64,000 nucleotides of DNA from Actinoplanes lutulentus. Lineage in GTDB: Bacteria; Actinomycetota; Actinomycetes; Mycobacteriales; Micromonosporaceae. Numbering within the stretch: position 1 is the first letter of the stretch; every line of letters starts with the position of its first letter. The position numbers and the translations under genes were made by a program. The notes under the pieces were generated by a model. The model ran no database searches and was not told the DNA's origin. It saw nothing but the letters and a program-made list of their open reading frames with translations. Shown here piece after piece: positions 1 to 64,000 of the stretch. Location of the stretch: positions 62,001-126,000 of the forward strand of contig NZ_QLMJ01000027.1 in NCBI RefSeq assembly GCF_003259845.1, in the 5' to 3' direction.

Positions 1-1
1 C

Positions 2-700
2 GCCGCGACGATCGTCTGCGAGGACGCCGACATCACGGCGGCCGCCCGCATCTGCGCTGCCACCGGGTACAGCAACTCCGGGCAGAGCTGCATCTCCGTG
101 CAGCGCGTCTATGTCCACCGGAGCCGATACCAGGAGTTCCTCGACGCGTTCACCCTCGCGGTCGAGAAGCTCACGATCGGGGACCCCCTCGACACCGCCA
201 CGGACGTCGGCTCGATGGTCGACGACGACGCTGCCGAACGCGTCGTCTCCTGGGCGCACGAGGCGGTCGCCGCGGGCGCGACCATCACGACCGGTGGCCG
301 CCGCGACGGCGCCACCGTGATCCCGACAGTCGTCGCGTCCCCGCCACCGGACGCCCGCCTGATCCGCGACGAGGTGTTCGGCGCCGCCGTCGCGGTCCGG
401 CCGTTCGACGACTTCGACGAGGTGCTGGCCACCTGTAACGACAGCCGCTACGGCCTGCAGGCCGGACTGTTCACCCACGACGTGCGGCGCATCGTCACCG
501 CGTGGCGTGAACTCGAGGTGGGCGGGCTCATCGTGAACGGCTCCTCGAACTACCGGCTCGACCACGTCCCGTTCGGCGGGGTCAAGGACTCCGGGTTCGG
601 CCGCGAGTCCCCGCGCTGGATGATCGACGATTACACCGTCGTCAAGACCTTGATGCTGCGCGGCATCTCCCTCTTCGGCGACCAGGAGGACGCCCGATGA
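2..700 (+). CDS. Aldehyde dehydrogenase, C-terminal part (cut by window start)
   Basis: NAD(P)-dependent aldehyde dehydrogenase that oxidises an aldehyde to an acid. The reading frame is open from the first bases, so the N-terminal Rossmann half lies outside the window. The catalytic cysteine is visible in the NSGQSC motif (codon 89-91), and the C-terminal substrate and oligomerisation regions follow (DEVFGAAVAVRPFDD, the PFGGVKDSGFGRE signature). It is the first visible gene of an operon: its TGA overlaps the ATG of the ThDP enzyme by four bases. The family is clear. The substrate is not. The context suggests a semialdehyde made by ring or carbon-carbon cleavage in the same operon. Confidence 0.93.
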   Translation, partial: AATIVCEDADITAAARICAATGYSNSGQSCISVQRVYVHRSRYQEFLDAFTLAVEKLTIGDPLDTATDVGSMVDDDAAERVVSWAHEAVAAGATITTGGRRDGATVIPTVVASPPPDARLIRDEVFGAAVAVRPFDDFDEVLATCNDSRYGLQAGLFTHDVRRIVTAWRELEVGGLIVNGSSNYRLDHVPFGGVKDSGFGRESPRWMIDDYTVVKTLMLRGISLFGDQEDAR

Positions 701-2454
701 CCCTCGCATCGGATGAGAAGACGGTGACCGCCGCCGAGGCGATGGTCAACCAGCTCGAGGCGTACGGCGTCGAATACATCTTCGGCACCTGCGGGCACAC
801 CAACATCGCCCTGCTGGACGCGATCGGGCGCAGCAGCATCCGGTTCGTCATCGCACGCCACGAGCAGGCCGCCGCGCACGCCGCCGACGGGTACGCCCGG
901 GCCAGCGGCCGCACCGGCGTGGTGCTCATGCATGTCGGTCCCGGCCTGACCAACGGCGTCACCGGGGTCCTCACCGCAGCGCTCGACTCGGTCCCGCTGG
1001 TGGCGATCGCCGGCGACATCCCGTCCTACTACCACGGCCGGCATCCGCACCAGGAGGTGAACCTGCACGCCGACGCCGACCAGACCGCCATCTACCGGCC
1101 CTTCGTCAAACGCGCCTGGCAGGTCCACCGCGCCGCCGACCTGGCCCGGTTCACCGAACGCGCCTTCTGGACCGCGGCGTCCGGACGGCCGGGCGCGGTG
1201 CTGCTCAGCGTGCCGATGGACCACTTCTCCCGTCCCGTGCCGGCCGGGACCGGCAGCGCCCACCCACTGGCCGTACCGCAACGCCCGGGCCTGCCCGCCG
1301 ACGTCGCGGACCGCATCGCCGACACGCTGCTCGCCGCCGGAAAACCCCTCGTCTACCTCGGCGGCGGACTGCGCCGCGGGCCCGGCCTCGACGCGTTGCG
1401 CTCCCTGATCGAGCATCTCGACATCCCGGTGGTGCACTCGCTGATGGCCAAGGGGACCCTGCCCGACAGCCACCCGTTGCTGCTCGGCATGCCGGGCTTC
1501 TGGGGCCTGGAGATCACCAACGAATACACCCGCGACGCCGACGTCGTCCTCGCCCTGGCCACGCGCTTCGCGGAGACCGACGCCAGCTCCTGGGACTCCC
1601 GCTACACCTGGAAGTTCCCGCCCGGCAAGCTGATCCAGATCGACATCGACCCCGCCGAGATCGGCCGCAACTACCCGGTCGACATCGGCGCGGTCGCCGA
1701 CGTCACCCACGCGGTCCAGGCGATCGACACCGCCGTCCGCGCCCGCCACCCGCAATCCCGGCGCCAGGCGCAGTTGCGCGAGACCATCACCGCGACCCGC
1801 CGCACCCTGTTCACGGACAGCCGCGAACGCGGCACCAGCGACAACTTCCCGCTGCGCCCGGAACGCATCCTCACCGATCTGCGGGCGATCCTGCCCGCCG
1901 ACGCGGTCCTGGTCACCGACGTGGGCTGGAACAAGAACGGGGTCGCCCAGTGCTACGAACTGCCGGACGAGGGGCGGTTCATCACGCCGGGTGGTGCCTC
2001 GACGATGGGCTTCGGACCGGCGGCGGCGGTCGGTGTCCAGATCGCCCGACCCGGCCGTACCGTGGTCGCCCTGATCGGTGACGGTGGGATGAGCGCCCAG
2101 CTCCCGGCCCTGCCGATGGCCGTCGAACAAGGCGCCCCGGTCATCTTCGTCGTGATGAACAACGGTTCCCACGGCACCATCAGCGACCTGCAGGCCGCCA
2201 ACTTCGGACAGAGCTTCGGCTGCGACTTCACCGGTCCGGACGGCAAGCCGTACAGCCCGGACTTCGCGGCGCTCGGGCGTGCGTGCGGCGCCGACGGCTA
2301 CTCCCTGACCAGTGCAGGGGACTTCGGCGACGCGTTACGTGCGGCCCTCGCCGCCCGCCGGCCGGCGGTCATCGACGTACCGATGGTCAACGAACCGGTG
2401 CCGACGCCGGGGCACTGGAACATCAAGGACATCTACCAGGGCATCTTCGAGTGA
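697..2454 (+). CDS. ThDP-dependent enzyme, acetolactate-synthase-like (possible ring-cleaving hydrolase or decarboxylase)
   Basis: 585-residue thiamine diphosphate enzyme with the standard PYR, central and PP domains. The catalytic glutamate is in RHEQAAAHAADGYAR (about residue 58). The ThDP/Mg motif begins GDGGMSAQLP near residue 460 and ends with MNNGSHGTI. The length matches acetolactate synthase, benzoylformate decarboxylase and cyclohexane-1,2-dione hydrolase relatives, and is somewhat shorter than usual for inositol IolD. It is coupled by a four-base overlap to the aldehyde dehydrogenase and followed by a dehydroquinase homologue and a Gfo/Idh dehydrogenase. It is therefore unlikely to be biosynthetic IlvB, since no small subunit or ilvC is nearby. 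Cleavage of an alpha-diketone or alpha-keto acid to an aldehyde is my inference. Confidence 0.9.
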   Translation: MTLASDEKTVTAAEAMVNQLEAYGVEYIFGTCGHTNIALLDAIGRSSIRFVIARHEQAAAHAADGYARASGRTGVVLMHVGPGLTNGVTGVLTAALDSVPLVAIAGDIPSYYHGRHPHQEVNLHADADQTAIYRPFVKRAWQVHRAADLARFTERAFWTAASGRPGAVLLSVPMDHFSRPVPAGTGSAHPLAVPQRPGLPADVADRIADTLLAAGKPLVYLGGGLRRGPGLDALRSLIEHLDIPVVHSLMAKGTLPDSHPLLLGMPGFWGLEITNEYTRDADVVLALATRFAETDASSWDSRYTWKFPPGKLIQIDIDPAEIGRNYPVDIGAVADVTHAVQAIDTAVRARHPQSRRQAQLRETITATRRTLFTDSRERGTSDNFPLRPERILTDLRAILPADAVLVTDVGWNKNGVAQCYELPDEGRFITPGGASTMGFGPAAAVGVQIARPGRTVVALIGDGGMSAQLPALPMAVEQGAPVIFVVMNNGSHGTISDLQAANFGQSFGCDFTGPDGKPYSPDFAALGRACGADGYSLTSAGDFGDALRAALAARRPAVIDVPMVNEPVPTPGHWNIKDIYQGIFE

Positions 2455-2480
2455 GTCCGCCCTAGAAGGTGAGGCCGTCC

Positions 2481-2939
2481 GTGGCGGAGCGGTTGTTCAT
2501 CCTCAACGGTCCCAATCTCAACATGCTCGGCCGGCGCGAACCGCACCTGTACGGCCGGGTGACGCTGGCCGCCATCGAGAGCAGATGCCGGGTGGTCGCC
2601 GGGGAACTCGACTTCGACCTGTTCTTCGCCCAGTCCAACGCCGAGGGTCAGCTCATCGACTGGGTTCACCAGGCATTCGACGAGACGGCTCCGGTCATCA
2701 TCAACCCGGCCGGGCTGTCCACCCGCTCCGTTGCCCTCTACGACGCGCTGCGGATGCTCGGCCGCCCGATCGTCGAGGTGCACCTCACCAACGTGTTCGC
2801 CCGCGAATCGCTCTACCAGGACGTGCTGACCGCGGCCGCCGCGTGGGGTTTCCTGGCCGGTTTCGGTGCCGAGGTCTACGAGATGGCGATGCGGGGCCTG
2901 GCCGCTCACCTGTCCGGAGGTGGCCGGCCGTGCGGATAG
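2481..2939 (+). CDS. aroQ: Type II 3-dehydroquinate dehydratase homologue
   Basis: 152-residue flavodoxin-like dehydroquinase family protein, which interconverts 3-dehydroquinate and 3-dehydroshikimate in known members. Visible motifs are LNGPNLNMLGRRE with the catalytic Tyr in YGRVTL, QSNAEGQLIDWVHQA, the IINPAG loop, and VEVHLTNVFARE carrying the general-acid His. The usual INPGAxxHTS loop His is replaced: the sequence reads INPAGLSTRS, with Thr at the aligned site. I chose the GTG at 2481 because AAGGTGAGG lies six bases upstream; a GTG at 2469 is also open. It sits between the ThDP enzyme and a Gfo/Idh dehydrogenase, whose start it overlaps by ten bases, so a catabolic role or a changed substrate is more likely than aromatic biosynthesis. 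Confidence 0.88.
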   Translation: MAERLFILNGPNLNMLGRREPHLYGRVTLAAIESRCRVVAGELDFDLFFAQSNAEGQLIDWVHQAFDETAPVIINPAGLSTRSVALYDALRMLGRPIVEVHLTNVFARESLYQDVLTAAAAWGFLAGFGAEVYEMAMRGLAAHLSGGGRPCG

Positions 2940-3979
2940 GAATCGTCGGCTGCGGCCGGATCGCCCGCAACCACGTCGGCGCCCTGCGTGGCGTCGAGGG
3001 CGTCCAGGTCGCCGCGGTCGCCGACATCGATCCGGGACGGGCCCGCGCGTTCGCCGCGCACCACGGCGTCGACCGGTCCTTCGGTGACCTGGATCAGATG
3101 CTCGACGGCGGGCTCGACGCCGTGACCATCTGCACTCCGCACGCGGACCACGAGGCGGGGGTGCTGGCCGCCGCCCGCCACGGCACCCACGTGCTCTGCG
3201 AGAAGCCCATCGCCCTGCGGGTGGAGCAGGCCGAGCGGATGATCGCCGCCACCGATGCCGCCGGGGTGCGCCTCGGGGTCCTCTTCCAACGGCGCTTCTG
3301 GCCGGCGGCGGCGCGCATCCGCGCGGCGATCGACGACGGCCGGATGGGCCTGCCGATCTGCGGTGGCGTCGTGGCCCGCCTGAACCGGGGCGTGGACTAC
3401 TACCGGGCCGAGCCGTGGCGTGGCCGCCTGGCGACGGAGGGCGGCGGGGTTCTGATGACGCAGGTGATCCACCACGTCGACCTGCTCCAGTGGTTCATGG
3501 GCCCCGCGCGGCGGGTGACCGGCCGGTGCGCGAACCTGGCCCACCAGGACATCATCGAGGTGGAGGACACCGCCGCCGCGCTCATCGAGTTCGTCTCCGG
3601 CGCCGTCGCCACGATCCAGGCCGGCACCACCTTCCAGCCCGGGCTCGGCGTGCAGGTGTGGGTCAGCGACGCGCGTGGCCGTACGGCGAGCGTGATGGAG
3701 TTTCCGGAGGGCGTCGGCTTCACCGACGTCCGGACCCTGCCCGGTGAGGAGGCGTTCGCCGGCGCGTACAGCGCCGGCCGGCCCTTCGACATCGCGCTGG
3801 CCGAGATCCACGACCACCTCGCGCCGTACCACGCCGAGCAGATCGCTGACTTCGTCGCGGCACTGCGCGAGGAGCGCGAGCCTGCCGTGACCGGCCGGGA
3901 CGCGCTGCGATCACTGGCGATCGTCGAGGCTGTCTACGCGTCGTCGCGCACCGGTGCGGCCGTGGAGTTGCCGTCGTGA
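2930..3979 (+). CDS. Gfo/Idh/MocA family NAD(P)-dependent oxidoreductase
   Basis: 349-residue dehydrogenase of the inositol/glucose-fructose oxidoreductase superfamily, which oxidises a hydroxyl of a sugar, cyclitol or similar polyol. The N-terminal Rossmann motif GIVGCGRIA is at residues 4-12. The catalytic lysine is in LCEKPIAL near residue 90, and the C-terminal domain has the typical GGGVLMTQVIHHVDLLQWFMG histidine region. The GTG start overlaps the end of the dehydroquinase gene and is preceded by CCGGAGG. It is the last gene of the ALDH-ThDP-AroQ-Gfo/Idh operon, converging on the IclR gene with only 14 bases between them. The substrate is inferred from context to be a ring hydroxyl. Confidence 0.92.
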   Translation: MRIGIVGCGRIARNHVGALRGVEGVQVAAVADIDPGRARAFAAHHGVDRSFGDLDQMLDGGLDAVTICTPHADHEAGVLAAARHGTHVLCEKPIALRVEQAERMIAATDAAGVRLGVLFQRRFWPAAARIRAAIDDGRMGLPICGGVVARLNRGVDYYRAEPWRGRLATEGGGVLMTQVIHHVDLLQWFMGPARRVTGRCANLAHQDIIEVEDTAAALIEFVSGAVATIQAGTTFQPGLGVQVWVSDARGRTASVMEFPEGVGFTDVRTLPGEEAFAGAYSAGRPFDIALAEIHDHLAPYHAEQIADFVAALREEREPAVTGRDALRSLAIVEAVYASSRTGAAVELPS

Positions 3980-3993
3980 GAGCGGGGGAGCGG

Positions 3994-4803
3994 TCAGCCT
4001 CCGCTGCCGAAGGGGCGATCGAAACCCCGCTCGGCCATCTGCTGCGCCATCTGCCGCAGGTCGGCGGCGAACGCGGTGACCTGGTCGGGGGTGAATCGGA
4101 TGGTGGGCCCGCTCAGAGCCAGTGCCGCGACGACACTGCCCGACTGCCCGAGAATAGGGACGGCCACGGCCGACAGACCGGCCTCGCGTTCGCCGTGGCT
4201 CTCGCCGTACCCCTTGGCGGCCGTCTCGTCGATCTCGGCGCGCATCGTCGCCGCGTGCTGCGGGCCGTGCGGCGACTGCTTGGCGATCCGGTCCAGAAGT
4301 CCGGCGGAGGCGTCGCGCAGCAGGACCTTGGAGGAGGCGCCCGCCCACATCGGCAGCTCGTCGCCGACGTGGACGACGTGTCGCAGCGGCTGAGGGCTCT
4401 CCTGCTGGGCGACGCACACCCGGTAGATGTCGCGAACCACGTACATGTTCACGGTCTCGCGCCGGCGCGCGGCGAGCTCCCGCATGTCGCGCTGCGTCTC
4501 GGGCGGCAGTTCCCAGCTGCGCCGGGCGAGATGCGCCCACCGCCAGAGTCCCGGCCCCGCCATGTATCCGCTGCCGGTGGCCCAGAGCAGGCCGCTCTGC
4601 TCCAGCGTCGAGACCAGCCGGAGCACTGTCGTCTTGGCCAGGCCGGTCTCCTCCACGATGTTGCGGATGGAGACGGTGGGCCGGTCATCGGTCAGCAGGC
4701 CGAGGATGCCCAGCGCCCGCTGGACGCTTCGCACGCCCTGCGGGTCGGCGGACTCCGCCGCGGATGGCTTGGCCGCGGAATTGCGGGTGGGGGGCGCGTC
4801 CAC
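3994..4803 (-). CDS. IclR-family transcriptional regulator
   Basis: 269 residues. The N-terminal winged helix-turn-helix (about residues 25-85, GVRSVQRALGILGLL followed by LAKTTVLRLVSTLEQSGLL) is typical of IclR. The C-terminal effector-binding domain contains GYGESHGEREAGLSAVAVPI near residue 200. IclR proteins sense small organic acids and often control aromatic, quinate or glyoxylate catabolism. This gene lies between the enzyme operon and the divergent TRAP transporter operon and is the obvious local regulator of both. The start is GTG at 4803. A dyad just upstream (4832-4847) could be an operator. Confidence 0.92.
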   Translation of the reverse strand: MDAPPTRNSAAKPSAAESADPQGVRSVQRALGILGLLTDDRPTVSIRNIVEETGLAKTTVLRLVSTLEQSGLLWATGSGYMAGPGLWRWAHLARRSWELPPETQRDMRELAARRRETVNMYVVRDIYRVCVAQQESPQPLRHVVHVGDELPMWAGASSKVLLRDASAGLLDRIAKQSPHGPQHAATMRAEIDETAAKGYGESHGEREAGLSAVAVPILGQSGSVVAALALSGPTIRFTPDQVTAFAADLRQMAQQMAERGFDRPFGSGG

Positions 4804-4831
4804 GGTTCTGCACTCTCCTCGTTTCGCGGGA

Positions 4832-4847
4832 ATGGTCCGCCGACCAT
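4832..4847. promoter_or_regulatory. Inverted repeat upstream of the IclR gene (candidate operator)
   Basis: Six-base perfect arms ATGGTC and GACCAT separated by CGCC, 29 bases upstream of the IclR start. GGTCC also recurs near 4912, 4975 and 4986 in the same 307-base intergenic region. IclR proteins bind short dyads, but the assignment is inference. Confidence 0.35.
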
Positions 4848-4928
4848 CCTTCCTGCTTCGCCACGGTGCTTGTTTGCGGGGCTCACCTTTCGCTTTTCAC
4901 ATATCCGTAACGGTCCGGACTCAAGCCC

Positions 4929-4957
4929 TTGCCATGAACCTGGGCCGCCCGTACTTT
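4929..4957 (+). promoter_or_regulatory. Putative sigma-70-type promoter of the TRAP operon
   Basis: TTGCCA (-35, 4929-4934), exactly 17 bases, then TACTTT (-10, 4952-4957). Transcription would begin near 4964, leaving a leader of about 147 bases before dctQ. Confidence 0.4.
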
Positions 4958-5039
4958 ACACCTAGTCCACACAGCGGTCCATCAGGTCCGGCTAATGGTT
5001 CGAGAGTAGCGACACTCACCTGAGAGCGAGGGCGCATTG

Positions 5040-5114
5040 TTGACCACCCCCGTCCCGCATCGCCGGCCCGTGGTGCCGGCGGCCGGAGCACGTGCCGGGA
5101 CTGATGACCGATGA
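5040..5114 (+). other. Possible short upstream ORF overlapping the dctQ start
   Basis: A TTG-initiated frame of 24 codons with GCGAGGG about seven bases upstream. Its TGA (5112-5114) overlaps the dctQ ATG (5111). The encoded peptide would be rich in Pro, Arg and Ala. Such an arrangement can couple translation to the next gene, but high-GC DNA produces short ORFs easily, so this is only a possibility. Confidence 0.2.
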
Positions 5115-5677
5115 CCGCTGAATCCGTTGCCGCCCCCGGTGACCCGCAGCCCGCTCCGCAGTCCGATGAGGACGTGCGGTGGCGGGAGCCGAGAGTTCTG
5201 CGCGTCTGGGCATCGATCGAGCTCTGGATCGCCTGCCTCGCGCTGACGATGATCTTTCTCAGCGTCCTCTGGCAGGTGATCAGCCGTTACGTGCCGGCGC
5301 TCAACTGGCCGGGCGTGGGCGAGGTCGCGAACTACTCGCTGATCGTGCTGACCTTCATCATGGTCGGCTACCTGATCGGCAACAACGGCCACATCACCAT
5401 CCAGGTCATCGACTATCTGGTCAAAGGACGAGCCTTCGTCGTGGTCAAAGCAGTGTCCGCCGCCTTGACCGGATTGATCTGCGCGGTGCTCGTCTGGGAG
5501 GCGTGGGCGCTGATCCAGGCGTACCCGACCCGCACGACGGCCGCTCTCGGCATCCCGATCTGGACGCTCTACGCCATCCCGATGCTCGGCTTCGCCTCCG
5601 GGACTGTCCGGGCCTTCATCAGGGTCTTCACCGCCACCCGCGAGGACGTCCCCTTCGACGCGGCGGAGGCGAAATGA
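5111..5677 (+). CDS. dctQ: TRAP transporter small permease (DctQ)
   Basis: 188-residue four-helix membrane protein. It is the small subunit of a tripartite ATP-independent periplasmic transporter, driven by an ion gradient. Hydrophobic helices run from about residue 35 to 160, with the family feature of a long aromatic stretch near ISRYVPALNWPGVGEVANYSL (VGEVANYSL region, about residues 70-80). It overlaps dctM by four bases (ATGA). With DctM and DctP it should import an organic acid, most likely the substrate of the neighbouring catabolic enzymes. Confidence 0.9.
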   Translation: MTAESVAAPGDPQPAPQSDEDVRWREPRVLRVWASIELWIACLALTMIFLSVLWQVISRYVPALNWPGVGEVANYSLIVLTFIMVGYLIGNNGHITIQVIDYLVKGRAFVVVKAVSAALTGLICAVLVWEAWALIQAYPTRTTAALGIPIWTLYAIPMLGFASGTVRAFIRVFTATREDVPFDAAEAK

Positions 5678-6954
5678 TCCTCGAGCTGTGGATGGTCGGC
5701 GTTGCCATCGCCGTCCTGCTGTTTCTCCGGGTGCCGGTCGGGCTCGCCTTCATCGGCCCCAGCCTCTGGTACGCACTCGCGGACGGCCGCTCCGAAGGTT
5801 TCGCGCTCAAGACCACCTTCGACGGTCTCAACAGCTTCCCGCTGCTGGCCGTCCCGCTGTTCATCCTCGTCGGCGTGCTGGCGAACCGGCTCGGCATCGC
5901 CGACCGGCTCTATGAGTTCTGCCTGGCCGCGCTGGGCCGGCTGCGCGGCAACCTCGCGTACGTCAACGTCGGCTCCGCGGTCGGCTTCTCCTGGATGAGC
6001 GGATCCGCGCTCGCCGACGTGGCCGGGCTCGGCAAGATGCAGATCCCGGCGATGATCAAGGCTGGCTATCCCGCCGGATTCGCTGCCGGGCTCACCGCTT
6101 CCTCATCGCTCATCAGCCCGGTGATGCCGCCCAGCATCCCCGCCGTCATCTATGCCGCGACCGCGACCGTCTCCACCGGAGCCCTTTTCGCCGCGTCCGT
6201 CCTGCCGGCGTTCGCCATGGCGGCCGGGCTGTGCATATACATCCTTATCTGGACACTGCACCGGCCGCAGTTCGTCTCGGTGCCGTTCGATCGTGACCGG
6301 TTCACCCGTGCCTCGGTGGGCGCCATCGGCCCGCTGCTGACTCCGGTGATCCTGCTCGGCGGCATCCTCTCCGGCGTTTTCACACCCACCGAGGCCGCAT
6401 CCGTCGCTGTCCTCTACATGCTCATCCTCGGCCTGATCTACCGTTCCGCGACACCGCGGCTGCTGCTCCAGTCGCTACGCGAGACCGCTGTCATCACCGC
6501 CGGCATCACCCTGATCCTCGGTGCCGCGGCGCTGCTCGGCCTGATCCTCACCCGGGCCCATGTGTCACGCGACGTCGCCGAGTTCCTCACCTCGTTCTCC
6601 GACGACCCCTGGGTCTTCATGATCCTGGTCAACATCATCCTGCTGATCCTCGGCTGCCTGATCGATGCCACGGCGATCATCCTCGTGACGGTGCCGGTCC
6701 TGCTGCCGATCGCGATGGATCTCGGCATCGACCCCATCTACTTCGGCGTTGTCATGATCATCAATCTGATGATCGGCCTGCTGACCCCACCGGTGGGAAG
6801 CGTCCTCTACATCACCAGCTCCGTCACCGGCAAACCGGTCGACGTCATCTTCCGCGGCGTCGCCCCGTTCCTCATTCCCCTGGTCGCCGTGCTGATTCTG
6901 GTCACCGCACTGCCCGGCCTCGTGCTCTGGCTACCCGGCCTCCTCGGCTTCTGA
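5674..6954 (+). CDS. dctM: TRAP transporter large permease (DctM)
   Basis: 426-residue polytopic membrane protein, the substrate-translocating subunit. It has the expected length for DctM and the family signatures VPLFILVGVLANRLGIADRLY, GSAVGFSWMSGSALADVAGLG, PPSIPAVIYAA and GLLTPPVGSVLYITSSV. The ATG at 5674 is preceded by GGCGGAGG and overlaps the dctQ stop, so the two permeases are translationally coupled and probably made in equal amounts. Confidence 0.95.
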   Translation: MILELWMVGVAIAVLLFLRVPVGLAFIGPSLWYALADGRSEGFALKTTFDGLNSFPLLAVPLFILVGVLANRLGIADRLYEFCLAALGRLRGNLAYVNVGSAVGFSWMSGSALADVAGLGKMQIPAMIKAGYPAGFAAGLTASSSLISPVMPPSIPAVIYAATATVSTGALFAASVLPAFAMAAGLCIYILIWTLHRPQFVSVPFDRDRFTRASVGAIGPLLTPVILLGGILSGVFTPTEAASVAVLYMLILGLIYRSATPRLLLQSLRETAVITAGITLILGAAALLGLILTRAHVSRDVAEFLTSFSDDPWVFMILVNIILLILGCLIDATAIILVTVPVLLPIAMDLGIDPIYFGVVMIINLMIGLLTPPVGSVLYITSSVTGKPVDVIFRGVAPFLIPLVAVLILVTALPGLVLWLPGLLGF

Positions 6955-6993
6955 CCCACCGGCCCGCCATCCCACACCGGGAGGAGAAACGCC

Positions 6994-8028
6994 ATGCACC
7001 AACGTCCAGCAGGGTGGCGCCGCATCACCGCGGCGCTGACTCTTCCGATAACACTCGTTCTCGCCGCAGGGTGCTCCACATCGAGCAACGCACCCACCAC
7101 CGAAGGCGAGAATCCCACCCTGACCATCAAGATCGGCAGCTCTCAGCCGGAGAGCCAGCCGAACTACTACTGCGGGATGAAGCTGCTCAAGGAACGGGTC
7201 GAGGCACAGAACCTCGGCCTCACCATCGACATGTTCCCCAACAGCCAGCTCGGCCCGGACGCCGAACGTTACGCCGGTGTGCAGAGCGGGGACATCGACA
7301 TCGACCTGCAGGGCGGCTCAGCGATGTCCACCGCCTACCCGCAGATCGGCGTGCTCGACGCGGCATACGCATTCAACGACGTGGACCACTTCTTCAAATG
7401 GGTCGACCAATACGGCAAGGACTTCTTCACCGACTTCAACGCGGCGACCGACACCACCATCGTCGACGCCTGGTACTTCGGCATGCGGACGTTCACCGCC
7501 ACCAAGCCGATCCGCAAACCGGCGGACCTCGCCGGCCAGAAGATCCGTTTCCCGAACACCCCGCAGTTCCTCGCCAACGCCGAGGCGCTCGGCGCCGACG
7601 CGGTGGCGATCGCCGTCGAGGAGCTCTACCTGGCACTGCAGCAGGGCATCGCGCAGGGCCAGGAGAACCCGGTCGTGGCCACCCACGCCCAGAAGTTCGA
7701 CGAGATCCTCAAAGTCGCCAGCCTCACCAACCACCAGGTCGGCACCCACTACGTCGTGGTGTCGGACAAGACCCTCGACAAGATGAGCCAGCCGCAGAAG
7801 GACGCTCTCTTCAAGGCCATCCACGACATCCGGGCCGAGAACCGCAAGTGCGTCGACGACGAGACCGAGAAGGTCCTCGACGGCTGGCGCGGTGACTCCA
7901 CCCGCACGGTGGTGGAGATCGACCAGATCGACCGGGAAGCGTTCATCAGCAAGGCGGAAGCCTTCTTCAACACCCACTTCAAGGGCGAGAACCTGGAGCT
8001 CTACAAGAGCGTCCGGGCCTCGGCCTGA
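6994..8028 (+). CDS. dctP: TRAP transporter substrate-binding lipoprotein (DctP)
   Basis: 344 residues with a lipoprotein signal (basic n-region, hydrophobic core, LAAGC lipobox with Cys near residue 27), so it is anchored outside the membrane. The mature protein has the DctP fold motifs, including GQKIRFPNTPQFLANAEALGADAV. Its Arg in known relatives forms the salt bridge to a carboxylate ligand. The downstream ELYLALQQGIAQGQENP motif is also typical. GGGAGGAG lies six bases before the ATG. The motif set argues that the ligand is a carboxylate; its identity is unknown. Confidence 0.94.
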   Translation: MHQRPAGWRRITAALTLPITLVLAAGCSTSSNAPTTEGENPTLTIKIGSSQPESQPNYYCGMKLLKERVEAQNLGLTIDMFPNSQLGPDAERYAGVQSGDIDIDLQGGSAMSTAYPQIGVLDAAYAFNDVDHFFKWVDQYGKDFFTDFNAATDTTIVDAWYFGMRTFTATKPIRKPADLAGQKIRFPNTPQFLANAEALGADAVAIAVEELYLALQQGIAQGQENPVVATHAQKFDEILKVASLTNHQVGTHYVVVSDKTLDKMSQPQKDALFKAIHDIRAENRKCVDDETEKVLDGWRGDSTRTVVEIDQIDREAFISKAEAFFNTHFKGENLELYKSVRASA

Positions 8029-8038
8029 TCGAGGCAGC

Positions 8039-8061
8039 GGGGCCGGCGATCCGCCGGCCCC
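8039..8061 (+). terminator. Strong hairpin after dctP (partial terminator or mRNA stabiliser)
   Basis: Ten-base perfect GC stem GGGGCCGGCG / CGCCGGCCCC with loop ATC, 11 bases after the dctP stop. No U tract follows, so it may protect the upstream message or reduce read-through to aroE instead of terminating fully. Confidence 0.5.
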
Positions 8062-8064
8062 AAA

Positions 8065-8104
8065 GATCAAAACCCCACGATCAAAACCTCACGATCAAAA
8101 CCTG
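8065..8104 (+). repeat. Three tandem 14-base repeats before aroE
   Basis: GATCAAAACC followed by CCAC, TCAC and TGGA begins at 8065, 8079 and 8093, an exact 14-base period. The array lies between the dctP hairpin and the aroE ribosome-binding site. It is A-rich in otherwise GC-rich DNA. Function unknown. Confidence 0.85.
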
Positions 8105-8116
8105 GAAGAGGTACGG

Positions 8117-8992
8117 GTGACCAGCCCTCAACAAGCACAGGTCCTGGTCGGGCTGATCGGGGCGGGCATCGGGTCATCGCATTCACCGTTGCTGCACCAG
8201 CAGGAGGCGGACCGCCAAGGAATCCGGCTCCTCTACACGATCATCGACTCGGACGCGTACGGCCTGACCGCCGACGATCTTCCCGGACTGCTCCGCTGGG
8301 CTCGCACGCTGGGTTACCGAGGACTCAACGTCACCTACCCGTTCAAACAGCAGATCGTCCGGTACCTCGACCGGCTCTCGGCGGAGGCGAAGACCCTCGG
8401 CGCGGTCAACACCGTGGTTTTCGCCGACGGCATCGCCTGCGGTCACAACACCGACGCCGTCGGGTTCGCCCGCAACTTCGATCGGAACTTCCCCGACGCG
8501 CCCAGGAACACGGTGGTGCAACTGGGCGCCGGCGGAGCCGGATCCGCGGTCGCGCACGCCATGTTGACGCTGGGCGCCCGCCATCTCACCGTCGTCGACC
8601 TCGACACCGCCAAGGCCCATCGGCTCGCCGGCCTGCTCGCCACCGAGTTCGGTACCGGCCGGATCGCCGTCGGCGCGCCCGCACACCTGAGCACGCTGCT
8701 GGCAGGCGCCGACGGGCTGATCAACACCACGCCGATAGGGATGGCACACCATCCGGGCTCACCCGTCGCGCCCGGCGACCTGCGCTCGGACATGTGGGTG
8801 GCCGACATCGTGTACCGGCCGGCCGACACCGCTCTGCTCCAGGCGGCGCGCGCGGCCGGCGCCGCGACCCTGCCCGGCGCCGGGATGAGCGTCTACCAGG
8901 CGGTTGCCGCGTTCGAGCACTTCACCGGGGTTCCCGCGGATGCGGAGACGATGCTCGCTGACTCCGCGGAACTACTGCGGCGCGGCCGCTGA
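8117..8992 (+). CDS. aroE: Shikimate/quinate dehydrogenase (AroE family)
   Basis: 291-residue NAD(P)-dependent dehydrogenase of shikimate or quinate. The substrate-binding serines are in GSSHSPLLHQ (about residues 15-24), the catalytic lysine is in NVTYPFKQQ, and the partner Asp is in CGHNTDAVGF. The Rossmann loop is GAGGAGSAVAHA. GTG at 8117 has GGAAGAGG upstream. A place in a TRAP/IclR locus with a dehydroquinase homologue favours a catabolic quinate/shikimate dehydrogenase (QsuD/YdiB-like) over the biosynthetic enzyme. Cofactor preference cannot be read with confidence. The 3' end overlaps the convergent esterase gene by 71 bases. Confidence 0.9.
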   Translation: MTSPQQAQVLVGLIGAGIGSSHSPLLHQQEADRQGIRLLYTIIDSDAYGLTADDLPGLLRWARTLGYRGLNVTYPFKQQIVRYLDRLSAEAKTLGAVNTVVFADGIACGHNTDAVGFARNFDRNFPDAPRNTVVQLGAGGAGSAVAHAMLTLGARHLTVVDLDTAKAHRLAGLLATEFGTGRIAVGAPAHLSTLLAGADGLINTTPIGMAHHPGSPVAPGDLRSDMWVADIVYRPADTALLQAARAAGAATLPGAGMSVYQAVAAFEHFTGVPADAETMLADSAELLRRGR

Positions 8993-10892
8993 TCACCTTC
9001 TTGTCCCGGGGGCGCCGGAACGCCGAGCGGCTGTAGTAGCGGACGAGGTTTCCGTCCCGGTCGGCCTCGACGCTGTAATGCTTGAGGAAGTCCCACAACA
9101 GTGGTGATTCCTCGGGCATGGTGTTGTGCGATCGGTACAGGTTCTTGGACAGCTTCAGGACCGGGACCTCGGTGTGCTCGTCGTGCCAGGTCCAGGTCTG
9201 GAAGCGGTCGTGCCAGCCGTGGCGCCGGCCGGCGACGGTGTCCACGTCGGCGAGCGTGAGTCCGTTGGTGCCCAGGTGATACCGCGCCCAGCTGTCCAGC
9301 GAGTTCTGTGTGCCGTCCCAGAGATCGCCGGCGAGGAAGCCGAGATCCCCGTACCCATAGATCTGGTAGTTGGGGATCGCCCGGCCGCTGGCCGGGACCT
9401 GGAGTCCGTCGATGCCGACCGTGCCGGCGGCGTCCGGAGCGGTGGTGAACGACGTCGACGCGACCGCGGCGAAGTATTCCGGGTAGGCGATCGCGAAGTT
9501 CTGGGTGACCGCGCTGCCGGCGGACTGCCCGGTGGAATAGAACCTCGTCGGATCGACCCCCAGCTCGTCGGTGATCAGCTCGCGCAGCTGCCGGTAGAAG
9601 GTGTTCGAGTCGCGGTGGCTCACTGACACGGAGGTGGCGCTGTACTGCTCCCCGATGACGACCAGGACGCATCCCTCGCGTTCCGCGACCTTCCACCACT
9701 GCGCGGCGTCGAAGAACACCTTGGCGGTCTGGGTGTTGCCGGGCCAGACGAACACGACCGGCGCACGGTCGCGCCACAACCGGCGGGCGGTGCGGGGAAC
9801 GTAGACCAGGTACTCGCGGAGGTACCCCTCGACCATCATGGTGCGCACCTCGACGCCCAGCTTCGCGTAGTCGGCGCGTTCGAAGAGCTGGTTGCCGTAG
9901 GCGAAGAAGTTCTCGTACCGGGTGTACCGGGTGAGGAAGCCGACGATGCGGTGCGTGCTCATCGGACGCTGCTGCACGGCCACCTGCGAGATCGGCCCCG
10001 CGTACGACGTCATCCACCGGCGGGAGTCGGGTCGTTGCGGGTAGACGGTGCCGAGGGCCGGGTCCTCCCGCGTACGGCGTCCGGTGTCGTTGGCCCGCCT
10101 CCAGTAGGACACACTCGCGTCGATCGAGGTCCGGTCGGGGTGGATGTACCAGGTGGGCAGAACTGTCTCGTCGTACCTGATCAGGTCGAAGCCCTCGGGG
10201 AACTCGACCGGGGTGTAGCTGCCCTCGGTCTCGCCGCCGAACTCGCGTCCGGCGTAGGAGTTCAGGTAGTCCGCATCGAGGCCCGGCGAATCGACGTACA
10301 CCTGACTGATGACGCGCAAGGGGTGCGCGACCGCCCAGGCCTCCATGGCCGGCGCGCCGGCGCCGTAACCGACCAGGTAGTGCAGACCGAAGATCGAGAA
10401 GTACCGGTTGGCCTGGAAGAACGCCATTGCGGCTTCGACGTAGGCGGTCTCCTCTCCGGCGTCGCCCCAGCCGGCCGGGCCGGGCTCCAGGACGAACAGG
10501 CCCTCCTCACGCCGGCCGGCGATCCCGGCCCAGCTCGTTTGCTGGAGAAACTCGCCGGTCTCGACGCCATCGGGTACGGCGATCACCGTGAAGTAGGAGC
10601 GGATCGGCGTCTCGGGCGAGATGTATACCTTCGCGGTGCGGACGGTGCCCGCGACGTCGAAGGACTTCGTCCAATAGCCGGTCATCTCGCGGGGCAGTTT
10701 GCTGGCGCGGGAGTAGTCGTAAGCCGGGAACGGGCGACCGTCCAGCGGCTGCGGTTCCCCGATCCGGCCCGGAGCCTGCCCGCCGGGGCGTGCGCCGGCG
10801 GCCGGCTGGGCCGTGGCTTGGCTCGCGAGAGTCGCGGTCACCGCGATGGCGGCGGTTCCCTGAAGCAGGCGGCGCCGATCGATCGTACCCAT
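8922..10892 (-). CDS. Secreted PHB-depolymerase-like esterase (alpha/beta hydrolase)
   Basis: 656 residues. The N-terminus (DRRRLLQGTAAIAVTATLA followed by QATAQ) resembles a Tat signal peptide. The long first half (to about residue 300) is not recognisable to me. The second half has the esterase-PHB fold: the oxyanion-side segment VVFVWPGNTQTAKVFFD, the nucleophile motif STGQSAGSAV with Ser457, and a candidate His in GRRHGWHDRF. It is the third gene of the minus-strand ThuA-PQQ-esterase group, separated from the PQQ gene by a strong hairpin. Its last 71 bases overlap aroE convergently, so the final 24 codons may be poorly conserved. The polymer or ester substrate is unknown. Confidence 0.8.
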   Translation of the reverse strand: MGTIDRRRLLQGTAAIAVTATLASQATAQPAAGARPGGQAPGRIGEPQPLDGRPFPAYDYSRASKLPREMTGYWTKSFDVAGTVRTAKVYISPETPIRSYFTVIAVPDGVETGEFLQQTSWAGIAGRREEGLFVLEPGPAGWGDAGEETAYVEAAMAFFQANRYFSIFGLHYLVGYGAGAPAMEAWAVAHPLRVISQVYVDSPGLDADYLNSYAGREFGGETEGSYTPVEFPEGFDLIRYDETVLPTWYIHPDRTSIDASVSYWRRANDTGRRTREDPALGTVYPQRPDSRRWMTSYAGPISQVAVQQRPMSTHRIVGFLTRYTRYENFFAYGNQLFERADYAKLGVEVRTMMVEGYLREYLVYVPRTARRLWRDRAPVVFVWPGNTQTAKVFFDAAQWWKVAEREGCVLVVIGEQYSATSVSVSHRDSNTFYRQLRELITDELGVDPTRFYSTGQSAGSAVTQNFAIAYPEYFAAVASTSFTTAPDAAGTVGIDGLQVPASGRAIPNYQIYGYGDLGFLAGDLWDGTQNSLDSWARYHLGTNGLTLADVDTVAGRRHGWHDRFQTWTWHDEHTEVPVLKLSKNLYRSHNTMPEESPLLWDFLKHYSVEADRDGNLVRYYSRSAFRRPRDKKVISGRAAVVPRSQRASSPHPREPR

Positions 10893-10937
10893 GATGGTCC
10901 TTTCGCCAGGGCGACTGATGGTGCTCGGAGATGGGCC

Positions 10938-10977
10938 CGGGCCCGGCGAGGCGGGCGTCGCCGCCTCGCCGGGCCCG
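10938..10977 (-). terminator. 17-base-pair hairpin between the PQQ enzyme and esterase genes
   Basis: Perfect 17-base arms (10938-10954 and 10961-10977) around a six-base loop GCGTCG, ten bases past the PQQ gene stop on the minus strand. There is no U tract. It may terminate partially or set different levels for the two genes. Confidence 0.55.
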
Positions 10978-10987
10978 GTGGCCGGGG

Positions 10988-13663
10988 TTACTTGCGGACC
11001 CGCACCGACGCCGTCGACGTGAGCTGTTCCTGGTCCCCCTCGTGCAGGAAGTTCGCCACCAGCGTCAACGGCACCGCGTCACCTTCCGGCACGTTGTTGT
11101 CGAGGTCGGCCTTGTCGAACACCACGATCAGCGTGCGGCCGATCACCGTCGCGTGCTTCGCCGTGACGGGTGACCGCGACAGCGGCGTCCGCAGCTCCAC
11201 GTCACCGTCGAGCCGGTAGCCGGCCGGGAGGCTCAGCGTCGCCGTCACCCCGCCGCGGACCGCGGTGAAGATCCCGGTCCGCGACCCCAGGTCGAGGGTG
11301 GCGGGGATGAACCGCAGCGCGCCCGGCAGGTCCTGCGGCGCCGGGTACACCTCGATCTTGCCGGTCGGCCGGGGGTCGGTGCAGTCGTTGAAGTAGTACT
11401 CACCGGCGCGGTCGAACGTGAAGTCGGAGCGCTCCCCGGGATCGAGCCGGGGGTTGAAGAGCCCTTCGAAGTACTGGGTCGCGCAGTGCGGCCGCTGGTT
11501 GGGGAAGTTGGGGAAGGTCTCCGCTCCGGGGTTCAGGAACGTCACGGTGGTTCCGACCGGCACCCGCAGGTGCGTCGGGGCCATGCCGGCCTGTGAGGTG
11601 CTGTCGCGTGCCGTGGCGGTATCGGTCGTGCGGTCCTGCCTGCCCAGGTAGACGGTGTTGTTCACCGTCGCGCCGTCGACCGGACCGCCCTGGACGGGAC
11701 GGCGGATCGCCAGCGGAGCGGTGTCCGGGCCTTCCTGACTGCCGGATTCGGTGGTGTACGCGCCGCCCAGCTTGAACGCCCACAGCGAGTCGCCCTGTGT
11801 CACCGAGCCGCCGTACGGATTCGTGGACCCGGCGGCGAGAACGGCGACGTACTGCTCGCCGTCGACCATGTAGGTGATCGGGGCGCCGGCGATGCCCGAT
11901 CCGGTCTGGAACTCCCACCGGACGTCGCCGTCGCGGGCGTCCATGGCGAGGAGCCGGCCGTCGATCTGGCCGGCGAACAGCAGGTCGGTCGCGGTGGTCA
12001 GCGGACCCTGGCCGTGCGACATGTCGGTGCCGAGATGGTTGCGCCACCGCACCTTGCCGGTCGACGCGTCGTAGGCCAGGACGCCGCCGGTCTGGTACTG
12101 CCCGATGGCCCGCTGACCGTTGGCCGCGGCGCCGTTCCAGTGCGCCACCGGGTTGGCGCCGTACGGGTAATAGACCAGGTTCGTGCTGTGGCTGTAGGAG
12201 TTGTTCGACCAGTCGCCGCCGCCGTTCTGGCTGGTGGTCGACAGGATCGGCTGGTTCCACTGCGGGTCGTACATGCAGCCGCGCCGGTGGTCCGCGCCGG
12301 AGTTCTGCGGGTATGTCAGGAACGGCTCGTCCGCCGCGACGTAGCTGTCCGGGTTGAAGACCAGGTCGCCGTCCGCGTCGGCCTGGTAGCCGTTGTAGTT
12401 CGGCACCGCCCGCCACGGGTCACCCGGGACAGTGCGCGGGTCCAGCTTCTGCCAGACGACGCATTCGGGCAGCAGGCGCTCGGCCGGGAACGGCTGGGTC
12501 TCGGCGTTGTGCTGCCGGGAGTCCACGATCATCGGCTTGTCGGCGACCGGGAGCACCGGCTTGCCGGTGGTCCGGTCGAGCACGAACTGGTGTCCCGACT
12601 TGCTGCCGTAGAACACCACCTTGCGCTTCTGACCCTTGATCCTGATGTCGGCCAGGGTCGGCGGATGGACGTTGTCCATGTCCCACACGTCGTGCCGGAT
12701 CGACTGGTAGTGCCACTTGTACGCACCGGTCTTCATGTCGACCGCCACCATCGTGGTGGAGAACAGGTTGTCGCCCGGGCGCAGGGAACCGTCCTGCGAG
12801 CTGCGGCAGCTACGCGGGTTACCGAAGGTCATGTAGTAGAACCCGAGGCCGGGGTCGACCGCGCCGTGCATCCACGGTGTCGCACCTCCCTCCAGGTTGC
12901 ACTGCGTCCCGTCGGGCAGCACGGGTCCCCAGGTGGCGCCGGCGTCGATGGAGTTGCCGTTGACGTCGGTGTAGACGGTTCCCCGATCCGGTCCGCCGAA
13001 GACATGCCACAGGTAGCCGCCGTCGCTGGCTCGGACCGCGACGACCGCGGCGCGGTTGCCGTTGGCCGCGTGGGCGTAGACCACGCCGTCGTGGTAAACC
13101 GTCGCGACCCGGTCGATGTTGCCCAGATCGACTCCGGCCTGGACCGCCGGTTGCACGACCCAGACCTGTTCACCGGTGTCCTGGTCGAGGGCGACGATGC
13201 GATCGCCGTCGGCGAGCGTGTAGACCTTGCCCTGGCCGATGGAGACACCGCGGCGGGTGTCCGCGGTCGAGAAGCCCTGCGGTGCCCACTTCCACTGGGG
13301 AGCGCCGGTCCTGCCGTCGACGGCGATCACTTCGCCGCCGGGCGTGTCCAGGTAGATGACCCCGTCGGCCACGATGGGCGTCGTCTGCTGGCCGACGTCG
13401 TCGCTGGCCGGCGCGACCGCCGAGAGGTGCGTACGCCACACCGGGCCGAGCTTGTCGAGGTTGCGCTGCGAGATCTGCGTCAAACCGGAGTAGTGCTGGT
13501 TCGCGAGGTTGCCACCGACGGTCGGCATGTCCGCCCCGGTCGGTTCCAGACCTGGCGGTTCCGCCTGTTCGACGCCCTCTCGTGGCCCTTGCGCGACGGC
13601 GGTCGACGGCCCGGCGGCGACGAGTACGGCGAACAGGATGGGTGCGAGTATTCCTGGTTTCAT
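10988..13663 (-). CDS. Secreted PQQ-type beta-propeller dehydrogenase with cupredoxin-like tail
   Basis: 891 residues with an N-terminal signal peptide. Residues about 50-620 form a quinoprotein alcohol/glucose-dehydrogenase-like propeller with repeated blades (GVIYLDTPGGEVIAVDGRTG, GKVYTLADGDRIVALDQDTG, LLFAGQIDGRLLAMDARDG). Residues about 690-775 look like a cupredoxin domain (PVGTTVTFLNPGAE, then AGEYYFNDCTDP), but the usual C-x2-H-x2-M ligand set of a type 1 copper site is not present. A further C-terminal beta domain follows. The ATG at 13663 has GGAGG seven bases upstream, and the gene is 18 bases from the ThuA gene. It probably oxidises an extracellular alcohol or sugar. PQQ binding itself cannot be proven by eye. 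Confidence 0.82.
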   Translation of the reverse strand: MKPGILAPILFAVLVAAGPSTAVAQGPREGVEQAEPPGLEPTGADMPTVGGNLANQHYSGLTQISQRNLDKLGPVWRTHLSAVAPASDDVGQQTTPIVADGVIYLDTPGGEVIAVDGRTGAPQWKWAPQGFSTADTRRGVSIGQGKVYTLADGDRIVALDQDTGEQVWVVQPAVQAGVDLGNIDRVATVYHDGVVYAHAANGNRAAVVAVRASDGGYLWHVFGGPDRGTVYTDVNGNSIDAGATWGPVLPDGTQCNLEGGATPWMHGAVDPGLGFYYMTFGNPRSCRSSQDGSLRPGDNLFSTTMVAVDMKTGAYKWHYQSIRHDVWDMDNVHPPTLADIRIKGQKRKVVFYGSKSGHQFVLDRTTGKPVLPVADKPMIVDSRQHNAETQPFPAERLLPECVVWQKLDPRTVPGDPWRAVPNYNGYQADADGDLVFNPDSYVAADEPFLTYPQNSGADHRRGCMYDPQWNQPILSTTSQNGGGDWSNNSYSHSTNLVYYPYGANPVAHWNGAAANGQRAIGQYQTGGVLAYDASTGKVRWRNHLGTDMSHGQGPLTTATDLLFAGQIDGRLLAMDARDGDVRWEFQTGSGIAGAPITYMVDGEQYVAVLAAGSTNPYGGSVTQGDSLWAFKLGGAYTTESGSQEGPDTAPLAIRRPVQGGPVDGATVNNTVYLGRQDRTTDTATARDSTSQAGMAPTHLRVPVGTTVTFLNPGAETFPNFPNQRPHCATQYFEGLFNPRLDPGERSDFTFDRAGEYYFNDCTDPRPTGKIEVYPAPQDLPGALRFIPATLDLGSRTGIFTAVRGGVTATLSLPAGYRLDGDVELRTPLSRSPVTAKHATVIGRTLIVVFDKADLDNNVPEGDAVPLTLVANFLHEGDQEQLTSTASVRVRK

Positions 13664-13681
13664 CGATCGCCTCCGCTATGG

Positions 13682-14794
13682 CTACTTGCGCTTGGCCGGG
13701 GTGCAGAACGGTTCGAGGCCCATGGCGGACTTGATGCCGTGTTCGAGGTGTGCCTGGAACTCGGCCGCGCCGGGGAAGGTGGAGTTCTCCTGGAAGGCAG
13801 CACCCTCATGGCCGAGGGTCGTGACCCAGGACTTACCGCCGTCGTAGTACTGGCACCAGGTGACCGGATGGAAATCCCGGTGCCCGGGGTGCGATCCTTC
13901 GCCGCCCGCGCCGCCGGCGAGGGTCCGCTCGTCGACGGTGGCGAGGAAGTTCACGTCGGTCGGGAACGGTACGAGGTTGTACCACTCGTCGGAGAATCCC
14001 CAGCGTCGCGGCAGGCCCTTTGTCGACACGTCCCGGTCGTTGACGACCACGACGTCACCGGGCTGGCTGCGTCCGTGGTTGTAGTAGTTCGCGTTGCCGA
14101 GCAGCCCTTCGTACCACTGCCAGCCGTACTCCGTACCGAAGGCGTTGTGGACGCCGACGAAACCGCCGCCGCCCTGGATGTACTTGCGCAGTGACTCCCG
14201 GGCCCAGTCGAGGCGGGTGCCGCCGGCCGCGCCGCGCGCGTGGTTCCACAGGGTGTCCCGGGTGGGGCTCATGAAGATCACGGCCCGGTAGCTGGAGTTC
14301 AGCCGCTCCATCGCCTGGACGTCCTCGGTGACGTGCACCTCGATGCCGTCGGCCTCGAGCATTCTGACCAGCCCGGCCTGCGCCACGTTGGAGCTGTCCA
14401 GGGGGCGCGGCCAGGCCGCCGGGTCACTGTGGTTGTTCGTGATCACATAGGGGCGGGGGAGAGTCACGCCTTGGAGGCTCGCGTTGTCGGGATCCAGGAC
14501 CCGCCCGAGGTTCGCGTGCCGGGGACCCGCCGTACGGGAGTAGACCAGCACCTTGTTGTCGCGTTCAGTGCCCCAGTCGCTGTAGCAGTCCGGGTCCACT
14601 CCACGGCACACGCCGTAAACCGGGTCGATGCTGTTCGGCTTTCCCTGGTGTCGGTCCGCCGATCCCGTGATCGCGAGAGCCGAGGCCGGCGCGAGGATCG
14701 CGAGCACCGCGAGGGGCACGACCGTCTTGAGCCAATTGTTGTTCACGCTGGGAGTCCCGTCTGGAGGTGGATTCCAGTTGCTTGCCATGCGCAC
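13682..14794 (-). CDS. Secreted ThuA-like domain protein
   Basis: 370 residues with a signal peptide (NNNWLKTVVPLAVLAILAP then ASALA). The body matches the ThuA (trehalose-utilisation, glutamine-amidotransferase-like) fold: YVITNNHSDPAAWPRPLDSSNV, AVIFMSPTRDTLWNH, LRKYIQGGGGFVGVHNAFGT and TWCQYYDGGKSWVTTLGHE. The fold is associated with carbohydrate metabolism, but the reaction is generally undefined. It is first in the ThuA-PQQ-esterase operon. The start is uncertain: ATG at 14794 or 14788, or a GTG at 14747 that places the signal peptide directly at the N-terminus. None has a strong Shine-Dalgarno site. Confidence 0.85.
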   Translation of the reverse strand: MRMASNWNPPPDGTPSVNNNWLKTVVPLAVLAILAPASALAITGSADRHQGKPNSIDPVYGVCRGVDPDCYSDWGTERDNKVLVYSRTAGPRHANLGRVLDPDNASLQGVTLPRPYVITNNHSDPAAWPRPLDSSNVAQAGLVRMLEADGIEVHVTEDVQAMERLNSSYRAVIFMSPTRDTLWNHARGAAGGTRLDWARESLRKYIQGGGGFVGVHNAFGTEYGWQWYEGLLGNANYYNHGRSQPGDVVVVNDRDVSTKGLPRRWGFSDEWYNLVPFPTDVNFLATVDERTLAGGAGGEGSHPGHRDFHPVTWCQYYDGGKSWVTTLGHEGAAFQENSTFPGAAEFQAHLEHGIKSAMGLEPFCTPAKRK

Positions 14795-14838
14795 TCGGCA
14801 GTCGGTCCGCTTAGTGGACTGGATGTACCGCTGGACAG

Positions 14839-14867
14839 ACCATAATGGGGAGTGGGTTTACTCACAA
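14839..14867 (-). promoter_or_regulatory. Putative promoter of the ThuA-PQQ-esterase operon
   Basis: On the minus strand TTGTGA (-35, 14867-14862), 17 bases, then TATGGT (-10, 14844-14839), about 45 bases upstream of the ThuA ATG. Confidence 0.4.
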
Positions 14868-15023
14868 GGTGCGGCGAGCGCACACCTGACATCGAGGGAG
14901 ATCACTTGATGAGCGGCGCCGGCTCTGGCTCTTTCCTGATCGGCCCGCGTCAGCTATAACTAACCAGCGGTACGCTATTTCGGTGCGACCGGACCGCCTG
15001 ATGGACTAATTGTGGGAGGCGGC

Positions 15024-16337
15024 ATGGAGGCTCTCGGCGGCCGGTTGCCGATGTGGACCGTCGCACCGTTCGTCCTGCTCCTGGCCGCTGTCGCAGTGCT
15101 GGAAGTGCTCGCTGCCGGCTGGTGGAGCCGCCTCACCAGCAAGGCGCTGGTCGTCACCGTGCTCGCCGTGCCCGCCGCGGTCCAGCTCCTCATCGTCGGG
15201 GGAGCCGGCGCGCTCACCCACTCCGTCGCCGAGTACGTGTCGTTCGTATCGCTGCTCGCCGCTCTGTTCGTCATCTCCGGCGGCATCGAGGTCCGCGGAT
15301 CGCTCGCCGGCACGCCTCTCGCGAACGCGGGCATGCTCGCGGTCGGTGCGGTACTGGCCAACGTCATCGGCACCACCGGCGCCGCCATGCTGCTGATCCG
15401 TCCGTTCCTGCGCGCTAACGCACGCCGCGGCTCCCGGGCGCACCTGGTGGTGTTCTTCATCCTCATCGTCGCGAATGCCGGAGGCCTGCTCACCCCGATC
15501 GGCGATCCGCCGCTCTATCTCGGCTTCCTCAAGGGGGTGCCGTTCGAGTGGACCTTCCGGCTGTGGGCGCCGTGGCTGTTCGTCAACGGCGTCCTCATTC
15601 TCGTCTTCAACCTGGTCGACCAGTTCCTGGTCAACCGTGAGGAACGGCGCGATCGCAACACCGGCCTGCTGGATGAGCTCATCACCCACCAGCCCCTGAG
15701 CATCGGGGGCCGCCGCAACGTGCTCCTGCTGACCGCTGTCGTCCTCGTCCTGCTCGCGAAGGGCGCTCTCGCACTGCCGTTCGGTGTGCCGGAGGCGACA
15801 CTGCTGGCGATCGCCTACGCGTCCTACCGGGTCACGCCCCGCGCGATCCACGAGGCCAATCACTTCGGGTTCGGCCCGATCGCGTCGGTCGCGGTGATCT
15901 TCGCGGGGGTGTTCGTCACCATGACGCAGCCACTGCTCATCCTCAACGCCCGAGCCGCCCAGATCGGGCTGGAAGAACCGTGGCAGTTCTTCTGGGCCTC
16001 CGGTGGGCTGTCGTCGGTGCTGGACAACGCGCCGACATACCTGGCCTTCACCTCGGTCGCCGCCGGTCAGCTGGGCATCAGCGTCGACGATCCCCGCTAC
16101 CTGGCTGCCCTGGTCGACATCCCGGCAGGCAACGATCTGCTGTTCGCCATCGCCTGCGGCGCGGTGATGATGGGATCCCTGACCTACATCGGCAACGGGC
16201 CGAACCTGATGGTCAAAGAGGTCGCGGAACACCGGGGGGTGCGGATGCCGCACTTCTTCGCCTACGCCCTGATCGCGATGCTGATCATGTTGCCGGTGCT
16301 GGCAGCCGCGACATTCCTCTTCTTCTCACCGGGCTGA
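15024..16337 (+). CDS. Putative sodium/proton antiporter (ion transporter superfamily)
   Basis: 437-residue polytopic membrane protein with about eleven hydrophobic segments. Conserved-looking loops are GTTGAAMLLIRPFLRAN, GGLLTPIGDPPLYLGFLKGVPFEWTF, SSVLDNAPTYLAF and GSLTYIGNGPNLMVKEVAE. Their duplicated pattern is the hallmark of the NhaD/ArsB/citrate ion-transporter superfamily. Sodium/proton exchange is the usual annotation; a carboxylate substrate is possible. I chose the ATG at 15024 because GGGAGG lies four bases upstream, while the frame is also open from a GTG at 15012. It runs in the same direction as the kinase gene that follows. Confidence 0.82.
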   Translation: MEALGGRLPMWTVAPFVLLLAAVAVLEVLAAGWWSRLTSKALVVTVLAVPAAVQLLIVGGAGALTHSVAEYVSFVSLLAALFVISGGIEVRGSLAGTPLANAGMLAVGAVLANVIGTTGAAMLLIRPFLRANARRGSRAHLVVFFILIVANAGGLLTPIGDPPLYLGFLKGVPFEWTFRLWAPWLFVNGVLILVFNLVDQFLVNREERRDRNTGLLDELITHQPLSIGGRRNVLLLTAVVLVLLAKGALALPFGVPEATLLAIAYASYRVTPRAIHEANHFGFGPIASVAVIFAGVFVTMTQPLLILNARAAQIGLEEPWQFFWASGGLSSVLDNAPTYLAFTSVAAGQLGISVDDPRYLAALVDIPAGNDLLFAIACGAVMMGSLTYIGNGPNLMVKEVAEHRGVRMPHFFAYALIAMLIMLPVLAAATFLFFSPG

Positions 16338-16490
16338 TCGCTGACGGGTCATGCCCTGACCGCAGGCGTGGTAGCCGTCCGTCGCACCGCCACCGCGCTG
16401 GAGCAGCGCTCACGCGCCCGCGTGGGGATGCGAACTTCGATGGTCCACGGCAGACTCCCGGTGGTGAATGGTGACTGGAGGTCCAGGGGC

Positions 16491-18044
16491 GTGAGCGGCG
16501 ACACCGGCGCCGGCCGGGTGCTCGGCGGGCGCTATCGGCTGATCTCCCAGGTCGGTGCCGGGGGCATGGCCGTGGTGTGGCGGGCGTTCGACAGCGTGCT
16601 GGCCCGCGAGGTCGCGGTGAAGGTCCTCGCCGCCCATTACGCCGACGACCCTCAGTCGCGCATGCGGGTCCTCCACGAGGCGCGGGCCGCGGCGGCCCTC
16701 TCACACCCGAACATCGCCCAGGTGTACGACTACGGCGAGGCCGACGTCGACGGCGCCGTGATCGCGTACGTCGTGATGGAGTTGATCCGTGGCGGATCGC
16801 TTCACCAGAGGCTGAAGGACGGTCCGGTGCTGCCCCGGTACGCGATGCGGGTGTGCGCGGAGATCGCCGCGGCGCTGGCTGCCGCACACGCCGAAGGGCT
16901 GGCACACCGCGACATCAAGCCGGGCAACGTGATGCTGGCGCCGACCGGCGCCAAGGTGGTCGACTTCGGCATCGCCGCCGCGATCCGGCCCCCGCAGCTG
17001 AGCATGGGCGAGTTCGAGGTGTTCGGCACGCCGGCGTACCTGGCGCCCGAGCGGCTGCTGCACGACGCGGTGGAGCCGGCGTCGGACGTGTACGCCCTCG
17101 GCGTGGTGCTCTACCGGCTGCTCGCCGGTCACTCGCCGTGGACCGGTGAGACGAGCACGCAGATGCTGACGGCGCACGTCTATCTGGACCCGGCGCCGCT
17201 GCTGCCGATGTTCCAGGTGCCCGGCTACGTGACCGACCTGTGCAACCGCTGCCTGACCAAGGACCCGGCACAGCGCCCGAGCGCCCGCGAGGTGGCGGCG
17301 ATGCTCGCTCACGGCGCCGGGATGCAGGTCATCACCGACGAGCCTGCCGCCGTCGCGGCGCAGGGCTCGATCGATGCCGAGCCGTCCGTCCTGATCCGGC
17401 CGCCCGGCTCGGACGAACCGACGGCCCCAAACCCGGCCCGGAATCCGGCGCGGGCGACCGCGAGGAAGATCCCCGCGGTCTACGCGCTGACCGCCGCGGT
17501 GGTGCTGGTGGCCGCCGGTGCGACGTTGTGGCTGATGCGCCCGTCGGATCAGCAGGCAGCCGCATCGGCTCCGACAAGCTCCGCCGCAAGCCCAGGGCCC
17601 GCGCCGAGCAGGCCCGCCGACGCGCCGAGGGCGCCGACCAGCGCCGACCCGGGAGTCGCCGGGCCGGGAGCCGCCGAGCCGGGGGCCGCCAACCCCACCC
17701 GGACCGCCCGGATCACTACCGCGCCGCCACGGACAACGGCCGCCGTCGCGCCAGGAAGCACACCCTCAGCGCCCATCAGTCCCGAGCCGGTGGTCACCAC
17801 GACGCCTCCGGCAGTGCAGCCGGTGGAACGCACCCTGTCCTCGGCCGCCGGCTCCGTCCGGGCCGTCTGCCCGGACGCCGGCACCGCACAGATCCTGTCG
17901 TGGACGGCCACCAAGCCGTACAAGATCAGTGAGGGTGACAAAGCGGCGGGGCCCGCACCAGCGGTGCTGTTCCAGCACGGCAAGACCCGGATCACGATGA
18001 CGGTGACCTGTGACGACTGGGTGCCGTCCTCCACCAGCACCTGA
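16491..18044 (+). CDS. Transmembrane serine/threonine protein kinase (PknB-type)
   Basis: 517 residues. The kinase domain spans about residues 10-275: glycine loop VGAGGMAVV, ATP lysine in EVAVKVL, catalytic loop HRDIKPGNVML, DFG, and the APE-type YLAPERLL. A single transmembrane helix follows (about residues 326-348), then a Pro/Ala/Thr-rich extracellular stalk and a roughly 75-residue terminal domain with two cysteines and no PASTA repeats. It probably senses an extracellular signal. GTG at 16491 gives a normal-length N-terminus and has GGAGG upstream; in-frame starts extend back to 16368. The gene converges on the MFS gene with one base between the stops. Confidence 0.93.
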   Translation: MSGDTGAGRVLGGRYRLISQVGAGGMAVVWRAFDSVLAREVAVKVLAAHYADDPQSRMRVLHEARAAAALSHPNIAQVYDYGEADVDGAVIAYVVMELIRGGSLHQRLKDGPVLPRYAMRVCAEIAAALAAAHAEGLAHRDIKPGNVMLAPTGAKVVDFGIAAAIRPPQLSMGEFEVFGTPAYLAPERLLHDAVEPASDVYALGVVLYRLLAGHSPWTGETSTQMLTAHVYLDPAPLLPMFQVPGYVTDLCNRCLTKDPAQRPSAREVAAMLAHGAGMQVITDEPAAVAAQGSIDAEPSVLIRPPGSDEPTAPNPARNPARATARKIPAVYALTAAVVLVAAGATLWLMRPSDQQAAASAPTSSAASPGPAPSRPADAPRAPTSADPGVAGPGAAEPGAANPTRTARITTAPPRTTAAVAPGSTPSAPISPEPVVTTTPPAVQPVERTLSSAAGSVRAVCPDAGTAQILSWTATKPYKISEGDKAAGPAPAVLFQHGKTRITMTVTCDDWVPSSTST

Positions 18045-18045
18045 C

Positions 18046-19266
18046 CTAGCGTCGTCCGTCAGCGGCCGCACCGGCAGGGCGTGGCGTGCCGGCCCGGGCG
18101 CAGATGCTGCCGGCGGCGACCAGGCAGGCACTGCCGGCGGTGAGCAGAACAGTGCGGTAGTCGCCGGAGACGGTGAGCAGGCCCGCGGCGGCCAGGGGCG
18201 CGCCGGCTTTGGCGAGGGTGACAAAGGCGGCGAGGGTACCGGCGATGCTGGCGTACGTGGTGGTGCCGTAACGGTCGGCGAGTAGTTGTGGGGTGGCGAG
18301 GCTGGAGATGCCGAAGCCGAGCCCGAAAGCGCTGACGACGAGGATCGCTCCGGGGCGGGTGCCGGCGAGGGCGGGCATGCTGAGTGCGGCGGCGGCTTGC
18401 AGGGCGAAGACGGCGGCGACGACACGGTGCTGGCGCATCCGGCGTGCGGTGGCCGTGAGCAGGAGCCGGCCGGTGACGTACAGGACGCCGAGCAGGCCGG
18501 CGACGCTTGCGGCGAAGGTGGCGGGGTGGCCGCTGCTGACCAGGTAGCCGACGAGGTGGACGGTCATGGTGGTCATCGCGGCGGCGTGCGCGACGAACGC
18601 GGCGGCCAGCCACCAGAACCGGCTGTCGCGAACAGCCGCCCGGATCAGGATTCGGCGGTGCGCGGAGATGCGATGCCCCGGTGCGCGGGGGATCTCGGGT
18701 GGGCGGCGGACGACGAGCAGGTGCAGCGGGACCGCGGTGCCGGCGTACAGGGCGGCGAGGATCAGCAGGGTGGTACGCCAGCCGTGCCGGTCGGTGAGCC
18801 AGCCGGTCAGTGGCATGAAGATGGTGCTGGCGAACCCGGCGACGACGATCATCCCGAGGATCGCTCCCGGCCGGCGTGCGGCGTCGAACCAGGAGACCAG
18901 GACCGGGGTGGCGGCCTCGTACAGGGCCATCGCCATCGCGACGCCGAGTCCGGCGAAGACCAGATACAGCTGCCCGGCCGTACGGACCTGGGACCAGGCC
19001 GCGAGCATGCCGGCGCCGAGGATCGCGCCGGCGGTCATCAGGGCGCGGCCGCCGTGCCGGTCGAGCCATCTGCCGACGGGGATGGCGGCAGCGGCCTGGG
19101 CGAGGATCGCGGCGGTGAACGCGCCGGTGACGACCGCCGCCGAGGTGTGCAGGTCAGCGGCGATCGGGTGGAGCAGGACGGCGAAGGCGTAGTAGAGGCT
19201 GCCGTACCCGATGGTCTGGGTGATGGCGAACGTGACGACGATCCGCCGGCCACCCGTGACGGTCAC
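18046..19266 (-). CDS. MFS transporter of the arsenic locus
   Basis: 406-residue major facilitator with twelve predicted helices and the loop 2-3 signature PVGRWLDRHGGRALM. The GTG start lies five bases after the stop of the flavin monooxygenase gene, so the two form an operon divergent from arsR-acr3-arsC. MFS proteins occur in several bacterial ars operons. The known ArsJ system pairs an MFS with a glyceraldehyde-3-phosphate dehydrogenase, and no such enzyme is in this window. The exported compound may be an arsenical or an unrelated product of the flavoprotein. No terminator separates it from the convergent kinase gene. Confidence 0.85.
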   Translation of the reverse strand: MTVTGGRRIVVTFAITQTIGYGSLYYAFAVLLHPIAADLHTSAAVVTGAFTAAILAQAAAAIPVGRWLDRHGGRALMTAGAILGAGMLAAWSQVRTAGQLYLVFAGLGVAMAMALYEAATPVLVSWFDAARRPGAILGMIVVAGFASTIFMPLTGWLTDRHGWRTTLLILAALYAGTAVPLHLLVVRRPPEIPRAPGHRISAHRRILIRAAVRDSRFWWLAAAFVAHAAAMTTMTVHLVGYLVSSGHPATFAASVAGLLGVLYVTGRLLLTATARRMRQHRVVAAVFALQAAAALSMPALAGTRPGAILVVSAFGLGFGISSLATPQLLADRYGTTTYASIAGTLAAFVTLAKAGAPLAAAGLLTVSGDYRTVLLTAGSACLVAAGSICARAGTPRPAGAAADGRR

Positions 19267-19271
19267 GCGGC

Positions 19272-20675
19272 TCAGCAGCAGGAGGAGCCGGACTCGCCCA
19301 CAGTGATCAGGCTGAGCGGTGCGGTCAGCAGCCCACCGGCGATCCCGGTGGACAGCCCTCGCCCGGCCGGCTCCACGGCGGCCGGAGCAGGTGCGCCGCA
19401 GCAGCCACCTCCCGCGGCGACGGTGTCGTCGTCCTCGACCGGGTTGCTGTTGCAGACGCCGGTCTCCGGCAGGTCGAGCTGGACGTCGCGGGCGGCTTCC
19501 CAGTCACCGGCCAGGGCGGCGACGACACTGCGGGCCTGCTCGTAACCGGTGGCCAGCAGGAAGGTCGGCGCGCGGCCGTAGCTCTTGACGCCGATGGCGT
19601 AGTAACCGGGCTCGGGGTGGATCAGCTCGTCGACGCCGTGCGGCGGGACGGTGCCACAGGAGTGTTCGTTCGGGTCGATCAGCGGCGCCAGCGCCCGGGT
19701 CGAGCCCATGATCGGGTCGAGGTCCAGGCGCAGTTCGCCGGCGATCGTGTGGTCGGGCCGGAACCCGGTCGCCGACACGATGCGGTCCACGGTGATCGAC
19801 TGCTCGCCGTCGGACACCTCCACCTGGGTGCCGCCGGCGATGACGCTCCGCACGGAGAAGCCGGTCAGCAGGGTGACGGTGCCGTTCTCGACGTGGTTGC
19901 GCAGCCGGGAGCCGAGGGCGCCACGCGCGGGCAGCGCGTCGGCTGCCTCGCCGCCGTAGGTGCGTACCGCGCTGGTCGCCCGGATCGCCCAGGTCACCGT
20001 GGTGCCCGGGGCCTGCTCGGCGAGTTCCGCGAGGGCGAGCAGGGTGTTGGCGGCGGAGTGTCCCGCGCCGACGACCAGGGTGTGCGCGCCGGCGAACCGG
20101 TCACGGTCGCGGCCGAGGACGTCCGGCAGCGCCGGCTCGACGAACGCGGTCGCGGCGCTCTCGCCGTGGGCCGGGATGCCGGAGGCGCCGAGCACGTTCG
20201 GCGTGGCCCAGGTGCCGGAGGCGTCGATGATCGCCCGGGCGAGGATGTCCTCACCGCCGGCGAGGCGGACCAGGTACGGGGTGGCCTCCCGGCCGAGACT
20301 GCGGACCCGGTCGAGGCCGAGCCTGGTCACCGCGGCGACCCGCGCGCCGTACCGGATGTTCGGCTTGAGCCCGGGCAGGTCGGCCAGGGGCTGGAGGTAG
20401 TCGGCGGCGAGCTGGGCGCCGGTGGGGAGCTTGTCGTCGCCGGGGCGAATCCAGCCGCTGTGCTCCAGCAGGCGGGCGGCGGCCGGGTCGATGTCGTACC
20501 GCCACGGTGAGAACAGCCGGACGTGGCCCCAGGCCCGTACGGCGGCTGCCGGGTTGTCGCCCGCTTCCAGGACCAGGAACGGCAGGCCGCGTTCGGCCAG
20601 GTGGGCGGCGGCGGCGAGACCGACGGGCCCGGCGCCGATGACCACGACGGGCAGTTCGGGGAAGTTGCTGGTCAC
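19272..20675 (-). CDS. Flavin-dependent monooxygenase-like protein (ArsO-like) with cysteine-rich tail
   Basis: 467 residues. The N-terminal FAD Rossmann motif is VVIGAGPVGLAAAAHLAERG. A second nucleotide motif, VVGAGHSAANTLLAL, lies near residue 200, and the SATGFRPD signature near residue 305 is typical of two-dinucleotide flavoproteins. The C-terminal 55 residues carry GGGCCGAP and end in SGSSCC, two vicinal cysteine pairs that could bind trivalent arsenic. GTG start with AAGGAG upstream. It is divergently transcribed from arsR through a shared 89-base region, which supports arsenic-dependent expression. ArsO-like assignment is by context and fold; the reaction is unknown. Confidence 0.82.
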   Translation of the reverse strand: MTSNFPELPVVVIGAGPVGLAAAAHLAERGLPFLVLEAGDNPAAAVRAWGHVRLFSPWRYDIDPAAARLLEHSGWIRPGDDKLPTGAQLAADYLQPLADLPGLKPNIRYGARVAAVTRLGLDRVRSLGREATPYLVRLAGGEDILARAIIDASGTWATPNVLGASGIPAHGESAATAFVEPALPDVLGRDRDRFAGAHTLVVGAGHSAANTLLALAELAEQAPGTTVTWAIRATSAVRTYGGEAADALPARGALGSRLRNHVENGTVTLLTGFSVRSVIAGGTQVEVSDGEQSITVDRIVSATGFRPDHTIAGELRLDLDPIMGSTRALAPLIDPNEHSCGTVPPHGVDELIHPEPGYYAIGVKSYGRAPTFLLATGYEQARSVVAALAGDWEAARDVQLDLPETGVCNSNPVEDDDTVAAGGGCCGAPAPAAVEPAGRGLSTGIAGGLLTAPLSLITVGESGSSCC

Positions 20676-20703
20676 GAGAGTGAACTCCTTGCTGGAGAAG
20701 GTG

Positions 20704-20777
20704 CCTAGATACTTCTCGAAACAAGAGAGTTGCAGGTTGTTTTGATAAATGTCAACCTAGACGCATGTCGAAACAAG
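20704..20777. repeat. 22-base direct repeat flanking the divergent ars promoter region
   Basis: CCTAGA-N6-TCGAAACAAG occurs at 20704-20725 and again, exactly 52 bases later, at 20756-20777. All 16 defined positions are identical. The second copy covers the arsR start codon; the first lies upstream of the flavoprotein gene. Confidence 0.8.
20742..20755. promoter_or_regulatory. Candidate ArsR operator with a minus-strand -35 element
   Basis: TTGA-N6-TCAA dyad (20742-20745 / 20752-20755) in the arsR/flavoprotein intergenic region, resembling ArsR/SmtB operator half-sites. The same bases on the minus strand read TTGACA (20755-20750), a consensus -35 for the flavoprotein-MFS operon. Confidence 0.45.
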
Positions 20778-21109
20778 CCGAGACCGACCTCAGCCAGGAG
20801 GCGGAATGCTGCCCGTCGCTGGCGGTGAGCCGCATTCCGGCGCAGGCCGCCGCCGCGCTGGCGCCCGCGTTCAAGGCGCTCGGTGATCCCGTCCGGCTCC
20901 AGCTGATGTCGATGATCGCATCCGCGGACGGCGGTGAGATCTGCGTCTGCGACCTGACGCCGGCGTTCGAGCTGTCCGGACCGACGATCTCACATCACCT
21001 GAAGACTTTGCGGGAGGCCGGCCTGGTCGACGCGGAGCGGCGCGGTACCTGGGTCTACTACCGCGCTCGGACAGACGTGATGCGCACGCTGGCGGCGCTG
21101 CTCGCCTGA
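20765..21109 (+). CDS. arsR: ArsR/SmtB-family arsenic-responsive repressor
   Basis: 114-residue winged-helix repressor that releases DNA when it binds As(III). Cys15-Cys16 (in EAECCPS) lie before the DNA-binding domain, and Cys60/Cys62 lie in EICVCDLTPAF. An N-terminal Cys pair plus a cysteine in this region is the arrangement described for Corynebacterium glutamicum-type ArsR. The recognition helix is SGPTISHHLKTLREAGL. The first codons overlap the second copy of the 22-base direct repeat, so the coding start may itself be part of the operator. It is followed by acr3 and arsC. Confidence 0.95.
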   Translation: MSKQAETDLSQEAECCPSLAVSRIPAQAAAALAPAFKALGDPVRLQLMSMIASADGGEICVCDLTPAFELSGPTISHHLKTLREAGLVDAERRGTWVYYRARTDVMRTLAALLA

Positions 21110-21151
21110 CCGCACGCCCCTGTCCAGCACCCGAGATCCAGGAGCACCACC

Positions 21152-22222
21152 GTGAGCACCACCAGCCCGCCCAGCCCACCGGAGACAGCGGTCATGGCCC
21201 GTCTGTCGCGCCTCGACCAGTTCCTGCCCGTCTGGATCGGCCTCGCCATGATCGCCGGGCTGCTCCTCGGCCGATTCGTGCCCGGGCTCGACAACGCCCT
21301 CGACGCCGTCACGATCGGCGGCATCTCGCTGCCCATCGCCCTGGGGCTGCTGATCATGATGTACCCGGTGCTGGCGAAGGTCCGCTACGACCGGCTCGAC
21401 ACCGTCACCGGCGACAGACGACTGCTCCTCTCCTCGCTTATCCTCAACTGGATCGTCGGGCCTGCGCTCATGTTCGCCCTGGCCTGGCTCTTTCTGCCGG
21501 ACCACCCCGAGTACCGCACCGGCCTGATCATCGTCGGGCTGGCCCGCTGCATCGCCATGGTCATCATCTGGAACGACCTGGCCTGCGGCGACCGCGAAGC
21601 CGCCGCCGTGCTGGTCGCCCTCAACTCCGTCTTCCAGGTCTTCGCCTTCGGCGTCCTCGGCTGGTTCTACCTGTCCGTGCTCCCGGGCTGGCTCGGCCTC
21701 GACGGCGCCCAGCTCGAGGTCTCCGGCTGGGAGATCGCCGGAAACGTCCTGGTGTTCCTCGGCATCCCGCTGCTCGCCGGATACCTCACCCGCCGTTTCG
21801 GCGAGCGGGCCAGGGGCCGCGACTGGTACGAGAGCCGGTTCCTGCCGAAAATCGGCCCCGCCGCGCTGTACGGGCTGCTGTTCACCATCGTCATCCTGTT
21901 CGCCCTGCAGGGTGACGCGATCACCAGCCGGCCCTGGGACGTCGTCCTGATCGCGGTGCCGCTGCTGGCCTACTTCGCCATCATGTGGGGCGGCTCCTAC
22001 GCCCTCGGCAAGGCGATCGGCCTGACCTACGAACGCACCACCACCCTGGCCTTCACCGCCGCCGGTAACAACTTCGAACTGGCCATCGCGGTGGCGATCG
22101 GCACCTTCGGCGTCACCAGCGGCCAAGCCCTGGCCGGCGTCGTCGGCCCTCTCATCGAAGTGCCGGTCCTGGTCGCGCTCGTCTACGTGTCGCTGTGGGC
22201 CCGCCGGCGGTTCTTCACCTGA
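21152..22222 (+). CDS. acr3: ACR3-family arsenite efflux permease
   Basis: 356-residue membrane protein with ten predicted helices that exports arsenite using the proton gradient. The essential family cysteine is visible in the helix-4 region GLARCIAMVIIWNDLACGD, and the C-terminal FTAAGNNFELAIAVAIGTFGVTSGQALAGVVGPLIEVPVL block is characteristic (signature near residues 290-330). GTG at 21152 has AGGAG nine bases upstream. It lies 42 bases downstream of arsR, so it is induced with it. Confidence 0.96.
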   Translation: MSTTSPPSPPETAVMARLSRLDQFLPVWIGLAMIAGLLLGRFVPGLDNALDAVTIGGISLPIALGLLIMMYPVLAKVRYDRLDTVTGDRRLLLSSLILNWIVGPALMFALAWLFLPDHPEYRTGLIIVGLARCIAMVIIWNDLACGDREAAAVLVALNSVFQVFAFGVLGWFYLSVLPGWLGLDGAQLEVSGWEIAGNVLVFLGIPLLAGYLTRRFGERARGRDWYESRFLPKIGPAALYGLLFTIVILFALQGDAITSRPWDVVLIAVPLLAYFAIMWGGSYALGKAIGLTYERTTTLAFTAAGNNFELAIAVAIGTFGVTSGQALAGVVGPLIEVPVLVALVYVSLWARRRFFT

Positions 22223-22273
22223 CCCGGACCCCTGCCCGTCAACCCTCGCCTCGGAACAGGAAGAAGCATCCGC

Positions 22274-22687
22274 ATGACCACGAAGCCCACCGTTCTGTTC
22301 GTCTGCGTCCACAACGCCGGCCGTTCCCAGATGGCCGCCGGCTGGCTGCGTCACCTCGCCGGCGACAAGGTCGAGGTCCGCTCCGCCGGTTCGGAGCCCG
22401 CCGACCAGATCAACCCGGCGGCGGTCGAGGCGATGAAGGAGGCCGGCATCGACATCACCGGCCAGATCCCGGCCAAGCTGACCTGGGACGCCGCACAGGA
22501 GTCCGACGTCATCATCACCATGGGCTGCGGCGACGCCTGCCCGATCTTCCCCGGCAAGCGTTACGAGGACTGGAAGCTCGACGACCCCGCCGGCAAGGGC
22601 GTCGACTCCGTCCGGCCGATCCGCGACGAGATCAAGTCCCGCATCGAAGTGCTTCTCGCCGACCTGATCCCTCGCCAGGCCGATTAA
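22274..22687 (+). CDS. arsC: Arsenate reductase, low-molecular-weight phosphatase type
   Basis: 137 residues. It reduces arsenate to arsenite for export by ACR3. The phosphatase loop CVHNAGRSQMA has the nucleophilic Cys at residue 11. Additional cysteines lie in MGCGDACPIFPG (residues about 84-88), followed by the acidic loop KLDDP. In actinobacteria this family is either thioredoxin- or mycothiol/mycoredoxin-linked, and the sequence alone does not settle which. Last gene of the arsR operon, followed by a strong terminator. Confidence 0.95.
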   Translation: MTTKPTVLFVCVHNAGRSQMAAGWLRHLAGDKVEVRSAGSEPADQINPAAVEAMKEAGIDITGQIPAKLTWDAAQESDVIITMGCGDACPIFPGKRYEDWKLDDPAGKGVDSVRPIRDEIKSRIEVLLADLIPRQAD

Positions 22688-22710
22688 AAGCAGTCCCAGC
22701 ATGGCGAGGA

Positions 22711-22746
22711 AACGGCCAGGCGGCCCGCCGCCTGGCCGTTTTTTGT
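22711..22746 (+). terminator. Rho-independent terminator of the ars operon
   Basis: Stem AACGGCCAGGCGGC / GCCGCCTGGCCGTT directly followed by a run of six T, 24 bases after the arsC stop. It is the clearest intrinsic terminator in the window and may also serve the convergent alcohol dehydrogenase gene. Confidence 0.9.
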
Positions 22747-22778
22747 CCCGGCGCCTTCTTGGGTACGCGCGAAGCGGC

Positions 22779-23894
22779 TCAGTGGTCGAAGGTCACGATC
22801 GTCCGGCCGCCGACGGCGGTGGTGAGGGCGTTGATGGCGTCGGCAGCGGCGTCGAGGGTGACGGAGCCACCCACCAGCCGGTCCAGGGGGAGCCGGCCGG
22901 TCAGGTAGGCCTCGGCGATCAGGGGAAAGTCGCGGGCAGGAACGGCCGAACCGTAGTTGCAGCCCACCACGGTCAGACCACGGGTGACGACGTCCCAGGT
23001 GTCGATCGGTGCGGTCGCGGCGATGGCGGGCATCCCGACCAGGACGGCGGTGCCGCCGGCTGTGAGGAAGCGGGGTGCGCGGGCGGCGACGTCGGGGATG
23101 CCGATGGCGTCGAAGGCGTACGTCACGCCGTCCGGGCAGATGGTCAGGGCCTGGTCGACCTCGGTGCCGTCGGCCAGGATCGTGTGGGTTGCCCCCAGCT
23201 CCCGGGCGGCCTCCAGACGGGACGCGGAACGGTCGACGGCGATGATCGGGCCGGCTCCGGCGTCGGCGGCCGCCGCGATGATGGCCTGACCGACACCGCC
23301 ACAGCCGGTAACGACGATGGCGTCGCCCTTCGCCACGGACACCGTCCTGTGGACCGCGCCGTACCCGGTGGTCACCGAGCATCCGATCAGGGCGGCGATG
23401 TGCGGGGGGACTTCGGGCGGCAGGCGTACGGCGGCGGTTTCCGGGACCACGGCGTACTCGGAGAAGGCCCCCACACCGAGGAACGGCCAGACGTCGGGGT
23501 CATCGGCGGCCGGGTCCTTCACCGCGGTGGTGCCGTCCGGCAGCTGGTTCTCCAGGGCCGGGGAGCCGGTGCACAGCCAGGGCTTGTCCTGCCGGCAGGG
23601 CGGGCAGGCCTGGCAGGCCACGTACCAGTTGAGTGCGACCGGGTCGCCGGGCGCGAGGCCGGTGACTCCCGGGCCGACCTGGTCGACGACGCCCGCGCCC
23701 TCGTGGCCGAGCACCAGGCGCCGGCCCATCGGCCAGTCACCGTTGATGGTGTGCAGGTCGGAGTGGCAGATCCCGGCGGCGGTCATCCGCACCCGGATCT
23801 GGCCCGGTCCGGGCTCGCCGACCTGGGTGTCGACGACCCGCGGGGCGGTGCCGGTGCGGTCGTCGAAGGTCAGGGCGCGTGATGCGATGGGCAT
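22779..23894 (-). CDS. Zinc-dependent alcohol dehydrogenase (MDR family)
   Basis: 371 residues. Catalytic zinc ligands are in GICHSDLH and GHEGAGVV. The structural zinc cysteines are in CQACPPCRQDKPWLC (C-x2-C-x2-C-x7-C). The Rossmann motif is VTGCGGVGQAI near residue 190. The length and the GCSVTTGYGAV segment are close to class III-type and mycothiol-dependent formaldehyde dehydrogenases. It is the last gene of the TIM barrel-Rieske-reductase operon, five bases after the reductase stop. Oxidation of formaldehyde released by an oxidative demethylase would explain the arrangement, but this is inference. The longer open frame reaching upstream to 24296 is the shadow of the reductase. Confidence 0.9.
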   Translation of the reverse strand: MPIASRALTFDDRTGTAPRVVDTQVGEPGPGQIRVRMTAAGICHSDLHTINGDWPMGRRLVLGHEGAGVVDQVGPGVTGLAPGDPVALNWYVACQACPPCRQDKPWLCTGSPALENQLPDGTTAVKDPAADDPDVWPFLGVGAFSEYAVVPETAAVRLPPEVPPHIAALIGCSVTTGYGAVHRTVSVAKGDAIVVTGCGGVGQAIIAAAADAGAGPIIAVDRSASRLEAARELGATHTILADGTEVDQALTICPDGVTYAFDAIGIPDVAARAPRFLTAGGTAVLVGMPAIAATAPIDTWDVVTRGLTVVGCNYGSAVPARDFPLIAEAYLTGRLPLDRLVGGSVTLDAAADAINALTTAVGGRTIVTFDH

Positions 23895-23899
23895 GGCGG

Positions 23900-24853
23900 T
23901 CAGCTTTCGACAAGAGCGGGCGGGGCGGGGAGGTCCAGGACCAGGCGGTCGCAGAGGGCCCGGGAGACGCACGGGAAGACGGCGGTCTGTGCCTGTTTCT
24001 CGTCGGGGGTGAGGATGTCGTCGCGGTGGTCGGCCTCGCCCTTGAGCAACGGGGTCTCGCAGCTGCCGCAGGTGCCCTCCCGGCACGACCAGATGATGTC
24101 GGCACCCGCGTCGAGCAGTACGTCGAGCATCGGGGTGCCGTCCGGAACCTGGCGTACCGGTCCGTCGAGGCCGAACTGGACCTCGAAGGAGCCGTCCGTT
24201 TCGACCGGGGATCCGGCCGGGTCGAACGATTCCGTGCGCAGGCGCCCGCCGGTGACCAGCCCGCTCAGTTCGCTGATCATCCGGTCCGGGCCGCACGCGT
24301 AGACCAGGGCCGAGGCCGGTGCCAGTTCCAGGGCCTGCGCCAGGGTGAAGTCCGGCGTCTGCGAGCGGTCCACGATCATGACCGCGTCACCCAGGGCGGC
24401 CACCCTGTCCAGGAACGGCATCCGGCTGCTGGTGCTTCCGACGTACACAAGGTGGAAAGGTTTTGACTGGGAGGCCAGATGCTCGGCCATGGTCAGGATC
24501 GGGGTGACGCCGATGCCGCCGGCGAGCAGCAGGTGATGCTCGGCGTCCTCCAGCGCGAACATGGCCTTCGGCCCGGCGACCCGGACCTCGGCGCCCACGG
24601 CGAGCGTGTCGTGAACGTGCCGGGAACCGCCGGCGCCGTCCGGGCGCAGCAGGACCGCGAACGTCCACACGCCGTCGTCGCCGGGTGTCCCGCACAGCGA
24701 GTACTGCCGGACCAGGCCCGGCGCGAGCTCCAGGTCGGCGTGATCGCCGGGCTGCCAGGCAGGCAGGTCCGGAGCCTGCACCCGGACCAGGACGACGTCC
24801 TCGGTGACCCTCTCGTGCGCGACCACCACGGCGTCGTAGCGCCGCGGGGTCAT
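23900..24853 (-). CDS. Rieske oxygenase reductase (phthalate dioxygenase reductase/VanB type)
   Basis: 317 residues that carry electrons from NAD(P)H to the oxygenase. Domain order is flavin-binding barrel (RQYSLCGTP near residue 48), NAD domain (LLAGGIGVTPILTM near residue 110, YACGPDRMI) and a C-terminal plant-type [2Fe-2S] domain (CREGTCGSC then the last Cys in VFPCVSRAL). The ATG overlaps the stop of the oxygenase gene by four bases, so the two partners are translationally coupled. Confidence 0.95.
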   Translation of the reverse strand: MTPRRYDAVVVAHERVTEDVVLVRVQAPDLPAWQPGDHADLELAPGLVRQYSLCGTPGDDGVWTFAVLLRPDGAGGSRHVHDTLAVGAEVRVAGPKAMFALEDAEHHLLLAGGIGVTPILTMAEHLASQSKPFHLVYVGSTSSRMPFLDRVAALGDAVMIVDRSQTPDFTLAQALELAPASALVYACGPDRMISELSGLVTGGRLRTESFDPAGSPVETDGSFEVQFGLDGPVRQVPDGTPMLDVLLDAGADIIWSCREGTCGSCETPLLKGEADHRDDILTPDEKQAQTAVFPCVSRALCDRLVLDLPAPPALVES

Positions 24854-26019
24854 GATTGGTACCCCATCCGGGCGGCGACCGCGGTCTGGAACATCGCGGT
24901 GATCTGGTCCCACGACGGCAGCAGCGTGGTGTGGTTCGCGCCGTCGGAGGAGCGCCCGGCCTGCAGTTTGTACAGGAACGGGATGTCCTGTTCGTTGACG
25001 TGGAAGAGCACGTCGCACAGGCTCTTGACGGATTCCTCGAAGCGCGGCGCGGCCGCGTCGGAGTCAACGAAGACGGCCATGTGCTCGACGGTGCGGTCGG
25101 CGGCGGCCGGCGACAGCGCGATCACCTGGAACCAGTCGGCCTCCAGGAAGACCAGGGCGTTGGGGAACACGCAGAAGATATCCTGCGAGTCCACCTTGCC
25201 CGCCGGCACGTCACCGATGAACGGCAGCGCGTCCTCGGACTTCTTGGCCTTGCCGACGGCACCGCGGGGGTAGCAGCCACCGACGATCACCTGGCTGTCG
25301 ATCACCACGTCGTCGACGTCCAGCGAGGCCGCGACCGGTCCGACCTGCGGGTGCACGAACGGCAGGTGGTAGAAGTCCAGGAAGTTCTCGACAGCGAGCT
25401 TCCAGTTCACCTCCAGGTCGAACGTCCGCTCCTGTGCCAGGTGCAGCCTGTCGAAATCGATGTGTGACCAGCGTTCGGCCAGCGGCGCGATGACGTCGGC
25501 GAACGGTGTGGGGTCGGCGCTGAGGTTCACGAACACCATGCCCGCCCAGACCGCGCTCGGCACCGGCAGCAGTCCCAGCTTGCGGCGGGACTCGGGGGAG
25601 GGCGCGCCGCGGCGCTCACGGTTGAAGTACGGCGCGGCCGCGAGGGACCCGTCCAGGTTGTACGACCAGCAGTGGTAGGCGCACTGGATGCGCTGGGTCA
25701 CCTCGATCGGCTCCTGCGTCACGACCATCCCGCGGTGGCGGCACGAGTTGTGGAAGACGTTGACGTTGCCCTCGCCGTCGCGCACGATCAGCAGCGGTTT
25801 GCCGGCCACCTCGACCGGGTGCACATTGCCTTCGTTGCCGACCCAGTGCGTGTAACCGGCCCAGACCCATTCGGCGCTGAAGATCATCCGCTGCTCGCGG
25901 GCGAACTCCTGCGGGTCGGTGTACGCCGAGGCGGGCAGGATCGACCGTCCGTAGGTGTCCTCCGACAGCGGGCCGTCGACGATGGTGTTGCCGGTGCTGG
26001 TGGTCGAGTACGAGGTCAT
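24850..26019 (-). CDS. Rieske non-haem iron oxygenase, alpha subunit
   Basis: 389 residues. The Rieske [2Fe-2S] ligands are CRHRG and CAYHCW (about residues 90-110). The mononuclear iron site is ENFLDFYHLPFVH near residue 210. Overall it resembles the GbcA/CntA group that attacks quaternary amines such as glycine betaine or carnitine, in which demethylation or cleavage releases an aldehyde. No beta subunit is present, consistent with that group. Coupled by ATGA overlaps both to the TIM-barrel gene before it and the reductase after it. The substrate is unproven. Confidence 0.92.
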   Translation of the reverse strand: MTSYSTTSTGNTIVDGPLSEDTYGRSILPASAYTDPQEFAREQRMIFSAEWVWAGYTHWVGNEGNVHPVEVAGKPLLIVRDGEGNVNVFHNSCRHRGMVVTQEPIEVTQRIQCAYHCWSYNLDGSLAAAPYFNRERRGAPSPESRRKLGLLPVPSAVWAGMVFVNLSADPTPFADVIAPLAERWSHIDFDRLHLAQERTFDLEVNWKLAVENFLDFYHLPFVHPQVGPVAASLDVDDVVIDSQVIVGGCYPRGAVGKAKKSEDALPFIGDVPAGKVDSQDIFCVFPNALVFLEADWFQVIALSPAAADRTVEHMAVFVDSDAAAPRFEESVKSLCDVLFHVNEQDIPFLYKLQAGRSSDGANHTTLLPSWDQITAMFQTAVAARMGYQS

Positions 26020-26900
26020 GCGGAACGCTCCATGGGTGCGGATCGAAGTGCCTGGGTGAATGCCTCGGTGGCCCATTCGCGCAGCTGCCCGGCCTCGGCC
26101 CAGCGGTCGCTGACCTGGACGCCGCCGGCATCGGTGATCGCGTACGGGGCGGTGCCGAGCTCGGTGAGGAAGACGACATCGCCGGACGGGCGCCGGCGCA
26201 GGATCTGCTCGAAGGCGTCGGCCCACCACCGCCGGGCCAGCGCGATCCAGGGCCGGCTGGACTCGTGGTGCAGCGGCAGCTGCACCTGGCACCGGGAAGC
26301 CACACGTCCCTGCACCGACCCGCCGCGCCGGAGCAGCGCCGCGATCTGGCTCTCGATCTCGGCGGTCGGCTCGGACGGGATCTCGGCGCCCACGACGTAG
26401 TGCGACAGGTCGATGGCCAGGTCGATGTCCTCGGGCAGGCGCTGGGCGAGCGCCGCGGTGAAGCGCAGGTCGTTGGTCATGGTGTTGCGGTGGGTCTCGA
26501 GCTCCAGCCGCACCCCTTCGCGGGCGGCGATGCCGTGCCAGCGCGCGGTGAGGGCGGCGGCCTCGCCGAGGTCCAGCGTGTAGTGCTGGGCGCACAGCAC
26601 CAGGTCACGGGCTCCGATCGTGGCGGCGTACCGCAGCGCGTCGCCGAGCACCTTCTCGTCCGGGACGAAAGCCATCACGGTGGCACTGAGCCCGCTGCCC
26701 GCCGCCGCGGCGGCCAGATCGGTGCTGGTGGGGGCCTTCGAGGCGCCGAGGTCGACGGCGTACCCGCTGTAGCCCGCGGCGACCAGCTGAGCCAGCTGCT
26801 CCTCCATCGTCCAGGAGCGGGCGCCGCGCCAGGGTAGATCCTCCATGGCCCACAGCGACTGTACGAAGATCAGTCGAGAAGTGTTGTCGTCCTGGCTCAT
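26016..26900 (-). CDS. TIM-barrel sugar-phosphate isomerase/epimerase-like protein
   Basis: 294 residues with features of the AP-endonuclease-2-like/xylose-isomerase TIM-barrel family: EEQLAQLVAAGYSGYAVDLG, RLELETHRNTMTNDL and DLAIDLSHYVVGAE, where acidic and His residues would bind a divalent metal. Members include isomerases, epimerases and dehydratases. It is the first gene of the Rieske operon. A promoter-like sequence ends seven bases before the ATG and there is no Shine-Dalgarno site, so the message may be leaderless. The reaction in this pathway is unknown. Confidence 0.82.
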   Translation of the reverse strand: MSQDDNTSRLIFVQSLWAMEDLPWRGARSWTMEEQLAQLVAAGYSGYAVDLGASKAPTSTDLAAAAAGSGLSATVMAFVPDEKVLGDALRYAATIGARDLVLCAQHYTLDLGEAAALTARWHGIAAREGVRLELETHRNTMTNDLRFTAALAQRLPEDIDLAIDLSHYVVGAEIPSEPTAEIESQIAALLRRGGSVQGRVASRCQVQLPLHHESSRPWIALARRWWADAFEQILRRRPSGDVVFLTELGTAPYAITDAGGVQVSDRWAEAGQLREWATEAFTQALRSAPMERSA

Positions 26901-26907
26901 GGCAATA

Positions 26908-26937
26908 TATCTACGTTAGATTCTGATCATTACGCAA
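26908..26937 (-). promoter_or_regulatory. Putative promoter of the Rieske operon, leaderless start
   Basis: Minus-strand TTGCGT (26937-26932), 18 bases, TAGATA (26913-26908). The expected start site is 26900-26901, at the ATG of the TIM-barrel gene. The region is unusually AT-rich and contains TGATCA, a possible Lrp half-site. Confidence 0.4.
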
Positions 26938-27037
26938 GCAGAAGTTGGCCGTGACCACGGATTTAACAAACAAACTCTTTTCCGGAAATGTGCCCGGCGT
27001 GGGATGCTGTCCACCGCAGCGGAGAGAAGGAGCAGAT

Positions 27038-27913
27038 GTGACGACGGACGAGGTCAAGGAAGCGGTGGCCGCCGCGCTCGCCTCCGACGGCCGGATGTCG
27101 GTGGAGGCGCTGTCTCGCTCGCTGGGGCTCACCAGTGCGGTGGTCCGCAAGGCCATGACGGCGCTGAGCGACGACGGTCTCGCCGTGCGGGCCGTCGTGC
27201 ACCCCGCGGTGCTGGGCCTGCCCGAGTGCGCCCACCTGCGCCTGCGCGTCGACGGCCCGCTCGACCACGTGCTCGACGCGCTGTGTGCCCGGCCGGAGAT
27301 TCCGTTCGTGTCGCACGTGGCCGGCGGGCATACCCTCTCGGCCGAGATCCGGGTGGCCGCCCGCACGACGCTCGCCTCCGTGGTCGCCGAGGTGGCGGCC
27401 CTGCCCGGCGTCGCCGGCGTCGACCTCGACGAGTACCTCGACATCGTGCGTGACGCCAGCCTCGACCTGCCCCGGCCCGGCGTTCCTCAGCCGCTCGACG
27501 AGATCGACCGCGCCCTGGTCACCGAGCTGCAGGCCGACGGGCGGCGCTCGTTCGCCGCGATGGGCGAGCAGGTCGGCCTCACCACCGCGTCCACCCGCAG
27601 CCGGGTGCTGCGCCTCATCGAGACCGAGGCGCTGCGCATCGGTGTCCGCCGGCGTCCCGGCCCCGGCACCGTCCAGGTCGGTTACCGCCTCAGCGCACCC
27701 GCCACACGGGCCGAGACCCTCACCGTGCTGCGCGACCTGCCGGACATGTCGTACCTGGCGCTCACCACCGGTTCGGCCGACTTCGTCGGCACCCTCACCT
27801 GCGCCTCGCTCGGTGACGCGTCGCGGGCGCTGACCCGGCTGCGGGCCGTCCCCGGCGTCCGTGCCCTGCAGAGCTGGACCCACCTCGACGTCGTGAAGGA
27901 GATCTACGCGTGA
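27038..27913 (+). CDS. Lrp/AsnC-family regulator with two HTH-RAM halves
   Basis: 291 residues, about twice the length of a standard Lrp. The first HTH is VEALSRSLGLTSAVVRKAMTAL (motif near residues 20-40) followed by a RAM-like segment. The second HTH is FAAMGEQVGLTTASTRSRVLRLIE near residue 175 followed by another RAM-like segment. GTG at 27038 has AAGGAG upstream. It is divergent from the Rieske operon, so it is the likely local regulator, and its stop overlaps the GTG of the EPSP-synthase-like gene. It is a paralogue in architecture of the regulator at 33828. Confidence 0.88.
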   Translation: MTTDEVKEAVAAALASDGRMSVEALSRSLGLTSAVVRKAMTALSDDGLAVRAVVHPAVLGLPECAHLRLRVDGPLDHVLDALCARPEIPFVSHVAGGHTLSAEIRVAARTTLASVVAEVAALPGVAGVDLDEYLDIVRDASLDLPRPGVPQPLDEIDRALVTELQADGRRSFAAMGEQVGLTTASTRSRVLRLIETEALRIGVRRRPGPGTVQVGYRLSAPATRAETLTVLRDLPDMSYLALTTGSADFVGTLTCASLGDASRALTRLRAVPGVRALQSWTHLDVVKEIYA

Positions 27914-28620
27914 GCACCGAGCTGATCTGGCCCGCTCCCGCCGCGACGATGCCCGTGCGCGCCCGCCTCGACGTGGTCGCCGTGGACAGCACCGGCGCGG
28001 TTGTGGAGGCACCCACCGTCGACGACGCCGCCGTCTTCCTGGCCGGCGCCGCCGTCACCACCGGCACCGTGGTGCTGCGCAACTGGGAAGCCCTCGCCGC
28101 GGACCCCGCCGCCGGCTTGCTGCGCGACCTGCTCGCCACGTTCGGCACCTACGTCGTCCGGTCCGCCGAGGGCTTGACCTGCACCAGCCGGGCCACCTCC
28201 GGACACCTGGACGGCGTCGACCACGACCTGACCGCTGCTCCTGGTCTTGCCGGGATCGCGGTTGTGCTGGCGGCACTCGCGGACAGCCCGTCGAGTCTGC
28301 ACGGTGTGTCCGAGGCTCCGCGCGTCGCCGAGGTCCTGGAGAATGTGACAGCACTGGGTGGTGACGCCACGGTGCGGGCGGGTGTCGTCGAGATCGTTCC
28401 GGGGCCGCTGCGCGCGGGTGCCTGGCAGTCACACGGCGACCCGCGGCTCGGGGCGTTCGGGGCTGTTCTCGGGCTGGTGATTCCGGGAGTGCGCATCGCC
28501 GGCCTCAGCCCGGACGCACCCGGGCTGAGGCCGTTCCTGAAAGCGTGGCGATGGGCCATGACGGCCGACGAGAACATCCTTCCCGGAACGAGTACCGGGA
28601 CCGTGCCCTACTACGGCTGA
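27910..28620 (+). CDS. EPSP-synthase-like half protein, probably not a classical AroA
   Basis: 236 residues, against about 430 for EPSP synthase. By eye it follows the second half of AroA: FLAGAAVTTGTVVLRNW, then LLRDLLATFGTYV, then APGLAGIAVVLAALADSP, then VLENVTALGGDATV, then HGDPRLGAFGAVLGLVIPG. Several catalytic positions differ: the Asp of the PD motif is Gly, the KETDR segment is shortened or lost, and the His of GDHR is Pro. It is coupled by a GTGA overlap to the Lrp-type regulator. It could be a ligand-binding or altered enolpyruvyl-type enzyme serving the Rieske operon. Family membership is moderately sure and function unknown. It converges on the hydroxyacid dehydrogenase with a ten-base overlap. 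Confidence 0.7.
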   Translation: MSTELIWPAPAATMPVRARLDVVAVDSTGAVVEAPTVDDAAVFLAGAAVTTGTVVLRNWEALAADPAAGLLRDLLATFGTYVVRSAEGLTCTSRATSGHLDGVDHDLTAAPGLAGIAVVLAALADSPSSLHGVSEAPRVAEVLENVTALGGDATVRAGVVEIVPGPLRAGAWQSHGDPRLGAFGAVLGLVIPGVRIAGLSPDAPGLRPFLKAWRWAMTADENILPGTSTGTVPYYG

Positions 28621-29540
28621 CGGCTGCGCCACCACTCGACGACGGTGGCCGCGGGCTGCTGTTCGTAGGCCCGCAACGATCCCTCCGAGAGGTAGCCCAC
28701 GTGCGGGGTGACCACCGTGCGGGGATGGGCGCGCAGCGGATCGCCCGCGGCCGGTGGCTCGCCGGTCAGCACGTCCAGGCCCGCACCGCGCAGCCGGCCG
28801 GTGTCGAGGGCGGCCAGCAGCGCGCCCTGGTCGACGATCTCGGCGCGGGACACGTTGATCAGACTGGCCCCGTGCGGCAACCTGGCCAGCTCGGTGGCGC
28901 CCAGCATGCCGCGGGTCTGCTCCGACAGCGGCATGTGCACCGAGAGGACGTCGGCGGCGGCCAGCAGTTCGTCGAGACCGGCACCCTCGACCCCCTCGGG
29001 AACCGGGGCGTACGGGTCGTAGCCGATGACGCGACCGAACATCGGCCGGCCGATCCGGGCGAACTCGGCGCCGATCCGGCCGAGCCCGAGAACACCCAGG
29101 GTGCAGCCGGACAGACGACGCGGCAGGTGCTCGAAGGCCTCCGACCACGAACCCGCCGCGACCTGCTCGGTCACCCGCAGCCCCCGCTCGACGGCCAGCA
29201 CCAGAGCCAGAGCGTGAACGGCGACCTCCTCGGTGGCGGCGCCGTACAGCGGGCGGATCCGCACACCGTGCCGCTCGGCCGCCTCGGCGTCGACCATGTC
29301 GGCCCCGGCCGAGGTCAGCGCCACGAGCTCCAGATCGGGCAGGGCGGCGAAGAAGTCCTCGCCGAGGTGCGCGTAACCGCCGATCGCGGCGACCGCGCGG
29401 GTCGCCGCAGGCGGAACCGCGGGATCGACGTCGAGCTTGAGCACCTCGACGTCGAAGCCGTTGCGGTCGAGCAGATCGACCGCGGGTCGCGGGTCGATGT
29501 CGGAGACGTCGGTCAGGATCACCAAGGGTCGCTGCGTCAC
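28611..29540 (-). CDS. D-isomer-specific 2-hydroxyacid dehydrogenase
   Basis: 309 residues that reversibly reduce a 2-keto acid to a D-2-hydroxyacid with NAD(P)H. The Rossmann motif is LGVLGLGRIG near residue 148. The catalytic Arg is in INVSRAEIVDQGAL, the Glu in LDVLTGEPP, and the His in VTPHVGYLS. It is the last gene of the ABC-ThDP enzyme operon, two bases after the ThDP gene. The substrate could be 2-ketoarginine or a related keto acid if the neighbouring decarboxylase assignment holds. Confidence 0.92.
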   Translation of the reverse strand: MTQRPLVILTDVSDIDPRPAVDLLDRNGFDVEVLKLDVDPAVPPAATRAVAAIGGYAHLGEDFFAALPDLELVALTSAGADMVDAEAAERHGVRIRPLYGAATEEVAVHALALVLAVERGLRVTEQVAAGSWSEAFEHLPRRLSGCTLGVLGLGRIGAEFARIGRPMFGRVIGYDPYAPVPEGVEGAGLDELLAAADVLSVHMPLSEQTRGMLGATELARLPHGASLINVSRAEIVDQGALLAALDTGRLRGAGLDVLTGEPPAAGDPLRAHPRTVVTPHVGYLSEGSLRAYEQQPAATVVEWWRSRQP

Positions 29541-29542
29541 GG

Positions 29543-31114
29543 TCAGAATCCTGCCGCGACGACGACGGTGACCACGTCGGTACGCATCGCCGTGTGGAGA
29601 GCCTCGCCCAGCGCTTCCGGCGAGGTGACCCGTACGCCGTGGGCACCGAAACCCTGGGCGATCAGGGCGTGATCGAACGCGGTGACCTCGGTGTCGACGC
29701 GGGTGGCCGACGCCCGGTCGAAGGAGTCGCGGATCTCCCCGTAACCGCGGTTGTCCCAGATCAGCAGGGTGAGCTGGCGGCCGAGATCGACGGCGGTGGC
29801 CAGTTCGGTGAGGGTGAACAGGCTTCCGCCGTCACCGGCGATCGCCAGTACCGGCCGCTGGGGTTGCGCGATGGCCGCACCGACCGCCATCGGCAGCGCC
29901 GCGCCGAGCGTGCCCAGGCCATAGGTGGCCGTCCAGGCGGTCGGTTCCGCGGGGGAGAGGTAGTGATGGGCGGTGTAGGCCAGCTGGGTGGAGTCCAGGA
30001 CGACGGCGGTGTCCTCGGGAAGGGCCGCGGACACCGCGTCCAGCCATGGGTGATGCCCCAGGGACTGTGCGGTCCACGCGACGCCGGCGCGGGCGTCGCC
30101 GGCCCGGGCAGGGCCGTTCGCCGCCGGCTCCCGGTCGATCAGACCGGTCAGCCGTGCGAGAGCCGTACCGGCGTCGCCCTGAAGTGCCACCTTCGCCGGC
30201 ATCGGGGCCTGCAGGTTCGCCGGGTCGATGTCGAGCCGGATGAGCGAACCACCGAACTCGACGTCCCGTCCGGTGTAGAGCACATCGGTCTCGGAGAACT
30301 CGGTGCCCACCGCCAGGACCACGTCCGCGTCCCGCAGCAGATCCTGGGTGCCGGCGAACGGCAGGAGCGTGCCGACAGCCAGCGGATGGCCGGGGGGCAG
30401 CAGACCCGCGGCGTTACCCGTGGTGACGACCGGCGCCCCGAGCATCTCGGCCAGCGCGCGGACCTCGGCGGCGGCGCCACGCGCACCGCCACCGGCGATG
30501 ATCGCGGGAGTGCCCGCCCGGCCGAGCAGGGCGGCGGCGGCCCGGAAAGCCTCCTGATCGGGCTCGTGTTCTTCAGGCTGAAGAACAACCCGGGTGAAGG
30601 GACCGTCGACCTCGGTGGTGAGGACGTCGATCGGGATGGCGATGTGCGCCGGACGCGGGCGTCCCTCGGTCATCGCGGTCCACGCCCGGGCAACCAGCCC
30701 GGGCAGCTCCTGCGGGGTACGGGCCAGCCACGAATGCTCGGTGACCCCGGCCACCGCGGCCACCTGGTCACGGATGTCGTGCAACGGCCCGCGTTCACGC
30801 CCGAGCAGATCCGAGCGCGTGGTGGCGGTGACGAACAGCAGCGGGATCGAGTCGTGCCAGGCCTGCGCCAGCGGCGTCAGGGCGTTGAGCACACCAGGAC
30901 CGGTGACCAGGGCACAGACGCCCGGCTTGCCCGTCTGGCGCGCGTACGCGTCCGCCATGAAACCGGCGCCCTGTTCGTGCCGCGCGGGGTGGGTGCTGAT
31001 GCCGGCCTCGGCGAACCCTCGATAGAGCTCGATGGTGTGGACGCCGGGAATGCCGAACACGGATTCGACGCCGTACTCGCGCAGCAGCAGGGCCAGGGCA
31101 TGCCCAGCTCTCAT
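29543..31114 (-). CDS. ThDP-dependent decarboxylase, 2-ketoarginine decarboxylase (AruI)-like
   Basis: 523 residues. The N-terminal block FGIPGVHTIELYRGFAEAG with RHEQGAGFMADAYAR closely recalls 5-guanidino-2-oxopentanoate decarboxylase (AruI) of the arginine transaminase pathway. The ThDP motif runs from AGDGGSLFTLTEL (about residue 420) to WDNRGYGEI. It is downstream of an amino-acid ABC transporter and upstream of a 2-hydroxyacid dehydrogenase. Together these suggest uptake and breakdown of arginine or another basic amino acid. No transaminase is in the window, so the pathway is incomplete here. Substrate assignment is inference. Confidence 0.88.
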   Translation of the reverse strand: MRAGHALALLLREYGVESVFGIPGVHTIELYRGFAEAGISTHPARHEQGAGFMADAYARQTGKPGVCALVTGPGVLNALTPLAQAWHDSIPLLFVTATTRSDLLGRERGPLHDIRDQVAAVAGVTEHSWLARTPQELPGLVARAWTAMTEGRPRPAHIAIPIDVLTTEVDGPFTRVVLQPEEHEPDQEAFRAAAALLGRAGTPAIIAGGGARGAAAEVRALAEMLGAPVVTTGNAAGLLPPGHPLAVGTLLPFAGTQDLLRDADVVLAVGTEFSETDVLYTGRDVEFGGSLIRLDIDPANLQAPMPAKVALQGDAGTALARLTGLIDREPAANGPARAGDARAGVAWTAQSLGHHPWLDAVSAALPEDTAVVLDSTQLAYTAHHYLSPAEPTAWTATYGLGTLGAALPMAVGAAIAQPQRPVLAIAGDGGSLFTLTELATAVDLGRQLTLLIWDNRGYGEIRDSFDRASATRVDTEVTAFDHALIAQGFGAHGVRVTSPEALGEALHTAMRTDVVTVVVAAGF

Positions 31115-31134
31115 GGTGTTTCTCCTTACCGATG

Positions 31135-31902
31135 TCAGTGCATGTGAGCGAGGAAGCGGCGGGTGCGCTCGTGCTCGGGGGCGTCGAAGAAACGATCCGG
31201 CGGGGCCTGCTCGACGATCTGGCCGGAGTCGAAGAGGGCGACCTCGGAGGCCACACTGCGGGCGAAGCGCATCTCATGGGTGACCACCACCATGGTCATG
31301 CCGTCGGAGGCCAGCTTCTCCATCACGTCGAGCACCTCACGGACCAGCTCCGGGTCCAGTGCCGAGGTCGGCTCGTCGAACAGCATCAGCTTCGGTTTCA
31401 TCACCAGGGCGCGGGCAATCGCCACGCGCTGTTGCTGGCCGCCGGAGAGCTCCGCGGGGTACGCGTGCGCGCGAGCGGACAGGCCGACCCGGTCGAGCAT
31501 TTCCAGCGCCTGCTCCCGGGCCTCCTTCTTCGGCACCTTGAGGACGGTGGTCAGACCCGACATCACGTTGCGGGTGGCGTCCAGGTGCGGGAACAGGTTG
31601 AACTTCTGGAACACCATGCCGATCGCGGTGCGCTGACGGGCCAGGACGCGTTCGGGCGCCGGACGCACGTCGACCCGGCCACCGATCACCCCGATCGGCT
31701 CGCCGTCGAGCAGGATGGTGCCGGAGTCGGCGGGTTCCAGCAGGCTGATCATCCGCAGGATCGTGGACTTCCCGCTGCCGGACGGGCCCAGCAACGCCTT
31801 CACCTGGCCACGCCGCACGGTGAAGTCGACACCGCCCAGCACCTCGACATTGTTGTAGGACTTGTGCAGGTTCTGCACCTCGAGCAGTGGTGGAGTCTTC
31901 AT
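31135..31902 (-). CDS. Amino-acid ABC transporter ATP-binding protein
   Basis: 255 residues of the polar amino acid uptake (GlnQ/HisP) family. Walker A is GPSGSGKST, the Q-loop is VFQKFNLFPHL, the signature is LSGGQQQRVAIARAL, Walker B is LMLFDEPTSALD, and the switch His is in VVTHEM. The ATG overlaps the permease stop by four bases. It lies 20 bases upstream of the ThDP decarboxylase, in the same operon. Confidence 0.97.
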   Translation of the reverse strand: MKTPPLLEVQNLHKSYNNVEVLGGVDFTVRRGQVKALLGPSGSGKSTILRMISLLEPADSGTILLDGEPIGVIGGRVDVRPAPERVLARQRTAIGMVFQKFNLFPHLDATRNVMSGLTTVLKVPKKEAREQALEMLDRVGLSARAHAYPAELSGGQQQRVAIARALVMKPKLMLFDEPTSALDPELVREVLDVMEKLASDGMTMVVVTHEMRFARSVASEVALFDSGQIVEQAPPDRFFDAPEHERTRRFLAHMH

Positions 31903-32666
31903 GCCGGGACCTTCTCCTGCGTCGTCGTCTGCTTCGGGGAGCCGGCGGCCCCGGCGCGCGAGAGCGCGGGGAAACGGCGCCGGGTGGGCGTGGACGTCCA
32001 GGTGAAGCGGCGCTCGACACGGTTCTGCAGCAGCATCAGCACCGAGACGATCACCAGGTAGTAGACGGTGGCGGCGGCGTAGTACTCGGCGTACCGGAAG
32101 GTGACCGCCACACCCATCTGCGCCGTGGTGAGCAGCTCCTGCAGCGAGATCACGCTGGCCAGCGAGGTGTACTTGACCATGCCGATGAACTCGTTGCCGG
32201 TCGGGGGCAGGGCCACCCGGGTGGCCTGCGGCAGCACGACCTTGAACAGCACCTGGCCACGGGTCATGCCGAGGGCCCTTGCCGCGAGCTGCTGGCCGTC
32301 GTCGACGCTCATCAGCGCGGAGCGGATGATCTCGGCCATGAACGCGCCCTCGGCCAGGGCCAGCCCGATGAAGGCCGCCAGGAACGGCGAGTACCACTCC
32401 TTCTGGAACACCGGGGACAGCTGCGGCAGCCCGTTCCACATCAGCAGGAGCAGCAGCAGCGCCGGGACGGCCCGGAAGAACCAGATGTAGCTGGTGCAGA
32501 GCGAGCGGACCACGGCGAACTTCGAGGACTTGCCCAGGGCCAGGCCGAAACCGATGATCACCGCGCCGATCTGGCTGGCGATGGCCAGGCTCAGCGACAG
32601 CAGGGCACCCCGCAGGTACGCCTCGGAGAACAGTTGATCGAAGAAGATGGTCGAGTCGAATGCCAT
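31899..32666 (-). CDS. Amino-acid ABC transporter permease
   Basis: 255 residues with about five membrane helices of the HisM/GlnP type. The EAA loop is seen in ARALGMTRGQVLFKVVLPQATRVALPP (near residue 145). It is the only permease, so a homodimer is likely. A hairpin lies just upstream and abuts the GGAGG ribosome-binding site. Confidence 0.95.
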   Translation of the reverse strand: MAFDSTIFFDQLFSEAYLRGALLSLSLAIASQIGAVIIGFGLALGKSSKFAVVRSLCTSYIWFFRAVPALLLLLLMWNGLPQLSPVFQKEWYSPFLAAFIGLALAEGAFMAEIIRSALMSVDDGQQLAARALGMTRGQVLFKVVLPQATRVALPPTGNEFIGMVKYTSLASVISLQELLTTAQMGVAVTFRYAEYYAAATVYYLVIVSVLMLLQNRVERRFTWTSTPTRRRFPALSRAGAAGSPKQTTTQEKVPA

Positions 32667-32676
32667 GGGGGCACCT

Positions 32677-32696
32677 CCGCCCGATTCACCGGGCGG
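32677..32696 (-). promoter_or_regulatory. Hairpin between solute-binding and permease genes
   Basis: Perfect arms CCGCCCG / CGGGCGG with loop ATTCAC. On the minus strand its 3' arm runs directly into the permease Shine-Dalgarno GGAGG. This could lower permease translation relative to the binding protein or stabilise the upstream message. Confidence 0.45.
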
Positions 32697-32731
32697 CCGA
32701 TCCGGAACGGACGGCCACCCGGATCAGCGAG

Positions 32732-33598
32732 TCAGTAGACGTTGAGGGAATCGGTGCTCAGCCCGTAGGTCGTGGCGATCTTGCCAAGGGTGCCGTCGGT
32801 GTAGAGCGCCTTCAGGGCCTCGCCCAGCGGAGCGGTGAGTGCGGCGTCCTTGTTGGCGAACATGCCGAACTGGGTGCTGGGCGGGAAGAACCCGTTGATC
32901 TGGCGCAGCTTGCCCGAGCTCTTCTTCACGATGTCGACGGCGGCGACGTCGGTCTCGATCAGCGCGTCGGCCTTGCCGTTCATCACGGCCAGCACGGTGT
33001 CGGAGGTCTTCGGGTAATTCTGCACGGAGGTCTTGGCGGCGCCGGCGGCCTCGCACTCGGAGGCGATCCGCTTGGCCTCCGTGAGGTTCTCGGAGGCGTT
33101 CTGTCCGACGAGGGTGAGCCCGCACAGGTCCTTCTCGGCGGCCGGGTCGGTCTTCACCGAGGTGCCCACGATCAGCGCCGGGCCGGTCTGCATGTAGGCG
33201 ACGCCGTCCAGGACGCTGGTGCGCTCCTCGCTCATGTACAGGCCGCCGGGGATGACGTCGCACCGCTTGGACGTGAGGCCGGGCTGCAGGCCCTCGAAGG
33301 TGGTGACCTGGGTGGCGAACTCAAGGCCCCAGTACGCGGCCAGAGCCCGGGCGGCGTCGGCGTCGAAGCCGATGATGTCCCCGGACGTGCCGTTCTCGTA
33401 GTACTCCAGGGGTGCGTACTCGGGGTCGATACAGACCGTCAGGGTGCCGGCCTTGACCAGCCCTTCCGGAGCGGTGGCCTGAGCCTTGACAGCGGTGACG
33501 GCTTCCGAGGAGCCGGTGGAGTCGGAAGAACTGGAACCACAGGCCGAGAGGCCGAGCAGCGAGGCTGCTGCGGCCGCGGCGATGATCATTCGCTTCAC
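32732..33598 (-). CDS. Amino-acid ABC transporter substrate-binding lipoprotein
   Basis: 288 residues with a lipoprotein signal and lipobox LSAC (Cys at about residue 20). The mature part is a periplasmic-binding-protein type 2 (SBP_bac_3) domain, with GTLTVCIDPEYAPLEYYENG near residue 50 and DIIGFDADAARALAAYWG. The first gene of the transporter-ThDP-dehydrogenase operon, divergent from the second Lrp-type regulator. The ligand is unknown; arginine or a relative is suggested by the decarboxylase downstream. Confidence 0.95.
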   Translation of the reverse strand: MKRMIIAAAAAASLLGLSACGSSSSDSTGSSEAVTAVKAQATAPEGLVKAGTLTVCIDPEYAPLEYYENGTSGDIIGFDADAARALAAYWGLEFATQVTTFEGLQPGLTSKRCDVIPGGLYMSEERTSVLDGVAYMQTGPALIVGTSVKTDPAAEKDLCGLTLVGQNASENLTEAKRIASECEAAGAAKTSVQNYPKTSDTVLAVMNGKADALIETDVAAVDIVKKSSGKLRQINGFFPPSTQFGMFANKDAALTAPLGEALKALYTDGTLGKIATTYGLSTDSLNVY

Positions 33599-33827
33599 GG
33601 GAGATCACTTCCTAGTTGCCGAACCAGGGGGTTGGCCGGGGACGCTAGGTGCCGTTTGTTTCCACCGCATTCCAAATCATTGCGATATCAGGCCTGGGTC
33701 GCGGAATCGTTCCCGTTCTGGGCCGTCTGTAATATCGTTTCGTCGTCCAGGAGGCAGATCAACGAAGGATTTGGACCATCGGTGGGCCGAAGAATTGGTC
33801 CGCCGATTTCCCGGTACGGAGGTCTGG

Positions 33828-34814
33828 ATGAGCGGTTCCCCCCACGAGGAGATGAACGAACGTCTGGTGGCCCTGCTGCGCAGGGACGGTCGCGCCCCGA
33901 TCGTCGACCTGGCGGCCGAGCTCGGCGTGCCCCGTTCGGTGGTCCGCAGCCGGCTGCGCGAACTGCGGGAGAGCGGCGACATCGCGATCGTCGCCATCGC
34001 TCATCCGGCCGTCCTGGACCTGGACGTCGGATGCCACCTCTCCATCAAGGTCTACGGCTCCACCCGCGACGTCGTCGAGCATCTGCTGGCGGCCGAGAAC
34101 GTCACCCTCGTGTCCCTGGTGAGCGGGGAGTACGACATCGTGGTCGAGCTCCGGGCCCGCGACCAGCGCGAACTCTTCGACGCGGTGGAGGAGATCCGCC
34201 TCTCGGACGCCGTCCGTGAGGTGTGCACGCTCGTCTACGTCGACGTGCTGCGCAGCCCGTTCGCGGCGGCCGCACGTCCGGCGCAGGTACGGCTCGACGA
34301 GATCGACCTGGCCATCGTGCACCGGCTGCAGGACGACGGCCGCATGCCGTTCCGGGAACTCGCGGAATCCGTCGGGGTCTCCGAGTCCACCGCGCGTACC
34401 CGGACCCTGGCGTTGCTGGAGCGGGAGGTCATGCGGATCTCGACCATCTCCCGCCGCGGCCGGCGTACCCGGAACATGGCGATGGGTCTGGGGATGCACG
34501 TGCGGGGATACTCCGAAGACCTGGTAGCCACCATCCTCGAGATCCCCGGGGTCGAGTTCCTGGCCACCGTGATCGGGAATTACGACATGATCGGCACCAT
34601 CTCGGGGAACTCGCTGCCGGCGTTGCAGCGGATCGCCGAGCAGGTGCGCTCGTCCTCCGACGTCACGGGAATCTGCACCTGGGTGCACATGGACTTCGTC
34701 CGTGAGACGTACCGGCTCCCGCTCGGCGGTGGCACGGCCGGCGTGACGCCCGCCGCGCGCCGTGGTTCACGAGCTCCCAGCACTCCGGCGGAAGATCCGT
34801 TCGCGCTGCTGTGA
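33828..34814 (+). CDS. Lrp/AsnC-family regulator with two HTH-RAM halves
   Basis: 328 residues. The first HTH is IVDLAAELGVPRSVVRSRLREL near residue 25, followed by a RAM-like segment (HLSIKVYGSTRDVVEHLLAAE). The second HTH is FRELAESVGVSESTARTRTLALLE near residue 180, followed by a second RAM-like segment. The ATG has GGAGG five bases upstream. It is divergent from the amino-acid ABC operon across 229 bases and is its likely regulator. A dyad GGACCA (33773) / TGGTCC (33796) lies in that region. Confidence 0.9.
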   Translation: MSGSPHEEMNERLVALLRRDGRAPIVDLAAELGVPRSVVRSRLRELRESGDIAIVAIAHPAVLDLDVGCHLSIKVYGSTRDVVEHLLAAENVTLVSLVSGEYDIVVELRARDQRELFDAVEEIRLSDAVREVCTLVYVDVLRSPFAAAARPAQVRLDEIDLAIVHRLQDDGRMPFRELAESVGVSESTARTRTLALLEREVMRISTISRRGRRTRNMAMGLGMHVRGYSEDLVATILEIPGVEFLATVIGNYDMIGTISGNSLPALQRIAEQVRSSSDVTGICTWVHMDFVRETYRLPLGGGTAGVTPAARRGSRAPSTPAEDPFALL

Positions 34815-34817
34815 CAG

Positions 34818-34854
34818 CGGCGGCCACCAGCGCGGATCGCGCTGGTGGCCGCCG
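34818..34854. terminator. Bidirectional hairpin terminator between convergent genes
   Basis: Perfect 16-base arms (34818-34833 and 34839-34854) around GGATC, between the Lrp-type regulator stop (34814) and the beta-helix protein stop (34887). No long T tract on either side. Confidence 0.65.
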
Positions 34855-34886
34855 GGTTCACCTCGGTCCTACTGCCAGATCAAGGA

Positions 34887-37133
34887 TCAGGGGTACGCCA
34901 CGACGTTGCGCGGCGTGGTGTTGCCGGCCGGGTTGGGGACGGCGCCGCCGGTGTCGTTGACGACGTTGGCGATGGTGCCGACGTCACCGAGCGAGACCGT
35001 CAGAACGCTGCGGAGCCGTACGCCCGCCCGGTTCGGGACCTCGAACGCCCGGTCCACCCGGACGCTCGGGTTGACGTTGAAGTAGGCGTACGAGCCGCCG
35101 CCCCACAGTTCGTGGTCGGTGACCGCGTCGGCGACCTTGTAGGCGGCGTAGCCGTTTCCACGGGGCCCGATCCAGGCCGCCTGGTTGGGTACGTCGTACG
35201 GCTTCTCGTTCTGGAAGAAGATCGTCTTCCCCCGGTTGCCGTTCCAGATCACCTCGTACTTCTGGTAGTGCTCGACGAACAGGCCGGTGGCGAGGACGTC
35301 GTCGCCGTTCACGACGAGGCCGGTGTCGCCGGTGTTGACCGTCCAGCCGGTGGGCGCGCCGCCGTGGTCGGCACGCCAGGCCCAGATGTGGTCGATGAGC
35401 GTGTCGTCGCTGTGCACCGCGAGGGTGGTGGTGGCCTTGCCCTGGACGCTGCTGCCGATCCGGAAGAAGACGTCCTGCAGGCTGATCGGGTTCGCGGCGT
35501 GGTCGGTGTGGACACCGGCCTGTCCGACGCTCATCAGCGTCGGGCTGTTCGTCGTACCGGCGTCGAAGGTCAGACCGCTGACCTTGACCCCGTCGACGTC
35601 GGCGATGTTCAGCGCCTCGACCCCGTTGTTCGGGATCAGGGTCGGGAAGCCGATGCCGGTCACCACGGTGTTCGGGCGGGTGACCCGGATGGTCTCGTTG
35701 AGCGAGTACGTGCCCGGGGTGAAGAACAGGTTCAGGCCCTGAGCGAGCGCGGAGTTGATCCGGGCGGCGCTGTCACCGGGCTTGGCGACGTAGAACTCCC
35801 GCATCGGGATCGACGTGCCGGCGGTGTTCGGCCAGTTGGCACCCGCGGAGTTGCGGCGCAGAGCGGGCACGAAGACGCGGTACAGGCCGGCGCTGTCGAC
35901 GTACAGGAAAGGCTTCTCCCGGGTGACGGGCGTGGTGGCCAGGGTGGTGTGCGGCGGGTTCGGGAACGCGTTGGCCGGAGCGCCCTGGACGCCGGAGTAG
36001 ACCATGTTCCAGACACCGCCGTCCCAGCGGCTGATCCGGCTGTCACGGGTGTACCACTGCTGCTGGGAACCGGAGGAGACGACGCCGTCGACGACGGAGT
36101 CGGCCAGGTAACCGCCGCTGGAGTAACCCTGCCCGTTGTCCTGGTTGGACGGCGCCAGGGTCAGGTTGCCCTTGATGTGCACCCGGCGCATCGGGGCGGC
36201 CTGGGAGACGGCCCACCGGTTGGTGCCGCCCTCGGGGACGATCGACAGGTTCTCCATGCTGCGCCAGAAGTTCTGCGTCGCGTTGGACTCGTCGCCGTAG
36301 TTCCAGCCGGAGTCGACGTTGACCGCACCGTTGATCGTCACGTCGTCGGGGTTGAGACCGAGACCGGCGAGGGTGGTGTAGAAGCCGACGTTGGCCCAGA
36401 CCCGCCCGTACGTTCCGGGCTTGAAGAGGAACACGTGACGCTGCGATCCGAACTGCGCGGTCGGGCTGCGCAGCTGCGCGTTGAACGCCGCGTCCACCGC
36501 CGTCTGGATGGTCGCCGCCGAGGTGGACGGATCGAAGATCCGCACGTTCGCGCCGAGATCCGGAGTGTCCGACGTGGGCAGCGACGGGGTGCTGGGCGAC
36601 GGCGACGGGTTCACGCCGTTCGCGAAGACCTGGAACTCCCAGAGCGAGTAACCGTACGGCGTGGCCCGGGTGGTGCCGTTCATCCGCACGTACCGGCCGC
36701 TGCCGGAGACGTTCAGCGTCTGTACGCCGGACTGGCCCGCGGTGACCGGGCTGATGTTCGTCCAGGAGGTGCCGTTCGCGGAGGTCTGAATGGTGAACGC
36801 CGAGGCGAACGCGGCCTCCCAGTTCAGCACGACCTGGTTGATCGTCTGGGTGCTGCCCAGGTCGACCTGCAGCCACTGCGGGTCGGCGAACGTGCTGGAC
36901 CAGCGGGTGCCGGCGTTGCCGTCGACCGCGGCGGACGCGGGGAAGGCGGCACTCTCGACGGACGAGGCGGTGGCCGTCTTGCCCTGCGACACCGGGATGT
37001 CCGCGGCACTGGCGGTGGTGGCGACCGAGGCGACGGTGATGCCGAGGGCGGTGGCGAGGACGGCGCTGAGCACGACCTTCCCGCGGCGTCGAAGGTGGTG
37101 CGGCGGTGGAGAAGTCACTGTCGGGGGTGTCAT
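34887..37133 (-). CDS. Secreted F5/8-type C (CBM32-like) plus right-handed beta-helix protein
   Basis: 748 residues with a long signal peptide (RRRGKVVLSAVLATALGI then TVASVATTASA). Residues about 45-165 form an F5/8 type C galactose-binding-like module (ASSVESAAFPASAAVDGN, WLQVDLGSTQTINQVVLNWE, GRYVRMNGT). A Pro/Ser linker follows, and then about 550 residues with two parallel beta-helix blocks (FKPGTYGRVWANVGFYTTLAGLG; FFTPGTYSLNETIRVTRPN). The two-helix layout recalls GH55-like glucan hydrolases. It probably binds and acts on extracellular polysaccharide. The start was set at ATG 37133 (AGGA upstream) because the open frame before it lacks signal character. Confidence 0.83.
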   Translation of the reverse strand: MTPPTVTSPPPHHLRRRGKVVLSAVLATALGITVASVATTASAADIPVSQGKTATASSVESAAFPASAAVDGNAGTRWSSTFADPQWLQVDLGSTQTINQVVLNWEAAFASAFTIQTSANGTSWTNISPVTAGQSGVQTLNVSGSGRYVRMNGTTRATPYGYSLWEFQVFANGVNPSPSPSTPSLPTSDTPDLGANVRIFDPSTSAATIQTAVDAAFNAQLRSPTAQFGSQRHVFLFKPGTYGRVWANVGFYTTLAGLGLNPDDVTINGAVNVDSGWNYGDESNATQNFWRSMENLSIVPEGGTNRWAVSQAAPMRRVHIKGNLTLAPSNQDNGQGYSSGGYLADSVVDGVVSSGSQQQWYTRDSRISRWDGGVWNMVYSGVQGAPANAFPNPPHTTLATTPVTREKPFLYVDSAGLYRVFVPALRRNSAGANWPNTAGTSIPMREFYVAKPGDSAARINSALAQGLNLFFTPGTYSLNETIRVTRPNTVVTGIGFPTLIPNNGVEALNIADVDGVKVSGLTFDAGTTNSPTLMSVGQAGVHTDHAANPISLQDVFFRIGSSVQGKATTTLAVHSDDTLIDHIWAWRADHGGAPTGWTVNTGDTGLVVNGDDVLATGLFVEHYQKYEVIWNGNRGKTIFFQNEKPYDVPNQAAWIGPRGNGYAAYKVADAVTDHELWGGGSYAYFNVNPSVRVDRAFEVPNRAGVRLRSVLTVSLGDVGTIANVVNDTGGAVPNPAGNTTPRNVVAYP

Positions 37134-37570
37134 GTTCCTGCCTGTCGGACGGGGCGCCGCGCATCCATTGGGGACAGACGCGTGGCGGGGCGGGAGTGGG
37201 GTGCAGCCAGACCAGAGAGCGCTCTCCACGGAATTGTTACCGCCATGTTGCCGCTCGTCAATATGCCGTCAACAAAGGACCGGTTCCGGAACTAAATCCG
37301 CCCCTCAGCAGCCCGGGATCATGACGTCTCTATCGAGCAATCCGAATGGGAAATAAGAAAGAATGCCCTCGGAAAATTGTTATTCCGCCGGACGGAGCCC
37401 GTCTGCGACTGGAGGCGGTGCTGCCGCTGTCGGCGTGATCGATCGGGATGTCCGGAACCACCGCGGCCGCTGAATCCTTCGCCAATCCGGCAAATCGGCT
37501 ATCGGGGTAGCGCATCGATGTCCTTCCATGTTTCTGTGCGTGGGCTTGTCTTACGGGGAGGAACGCATCG
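37134..37570. other. 437-base divergent intergenic region
   Basis: No convincing gene. It separates the beta-helix gene from the RHS toxin gene and should hold both promoters. The 13-base direct repeat CGCATCGATGTCC occurs at 37511-37523 and 37564-37576, the second copy covering the RHS start codon. I see no convincing -35/-10 pair. Confidence 0.6.
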
Positions 37571-40500
37571 ATGTCCATCGCTGGAATATCCGCGCGCATC
37601 CGCTGGCTCACCGGATTCTGCGCGCTCCTGCTGATCATCACCCTGGCGCCGCCGGCCGACGTGCCGGCCTCCGCTGATCCGGGTGAGGTTCCCACTGTCT
37701 CCGCTGGTCAGGTGCCGCAGCAGCGGGGCCTGCCGGCCGGTGCGGCCTCGGACGCCGCGGTCTCCGAAACGTCGCGGCCACCGGTGGTGCCGCCCTCGGT
37801 GCAGGCCGGTGGCGAGGCCGTCGCGGCACGGTTCGCCGCCGCTGCGGCGCCGGGTGAAGCGTTCGTCGACGTGCTGCTGCGACCCGGATTCGTGGTCGGT
37901 GACACCTCGCTGGTGACCTATTTCAACCTCAAGGACCGGGGCTTCGACCGCTGGCGGATCGATCTCTACGACGCTGATTCACAGACCCGTCAGGAGTCCG
38001 TGGAGCTGGGTCTCGACCAGCTGGGCAACGACGGCTGCGGCAATCTGCGTGACTTCTGCAAATCGCTCGGCGCCGAGCAGGGCTGGCAGCTGGACGCGAC
38101 CAGGAATTACTTCGTCACGATCACCGGGCTCTACCCGGACGGCGAGGTGCCGTCCGCGCGGTCGGAGACCACCCAGCCGCGGACCACTGTCGACCCGCCG
38201 GCGATCCCGGACCGGCAGGCCGCCGGGTGTGGATGCAGCGTCGCACTGGGCATGACCGGCGCGAGCCAGGCCACCCGGGCCATCGGCGTCAACACCGGCA
38301 CTGGTGCTTTCGTGCGTACCGAAAAAGATCTTTTGACCTCGTCTTTTGGTGTTCCTTTCACCTCGACCCGGTCCTATTCGTCGCTGAACACGGGTGCCTC
38401 GGCGTTCGGGCCGGGCTGGGCCTGGATCTATGACCTGAAGGTCACCCCGGTGGATGACGGGGTGCTGGTGCGCGCCGAGGACGGCTCGGACACGATCTTC
38501 AAAATCCAGGGCGATGGGTACGCGCGACCGGCCGGCGTGCGATCGACGCTGCGCAAGGCGGGTGACGGCTGGGAGCTGGTCACCCGCAACAACATCGTGT
38601 ACGCGTTCGACGCGCAGGGCCGGCTGATCTCGATCCTGAACCCGCGCCAGGTCGGATTGCGGTTCGCGCACACCGACACCAGCGTCACGGTCACCGACGC
38701 CTCCGCGCGCAAGACCGTGGCCAAGCTCGTCGGCGGGCTGATCGATTCGATCACGCTACCGGACGGCCGGAAGACGCAGTACACCTACACGAGCGGCCTG
38801 CTGACCAAGGTCCGGGACGCGGCCGGTGAGTACTGGCAGTACACCTACGACGCGAACCGGCTGCTGACGAAGGTGACCCAGCCGGACAAGGTGGTCGCGC
38901 TCACCAACGAGTACGCGGGCGGCCGGGTGGTCCGGCAGCTCGACGCGCTCGGCGCGGCAACGACGTTCGTGTGGAACGCCGAGAAGCAGGAGGCCCGGAC
39001 CACCGACGCGGACAACGTCGTGGTGTGGGACGGATACAAGGGCAACGTGCTGCTCTACTCGCAGCGCGGCAACGGCGACACCAGCAACCACCGCTACGAC
39101 GGTTCGCTGAACCGCAGCCTGGTGGTCAACGGCAACCAGAACCAGCACGAGTCGACCTACGACCCGGCCGGCAACCTGGTCCAGCAGTTCGCGCCGCAGC
39201 GCCGGTTCTCCGAGAAGACGACATACGACGCCCGGAACAACCCGACGACCCACGTCGACGCGGACGGACGCACGTGGAAGGACGACTACAACGAGTTCGA
39301 CGAGCTCGTGAAATCCACCGACCCGCAAGGCCATGCGATCACCTACACCTACGACGCGCGCGGCCTGTCGCTGACCGTGACCGACCAGCGCGGCAAGGTG
39401 ACCCGCTCGGAGAACATCCCGGACGGTGAGGCGAACGCCGGTCTGCAGGGGGCGGTGATCTCGGCCGAGGGACGGCGTCTGGAGTACGGCTACGACAAGG
39501 TGGGCAGGCCGGTCACGGTGACCGACGCGCGTGGCACGGTGGCCGGGGCGAAACCGGCGGACTTCACCACCCGGACCACGTACGACGCGCTGGACCGGGT
39601 CGTCGCGGTGAAACAGCCGGGCAAGGACAACCCCAAGACGAGTGTGTACGACACCGTGGGCCGGTTGAAGAAGTCGGTGAGCCCGGCGGGCGTGGCCGTC
39701 TCCTACAGCTACCTCGACAACGGGCTGCTCAAGGCGGTCTTCGAGGCGCGGCGCACGTTGCTGCACACGTACACGCCGGCGGGCCGGCGGGCGACCTCGG
39801 CCGTCGACATGCGGCACGAGGCCGACCTGGTCACCAGCTTCACGTACAACGCCAAGGGCCTGGTGCAGTCGTCGACGTCGCCGCGGGGCAACGTGCCGGG
39901 GGCGACAAAGGCTGACTACACCACGACGTTCGTCTACGACAACAACGACAACATCATCCAGACCCGGCGGCCGTACCCGAACGGGCAGGTCGTCACCCGC
40001 GACTACAAGGTCGACGACCTGGACCGCAGCGTCGGTACGGTCGACGAGTTCGGCAAGTCCACGACGTTCGACCGGGCCAACAGCGGCCGGGTCAACAGCT
40101 CCACGGACAGCCTGGGGCGCAGCACGAAGCTGTCGTACGACGCCGGTGGCCGCCAGAGCGGCATCACCGACGCGGGCGGCGCGCAGACCAAGACCGAGTA
40201 CGACCCGGCCGGCAACAAGATCAAGACGATCTCGCCGACCGGCGGGGTCACCACGTACGAGTACACCGACGACGGGCTGCTGGCCGCGGTCACCGAGCCG
40301 CGCGGCAACGTCGAGGGCGCGGACAAGGAGCGGTTCACCGCGCACTACGAGTACGACCTGGCCGGTAACCAGGTCCGCTCGATCGACGCGCTCGACAACG
40401 TCACCACCGCGAAGTACGACGCGATCAACCGGCTGGCCTCGGTCACCGACGCGAACAAGCACACCACGCGGCACACGTACACCGACGACGACCAGCCGCG

Positions 40501-43500
40501 CAGCGTGACCACCCCGGACGTCGACGACCCGGAGGACGAGTCCACGTTCTACGGGTACGGCGACGACGGCTCGCTCACCTCCATCACCGACCCGAAGGGC
40601 AACCGGACCACCGTCGACTACGACGAGGCAGGTCGCCTGGCGCGTAGCACCGATGCGCTGGAACGCAGCACGTACGCGAAGTACGACGCGGACGGCAACC
40701 GGATCCAGACGATCACCATCGGCGAGGACGAGGAGATCGAGGACCTCAGCGCCAAGGAACGCGCCAAGCGCACGATCGCCGACAGCTACGACATCGTCGG
40801 CCGGCTCGACCAGCGCACGCTGGGCACCGGGGGACCGGTTTACCAGTGGCGGTACGACGGCAAGGACCGGGTCACGTCGTACGGGGATCCGACCGGTGTC
40901 CGCGAGGTGGTCTACGACGACGAGGACCAGATCCAGACGGTCACCCGCAAGCAGGCGGGCCGGACCGACGAGGTCTACCGCTACGACTACGACAACCGCG
41001 GCAACGTCACGTCACGGCAGTACCCGGACGGCACCACTGTTGCGTTCGGTTACGACGCGGCGAGCCGGATCACGTCGCTGAGCGCGGCCGGTGCGGACTG
41101 GAGCTTCGGGTACGACGTCGCCGGCCGGCGGACCAGCACCGTGCTTCCGGGTCCGACCGGGCTGTCCGAGCAGCGGGTCTACGACGACGCGGGCCGGTTG
41201 ACCGCGATCGGCACCGACCGGACCGGTTCGTCCGTGCCGGGCGTACAGGATCCGATCTCTTCCTACGCTCTGACCCTGGACGCGGTCGGCAACCCGAACC
41301 GGGTCGTCACCACCCGCGGCGGTGTGGCCGAATCGGTGGCGTACGCCTACGACGAGGCGGACCGGGTCACCTCGGCCTGCTACGCGGTCGCGTCGTGCAC
41401 CGACAAGGACGCCAAACCGGCCGGTCGCATCGACTACCGGTACGACGTGAACGGCAACCGGACCAAGCAGACCCGGACCGGAAACGCCGGCAACGACGTC
41501 ACCGAGTACGAGTACGACGACGGCGACCAGCTGGTCGAGACGGAACTCGAAGGCCCGAACCACGAGCGGGAGACCGAGTACAAGTACGACGAGCGCGGTA
41601 ACCAGATCAAGGCAGGCGGCGACCGGCTCGAGTACAACCTCGACAACACCCTGGCCAAGGCGACCCTCGCCAGCGGGCAGAGCTCCACGTTCAACTACGA
41701 CGCCGACGGCCTGCGCATCTCGGCGACGTCGACGGCGCAGAGCCAGACCTCGACGCAGTACTGGTCGTGGGATGTGGCGGGCACGCTGCCGCAGATCGGC
41801 ATCGACACCGTCGAGAACAGTGCCGGTGCGGTGGTGGAGAAGCGCGGTTTCACCTATGGGCCGGACGACGAGCCGCTTGCCCTGCTCGACCCGGCGTCGG
41901 GCGTGCACTCCTACACCCATGACTGGCTCGGTGGTGTGGCGAACCTGCTGACGCCGACCGGCGAGGTCGAGGAAGGGTACGACTACGACCCGTTCGGCAA
42001 CCCGCGCGAGGGGCCGACCCTGGCCGGGCAGCAGCTGCCGGCGCAGAGCATCGAGAACCCGATGCAGTTCACCGGGCAGTACCAGGACTCCACGTCCGGT
42101 GACGGCAACTACTACCTGAGGGCGCGCAACTACGACCCGGACACCGGCCGGTTCGCCAGCCGGGACCCGCAACCCACCGGTAAGGGCGCCACGTCGGCGT
42201 ACACGTACGCGTCCAACAACCCGCTGGCGTACACCGACCCGACCGGGGCGGTGCCGGACGCCGGGCCGACCACCACGACGACCACACCTGTGGTGCAGGG
42301 ACCGTCGCCGGAGGAGATCGCACGGGCCAACCAGCTGCAGTCCAAGAGCACGCTGGACGTGATCCTGGAGGCCGGCGGCCAGATCCTGATGGAGTTCCTC
42401 GGGATCAACGACATCCTCAACTGCCTCAAGGGCGACCTGGTCGCCTGCGTCTCGATGGTCGTCGGGGCGCTGCCCTGGGGCAAGATCTTCAAGGCCAAGA
42501 AGATCGGCGAGGCGATCTTCCGGGCCGGCAAGGCCGTGTTCACCTTCTTCGAGGAGGTGAAGTGGGCCCGAGCCATCCTGCAAGGCGCGGAAAAGGCGGC
42601 ACAGGCCGCCAAGGACGCGGCAGCAAAGGCGGCCAAGGCCGCGGCCGAGAAAGCGGCGGCAGCCAAGGAAGCGGCGGACCGAGCGGCCAAGGCCGTCGCC
42701 GCCAAGGCAGCGGAGAAGGCGAAGGCCGTCGCCGCCAAGGCCAAGGCCAAGACCAAGAGATCCGCGGCTGACGGCTCGGCCTGCCCGACGCCGCACAGCT
42801 TCGTCGCGGGCACCGCGGTTCTGCTGGCCGACGGGACGAGCAAGCCGATCGAGGACGTCGAGCCGGGCGACACGGTGCGGGCGGCCGACCCGGAGACCGG
42901 AGAATCCGGTTCCCGGCAGGTCACTCACACCATTCGTACGGATGATGACAAGCACTTCGTCGAGCTGACCGTCGACGACGGGCAGACCGTCACCACCACC
43001 GAGACTCACCCGTTCTGGTCGGTCACCCGCGAGCAGTGGGTGGAAGCCGGTGATCTGCGCGAGGGCGAGCTGCTACGGACCTCCGCAGGGACGTACGTGC
43101 AGCTGTCGGCGGTCAAGAAGTACGAGGGCGAGGCCCGCACCTACGACCTCACCGTCGACGACCTGCACACGTACTTCGTACTCGCCGGTGCCGCATCGGT
43201 CCTCGTCCACAACTGCGAGGTGGTTCTTTACCGCTCACCCGGCGAAGGACGACGGGCGAGCGAGGCCCGGGGTCTCAACGCGGGCAACCACCAGGGCAAT
43301 CACCCGACCGCCTACCTGTCCAACCTGCCCGAGGGTGCGGCACAGTACGCCGGCAACGGCCATGACCTGGGGTTCCACCGATTCGTCATGAGGGACGGAT
43401 TCCGTGAGGCGTTCGGAGACCTCGAATTCCCGCTGCCCAACTCGAATGGCATCGACAATCTGACGGAGTGGAGAATTCCGGCGGCCAGGTTCGACGAGTT

Positions 43501-43576
43501 CAATTCGTACATCGATCACAGCAAGACCCAATGGTGGGATGCTGCATTGGGGCACTTCTATCCGCCCGCCGGGTAG
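37571..43576 (+). CDS. Secreted RHS-repeat polymorphic toxin with Hint domain and C-terminal toxin
   Basis: 2001 residues. It has a signal peptide (about residues 1-35) and an N-terminal region, then roughly 1200 residues of YD/RHS repeats (many copies of GNxTxxxYDxxGRL-type motifs). These end in the RHS core signature RFASRDPQPTGKG (about residue 1530) and YASNNPLAYTDPTG. Then come a hydrophobic pre-toxin segment, an Ala/Lys-rich helix (about 1673-1733) and a Hint autoprocessing domain from Cys1738 to VLVHN1881-Cys1882. The last 119 residues are the variable toxin. LYR (Arg1888), AYLS (Ser1917) and LTEWR (Glu1966) could be the Arg-Ser-Glu triad of an ADP-ribosyltransferase, which is inference. 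A SUFU-type immunity gene follows. Start ATG with GGGGAGG upstream. Confidence 0.95.
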   Translation: MSIAGISARIRWLTGFCALLLIITLAPPADVPASADPGEVPTVSAGQVPQQRGLPAGAASDAAVSETSRPPVVPPSVQAGGEAVAARFAAAAAPGEAFVDVLLRPGFVVGDTSLVTYFNLKDRGFDRWRIDLYDADSQTRQESVELGLDQLGNDGCGNLRDFCKSLGAEQGWQLDATRNYFVTITGLYPDGEVPSARSETTQPRTTVDPPAIPDRQAAGCGCSVALGMTGASQATRAIGVNTGTGAFVRTEKDLLTSSFGVPFTSTRSYSSLNTGASAFGPGWAWIYDLKVTPVDDGVLVRAEDGSDTIFKIQGDGYARPAGVRSTLRKAGDGWELVTRNNIVYAFDAQGRLISILNPRQVGLRFAHTDTSVTVTDASARKTVAKLVGGLIDSITLPDGRKTQYTYTSGLLTKVRDAAGEYWQYTYDANRLLTKVTQPDKVVALTNEYAGGRVVRQLDALGAATTFVWNAEKQEARTTDADNVVVWDGYKGNVLLYSQRGNGDTSNHRYDGSLNRSLVVNGNQNQHESTYDPAGNLVQQFAPQRRFSEKTTYDARNNPTTHVDADGRTWKDDYNEFDELVKSTDPQGHAITYTYDARGLSLTVTDQRGKVTRSENIPDGEANAGLQGAVISAEGRRLEYGYDKVGRPVTVTDARGTVAGAKPADFTTRTTYDALDRVVAVKQPGKDNPKTSVYDTVGRLKKSVSPAGVAVSYSYLDNGLLKAVFEARRTLLHTYTPAGRRATSAVDMRHEADLVTSFTYNAKGLVQSSTSPRGNVPGATKADYTTTFVYDNNDNIIQTRRPYPNGQVVTRDYKVDDLDRSVGTVDEFGKSTTFDRANSGRVNSSTDSLGRSTKLSYDAGGRQSGITDAGGAQTKTEYDPAGNKIKTISPTGGVTTYEYTDDGLLAAVTEPRGNVEGADKERFTAHYEYDLAGNQVRSIDALDNVTTAKYDAINRLASVTDANKHTTRHTYTDDDQPRSVTTPDVDDPEDESTFYGYGDDGSLTSITDPKGNRTTVDYDEAGRLARSTDALERSTYAKYDADGNRIQTITIGEDEEIEDLSAKERAKRTIADSYDIVGRLDQRTLGTGGPVYQWRYDGKDRVTSYGDPTGVREVVYDDEDQIQTVTRKQAGRTDEVYRYDYDNRGNVTSRQYPDGTTVAFGYDAASRITSLSAAGADWSFGYDVAGRRTSTVLPGPTGLSEQRVYDDAGRLTAIGTDRTGSSVPGVQDPISSYALTLDAVGNPNRVVTTRGGVAESVAYAYDEADRVTSACYAVASCTDKDAKPAGRIDYRYDVNGNRTKQTRTGNAGNDVTEYEYDDGDQLVETELEGPNHERETEYKYDERGNQIKAGGDRLEYNLDNTLAKATLASGQSSTFNYDADGLRISATSTAQSQTSTQYWSWDVAGTLPQIGIDTVENSAGAVVEKRGFTYGPDDEPLALLDPASGVHSYTHDWLGGVANLLTPTGEVEEGYDYDPFGNPREGPTLAGQQLPAQSIENPMQFTGQYQDSTSGDGNYYLRARNYDPDTGRFASRDPQPTGKGATSAYTYASNNPLAYTDPTGAVPDAGPTTTTTTPVVQGPSPEEIARANQLQSKSTLDVILEAGGQILMEFLGINDILNCLKGDLVACVSMVVGALPWGKIFKAKKIGEAIFRAGKAVFTFFEEVKWARAILQGAEKAAQAAKDAAAKAAKAAAEKAAAAKEAADRAAKAVAAKAAEKAKAVAAKAKAKTKRSAADGSACPTPHSFVAGTAVLLADGTSKPIEDVEPGDTVRAADPETGESGSRQVTHTIRTDDDKHFVELTVDDGQTVTTTETHPFWSVTREQWVEAGDLREGELLRTSAGTYVQLSAVKKYEGEARTYDLTVDDLHTYFVLAGAASVLVHNCEVVLYRSPGEGRRASEARGLNAGNHQGNHPTAYLSNLPEGAAQYAGNGHDLGFHRFVMRDGFREAFGDLEFPLPNSNGIDNLTEWRIPAARFDEFNSYIDHSKTQWWDAALGHFYPPAG

Positions 43577-43590
43577 GTGAAATAATGTAG

Positions 43591-43626
43591 CGGGTGGGTG
43601 GTGCCGCGCGCGGCGCCACCCACCCG
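43591..43626 (+). promoter_or_regulatory. 17-base-pair hairpin between toxin and immunity genes
   Basis: Arms 43591-43607 and 43610-43626 pair over 17 bases with a single G-T wobble and a two-base loop. It starts 15 bases after the toxin stop and ends 27 bases before the immunity start. There is no T tract, so it is more likely an mRNA-processing or partial-termination element. Confidence 0.6.
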
Positions 43627-43653
43627 ATGGCTTGCCTGCTGCTTGGAGTGTTG

Positions 43654-44199
43654 ATGCCGGATCGGTTCGAGCGATACCGTGAACTGCTGGACTCGCTCAG
43701 CGAGGTGACACCCGTCGTTACCGACATCGAGCCGCGGGTCGCGGCGGACGGGCCGGTCCGCGCGATCTCCTGCATCGGCTTTCCCGAGCCGCAATACATC
43801 ACCGGATTCACGTACGGGCTGTCGCTGGCGAATCATCCGGATTGGGGTGGGCGAGCCCGCGAACTGTGCATCACCGTGCGATCCAGCGAGGTGGAATGGT
43901 CTCGAATTCCGGCCAGAATCGTGGCCGCTCTGCGCGGGATCTGTCCGTTCAATTCAGGGCAGGTCCTTGGCTACAAGGAGCCGTATGTCGCGTCATCACC
44001 GATGAGCAGTGTCGCCTTGGCGGCGCCCGCCTCCGAGAGGATTCCACCGGTCCTCGACCTGGATGGTGACCACATCGAGATGATCGGCGTCTACCCGATC
44101 TTCGCATCGGAGCGAGAACTCGCCTACTCCCGGGGATTCGATGCGCTGTGGGGGCTGACGTGGGATCGCTTCGACCCCCTGCGCACGCCGGCAGCCTGA
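43654..44199 (+). CDS. SUFU-family immunity protein
   Basis: 181 residues resembling the Suppressor-of-fused domain, a common immunity fold in polymorphic toxin systems: FPEPQYITGFTYGLSLAN, WGGRARELCITVRS, LGYKEPYVASSPMSSVALAAPA, then IEMIGVYPIFASERELAYSRGFDALWG. The ATG at 43654 has GGAG six bases upstream; a longer frame from 43594 would run through the intergenic hairpin. It directly follows the RHS toxin and should neutralise its C-terminal domain. Confidence 0.88.
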   Translation: MPDRFERYRELLDSLSEVTPVVTDIEPRVAADGPVRAISCIGFPEPQYITGFTYGLSLANHPDWGGRARELCITVRSSEVEWSRIPARIVAALRGICPFNSGQVLGYKEPYVASSPMSSVALAAPASERIPPVLDLDGDHIEMIGVYPIFASERELAYSRGFDALWGLTWDRFDPLRTPAA

Positions 44200-44277
44200 C
44201 GGGCCGGCCCGATGGTGGCGATGTTGCTGATCGGGTACCGCATTGCGGTATCGCTCGGCTTCGCTTCGAGGAACTGG

Positions 44278-44306
44278 TTGCATGTCGCAATCTGTTTTCC
44301 TAGGCT
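44278..44306 (+). promoter_or_regulatory. Putative promoter of the GNAT gene, leaderless start
   Basis: TTGCAT (44278-44283), 17 bases, TAGGCT (44301-44306). The expected start site falls within a few bases of the ATG at 44316, and there is no Shine-Dalgarno site. Confidence 0.5.
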
Positions 44307-44315
44307 GCTGACCAT

Positions 44316-44900
44316 ATGACTACGCACACGGGTTTGACGGCCGTGACCTGGCCGCTGCGCACCGACCGGCTGTCCTTGCGGCCGGCTACCACCGGCGACA
44401 CCGGCGCCACCTGGCACTTCCGGCGCCGCGCCGACGTCAGCCACTGGATCACCCGCGCCTCGGCCACCCTGGACGACCACCGCACCTGGTTCGAGGCACC
44501 GGAGACTCTCGCCAGGACCCTCGTGATCGAGCACAGCGGCGCCGTCATCGGCGACCTCATGGTCAAGATCGAGGACGCCTGGGCCCAGACGGAGATCGCC
44601 GAAGAAGCGCGCAGCGTGCACGCGGAGCTGGGATGGGTGCTCGACCCCGATCACGCAGGCCATGGGTACGCCACCGAAGCCGTCCGTGAACTGCTCCGGC
44701 TCTGCTTCGAGGATCTCGGACTGCGCCGCGTGACGGCCGTCTGCTTCGCTGACAACGAGGCGTCATGGCGGCTGATGGAACGCGTCGGAATGCGCCGCGA
44801 GTTCCACACCGTCCGGGATTCACTGCATCGATCGGGTGAGTGGCTCGACTGCCTGGGTTATGCCTTGCTCGCCGACGAATGGCGTATCAGCCGCGGGTAG
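44316..44900 (+). CDS. GNAT-family N-acetyltransferase (RimJ/RimL type)
   Basis: 194 residues. The acetyl-CoA loop is seen in LDPDHAGHGYATEAVRELLRLCFEDLGLRRV (about residues 110-140), and NEASWRLMERVGMRRE is the usual C-terminal motif. Such enzymes acetylate small amines or protein N-termini; the substrate cannot be predicted. It appears to have its own promoter and no operon partner, although the next gene follows 83 bases on. Confidence 0.93.
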   Translation: MTTHTGLTAVTWPLRTDRLSLRPATTGDTGATWHFRRRADVSHWITRASATLDDHRTWFEAPETLARTLVIEHSGAVIGDLMVKIEDAWAQTEIAEEARSVHAELGWVLDPDHAGHGYATEAVRELLRLCFEDLGLRRVTAVCFADNEASWRLMERVGMRREFHTVRDSLHRSGEWLDCLGYALLADEWRISRG

Positions 44901-44983
44901 CGCTCGCCGGCCGCGAGCCGGAAATACGTTTCTCCGATCGCGTGCGGTCCCTAGGATCTGCGGTGATCAAGGGGGATGACACG

Positions 44984-46993
44984 GTGGGCGATTTCGAGCA
45001 GTTCGTAGCGGACGTGAGCACACGTCTGTCCACGATGTCCAAGGGCGAGTTGTACGTCGTCGGCGACGGCCTCGACCGGGACTCACTCTGGCTCACCTTC
45101 CTTGAATCCTTCCCGGCCGGCACCAATCTCCGGTTCCGTGAGCGGTCCGAGTACGACTGCTCGACCTGCCGCGGGTTCATCAAGAACTTCGGTAACGTCG
45201 TCGAGATCCACAACGGACGGATCCGCACCGTCTGGTCCGGGGTGTCCGCATCCGATCCGGTCTTCTCCGTCGTCGCCGCCGCACTGGACGAATTCGTCGG
45301 CATGCTGCCGTTGTCCGGCGTTTTCCGGTCCACCGAGGCGCAGTACGGGACGAGGACGACCCGGACACTGCGCGACGGCCAGGTCGAGGTGTGGCACCAC
45401 CTGAACGGCCGGGTGGAGAAGCGGCACCACACCACCGACGCCGGCGCGGCACGGGGCTCGTTCGACGCCGCGGTGCAGGTGTTCCAGCGCGGCCTGGCCG
45501 AGCTGACCCAGCAGGCCCTGGACACCGTCGTCGACCTCATCGACGGCGACGCCCTCTACCGCGGCGCGGAGCATCGCCGGGCGGTGACCGAGTTCCGGTC
45601 GTTGCAGAACCAGTGGACGCAGGCCACCGACGGGCGGGCCTTCGTGTTCGCCAACGCCATGAACCCGGCGGCCCGGTTCCGTAACACGGTGATCGGCACC
45701 CTCGTCCAGGAGCTCTCCGCGGGCGTCGACCTGGAGCACGCGGTCCGGTCGTTCGAGTCGAGGGTGGCACCGCAGAACTACCAGCGCCCCACCGCGCTGA
45801 TCACCCCGGCCATGGTCAAGGCCGCCATGAAGACCATCGACGAGCTGGGCATCGAGGAGTCGCTGCAGCGACGGTTCGCCCGGCTGTCCGACGTGTCGGT
45901 CACCAACGTGTTGTGGGTCGGCAACGACACCCAGTCGCAGATGAAGGACGGCATCGAAGGGCTGCTCATGCAGGCGGCCACCACCACGCCGGCAGGTCCG
46001 CGCCTTCGCGACGCGAAGCCGGAGGAGATCCCCGTGATCGCCTTCATGAAGGACATCCTGCCTGGGGCCGCGACCATCGACCTGTGGGTCGCCAACAGCC
46101 ACGAACCGAACTTCGTCAGCCTCACCACCGGCCGGCACCCGGCCGCACCGCGGCTGTTCACCTGGGACAACGATTTCGGGTGGTCCTACCACGGCAACCT
46201 CACCGACTCGATCAAGGAGAGGGTCAAGCGGGCCGGCGGCAACGTCACCGGCAAGCTGCGGGTGAGCCTGTCCTGGTTCAACCACGACGACCTCGACCTG
46301 CACGTGTTCGAACCCAACGGCGACCACATCTGGTACCAGGACAAGCGCAACAAACTGGACGTCGACATGAACGCGGGCGGGGGCTTGTCCCGCGAGCCGG
46401 TGGAGAACGTCACCTGGACCCGCAACGTCCCCGACGGCGAGTACCGGATCGAGGTGAACCAGTTCCGCAAGCGGGAGAGCGCCGGGGTCGGCTTCGTGAT
46501 CGAGACCGAGAGCAACGGGAGGATCGAGCACTACAGCCACGAGCGGGCGGTCGGCCAGAAGGAGACCGTCGAGGTGGGCCGGATGACGGTCGCCGGCGAG
46601 AAGATCACCGCTTTCCGGCCGGGTAAGGACATGCGGCCGGGCAGCGCCGGCAAGGACCTGTGGGGCATCACCACCGAACAGTTCGTGCCGGTGTCCACCG
46701 TCATGTACTCGCCGAACTACTTCGACGACAACGAAGTCGGCAACCGTCACTACCTCTTCATGCTGAAGGAGTGCGTGAACGACCAGCCGACCCGGGGGAT
46801 CTACAACGAGTTCCTGCGCCGCGACCTGCAACCGCACCGCAAGGTGTTCGAGGTCCTCGGCGATCGCACCAAGTGCGAGCCGTCGCCGGATCAGCTGTCC
46901 GGCCTCGGCTTCAGCTCCACGGTCCGCAGCTCGGTGGTCGCCAAGGTGACCACGACAGGCGGCCGGCGCCGCCTCATCAGCATCCAGTTCTGA
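44984..46993 (+). CDS. Unknown protein with C-terminal DUF2135/YfaP-like domain
   Basis: 669 residues, no signal peptide and no membrane segment. The first 400 residues are unrecognised, including FKxCSTCRGF-type cysteines (CSTC near residue 60) and TAxITPAMVKAAMKTIDELGIEESLQRRFARL (motif near residue 270). Residues about 425-530 match the YfaP/DUF2135 pattern SLSWFNHDDLDLHVFEPNGDHI followed by LDVDMNAGGG and PDGEYRIEVNQF, a beta-sandwich found near von Willebrand-type proteins. I chose GTG 44984 with AAGGGGGA upstream; a GTG at 44963 lies at the expected start site of a TAGGAT -10 (44952-44957) and could be a leaderless start. It forms a unit with the 131-residue gene 31 bases downstream. 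Function unknown. Confidence 0.8.
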   Translation: MGDFEQFVADVSTRLSTMSKGELYVVGDGLDRDSLWLTFLESFPAGTNLRFRERSEYDCSTCRGFIKNFGNVVEIHNGRIRTVWSGVSASDPVFSVVAAALDEFVGMLPLSGVFRSTEAQYGTRTTRTLRDGQVEVWHHLNGRVEKRHHTTDAGAARGSFDAAVQVFQRGLAELTQQALDTVVDLIDGDALYRGAEHRRAVTEFRSLQNQWTQATDGRAFVFANAMNPAARFRNTVIGTLVQELSAGVDLEHAVRSFESRVAPQNYQRPTALITPAMVKAAMKTIDELGIEESLQRRFARLSDVSVTNVLWVGNDTQSQMKDGIEGLLMQAATTTPAGPRLRDAKPEEIPVIAFMKDILPGAATIDLWVANSHEPNFVSLTTGRHPAAPRLFTWDNDFGWSYHGNLTDSIKERVKRAGGNVTGKLRVSLSWFNHDDLDLHVFEPNGDHIWYQDKRNKLDVDMNAGGGLSREPVENVTWTRNVPDGEYRIEVNQFRKRESAGVGFVIETESNGRIEHYSHERAVGQKETVEVGRMTVAGEKITAFRPGKDMRPGSAGKDLWGITTEQFVPVSTVMYSPNYFDDNEVGNRHYLFMLKECVNDQPTRGIYNEFLRRDLQPHRKVFEVLGDRTKCEPSPDQLSGLGFSSTVRSSVVAKVTTTGGRRRLISIQF

Positions 46994-47024
46994 ACCCTTG
47001 CCCCGACAGCCGAGAGAGGCCACC

Positions 47025-47420
47025 GTGACCATTTTCGAAAAGGCCACACGAGAGAAATTCCGATACCCGTCGACCAAGGGCCTGCTGACCACGGAACAGC
47101 TGTGGGAGCTTCCGCTGACCGCCAAGTCCGGCTTCAGCCTCGATGACGTGGCCAAGACCGTCAACGCCGAACTCAAGGCCATCGACACCGAGTCGTTCGT
47201 GGCCACCGAGACCAATGCGGCGAAGGCGACTCTGGAGACCAAGCTGGAGGTCGTCAAGCACGTCATCGCCATCCGCCTAGCGGAGGACCAGGCGGCGAAG
47301 GCAGCGGCGGCCAAGAAGCTGGAGAAGGAGAAGCTGCTGGCAGTCCTGGGCCGCAAGCAGGACGCGGTCCTGGAGAACCTGACCGAGGCAGAGCTGCTGG
47401 CCCGCATCAACAACCTGTGA
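47025..47420 (+). CDS. Small helical protein, partner of the DUF2135-containing gene
   Basis: 131 residues beginning VTIFEKATREKFRYPSTKG (GTG start, GAGAGG upstream) with the segment LLTTEQLWELPLT and then a long charged helix (AAKAAAAKKLEKEKLLAVLGRKQDAVLE) and the ending LTEAELLARINNL. The pattern of a short N-terminal motif, a central helix and a C-terminal recognition-like helix recalls small proteins seen in phage and mobile regions, but I cannot name the family with confidence. It probably acts with the preceding protein. Confidence 0.82.
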   Translation: MTIFEKATREKFRYPSTKGLLTTEQLWELPLTAKSGFSLDDVAKTVNAELKAIDTESFVATETNAAKATLETKLEVVKHVIAIRLAEDQAAKAAAAKKLEKEKLLAVLGRKQDAVLENLTEAELLARINNL

Positions 47421-47545
47421 CCCGCATCGCCCTCACAAGATTTCAGCTCCCGGCGGATCGACTACGCGGTACGTGACACGGCCTTCTGGGCATGGTGGTC
47501 CGAGCCGGCGGAAGCGATCGATGCAGGGGTGGGGGCGGAACCAGA

Positions 47546-47956
47546 GTGCGGTTCGATGAGGTCATGGAGTGGGTGGTCACCGGATTCGAGGTCACCGGCG
47601 CGACCATCCTGGCGGTCGGCTCGGTGCTGGCACTCGTGTCAGCCGTGGTGTCGCTGCGCAAGGGGGATCCGCGGGCGGCCTACAAACGAGCCCGGCAGGA
47701 TGTCGGCCGGGTCATCCTGCTGGGCCTCGAGATCCTGATCATCGCGGACATCGTGCTGACCATCACGGTCGAGCGCACCCTGCAGAGCACGCTGACGCTC
47801 GGCGTCCTCGTGCTGGTCCGGACGTTCCTCAGCTTTTCGCTGGAGGTCGAGCTGGAGGGTTCGTTGCCGTGGCGCCGCAGCTCGGCGAGCAGGACACCGT
47901 CGAACGAGACGGAGCCGAAGGAAGCCGACGAGCCGACGGACACCGACCTTCGCTGA
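47546..47956 (+). CDS. DUF1622 family small membrane protein
   Basis: 136 residues with two to three membrane helices. The family pattern is ARQDVGRVILLGLEILIIADIVLTI followed by LVRTFLSFSLEVELEGSLPW (key blocks near residues 55-115). Function unknown in the family. The start is uncertain between GTG 47546 and ATG 47564. It converges on the sigma factor gene with eight bases between the stops. Confidence 0.88.
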   Translation: MRFDEVMEWVVTGFEVTGATILAVGSVLALVSAVVSLRKGDPRAAYKRARQDVGRVILLGLEILIIADIVLTITVERTLQSTLTLGVLVLVRTFLSFSLEVELEGSLPWRRSSASRTPSNETEPKEADEPTDTDLR

Positions 47957-47964
47957 CTTGGTGG

Positions 47965-49179
47965 TTATGAGGACAGTTTGCTGTTCAGGTAGCGCTGTTC
48001 CGGCCCGCTTGAGGTCAGGCGGGCGGCCAGTCTGTACTGCTCCTGGGCTGCCTCGTGGTCGCCGTTGAGGTCGAGCAGGTGGGCTCGGACGGCGTAGAGG
48101 CGGTGGTGGCGGCTCATTGCCGGGTCGTCGGACAGCGGTTTCAGCATTGCCAGGGCGGCCTCGGGGGAGTGGGCCATCGCCACCGCCACCGCGTGGTTGA
48201 GCGTCACCGCCGGGCTGGGGGCCACCCGGGTGAGCATGTCGTAGAGCAGGCTTATCTGCAGCCAGTCCGTCTCTTCGTAGGTCACCGACTCGGCGTGCAC
48301 GGCCGCTATCGCGGCCTGCAGCTGGAAACGGCCTACGTGGCCTCGGGGGAGGGTCTTCTCCAGCAGGGCCACGCCCTCGGTTATCCGGTCGTGCCGCCAT
48401 CGGGTGCGGTCCTGGTCGGCCAAGGGGATCAGGTCACCGGCCGCATTGGTACGCGCTGCGGACCTGGCCTGGGTGAGCAGCATCAGTGCCAGGGCGCCGG
48501 ACACCTCGGCGTGCTCCGGTAGGGCGTCGTGCAGCTGGCGGACCAGGCGGATCGCTTCCGTCGTGAGCTGGATGTCCTGCAGCTGCTCGCCCGAGGTCCG
48601 GGCGTAGCCCTCGGTGAAGATGAGGTGGCAGACGTCCAGGACGGCGGACACCCGGTCGGGCAGATCATTATCGGACGGCATGTCGAAACGGGCGCCCGCC
48701 TGGCGCAGGACTGTGCGGGCCCGGGTCAGGCGCTGGGTCATCGTGCGCGCGGGCACCAGGTACGCCGCTGAGATCTGCTCCACGCTCAGGCCGCCCACCG
48801 AACGCAAGGACAGCGCCACCTGGGACGGGCGGGTCAGCGCAGGGTGGCAGCACAGGAAGAACAGGCGCAGGGTGTCGTCACGGTCGTACGCGAGCGGCCC
48901 GTCGAAGACCTGGGGATTGCGGGCCGCGTCCAGCCGCTCCCGGCGTACCCTCGATGTCTCTGATCTTGCCTGGTCGATGAGCCGGCGGGCGGCGACGGTG
49001 ATCAGCCACGCTCGGGGATTGTCCGGAAGTCCGTTGTGTGGCCATTGGGTGGTCGCGGCCTCGGCGGCGTCCTGGAGCGCCTCCTCGCAGTCGCCCAGGT
49101 CGCCGTATTTGCGCAGGAGGGCGGCCAGGACGTGTGGCGCCTCTCGACGCCACACGTCAGCCAGATCAGAATCGGTCAC
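47965..49179 (-). CDS. ECF42-type RNA polymerase sigma factor with C-terminal extension
   Basis: 404 residues. Sigma-70 region 2 (LAALLRKYGDLGDCEEALQDA, PRAWLITVAARRLIDQAR) and region 4 (GLSVEQISAAYLVPARTMTQRLTRAR) occupy the first 185 residues. The rest is a long helical TPR-like extension (DUF6596) containing IFTEGYARTSG. This layout plus a YCII/DGPF partner is the ECF42 arrangement. The GTG start overlaps the stop of the YCII gene by four bases. No anti-sigma factor is nearby; the extension is thought to control activity in this group. Confidence 0.94.
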   Translation of the reverse strand: MTDSDLADVWRREAPHVLAALLRKYGDLGDCEEALQDAAEAATTQWPHNGLPDNPRAWLITVAARRLIDQARSETSRVRRERLDAARNPQVFDGPLAYDRDDTLRLFFLCCHPALTRPSQVALSLRSVGGLSVEQISAAYLVPARTMTQRLTRARTVLRQAGARFDMPSDNDLPDRVSAVLDVCHLIFTEGYARTSGEQLQDIQLTTEAIRLVRQLHDALPEHAEVSGALALMLLTQARSAARTNAAGDLIPLADQDRTRWRHDRITEGVALLEKTLPRGHVGRFQLQAAIAAVHAESVTYEETDWLQISLLYDMLTRVAPSPAVTLNHAVAVAMAHSPEAALAMLKPLSDDPAMSRHHRLYAVRAHLLDLNGDHEAAQEQYRLAARLTSSGPEQRYLNSKLSS

Positions 49180-49568
49180 TGGTCGTCGCCGCCGGGCCAC
49201 ATGAGGAGGCGGAGCTCGACCGTTTCGTCGGGGCCGGAGAAGCGGGCGGCGACCTGTTCGGCGCGGGCCTGGCTGTCGACGTCGATGAGGAAGAAGCCGG
49301 CGAGGTGTTCCTTGGACTCGGAGTAGGGGCCGTCGCTGACCAGGGGATCGCCGTCGCGCCAGCGGTAGAGGCGGGCGGCGGTGGGGTCGCCGAGGGCTTC
49401 GCCGCCGAGGAGTTCGCCGTTGGCCGACAGTTCGGTCATGACCTGGTTGAACTCGCCCTGCAGGCGGGCGCGGACGTCGGCGGGCAGGGCCTTGTGGGCG
49501 TCGAGGTAGTCGCTGGTCGGGTGGCCCCAGGGCTGCGGGTTCGAGTGGATCAGGATGACGTACTTCAT
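49176..49568 (-). CDS. YCII/DGPF-domain protein, ECF42 partner
   Basis: 130 residues with the DGPF motif in VSDGPYSESKEHLAGFFLIDVDS and the start MKYVILIHSNPQ typical of YCII-related proteins. Its biochemical role is not established; its genomic pairing with ECF42 sigma factors is. ATG with GGGAGA upstream. It is first in the two-gene unit with the sigma factor. Confidence 0.94.
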   Translation of the reverse strand: MKYVILIHSNPQPWGHPTSDYLDAHKALPADVRARLQGEFNQVMTELSANGELLGGEALGDPTAARLYRWRDGDPLVSDGPYSESKEHLAGFFLIDVDSQARAEQVAARFSGPDETVELRLLMWPGGDDQ

Positions 49569-49764
49569 GGCGGTCTCCCTCGTGTCGTGTTGCTTGTGAC
49601 CGGTACGTCGGAGCGGGCTCATCGATGTCTACATGGTTTGGTCCCGGACCGTAAGAAAGTCCCATCGCGGCTGCCTCTTTGTCACCTGTTCCGCTCCCAT
49701 CGCTGGTCACGGCCCGGATCACGAGGAAACACTGCGGACTACACCTCTGTCTTAGGAGTTCGTT

Positions 49765-50523
49765 GTGCTTTCCTCCGCTCGCGTCCCCGCGGCCACTGCG
49801 GCCCTCGCCGGTCTGCTGCTGATCTCCGCCTGCAACAGCGGTGAGGGCGATGTTCCTCCGGTCGCGGCGCCGTCGCCCGCGGCGGTCCCGGCGTCATCGT
49901 CCGCCGGGACGGAGCCGGCCGCCGAGCCGACGACCGCTGCCGCGACCACCAGTCCCGCGTCGCGGCCGACAACGCGCCCGGCGTCCACGCCGACCACCGC
50001 AGCGACCGGCGGCGGTGCTAACGGCAGCGGGGTTTTCAGCGGCACCCGTCAGGTCTACCTGCTGCCGAAGAACAGCGAGGCCACCCTCGGTGTCGTCGGC
50101 GGTGGCAAGATCGGCCTGTCCTCGGCATTCGGCGACAACGAGCTGTTCGTGCTCACACCGACCACGCCCGGCGGCGACGAGTTCCAGATCCGCACCGGCA
50201 AGCTGCGCGCCGGCGGCGAGGCGTTGTGCGTGTCGGCGAAGCTCGGCGCGGGCGGCAAGCCCGGCACCGTGGTGACGGCCGGCTGCGACGCCGGGGCCGG
50301 CGACCAGGTCTTCCGGTTCCGGCGGACCGGCGAGTCGAACGGCAAGCCCACCTACACGATCCGGACCGGTTCGACCACGTACATCATCCAGGACCCGACC
50401 GGCGAGATCGCCGGAACCGGGGTCGGGGTCGCCGCGGTGACCATCGGCGAGGGCACCGCCGACATCGATACGCCGTTCGTGATCGCCGACAAGGGCAAGG
50501 CCTCCCTGCCGTCGCTGGACTGA
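49765..50523 (+). CDS. Secreted lipoprotein with Thr/Ala/Pro linker and beta-rich domain
   Basis: 252 residues. The lipobox ISAC places the lipidated Cys near residue 23, followed by about 65 residues rich in Ala, Pro, Ser and Thr. A globular domain of about 160 residues follows with repeated short beta patterns (RQVYLLPKNSEATLGVV, TIRTGSTTYIIQDPTG) and two cysteines likely to form a disulfide. Resemblance to ricin/arabinofuranosidase-B-like lectin folds is possible but not certain. GTG with AGGAG six bases upstream. No obvious operon partner. Confidence 0.85.
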   Translation: MLSSARVPAATAALAGLLLISACNSGEGDVPPVAAPSPAAVPASSSAGTEPAAEPTTAAATTSPASRPTTRPASTPTTAATGGGANGSGVFSGTRQVYLLPKNSEATLGVVGGGKIGLSSAFGDNELFVLTPTTPGGDEFQIRTGKLRAGGEALCVSAKLGAGGKPGTVVTAGCDAGAGDQVFRFRRTGESNGKPTYTIRTGSTTYIIQDPTGEIAGTGVGVAAVTIGEGTADIDTPFVIADKGKASLPSLD

Positions 50524-50578
50524 TCAACTAACCGTCTACTTAATCTTCAGAGGCCACGATTACCGTCAGGGATGAAAG

Positions 50579-50611
50579 AGCGATCCGCCATTCTTTCCAT
50601 GGTGGATCGCT
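50579..50611 (+). promoter_or_regulatory. Hairpin upstream of the I36 inhibitor gene
   Basis: Thirteen-base arms (50579-50591 and 50599-50611, one mismatch) around TCTTTCC. It ends 24 bases before the ATG at 50636. It could close the preceding lipoprotein transcript or fold in the leader of the inhibitor gene. Confidence 0.45.
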
Positions 50612-50635
50612 GAGATTCCCGCATGAAGAGGTTCG

Positions 50636-51052
50636 ATGAACAAGCGTTCTGCTCTTGCCGGTGTGCTCAGTGCCGCCGCGGCCGTCATCGGCGCTGTGTT
50701 CGTGGCTCCGGCTGCTGCTCAGGCCGCGTACACCTGCCGTGACGGCGAGGTCTGCCTCTACCAGCACTACGACAAGACCGGCAGTGTCGCGGTCCTGCTG
50801 CGCAACAACAGCGCGGGCGAGTTCGAGGACTTCCGTAACTACCGGTACACCAACGGCGAGAACCTCAACGATTCCGTGTCGTCGGTCGTCAACAAATCGA
50901 ACCGCGGCTTCTGGATCTATTCGGAGGGCAGCTACAACACGAAGAAGAACGGGCTCGCGTACTGGATCTGGCCGGGCCGGGAGATGAACTTCGGGCCGCA
51001 CTGGTCGACGATCGACATGAACGACAAGGCCTCCTCGCTGAGGACCGCCTAG
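50636..51052 (+). CDS. Secreted peptidase inhibitor I36-family protein
   Basis: 138 residues with a clear signal peptide ending APAAAQAA (about residue 31). The mature part, CRDGEVCLYQHYDKTGSVAVL then DSVSSVVNKSNRGFWIYSEGSY, matches the beta/gamma-crystallin-like I36 inhibitor fold, known from a Streptomyces metalloproteinase inhibitor. The two cysteines at the start probably form a disulfide. The target protease is unknown. ATG with AGAGG upstream. Confidence 0.88.
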   Translation: MNKRSALAGVLSAAAAVIGAVFVAPAAAQAAYTCRDGEVCLYQHYDKTGSVAVLLRNNSAGEFEDFRNYRYTNGENLNDSVSSVVNKSNRGFWIYSEGSYNTKKNGLAYWIWPGREMNFGPHWSTIDMNDKASSLRTA

Positions 51053-51084
51053 ATCATTTCGGCCGGGCGCCAGGCTGTGTCACG

Positions 51085-54000
51085 ATGGCGTCCCGGAAAT
51101 CACCGTGTCTCGGGGGTGTGGGAAGCGTGCTGGCGCCCGCCCGTTCCGGATCTATCTATGTGCAGGTCCTCGGCCCGCTGCGGATCTGGCGCGACGGCGT
51201 CCAGGTAGATGCCGGCCCGCGTCAGCAGGCCTATCTGTTCGCTCTGCTGCTGGCGCACGCCGGCCACGTGGTCTCCACGAGCTCGCTCGTGGACCTGATC
51301 TGGGGGACCGACGTCCCGCCGAGCGCGGTGAACCTGATCCAGAAGCACGTCGGCGGTCTGCGGCGGATGCTGGAGCCGGGCGTGACCTCGCGCGGCGACG
51401 GGTCGTACGTGCTGCGCCGCGGCGCCGGGTACGTGTTCGCCGGTGACGGCGAGGTGGCCGATGTCGTGGCGTTCCGCGAACTGGTCGCCACGGCCCGGTC
51501 GGCCCGGGACGGCGCGGCGCTCGACGCCTATGCCGAAGCGCTGGGCCTGTGGGCGGGCCCGGCCGCGAAGGGCATGCAGCACGCCGCCGCCGCGATCCCG
51601 GCATTCGCCGCGCTCGACGGCGAGTTCCTCGACGCCGCGGCCGCCGCGGCCGAGCTCGCGGTGGCCCTGGACCGGCCGCAGGAGGTGCTGGCCGCGCTGC
51701 GGCTGGCCGCGACGATGGATCCGCTGCACGAGCCGGTGCATGCCGGGCTGGTCACCACGCTCGCGGCCGCCGGGCTGCAGGCCGAGGCCCTCGCGACGTT
51801 CGACGAGGTCAGGTTGCGGCTGGCGGGCGAGCTCGATGTCGAACCCGGCCCGCTGCTGCGGGCCGCGCATCAGCGGGTGCTGCGGCTGACGCTGTGGCCG
51901 CGGGAGGCGGCCGGCTCGCTGCCGCGCCCGGCGGCCTCGGCCGCCGAAATGGCCGGTCTCGTCGGGATGGCTGGTCTCATGGGGCGGGCCGGTCTCGTCG
52001 GGCGGATTGAGGAGCGCGCGGAGCTGTGGCGCTCGATCGACGCGGTGATGGGCGGCGGCTCCGGGGTGGTGCTCGTCGAGGGCGAGCCGGGCGCCGGCAA
52101 GACCCGGCTGATCGAGGAGGCCGCCGCTGAGGCGCGCCGGCGTGGCGCGCAGGTGTTCTGGGGTCAGTGCCTGGAGGGCGACGGAACGCCGTCGATGTGG
52201 CCGTGGGTGCAGGTCATCGAGACGATCCTGACCGGTCTGCCCGCCGCTGCCCGGCAGAAGTGGCTCGGCGGGGAGCTCGGCAGCCTGGTGCAGGCGCGCG
52301 CCGACGCCCCGGCCGGGGCGATGATGCCGGAGAACGACACCCGGTTCCGGCTCTTCGAGCGCGTCGCCGGGCTGGTAGCCGAGGTGTCGGCGCAGCGGCC
52401 CTGCGTGCTGATCTTCGACGACCTGCACTGGGCCGACGTCGCGTCCCTCGAGGTGCTGGCCCATCTGGTCACCCGGCTGCCACGCGGCAGCCTGGTGATC
52501 GGCGCGTTGCGTACGGTCGCACCGCTGCCCAGCGCGGAACTGACCCGGCTGCTCGCGGTGGCGAGCCGGGCACCCGGGCAACGCCGGATCCGGCTCGGGC
52601 CGCTCGCCCCGGCCGACGTCGCCGAGCTGGTACGCCGGGAGACCGGCCAAGCCCCGGAACAGGACGTGGTCCTCGGCATCCACACGCGTACCGCAGGCAA
52701 CGCCTTCTTCGTCCGGGAGCTGGCCCGGTTGTTCGCCGAGACCGGCGTGTTCACCGCGGACGGCGTGGCCCGCGCCGGCGTACCGGCCACCGTGCGCGAC
52801 GTGGTCTACGACCGGCTGGCCGGCCTGGACGACGACGTGTGCGCGCTGCTGCGGATTGCCGCACTGGTCGGCCGCGACATCGACCTGCGGCTGCTCGCCG
52901 GGGTGGCCGGCATCGGCGTGCAGTCGTGCCTGGACCGCCTGGAGCCGGTGGACGCGCTCGGCCTGCTCGAACCGGTACCCGGCAACCCGTTCGCGGTGCG
53001 GTTCGCCCACGACCTGATCCGTGAGTCGGTGGCCGGCCTGACACCCCGGCCGAAGACGCCCGAGCTGCACCTGCGCGTCGCGGACGCGCTGGAGGCCGCG
53101 GGGCTGGGCGACGATGCGGTCGCCGAGCGCCTCGCCCACCATCTGCGGGCGGCCGGCCCGCTCGCCGATCCGGCCCGGACCGCGACGTCGCTGATCCGCG
53201 CCGGGCAGCGGGCCGCGGCCAAGTCCGCCGTTCAGGCCGCCGAGCAGCACCTGCGGTCGGCGGCGCGGACCGCTCGCTCGGCGGGCCTCGCCGAGCTGGA
53301 ACTGTCCGCGCTGGCCCTGACCGCGGCGGTCGGCATGCAGTCGCGGTACGGCGCGGCCACCCTCGACGTGCTGGAACGCGCCGAGCAGCTGGCCCGCGAC
53401 CTGGGCTGGGAGCGGGAAGCGACCGGCTTCCAGTTCTCCCGCTGGCTGGTGCACGCCACCCTGCTCGAGCTGGACCACGGCGGCGTGGTGGCCCGGCAGC
53501 TGCTGGAACAGGGCCAGGCGTCGTCGGATCCGACCGTGCGGACGTACGGTCTGCGGGCCTGGGGCCTGCACAACTGGCACATCGGCGACATCGGCGAGTC
53601 GTTTCGCTACCTCACGAGGTCGCACGAGCTGCTGCACACGACCCGCGACGAGGACCCGGTCCGTTACGACGTGGAACTGCTGATGGACGGCATGCTCGCC
53701 GAGACGACCGCGCTGCACGGCCGCGTCGACGAGGCCCGCGCGATGTTCGACGCCGCCGAGGCGCAGGCAACCGATCCGTACGCGATAACGGTGTGGTCGT
53801 CGCTGTCGGCGCGGACCGCGGCGATCGCCGGGGACCCGCACTGGGCGTTACGGGCCGCCGAGGCCGGCATCGCGGCCGACCCGGACTTCTCGTTCGTCTT
53901 CCTGGGCACCTATCAGCGGCTGGCCCGCTGCTGGGCGCTGGCGCTCACCGGGCCGGACCCGGCCGCGGCCATCGCCGAGGCTCAGGAGATCATCGCGGCG

Positions 54001-54312
54001 AACCTGCTGGAGCCGACCCGAACCTGTGTGTCCACCTGGCACGCGCTGCTCAGCGAGATGTGGTTGGCGGCCGGGCAGGTGGAGGAGGCCGCCGCGGCCC
54101 TCGACCGTGCCGAGTACCTGCTCGAGACTCACGGCCAGCGGTACGCCGAGGGCCTGATCCTGCTGCTGAGGGCACGGCTGATGCAGGCGCGGGGCGCGCC
54201 CGTCGCGGCGGTCCGGGCTGCCGCCGGGCGTGCGTACACCCTGTCGCTGGAGCGTGAGGCTCATCTGTTCGCCCGCCGTGTCGAGCGGTTCATGGCCGGG
54301 CTGCCGGGCTGA
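51085..54312 (+). CDS. SARP-type regulator: DNA-binding, BTAD and AAA ATPase domains
   Basis: 1075 residues. OmpR-like DNA-binding domain (about 25-110, VQVLGPLRIWRDGVQVD, AVNLIQKHVGGLRRMLEPG) and BTAD helical domain (about 120-270). The linker contains the threefold repeat GLVGMAGLMGRAGLVGR. The MalT/LAL-like ATPase has Walker A GEPGAGKT at 333-340 and Walker B LIFDDLHWAD near 445, and TPR-like helices follow to the end. There is no C-terminal LuxR HTH. It probably activates transcription in response to an unknown signal. The start is uncertain: ATG 51085 lacks a Shine-Dalgarno site, and GTG 51118 or 51127 are possible. The last 465 bases are overlapped on the other strand by the truncated regulator. 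Confidence 0.9.
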   Translation: MASRKSPCLGGVGSVLAPARSGSIYVQVLGPLRIWRDGVQVDAGPRQQAYLFALLLAHAGHVVSTSSLVDLIWGTDVPPSAVNLIQKHVGGLRRMLEPGVTSRGDGSYVLRRGAGYVFAGDGEVADVVAFRELVATARSARDGAALDAYAEALGLWAGPAAKGMQHAAAAIPAFAALDGEFLDAAAAAAELAVALDRPQEVLAALRLAATMDPLHEPVHAGLVTTLAAAGLQAEALATFDEVRLRLAGELDVEPGPLLRAAHQRVLRLTLWPREAAGSLPRPAASAAEMAGLVGMAGLMGRAGLVGRIEERAELWRSIDAVMGGGSGVVLVEGEPGAGKTRLIEEAAAEARRRGAQVFWGQCLEGDGTPSMWPWVQVIETILTGLPAAARQKWLGGELGSLVQARADAPAGAMMPENDTRFRLFERVAGLVAEVSAQRPCVLIFDDLHWADVASLEVLAHLVTRLPRGSLVIGALRTVAPLPSAELTRLLAVASRAPGQRRIRLGPLAPADVAELVRRETGQAPEQDVVLGIHTRTAGNAFFVRELARLFAETGVFTADGVARAGVPATVRDVVYDRLAGLDDDVCALLRIAALVGRDIDLRLLAGVAGIGVQSCLDRLEPVDALGLLEPVPGNPFAVRFAHDLIRESVAGLTPRPKTPELHLRVADALEAAGLGDDAVAERLAHHLRAAGPLADPARTATSLIRAGQRAAAKSAVQAAEQHLRSAARTARSAGLAELELSALALTAAVGMQSRYGAATLDVLERAEQLARDLGWEREATGFQFSRWLVHATLLELDHGGVVARQLLEQGQASSDPTVRTYGLRAWGLHNWHIGDIGESFRYLTRSHELLHTTRDEDPVRYDVELLMDGMLAETTALHGRVDEARAMFDAAEAQATDPYAITVWSSLSARTAAIAGDPHWALRAAEAGIAADPDFSFVFLGTYQRLARCWALALTGPDPAAAIAEAQEIIAANLLEPTRTCVSTWHALLSEMWLAAGQVEEAAAALDRAEYLLETHGQRYAEGLILLLRARLMQARGAPVAAVRAAAGRAYTLSLEREAHLFARRVERFMAGLPG

Positions 54313-55701
54313 GCCCACCGCCGGCCGGTGCGGTTCGCGGGCGGACGGGGCGCCGGGCAGGTCGACGTGCAGCAGGCGGGCGCCGTCGAGGGCCGCGAGA
54401 CCGACGAGCGGGGTACGGCTGGTGACCAGGACGAGGCAGTGCGCGGAGTTCGGCAGCAGTGCGCGTACCTGCGCGGCGTCCTGGGCGTTGTCCAGCAGCA
54501 CCAGAATGCGCCGGCCGGCGGTCAGGCTCCGATAGGTCCCGATCATCGTGTCCACTGTGTCCGGCATGCCGGACATGGGTACGCCGAGCGACCGCAGCAG
54601 CGTGTGCAGCGCGGCCTCCGCCGGGAGGCTTCGCGCGCCCGCCACGTGCCCGCGCAGGTCCAGGTAGAGCTGGCCGTCCGGGAACTGGGCGGCCACCTCG
54701 TGCGCGAACTGGCTGGCCAGCGCCGACGTACCCGCCCCGGCGACGCCGTCCAGGGCGACGACCAGCGTGCTGGTCCGCGGCGTGGCCAGCAGTTCGGTGA
54801 GCGCCGCCAACTCGCCGGCGCGCCCGGCGAAGGCGGGCAGCAGCGGCGGCAACTGCGCCGGGCGGGCCGGCGCGGCAACCGCACCGGGCCCCGCCATGGC
54901 GGCCAGGATCTGCCGGTGTGCCTGCCGCAGCGCCCATCCGGGATCGATGCCGAGTTCCTCGACCAGCCGGGCGCTCACCTCGTGGAACGATGCCAGGGCC
55001 TCGGCCTGCCGGCCGTCCGCGGCCAGCGCGGTGATGAGGCTGGCCTGCATCGACTCGTGCAGCGGTGCCATCCAAGCGGCCAGTCGCAGGGCGGGCAGGA
55101 TCCGTTTGGGCCGGCGCAGCGTGATCGCGAGGTCCGCCGCCGCGCCGCAGGCGTCGAAGAACTCGTGGTCGAGCGACGTCGCGACCGGTATCGCGGGGGA
55201 GTCCGGCGTCAGCGACTGCGCGGTGGAACCGTGCCAGAGGTGCAGGGCCCCGGCGTAGTCGTCGAGCGCGGCCTGCAGCCGGCCGGTCGCGCGCTTTCCG
55301 GCGGCGGCGCGCACGAGTGTGCGGAACCGGTCCAGGTCGAGCTCGTCCGGGCCGACCGTGATCAGGTAACCGTGGCCGCGGCGCCGCAGATACGAGCCGT
55401 CGCGGCGCGGTTCGAGGGCCGGTTCCAGCAGCCGGCGCAGATTGCCGATGTACTTGTGCAGGATGTTCAGCGCGCTGGCCGGGGCTTCGTCGCCCCAGAC
55501 CAGGTCGATCAGTTCGGACTTGCTGACCGGCTGGCCGGCGTGCGCCAGCAGCAACGCCAGCACATGCGCCTGTTGCCGGGGACCGATGTCCAGTTCCTCG
55601 CCGTCGCGCCACAGCCGCAGCGGGCCGAGCATCTGGATGCGCAGGTTGTCGGTGCCGGTGGAAATCTCGGTTAACGAAGCAAACACCACTTCACCCCCCA
55701 T
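53848..55701 (-). CDS. Truncated, degenerate SARP/AfsR-type regulator
   Basis: An open frame of 617 codons from ATG 55701, extendable to GTG 55755. Residues about 20-260 are a normal DNA-binding plus BTAD region (IQMLGPLRLWRDGEELD, ALNILHKYIGNLRRLLEP). An NB-ARC-like domain follows, whose P-loop reads GVAGAGTS, with Thr where the nucleotide lysine should be. Similarity to the intact paralogue at 61133 stops at VDLPGAPSAR near 54340. The remaining 155 or so codons run antisense into the end of the preceding regulator gene and look like chance coding. It is probably the result of a deletion or rearrangement. It may still bind DNA, or it may be a pseudogene. Confidence 0.75.
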   Translation of the reverse strand: MGGEVVFASLTEISTGTDNLRIQMLGPLRLWRDGEELDIGPRQQAHVLALLLAHAGQPVSKSELIDLVWGDEAPASALNILHKYIGNLRRLLEPALEPRRDGSYLRRRGHGYLITVGPDELDLDRFRTLVRAAAGKRATGRLQAALDDYAGALHLWHGSTAQSLTPDSPAIPVATSLDHEFFDACGAAADLAITLRRPKRILPALRLAAWMAPLHESMQASLITALAADGRQAEALASFHEVSARLVEELGIDPGWALRQAHRQILAAMAGPGAVAAPARPAQLPPLLPAFAGRAGELAALTELLATPRTSTLVVALDGVAGAGTSALASQFAHEVAAQFPDGQLYLDLRGHVAGARSLPAEAALHTLLRSLGVPMSGMPDTVDTMIGTYRSLTAGRRILVLLDNAQDAAQVRALLPNSAHCLVLVTSRTPLVGLAALDGARLLHVDLPGAPSAREPHRPAVGSARQPGHEPLDTAGEQMSLTLQRQGVRTPGGSPDRRDGRAPRLHQPCPQQQDQALGVPLAVSLEQVLGTVEGRGGLLHLPGRQPHLAEQRVPGGHTGSGRLQQVRRDDLLSLGDGRGRVRPGERQRPAAGQPLIGAQEDEREVRVGRDAGLGGP

Positions 55702-55806
55702 TTTGGTACGGGTGTTGCTGTGCGTGCAGCCTGACGGAGTCCACTGGACGATCACTTCAGGTGAACTGACGCCCGCACTGGCATCGCACTGACCACCGGG
55801 ATCCGG

Positions 55807-56457
55807 TTACAGGTATCCGGCACGAAGTGCGTGCGCGACCGCATGGGTGCGGTTCCGCAGCCGGAAGCGGACCGTGACGCCGTGCAGCACGTTCTTGACG
55901 GTGCGTTCGGAGCAGTCGAGCCGCTGGGCGATCTCCCGGGTCTCCAGGCCGTCGGCGAGCAGGCGCAGCACGTCGAGCTCACGCCCGCGCGGCGCCCGGG
56001 TGTCCTCGGCTGGGCCGGATGGCTCGCGGCGCAGCCTCAGCACGGTGTCGATGAGCTGACCGACGGCGGCGCTCGGCAGATTCCGGCCGTGCCGCGCCGC
56101 CGTCCGGACCGCGTCGCGCAGACTCTCGGCCGTCACATCGTGCCGGTAGAGGACGGCCGAGACACCGCCGTCCAGTACTTTGAGCAGCTCGGACTCGCTG
56201 AGCCGGGCCACGACCAGGACCACCGGGCGGGTACGGCTCAGCGCGGCCAGGTCGTCCAGCACCGGCTCCTCGATGCGGTCGGCGGCGAGGACGGCGACGC
56301 CCGGCCTGCCGGCGCCGGCAGGGTCGCCCAGCTCGATCAGCGGGCTCGCCTGGAGGTGATGGGTCAGCCCTGCGAGCACCAGCGGGTCGTCGCCGTGCAC
56401 GGTCACCGGGATCAGCCGGGCACGTTCACTGCCGCCTCGCGTTGCGGCTACCGACAT
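55807..56457 (-). CDS. LuxR-family regulator (NarL-like, degenerate receiver)
   Basis: 216 residues. The C-terminal LuxR HTH is clear (RGRELDVLRLLADGLETREIAQRLDCSERTVKNVLHGV, from about residue 150). The N-terminal 120 residues look like a receiver fold (VTVHGDDPLVLAGLTHHLQ), but the phosphoacceptor region reads VAVLAADRIEEPVL, so phosphorylation is doubtful. A paralogue lies at 60068. It is divergent from the SARP gene at 56782 across 324 bases. Confidence 0.88.
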   Translation of the reverse strand: MSVAATRGGSERARLIPVTVHGDDPLVLAGLTHHLQASPLIELGDPAGAGRPGVAVLAADRIEEPVLDDLAALSRTRPVVLVVARLSESELLKVLDGGVSAVLYRHDVTAESLRDAVRTAARHGRNLPSAAVGQLIDTVLRLRREPSGPAEDTRAPRGRELDVLRLLADGLETREIAQRLDCSERTVKNVLHGVTVRFRLRNRTHAVAHALRAGYL

Positions 56458-56724
56458 CGACCACCCCTGACTACTGACTTGCCCGCAGCATCCAGGATCG
56501 GGTGCGTGACTTACTTTCGACTTCCGTGCGGCTGAACAGGGCATCATGGGAGCGCGCCCAGGCCGGGATTCGAGGCCAGGTAGCCGGATTGCCCGAAAGG
56601 GCATAGATGGCCTCCGGCCGATGTCGCCGTGCCGCCACGCACGTCGATGCCGATCGCAGGCCGCTGTACTGGGACGCGATGCGCGTGGCGCTCTCACGCG
56701 GGCGGGCGCCCTGTACTATCCGGC

Positions 56725-56748
56725 CGATCGGGAAACCATGCCCGATCG
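56725..56748. promoter_or_regulatory. 24-base dyad at the putative SARP promoter
   Basis: Perfect arms CGATCGGG / CCCGATCG with an eight-base spacer AAACCATG. A -10-like TACTAT lies at 56714-56719, so the dyad would sit on the transcription start, 34 bases before the SARP GTG. It lies in the 324-base LuxR/SARP divergent region, where I see no gene. Confidence 0.55.
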
Positions 56749-56781
56749 AGCAACATCGTCGGCGCGTCAGGGGTAATCAGG

Positions 56782-59700
56782 GTGACAACGCCGGCCACGC
56801 CGGAGCACGCGGACGGCGACGCGGCATCCGGCGACGGGCTCCGGCTGCACGTGCTCGGCCCACTGCGCGTCCTGCGCGGCGACGTCACCCTTGATCTCGG
56901 ACCTCCGCAGCAGACGTTTCTGCTGGCCGTGCTGCTGGCGCGGGTGGGGCGGCCGGTCAGCGTCAGCGAGCTGATCGACCTGATGTGGGGCGACGACGCC
57001 CCGGCCAGCGCCGTCAACGTGATTCAGAAACACATCGGCGCGCTGCGCCGGCTGCTCGAACCGGCGGCGGCGCCTCGCGGCGCCAGCTCCTACCTGCGTC
57101 GGTACGGCAATGGCTACGTCTTCGTCGACGACCACGGCGTGCTGGACCTGGTCATGTTCCGCCGGCTCGTCGCGGCGGCGGAGAGGGCGTCCGGCGACCC
57201 GGCCCTCGACGCGTACGTGCGGGCACTGCGGCTCTGGCGCGGCCCGGCCGGCGGCGGGATCGGTGGCGCCCCGGCGGTGAAACCGATCTTCACGGCTCTC
57301 GACGAGGAGTTCTTCGCCGCCTGCATCGCCGCCGCCGACCTCGCCGTCGCGCTCGGCACTCCCCAGCGGGTGCTGCGGCCGCTGGGGCTGGCAGCCTCCC
57401 TGGCCCCGCTCAACGAACCGGTGCAGGCCGCTCTCATCGTCGCTCTCGGCGCGTCCGACCGGCAGGCCGAGGCGCTCGCGCTCGCCGGCCGGGTCCGCGC
57501 CCGGCTGGCCGACGAACTCGGCATCGACGCCGGACCGGCACTGCGCGCCGCGCACCAGCAGGTGCTCGGCCGGCCCGGACCGGCCACGGTGGAGCCCGCG
57601 GTGGACGCGCTCACCGGCACCGACGGCCTGGTCGGGCGGGTCGCGGAACTCGCCGTGCTGCGGTCCGGGATCGAATCAGCGATCGGTTACGGCACCGGTG
57701 TGGTCATCGTGGAGGGCGAGCCCGGCGCCGGCAAGACCCGCCTGCTGGAGGAGGCCGCGGCCGAGGCCGGCCGGCGCGACGCGCTCGTGGTGTGGGGCCA
57801 TTGCATGGAAGGTGACGGCACCCCGTCGATGTGGCCGTGGATCGAGGCGGTCGGCGCGATCCTCGCGGCCCTGCCCGAAGCCCATCGCAGGGACCAGCCG
57901 ACCGGCGAGCTCGACCGGTTGCTGGCACTCGGCGAGGCCGCCCGCGAGACGCTGGCGGCACCCGGCGGCGGTGCGCGGTTCCGCCTGTTCGAGCAGGTCG
58001 CCGACCTCGTCGCCCGCGCTGCCGCTCAGCGCCGGCTGCTGCTGATCATCGACGACCTGCACTGGGCTGACGTGGCCTCGCTGCACCTGTTCGGGCACCT
58101 GGCGGCGCGGCTTCCGGCGGGTGCGGCACTGGTCGGCGCGCTGCGTACCCATGCGCCGGTGCCCAGCCCCGACCTGACCCGGGTGCTCGCCACCGCCAGC
58201 CGGGCGTCCGGTCACCGCAGGATCCGGCTCGGCCCGCTCAGCCACGGTGAGGTGAGTGAGCTGGTACGCCGGGAGACCGGCCGCCGGCCGGCGCCCGCTG
58301 TGGCCCGCGGCATCCACGCCCGCACCGCCGGCAATCCGTTCTTCGTCCGGGAGCTTTCCCGGCTGCTGGGCGCCGGCGGGACCGAGCTCGCCGACGAGGC
58401 CACGACCCGGCCCGGCGTGCCCTCCACGGTCCGCGACGTGGTTCAGGACCGCATCGCCGGACTGGGCGACCAGGCTCGCCGGCTGCTGCAGATCGCGGCG
58501 CTGTTCGGCCGTGAAGCCGACGTCGAGCTGCTCGCGCGCACTGCCGGTACGGGCGTGCAGGCGGCGCTCGATCACCTGGAACCGGTGGAGGCCCTCGGCC
58601 TGCTCGGGCCCGCGCCGGACAACCCGTTCGCCGTCCGATTCGCCCACGATCTGGTCCGCGAGTCGATCGTCGTGAGCACCCCGCAGCACCTGGTTCCCCG
58701 GCTGCATCTGCACATCGCCGACGCGCTGGACGCCGCCGACCCGGGCGGCGAGTCAGCCGCCGAGCGGCTCGCCCACCACCTGTGGGCGGCCGGCCCGCTC
58801 GCCGACCCGGCTCGTACCGTCACGGCGTTGATCCACGCGGCCCGGCAGGCCACCGGCAAGTCCGCGTTCGAAGCAGCGGAACAGCAGCTGCGCACGGCCG
58901 TGCGGGTGGCCCGCGAAGCCCGGCTCGCGGAGTTCGAGCTGGCCGCGCTGTCGCAGCTCACCCTGGTCCTGGGCATGCTGGAGGGATACGTCGGGTCGCC
59001 GCCGGAGATCCTCGAACGTGCCGAGACGCTGGCCCGTGAGCTGGGCCGCGAGCGTGAGGCCACGAGTTTCCTGTTCACCCGCTTCACCGGACTGTCCGAG
59101 GGCGCGGAAGTCGAGCGGAGCGGCCCGCTGGCGCAGCGGCTGCGGAAGCAGGGCGAGGCGTCCGGCGATCCGGTCGTGCGGGTCTACGGCCTGCTCGCCT
59201 GGGGCATGCACCAGTGGGAATCCGGCGACATCGGCGAGGCGTCGCGCCATCTGACGTGGTGCACCGAGGCTGCGGCCGAGGACCGGGTGCTGACCGAGGA
59301 CCTTCCGCTGCTGCGCGACGTGAAACTGCTCGCCGCCGGCATGCTCGCGCTGATGACCACCCTGCACGGCGACGTCGCGCGATCGCGGGAGCTGTTCGAC
59401 ACGATGGAGGCCGAGGCCGGGGACGATCGGTACGCGGTGACGTTCTGGGCGTCCTTCGCGGTCATCGCGGCGGGGCTGGCCGAGGACCCGCACTGGGCGC
59501 TGCGGATCGCGGAGCGCAGCATCGCCGTCGACCCCGACCTGTCGTTCGTCTTCCTCGGCACGTATGCCCGGCTGGGCCGCTGCTGGGGGCTGGGCATGAC
59601 CGGCCAGGACCCGTCAGCGTCCGCAGCCTCCGCCGCCGAGCTCGACCGGCTGGTGTCCGGCAATCTGCTCGACCCGCCGCGTTCGTCGTACACCACCTGG

Positions 59701-59973
59701 CTCGCCCTGCTGGCCGGCCTGTACCTGACGGCCGGTGACACCGAGGCGGCCGGCGCCGCCCTGGACCGCGCCGAGCACGGCATGCGTACGCACGGTGAGC
59801 GCCACTGCGAGGGCCTGCTCCTGCTGACACGGGCCCGGCTGCTGCTGGCCCGGGGCGAACCCGCCGGCGTCGTCCGGGCCGCGGCCGAGCGGGCCCGGGC
59901 GCTGTCGGCCGGTCGCGAGGCCCACCTGTTCGCCCGGCAGGCCGAGCGGCTGCTGAGCGAACTCGGCGACTGA
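56782..59973 (+). CDS. SARP-type regulator: DNA-binding, BTAD and AAA ATPase domains
   Basis: 1063 residues, a close paralogue of the gene at 51085 with the same layout. DNA-binding domain (LHVLGPLRVLRGDVTLD, AVNVIQKHIGALRRLLEP), BTAD, ATPase with Walker A GEPGAGKT at 312-319, LLIIDDLHWADVASL as Walker B, and TPR-like C-terminus. Shared blocks such as GDGTPSMWPW and NPFAVRFAHDL show a duplication within this region. GTG 56782 was chosen because the open frame upstream (to 56629) crosses the promoter-like and dyad sequences. A LuxR-type gene follows in the same direction. Confidence 0.9.
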   Translation: MTTPATPEHADGDAASGDGLRLHVLGPLRVLRGDVTLDLGPPQQTFLLAVLLARVGRPVSVSELIDLMWGDDAPASAVNVIQKHIGALRRLLEPAAAPRGASSYLRRYGNGYVFVDDHGVLDLVMFRRLVAAAERASGDPALDAYVRALRLWRGPAGGGIGGAPAVKPIFTALDEEFFAACIAAADLAVALGTPQRVLRPLGLAASLAPLNEPVQAALIVALGASDRQAEALALAGRVRARLADELGIDAGPALRAAHQQVLGRPGPATVEPAVDALTGTDGLVGRVAELAVLRSGIESAIGYGTGVVIVEGEPGAGKTRLLEEAAAEAGRRDALVVWGHCMEGDGTPSMWPWIEAVGAILAALPEAHRRDQPTGELDRLLALGEAARETLAAPGGGARFRLFEQVADLVARAAAQRRLLLIIDDLHWADVASLHLFGHLAARLPAGAALVGALRTHAPVPSPDLTRVLATASRASGHRRIRLGPLSHGEVSELVRRETGRRPAPAVARGIHARTAGNPFFVRELSRLLGAGGTELADEATTRPGVPSTVRDVVQDRIAGLGDQARRLLQIAALFGREADVELLARTAGTGVQAALDHLEPVEALGLLGPAPDNPFAVRFAHDLVRESIVVSTPQHLVPRLHLHIADALDAADPGGESAAERLAHHLWAAGPLADPARTVTALIHAARQATGKSAFEAAEQQLRTAVRVAREARLAEFELAALSQLTLVLGMLEGYVGSPPEILERAETLARELGREREATSFLFTRFTGLSEGAEVERSGPLAQRLRKQGEASGDPVVRVYGLLAWGMHQWESGDIGEASRHLTWCTEAAAEDRVLTEDLPLLRDVKLLAAGMLALMTTLHGDVARSRELFDTMEAEAGDDRYAVTFWASFAVIAAGLAEDPHWALRIAERSIAVDPDLSFVFLGTYARLGRCWGLGMTGQDPSASAASAAELDRLVSGNLLDPPRSSYTTWLALLAGLYLTAGDTEAAGAALDRAEHGMRTHGERHCEGLLLLTRARLLLARGEPAGVVRAAAERARALSAGREAHLFARQAERLLSELGD

Positions 59974-60067
59974 CCGCCGCGTGCCGTGCCGCCGATCAGG
60001 CGGCGTTCACTGTTCGTGAAGTACGGCCTCACACACTGGTCCCGGTGACGCGATCCGGGAGGTGGCG

Positions 60068-60691
60068 GTGAACATGGTGCAGGTGACGGTACGGGCGTCG
60101 GACGCGCTCAGCCGGGAGGGGCTTGCCAGCTTCCTGGACGCGAGCCCGGGCATCACCGTCGTGGACGGCGACGCGGCCGTGCCGGGCGGGGTGCTGGTGG
60201 TCTGCTGCGAGCGGTTGAGCGCCGAGGTGATCGCCATGCTGCGCCTGTCGGCCGCCGAGACCGGAGCGCCGGTCGTGCTGGTGGTGCACGATTTCACCGA
60301 GGCCGACCTGGTCATCGCGGTGGAGTGCCGGGTCGTCGCGGTCCTGCCGCGCGCGGCGGTGAGCCCGGAGAGGCTGGCCCACAGCGTGGTCGCCGCGGCG
60401 GCCGGCGGCGGGGTGCTGCCCTCCAACCTGGTCGGCGAGCTGTTGCGGCACCTGGAGCGGGTGCATCGCGAGGTGCTCGCGCCGCGCGGCCAGAACGCCG
60501 CGGGACTGACCCCGCGTGAGGTGGACGTGCTGCGGCTGATGGCGGACGGTCTCGACACGAACGAGATCGCGGACGCGCTGAGTTACTCCCAGCGGACCGT
60601 GAAGAACGTCATCTACAGCATGACGAACCGTCTCCAGCTGCGGAATCGCTCGCACGCGGTCGCGTACGCCGTGCGTACCGGGATGATCTGA
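60068..60691 (+). CDS. LuxR-family regulator (NarL-like, degenerate receiver)
   Basis: 207 residues, paralogue of the gene at 55807. C-terminal HTH LTPREVDVLRLMADGLDTNEIADALSYSQRTVKNVIYSM from about residue 145. The N-terminal receiver-like part lacks the usual phosphoacceptor Asp context (VLVVCCERLSAEVIAML). GTG 60068 has GGGAGG five bases upstream; GTG 60062 and ATG 60074 are alternatives. It lies 94 bases after the SARP gene and may be co-transcribed with it. Its stop is immediately followed by a PadR fragment. Confidence 0.88.
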   Translation: MNMVQVTVRASDALSREGLASFLDASPGITVVDGDAAVPGGVLVVCCERLSAEVIAMLRLSAAETGAPVVLVVHDFTEADLVIAVECRVVAVLPRAAVSPERLAHSVVAAAAGGGVLPSNLVGELLRHLERVHREVLAPRGQNAAGLTPREVDVLRLMADGLDTNEIADALSYSQRTVKNVIYSMTNRLQLRNRSHAVAYAVRTGMI

Positions 60692-60692
60692 C

Positions 60693-61052
60693 CCCGAGCA
60701 CCAGGAAAACGACGGCCGCCGGCGCCGCACGCTCGCGCTCACCGACGAGGGCCGGCGCGAACTGGACCGATGGCTCGCCGCGCCGAGCCGATCGACCATG
60801 GAGATCCACGACGAGGGACTGCTGCGGCTGTTCTTCCAATCCACCCGCGACCCCGGCGCGGCCGTCGCGATCGAGCGTCTGGCCGGGGAACAGATCGCCG
60901 CCCACGAGCAGCGCCTCGCGCAATACCAGGCGCTGGTGGCGTCGGGCCTGCTGCGGCCGGGCACGCCGAGGCGGGCCACGCTCGAGGCCGGGCTGCGGCT
61001 GGAACAGCTGATGATCGACTTCTGGCGCGAGGTGGGCGCGGGGAGGGACTGA
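60693..61052 (+). pseudogene. PadR-family regulator remnant lacking its DNA-binding half
   Basis: The frame right after the LuxR stop reads HQENDGRRRRTLALTDEGRRELDRWLAAP, the end of a PadR winged helix. It is followed by the PadR C-terminal dimerisation helices (MEIHDEGLLRLFFQ, AAHEQRLAQYQALVASG, LRLEQLMIDFWREV) to a TGA at 61052. The first 60 or so residues with the recognition helix are missing and there is no start with a ribosome-binding site. The junction with the LuxR gene suggests a deletion. An ATG at 60798 could at most yield an 84-residue helical peptide. Confidence 0.75.
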
Positions 61053-61062
61053 ACGCGTTCAG
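61049..61062. promoter_or_regulatory. 14-base perfect palindrome upstream of the last SARP gene
   Basis: CTGAACGCGTTCAG overlaps the PadR remnant's stop codon and lies 70 bases before the SARP start codon. Possible operator, perhaps a relic of PadR or LuxR control. Confidence 0.4.
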
Positions 61063-61132
61063 CCGGCGTCCAGAACTCTTCCACTGGTCGTGACTACGGT
61101 CATGACTCGTCCCGACCCTGAAGGAACTTCGA

Positions 61133-63997
61133 TTGACCGACGCCGATGCTCTCCGCCTGCAGATCATGGGGCCCTTACGGGTCTGGCGAGGCGACACCGA
61201 GCTCGATGCCGGGCCCCGCCAGCAACGGTGCCTGCTGGCTCTGATGGTCGCCCAGGAAGGCCGGCCGATCGGCATGTCCGACCTGATCGAATTGATCTGG
61301 GGAGCCAACCCGCCGGCCAGCGCGGTGAACGTCATCCACAAATACATCGGCGTCCTGCGCCGGCTGCTGGAACCCGACCTGGCGCCGCGCGCACCCGGCG
61401 CCTACCTGACACGCCACGACAACGGCTACCGCTTCAGCGCCGGGCCAGAGACCCTCGACCTGATCGCGTTCCGCCAGCTGGTCGTGCGCGCGAAGGAAAC
61501 GCAGGCCCAAGGCCGGCTCGACGACGCCCTCGACGACTACACCCGGGCACTGCGCCTGTGCCAGGGCGCCGCGGGGACGAACCTGGCCGAGAGCGCCGCG
61601 GCCGCGGCGACCTTCGCCGGCATCGACGGCGAGTTCTACGACGCCGTGGTCGCGGCCGCCGGCATCGCCGGGCACACCGGCCATCCGTCCCGCGTGCTCG
61701 CGCCGCTGCGACTGGCCGCCAAGATGGGCCGGCTGCACGAGCCGGTGCACGTCGCGCTCGTGGAGACCCTGGCCGCGGCCGGGCACCAGGCCGAGGCGCT
61801 CGAGGCCTACCGCAGCGTCAGGGAACGGCTCGCCGACGAACTCGGCATCGACCCCGGCCGCGAACTGCAGAACGCCCAGCAGCAGGTGCTCACCCAGGGT
61901 GGGGCGCCGGAGCCCGCCGACCCCGGCCCGCCCGCGGTGCCGGCACGACCCGTCCCGCTGGTACGCCCGGCGCAGCTACCACCGGACCAGCCGCTGTTCG
62001 TCGGCCGCTCGCACGAGATGAGCGTGCTGCACGACCACATGGACGCCATGCGCGACAGCCGCCGGACCAGCCCGATGGTGGTCGCCGTCGACGGCATGGG
62101 CGGCGTCGGCAAGTCGACGCTGGTCGCCCACTTCGCCCACCAGGTCGCCGCCGACTTCACCGACGGCCAGCTCTACCTCGACCTGCGCGGCAACGAGGAC
62201 GAGCAGGGCAGCGTCCCGGCCGCCGACGCGCTGCGTTCCCTGCTCTACGCCCTGGGCCTGTACGGCGCCGACGTGCCGGACACCTTCGACGCGCTCGTCG
62301 GGGCGTACCGCAGCCTCACCGCCGGCAAGCGCTTCCTGGTGCTGCTCGACGACGTCCGCGACGCCGTACAGGTACGACCGCTGCTGCCGAACTCGGTGGA
62401 CAGCCTGGTGCTGATCACCAGCCGCCGGCCGCTGGTCGGTCTGGCCGCCTCCGACGGCGCTCGCCTGCACCGGGCCGACCTGCCGGACCTGCCGGACGCC
62501 CGGAAACTGCTCACCACCCGGCTCGCCGGCCTTCGCGACCTCGACGGGGGCGAGACGGTCCTCGACGAGATCATCGAGCTCTGCGGCCGCCTGCCGCTGG
62601 CATTGGCCGTGCTGGCGGCGCGACTCGGCGTACGCCCGAAACTGTCGATGGACACGGTCGCCGCCGAACTGCGCGACGGCGCCCACCGGCTGGCGGCGTT
62701 CCCGGAGGGCCGCGGCGTGACCGATCCGCGTACCGCGTTCTCCTGGTCCTATCGCCAGCTCAGCCCGGGTGCGGCCCGTCTGTTCCGGCTGCTGTCGCAG
62801 GCGCCGACCGCCGGCATCACGGCCGAGGCCTGCGTCAGTCTGGCCGGAGGCGACGCCGCAGGGACACGGGCCGCACTGGAGGAGCTGTCCGAGGCTGCGC
62901 TCGTGACCGAACAGGACGGCGGCTGCTTCACCGGGCACGTGCTGGTCCGGGCGTACGCAGAGGAGCTTTTCCGGACCCTCGACCCGCCGGCCGAGCAGCG
63001 CGCCGCGGTCACCCGGCTGCTGCAGTACTACCTGCACAGCAGCTTCAACGCCCAGGTGGTGCTGGCCCCGAACCGTACGCCGATCCCGCCCGATCCGGCG
63101 CTGCCCGGCGTGGCGCCCGAAGACCCGCAGACCTACCAGGAAGCCATCGCCTGGTTCGCCCGGCACCGGCGGGCACTCAAGGAGGCCGTGAGCGTCGCGG
63201 CCGACCTCGGGTACGGCATCGTCCCGTGGCAGCTGGCGATCACCATGCAGCAGTACTTCGAGTGGTACGGCTACTTCCAGGACTGGGACGACGTCATGCG
63301 GGTCGCGCTACAGGCCGCCCGCGGCAGCGGCGACGTGCTCGGCGAGGCACACGTGCTGCGCAGCCTCGCCGGCGCCCGCTGGTTCTTCGGCGCCAATGAG
63401 GAATCGCTCGCGCTACTCGCCGCGGCCCTGGAAGTGTTCGACGAGTACCGGATGCTCCTCGAACAGGCACTGACCCACATCAACGTCCACGCCGTGCACA
63501 CCTCACTCGGCGAACACAAGAAAGCCCTGGAGAGCGCCGAGACGGCGGTGCAGCTGTGCCGTGCGGCCGGCAACGAGACGTCGCTGATGCGCAGCCTGGA
63601 CTGCAAGGGCCGCTCCCTGGCCCGGCTCGGCCAGCACGCCGAGGCGGCGCGGGTGCTGCAACAGGCCCTGGAGATCAACCTGCGGGTCGGCCGCCGGCAC
63701 GAGGAAGCCATGATCCGGGTCTCCATCGCGCACAACCTCGTCGACCTCGGCCGCACCGACGACGCGGTGGCCGAACTGCGGCGGGCCGCGGCCGCGGCCC
63801 GCTCGGTGGGCCAGGGGCCCTACCACTTCCAGGCGTTCCGCAGCCTGTCCGAGTTGCTGAACACCCTCGGCGACGACGCCGGGGCCCGTGAGGCGTTCGA
63901 CCGTGCCAGTGAGGTGCTCGACTCCTTCCAGGGCGGCGGCCCGCCGCACATGCGCGAGCAGCTCGACAACCTGGCGCGGAAGCTGCCGATCCACTGA
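61133..63997 (+). CDS. AfsR-type SARP regulator: DNA-binding, BTAD, NB-ARC and TPR domains
   Basis: 954 residues. DNA-binding domain (LQIMGPLRVWRGDTELD, AVNVIHKYIGVLRRLLEP) and BTAD domain to about residue 260. NB-ARC ATPase with Walker A GMGGVGKST at 321-329, then FLVLLDDVRDAVQVRPLLPNS and LCGRLPLALAVLAARL. A winged-helix segment and C-terminal TPRs follow (SLLAAALEVFDEYRMLLEQ to the end). This is the classic AfsR arrangement that couples nucleotide state to activation of secondary metabolism or development. The start is TTG at 61133 with AAGGAA about eight bases upstream. It is the intact counterpart of the truncated gene at 53848. Its targets are not in the window. Confidence 0.92.
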   Translation: MTDADALRLQIMGPLRVWRGDTELDAGPRQQRCLLALMVAQEGRPIGMSDLIELIWGANPPASAVNVIHKYIGVLRRLLEPDLAPRAPGAYLTRHDNGYRFSAGPETLDLIAFRQLVVRAKETQAQGRLDDALDDYTRALRLCQGAAGTNLAESAAAAATFAGIDGEFYDAVVAAAGIAGHTGHPSRVLAPLRLAAKMGRLHEPVHVALVETLAAAGHQAEALEAYRSVRERLADELGIDPGRELQNAQQQVLTQGGAPEPADPGPPAVPARPVPLVRPAQLPPDQPLFVGRSHEMSVLHDHMDAMRDSRRTSPMVVAVDGMGGVGKSTLVAHFAHQVAADFTDGQLYLDLRGNEDEQGSVPAADALRSLLYALGLYGADVPDTFDALVGAYRSLTAGKRFLVLLDDVRDAVQVRPLLPNSVDSLVLITSRRPLVGLAASDGARLHRADLPDLPDARKLLTTRLAGLRDLDGGETVLDEIIELCGRLPLALAVLAARLGVRPKLSMDTVAAELRDGAHRLAAFPEGRGVTDPRTAFSWSYRQLSPGAARLFRLLSQAPTAGITAEACVSLAGGDAAGTRAALEELSEAALVTEQDGGCFTGHVLVRAYAEELFRTLDPPAEQRAAVTRLLQYYLHSSFNAQVVLAPNRTPIPPDPALPGVAPEDPQTYQEAIAWFARHRRALKEAVSVAADLGYGIVPWQLAITMQQYFEWYGYFQDWDDVMRVALQAARGSGDVLGEAHVLRSLAGARWFFGANEESLALLAAALEVFDEYRMLLEQALTHINVHAVHTSLGEHKKALESAETAVQLCRAAGNETSLMRSLDCKGRSLARLGQHAEAARVLQQALEINLRVGRRHEEAMIRVSIAHNLVDLGRTDDAVAELRRAAAAARSVGQGPYHFQAFRSLSELLNTLGDDAGAREAFDRASEVLDSFQGGGPPHMREQLDNLARKLPIH

Positions 63998-64000
63998 CCG

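Follow-up and report, generated by a model that had tools for sequence, protein, structure and literature searches.

A half-size EPSP-synthase-like protein encoded in overlap with a tandem Lrp regulator: one retained enzyme domain and a possible regulatory role

A gene for a half-size relative of EPSP synthase (half-AroA; 27910..28620, + strand, 236 aa, GTG start) was analysed in the window (the whole 64,000-nucleotide stretch of DNA under study, which lies on contig C27 of its own genome, G000; residue numbers follow the window's half-AroA throughout). A first-pass annotation of this DNA had proposed an EPSP-synthase fold that lacks an intact active site and is tied to an Lrp regulator, and this is well supported: the active-site motifs are broken and the gene overlaps an Lrp gene in 7/7 genomes with the protein. 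Half-AroA may well be, at about an even chance, a non-catalytic EPSP-synthase domain that was recruited as the dedicated partner of a tandem AsnC/Lrp regulator.

Domain architecture and active-site motifs

Half-AroA had a sole Pfam match, EPSP_synthase (PF00275; E 4.8e-14, residues 39–196 against profile positions 238–400 of 417), with a score of 52.3 bits at a cut-off of 22.8, which places it in the superfamily; its six homologs scored 42.6–60.5 bits, all above the same cut-off. The best solved relative was EPSP synthase of M. tuberculosis (E 5.7e-13, residues 35–214 against 238–420). Both alignments agree with the earlier description of a half-size protein that resembles the second half of AroA over about 200 residues; the C-terminal half does match, but the protein is not a plain second half, since the N-terminal strand of AroA is kept as well. 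Against the NCBIfam aroA model (TIGR01356) half-AroA scored 58.6 bits, far below the equivalog cut-off of 287.25, and the two domains of a functional AroA were not found, the six homologs matching the Pfam profile only from position 202 onward. When the own genome (9.9 Mb) was searched with PF00275, four matches were obtained: one AroA, two MurA-type proteins and half-AroA itself. The full-length aroA, for which a genome check had been suggested, is therefore present elsewhere (TIGR01356, 368.9 bits). The same search bears on the idea that half-AroA is one subunit of a split enolpyruvyl transferase whose missing domain comes from another protein. Two-domain enzymes can in principle be split, but no partner half was among the four matches and the positions of E112, H178 and K204 are lost in the remaining domain; this reading is extremely improbable and was rejected because the full-length PF00275 matches of the genome were aroA and the two murA-type genes only.

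The retained N-terminal AroA strand (W7–V22, 27928..27975, + strand) has W7 and P10 in 7/7 half-proteins and 60/60 AroAs; its WPAPAATMPVR resembles the AroA N-terminus (TWPAPTAPTPVR in M. tuberculosis), and about 20 N-terminal residues in all match the AroA strand. In EPSP synthase this strand and the C-terminal half pack together in a single domain, so half-AroA keeps one whole, discontinuous domain made of these two parts, and the other globular domain is gone. In place of the lost domain there is a linker after the strand, which varies among half-AroAs. A structure model built from an alignment with a single AroA (pLDDT 61.7, pTM 0.65, residues 1–32 below pLDDT 50) was compared with M. tuberculosis EPSPS (2bjb; VIA Z 24.6, rmsd 1.9, 194 residues aligned, model 13–217 on chain 10–423), and Foldseek gave 1.6e-11, with likeness to one EPSPS/MurA domain. 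The predicted EPSP-synthase fold was borne out by this Z score on a model of modest confidence; the test is partly circular because AroA was the model's only alignment partner, and prediction from the single sequence was poor (pLDDT 36).

The half-AroA of G110 (L040:1207-2127) carries an extra 65-residue stretch, which aligned with the start of the AroA match of the window's own genome (21/66 identical, E 0.001 for that single comparison) and part of which was placed by Pfam on a later unit of the lost domain. The alignment suggests that the stretch resembles one remaining unit of that domain, that the loss may have been stepwise and that this protein is a possible evolutionary intermediate.

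Active-site motifs were compared in an alignment of the 7 half-proteins with 60 actinobacterial AroAs (L018, L068 and L069, which were badly cut, were left out of the AroA set). PGSKS, ELTP, HETDR, DHRM and KT, which we take to be the catalytic and substrate motifs of AroA, are near-invariant in the 60 AroAs, and each is broken in all seven half-AroAs. The residues at positions E112, H178, K204 and T205 are each found in 60/60 AroAs and altered in 7/7 half-AroAs; the Glu of ELTP is replaced by G, S, L or R, the His of DHRM by P, A or V, and both residues of KT are changed. The three motif losses listed in the first-pass annotation are real, with adjustments: the window copy has the Gly described as 'Asp to Gly', but the AroA residue at this position is Glu in 60/60 AroAs; the segment said to be lost ('KETDR') is shortened, with SEAPR for the HIRGHETDR of AroA and thus five residues fewer, and the E and R of HETDR still have aligned counterparts in E135 and R138; and 'GDHR to GDPR' holds as DHR to DPR, with D and R still present in the window copy. 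AroA active-site columns kept in the window copy are thus E135 and R138 (HETDR) and D177 and R179 (DHR), and an altered activity of half-AroA is possible because these four residues are kept. Over the seven copies E135 survives in 1/7 (the window), R138 in 4/7, D177 in 6/7 and R179 in 1/7 (again the window).

Likeness to AroA extends to W7, P10, A40, F43, G52, G79, L89, D106, L107, G150, L189 and W213, which are found in 60/60 AroAs and 7/7 half-AroAs; the differences are the number of domains (two in AroA, one in half-AroA) and the five motifs, intact in AroA and broken in half-AroA. A second set of residues is invariant in 7/7 half-AroAs and present in at most 3/60 AroAs (R19, Y81, V83, R94, T96, S97, P111, V119, P137, G176, E221, P225 and G226). 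Some of these lie in a half-AroA signature, Y81–G98 (YVVRSAEGLTCTSRATSG; 28150..28203, + strand), which has a short insertion relative to AroA and in which Y81, R94 and T96 are found in 7/7 half-AroAs and 0/60 AroAs. Others lie in a specific C-terminal tail, A219–S228 (ADENILPGTS; 28564..28593, + strand), with E221, P225 and G226 in 7/7 half-AroAs and at most 3/60 AroAs; the tail motif ADExxLPGT is present in 6/7 half-AroAs.

Occurrence, ancestry and selection

The search for other Lrp/half-AroA pairs that had been recommended with the first-pass annotation was run and gave six further genomes; close homologs are found in seven genomes of two families, the window included. In the window's genus half-AroA was present in 3/67 genomes searched (G000, G056 and G814), and in another family of the order (f4) in G089, G110, G125 and G181 among 17 genomes searched; in that family of 17 genomes the four half-AroAs scored at least 304.6 bits and three other matches at most 139.8, the latter, from their scores and the lengths of their frames, being taken as full AroAs. 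Across 397 genomes drawn from the order, half-proteins scored at least 178 bits and the best other among the matches listed 119.5. A draw of the class (394 genomes) gave no further half-AroA; besides the own match, 41 passed 1e-38, all with at most 152.4 bits. Sequences were checked for 19 of the 41 and all were AroA (17 over roughly 410–430 residues, L069 over 362, L068 a fragment only), and the remaining 22 were judged by score only. The phylum draw (296 genomes) returned the own genome only, and the family of G084 (5 genomes, too small a sample to show much) gave no half-AroA. In a draw of the window's family f1 (200 genomes) G000 and G814 were recovered with no new half-AroA, and G056 was missed, so this and the other draws are to be read as samples. 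The large draws scored few candidates per genome and may miss distant forms, and they overlap, so that their counts are not additive. No half-AroA relatives were found in the viral contigs scanned, and the three matches from plasmids were weak, each spanning less than 80% of the query. One candidate relative on a genome contig (L001, Dermacoccus) was rejected as a full-size AroA of 448 aa.

In a tree of the half-proteins with 60 AroAs the seven half-AroAs fell on one side of a branch with support of 100/99, to which a long-branch warning applies; when G089, the trio of the window's genus or the four proteins of family f4 were left out, the remaining half-proteins were still on one side. A single origin of half-AroAs is supported by these trees, short of proof. 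The nearest AroA rows changed between the tree checks and all distances were large, so that the trees point to no particular AroA as the parent.

All seven half-AroA reading frames are open. NG86 dN/dS within the trio (G000, G056, G814) was 0.226, 0.233 and 0.264, and differences between the window and G056 at the three codon positions were 0.18/0.12/0.43; half-AroA is under purifying selection in this close trio. Distant pairs gave dN/dS of 0.47–0.78, values that are near saturation and little informative. Within the trio the evolutionary rate of half-AroA is roughly double that of the Lrp it overlaps (dN 0.16–0.19 vs 0.06–0.09). The faster rate, the varying linker in the position of the lost domain and the apparent remnant of that domain in G110 would suit a decaying or passenger aroA fragment kept by chance beside a regulator. 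Neither of the marks of a pseudogene, relaxed selection or a broken frame, was found, however, and the open frames in 7/7, dN/dS of 0.23–0.26 in the trio, new invariant residues in common, a single tree group and occurrence on two Lrp types all speak against decay. It was this possibility, decay of a fragment that lacks conserved relatives, that had been named beforehand as contrary to a functional protein; what was found instead was homologs, selection and shared new residues, on which grounds the decay reading, which is very unlikely, was set aside.

The overlapping Lrp gene and its identity in the two families

Half-AroA directly follows Lrp1, a tandem regulator (27038..27913, + strand; start set by homology, longest ORF from 26945) in which Pfam finds two HTH_AsnC and two AsnC_trans_reg stretches. 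The stop of Lrp1 and the start of half-AroA share a 4-bp GTGA (27910..27913, + strand), and a 4-bp overlap of this RTGA form (ATGA or GTGA) with the stop of a tandem AsnC/Lrp gene is found in 7/7 genomes, counting G089 and G125, in which the half-AroA frame is open further upstream and the overlapping start was the one chosen. Translational coupling of the two genes is inferred from this arrangement. The overlap and the divergent orientation of Lrp1 and the TIM-barrel/Rieske operon match what had been noted at first pass, namely coupling with an Lrp that faces the Rieske operon. With its paired HTH and paired ligand-binding domains the coupled regulator resembles known tandem AsnC/Lrp (feast/famine) regulators; what differs is the overlapping EPSP-synthase-derived gene behind it. 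A literature search, made mostly without subscription papers and thus a weak sign of novelty, found no report of such a pairing and no EPSP-synthase or enolpyruvyl-transferase pseudoenzyme.

Two tandem Lrp paralogs are present in 6/7 clusters, the 18.5 kb of G089 that were read showing no second one. In the window the second (Lrp2; 33843..34814, + strand, start approximate) has no half-AroA behind it, and its counterparts in family f4 have one: in the window's genus half-AroA stands behind the regulator facing the TIM-Rieske operon, in f4 behind the one facing the transporter operon. A tree of 15 Lrps was grouped by position (transporter side vs TIM side, 100/99) and not by coupling, and a tree in which the coupled Lrps were forced into one clade was rejected (p-AU 0.0044); gene order agrees. 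Judged by simple best match, three of the f4 family's four coupled Lrps are nearer Lrp2, and the coupled Lrp of G110 is nearer Lrp1, contrary to the tree. Because its partner is a different paralog in each family, half-AroA appears to track Lrps and not one fixed neighbour. If half-AroA has a single origin, either the partner changed or half-AroA once stood behind both Lrps and was then lost from one; as only seven genomes are known, the partner change amounts to one contrast between two groups. No second copy or remnant was found behind the uncoupled Lrps at E ≤0.01 (12 stretches, all seven half-proteins as queries), and three chance-level matches (E 0.001–0.007) in the searched stretches lie away from these Lrps. 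We tentatively consider, at rather less than an even chance, that the single EPSP-synthase domain is a movable regulatory subunit for tandem Lrps, a cofactor for docking or ligand binding, without catalytic activity, that was switched between two paralogs of one cluster with its Lrp overlap kept. If true, this would be the first regulatory use of the enolpyruvyl-transferase fold.

The catabolic cluster and the proposed role

The two genes lie in an accessory catabolic cluster (22779–34814) with a Rieske oxygenase, a reductase, an alcohol dehydrogenase, a TIM-barrel protein, a 2-hydroxyacid dehydrogenase, a ThDP enzyme, an ABC transporter and the two Lrps. The operon that faces Lrp1 begins with the TIM-barrel gene (xylose-isomerase-like; 26019..26900, - strand; PF01261 E 0.0014, under the cut-off, with homologs in the six other clusters), and beyond this gene lie those for the Rieske oxygenase alpha subunit (24850..26019, - strand; PF00355 and PF00848, likewise with homologs in the six other clusters), a reductase with ferredoxin and NAD-binding domains (23900..24853, - strand; Fer2 and NAD_binding_1, start approximate) and a zinc alcohol dehydrogenase (22779..23894, - strand; PF08240 and PF00107, start approximate), a close homolog of which was found only in G056 among the stretches read. 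Convergent with half-AroA, with ends overlapping by 10 bp, is a D-2-hydroxyacid dehydrogenase gene (28611..29540, - strand; PF02826, 2.7e-49), and beyond it lie a ThDP enzyme of the 5-guanidino-2-oxopentanoate decarboxylase subfamily (29543..31114, - strand; NF005712, 533.6 bits, cut-off 500) and a polar amino-acid-type ABC transporter consisting of ATPase, permease and substrate-binding protein (31135..33598, - strand). The amino-acid-type transporter, D-2-hydroxyacid dehydrogenase, TIM-barrel protein, Rieske oxygenase and reductase are found in 7/7 clusters and the ThDP enzyme in 6/7 (the 18.5 kb of G089 that were read showed none), its subfamily being named for the window copy; Lrp1 matches of at least 87% were limited to 3/67 genomes of the genus. 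The substrate of the cluster is perhaps a guanidino or betaine-like acid.

Half-AroA could itself act in this pathway as a small enzyme or binding protein with a new chemistry, its co-expression with the Lrp only setting its level. It occurs with the Rieske/2-oxoacid cluster in 7/7 genomes, has new invariant polar residues (R19, R94, T96, S97, E221) and, in the window copy, retains some old active-site residues. The active site of EPSP synthase lies between its two domains, however, and one of the domains flanking it is gone; the gene stands directly behind the regulator in 7/7 genomes and never inside an enzyme operon; and in G084 (L110) and G093 (L111) related clusters with one Lrp seen keep dehydrogenase-like, TIM and Rieske genes without half-AroA. 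Because the gene adjoins the regulator and not the enzymes, and because the two related clusters manage without it, the pathway-enzyme reading is unlikely and a regulatory role is favoured over a catalytic step. Two dehydrogenase matches elsewhere (G539, G565) had no TIM, Rieske or Lrp match nearby. The L110 and L111 clusters have different transporter genes and a CobD/HisC-like aminotransferase (the L110 copy below cut-offs) convergent with the single Lrp seen, and an ORF of L110 resembles, by eye, the class II aldolase of L036.

The conservation of the surviving half and the overlap with the regulator gene argue that half-AroA probably aids the regulator and does not make a product. In the mechanism proposed for a regulatory partner, an ancestor of EPSP synthase (AroA) type would have lost one of its two globular domains, and the other, discontinuous domain would have stayed together as a single unit in which the active-site motifs are broken. 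Half-AroA would be made right after the tandem AsnC/Lrp, probably by translational coupling; it would then dock on the Lrp, perhaps via the new C-terminal tail, and/or bind some small, acidic metabolite from the catabolic cluster beside it, and might thereby adjust the control that the Lrp exerts on the divergent operon. An arrangement with no contact between the two proteins, in which half-AroA is an independent metabolite sensor or buffer and tunes the Lrp by holding an acidic pathway ligand, has in its favour the conserved Arg, Ser and Thr residues, the overlap with the Lrp gene and the affinity of EPSP-synthase domains for phosphate and carboxylate ligands; most of the residues generally known to bind ligand are gone, however, and the new C-terminal tail appears more like a contact peptide than part of a pocket, and we regard such a sensor as rather improbable.

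Regulators derived from enzymes exist (Gal80, NmrA), and half-AroA as a regulatory partner would resemble them in the reuse of an enzyme fold in transcription control; they differ in having other folds, and the regulatory role of half-AroA is argued from genomic evidence alone. We know of no dead-enzyme regulator with the EPSP-synthase fold. If the regulatory-partner reading is true, half-AroA would be a clear case of a metabolic enzyme stripped of one domain and of its active site, whose remainder was rebuilt as the partner of a transcription regulator, with G110 as an apparent intermediate and two lineages with different Lrp partners, and it would show a route by which Lrp/AsnC proteins gain extra sensing parts and be a warning to annotators not to name such half genes 'aroA'.

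In the divergent promoter region between the TIM-Rieske operon and Lrp1 (26901..27037) short blocks (CAAGCARAAGTTG, ACAAACAAA) are kept in 3/3 close genomes and are inferred to be a putative operator. A short ACAAAC-type block is found on opposite strands in this region and in the second promoter region (33599–33840) and is kept in three close genomes; it is a possible candidate for a shared Lrp site and is short enough to have arisen by chance, and the promoter regions had no inverted repeat in common. Beside the cluster, three small genes at 20765–22687 resemble, by eye, ArsR, an ACR3-type arsenite transporter and ArsC, and an ORF of 2001 aa at 37571–43576 has a codon bias typical of real genes and a start that, by eye, resembles an export signal.
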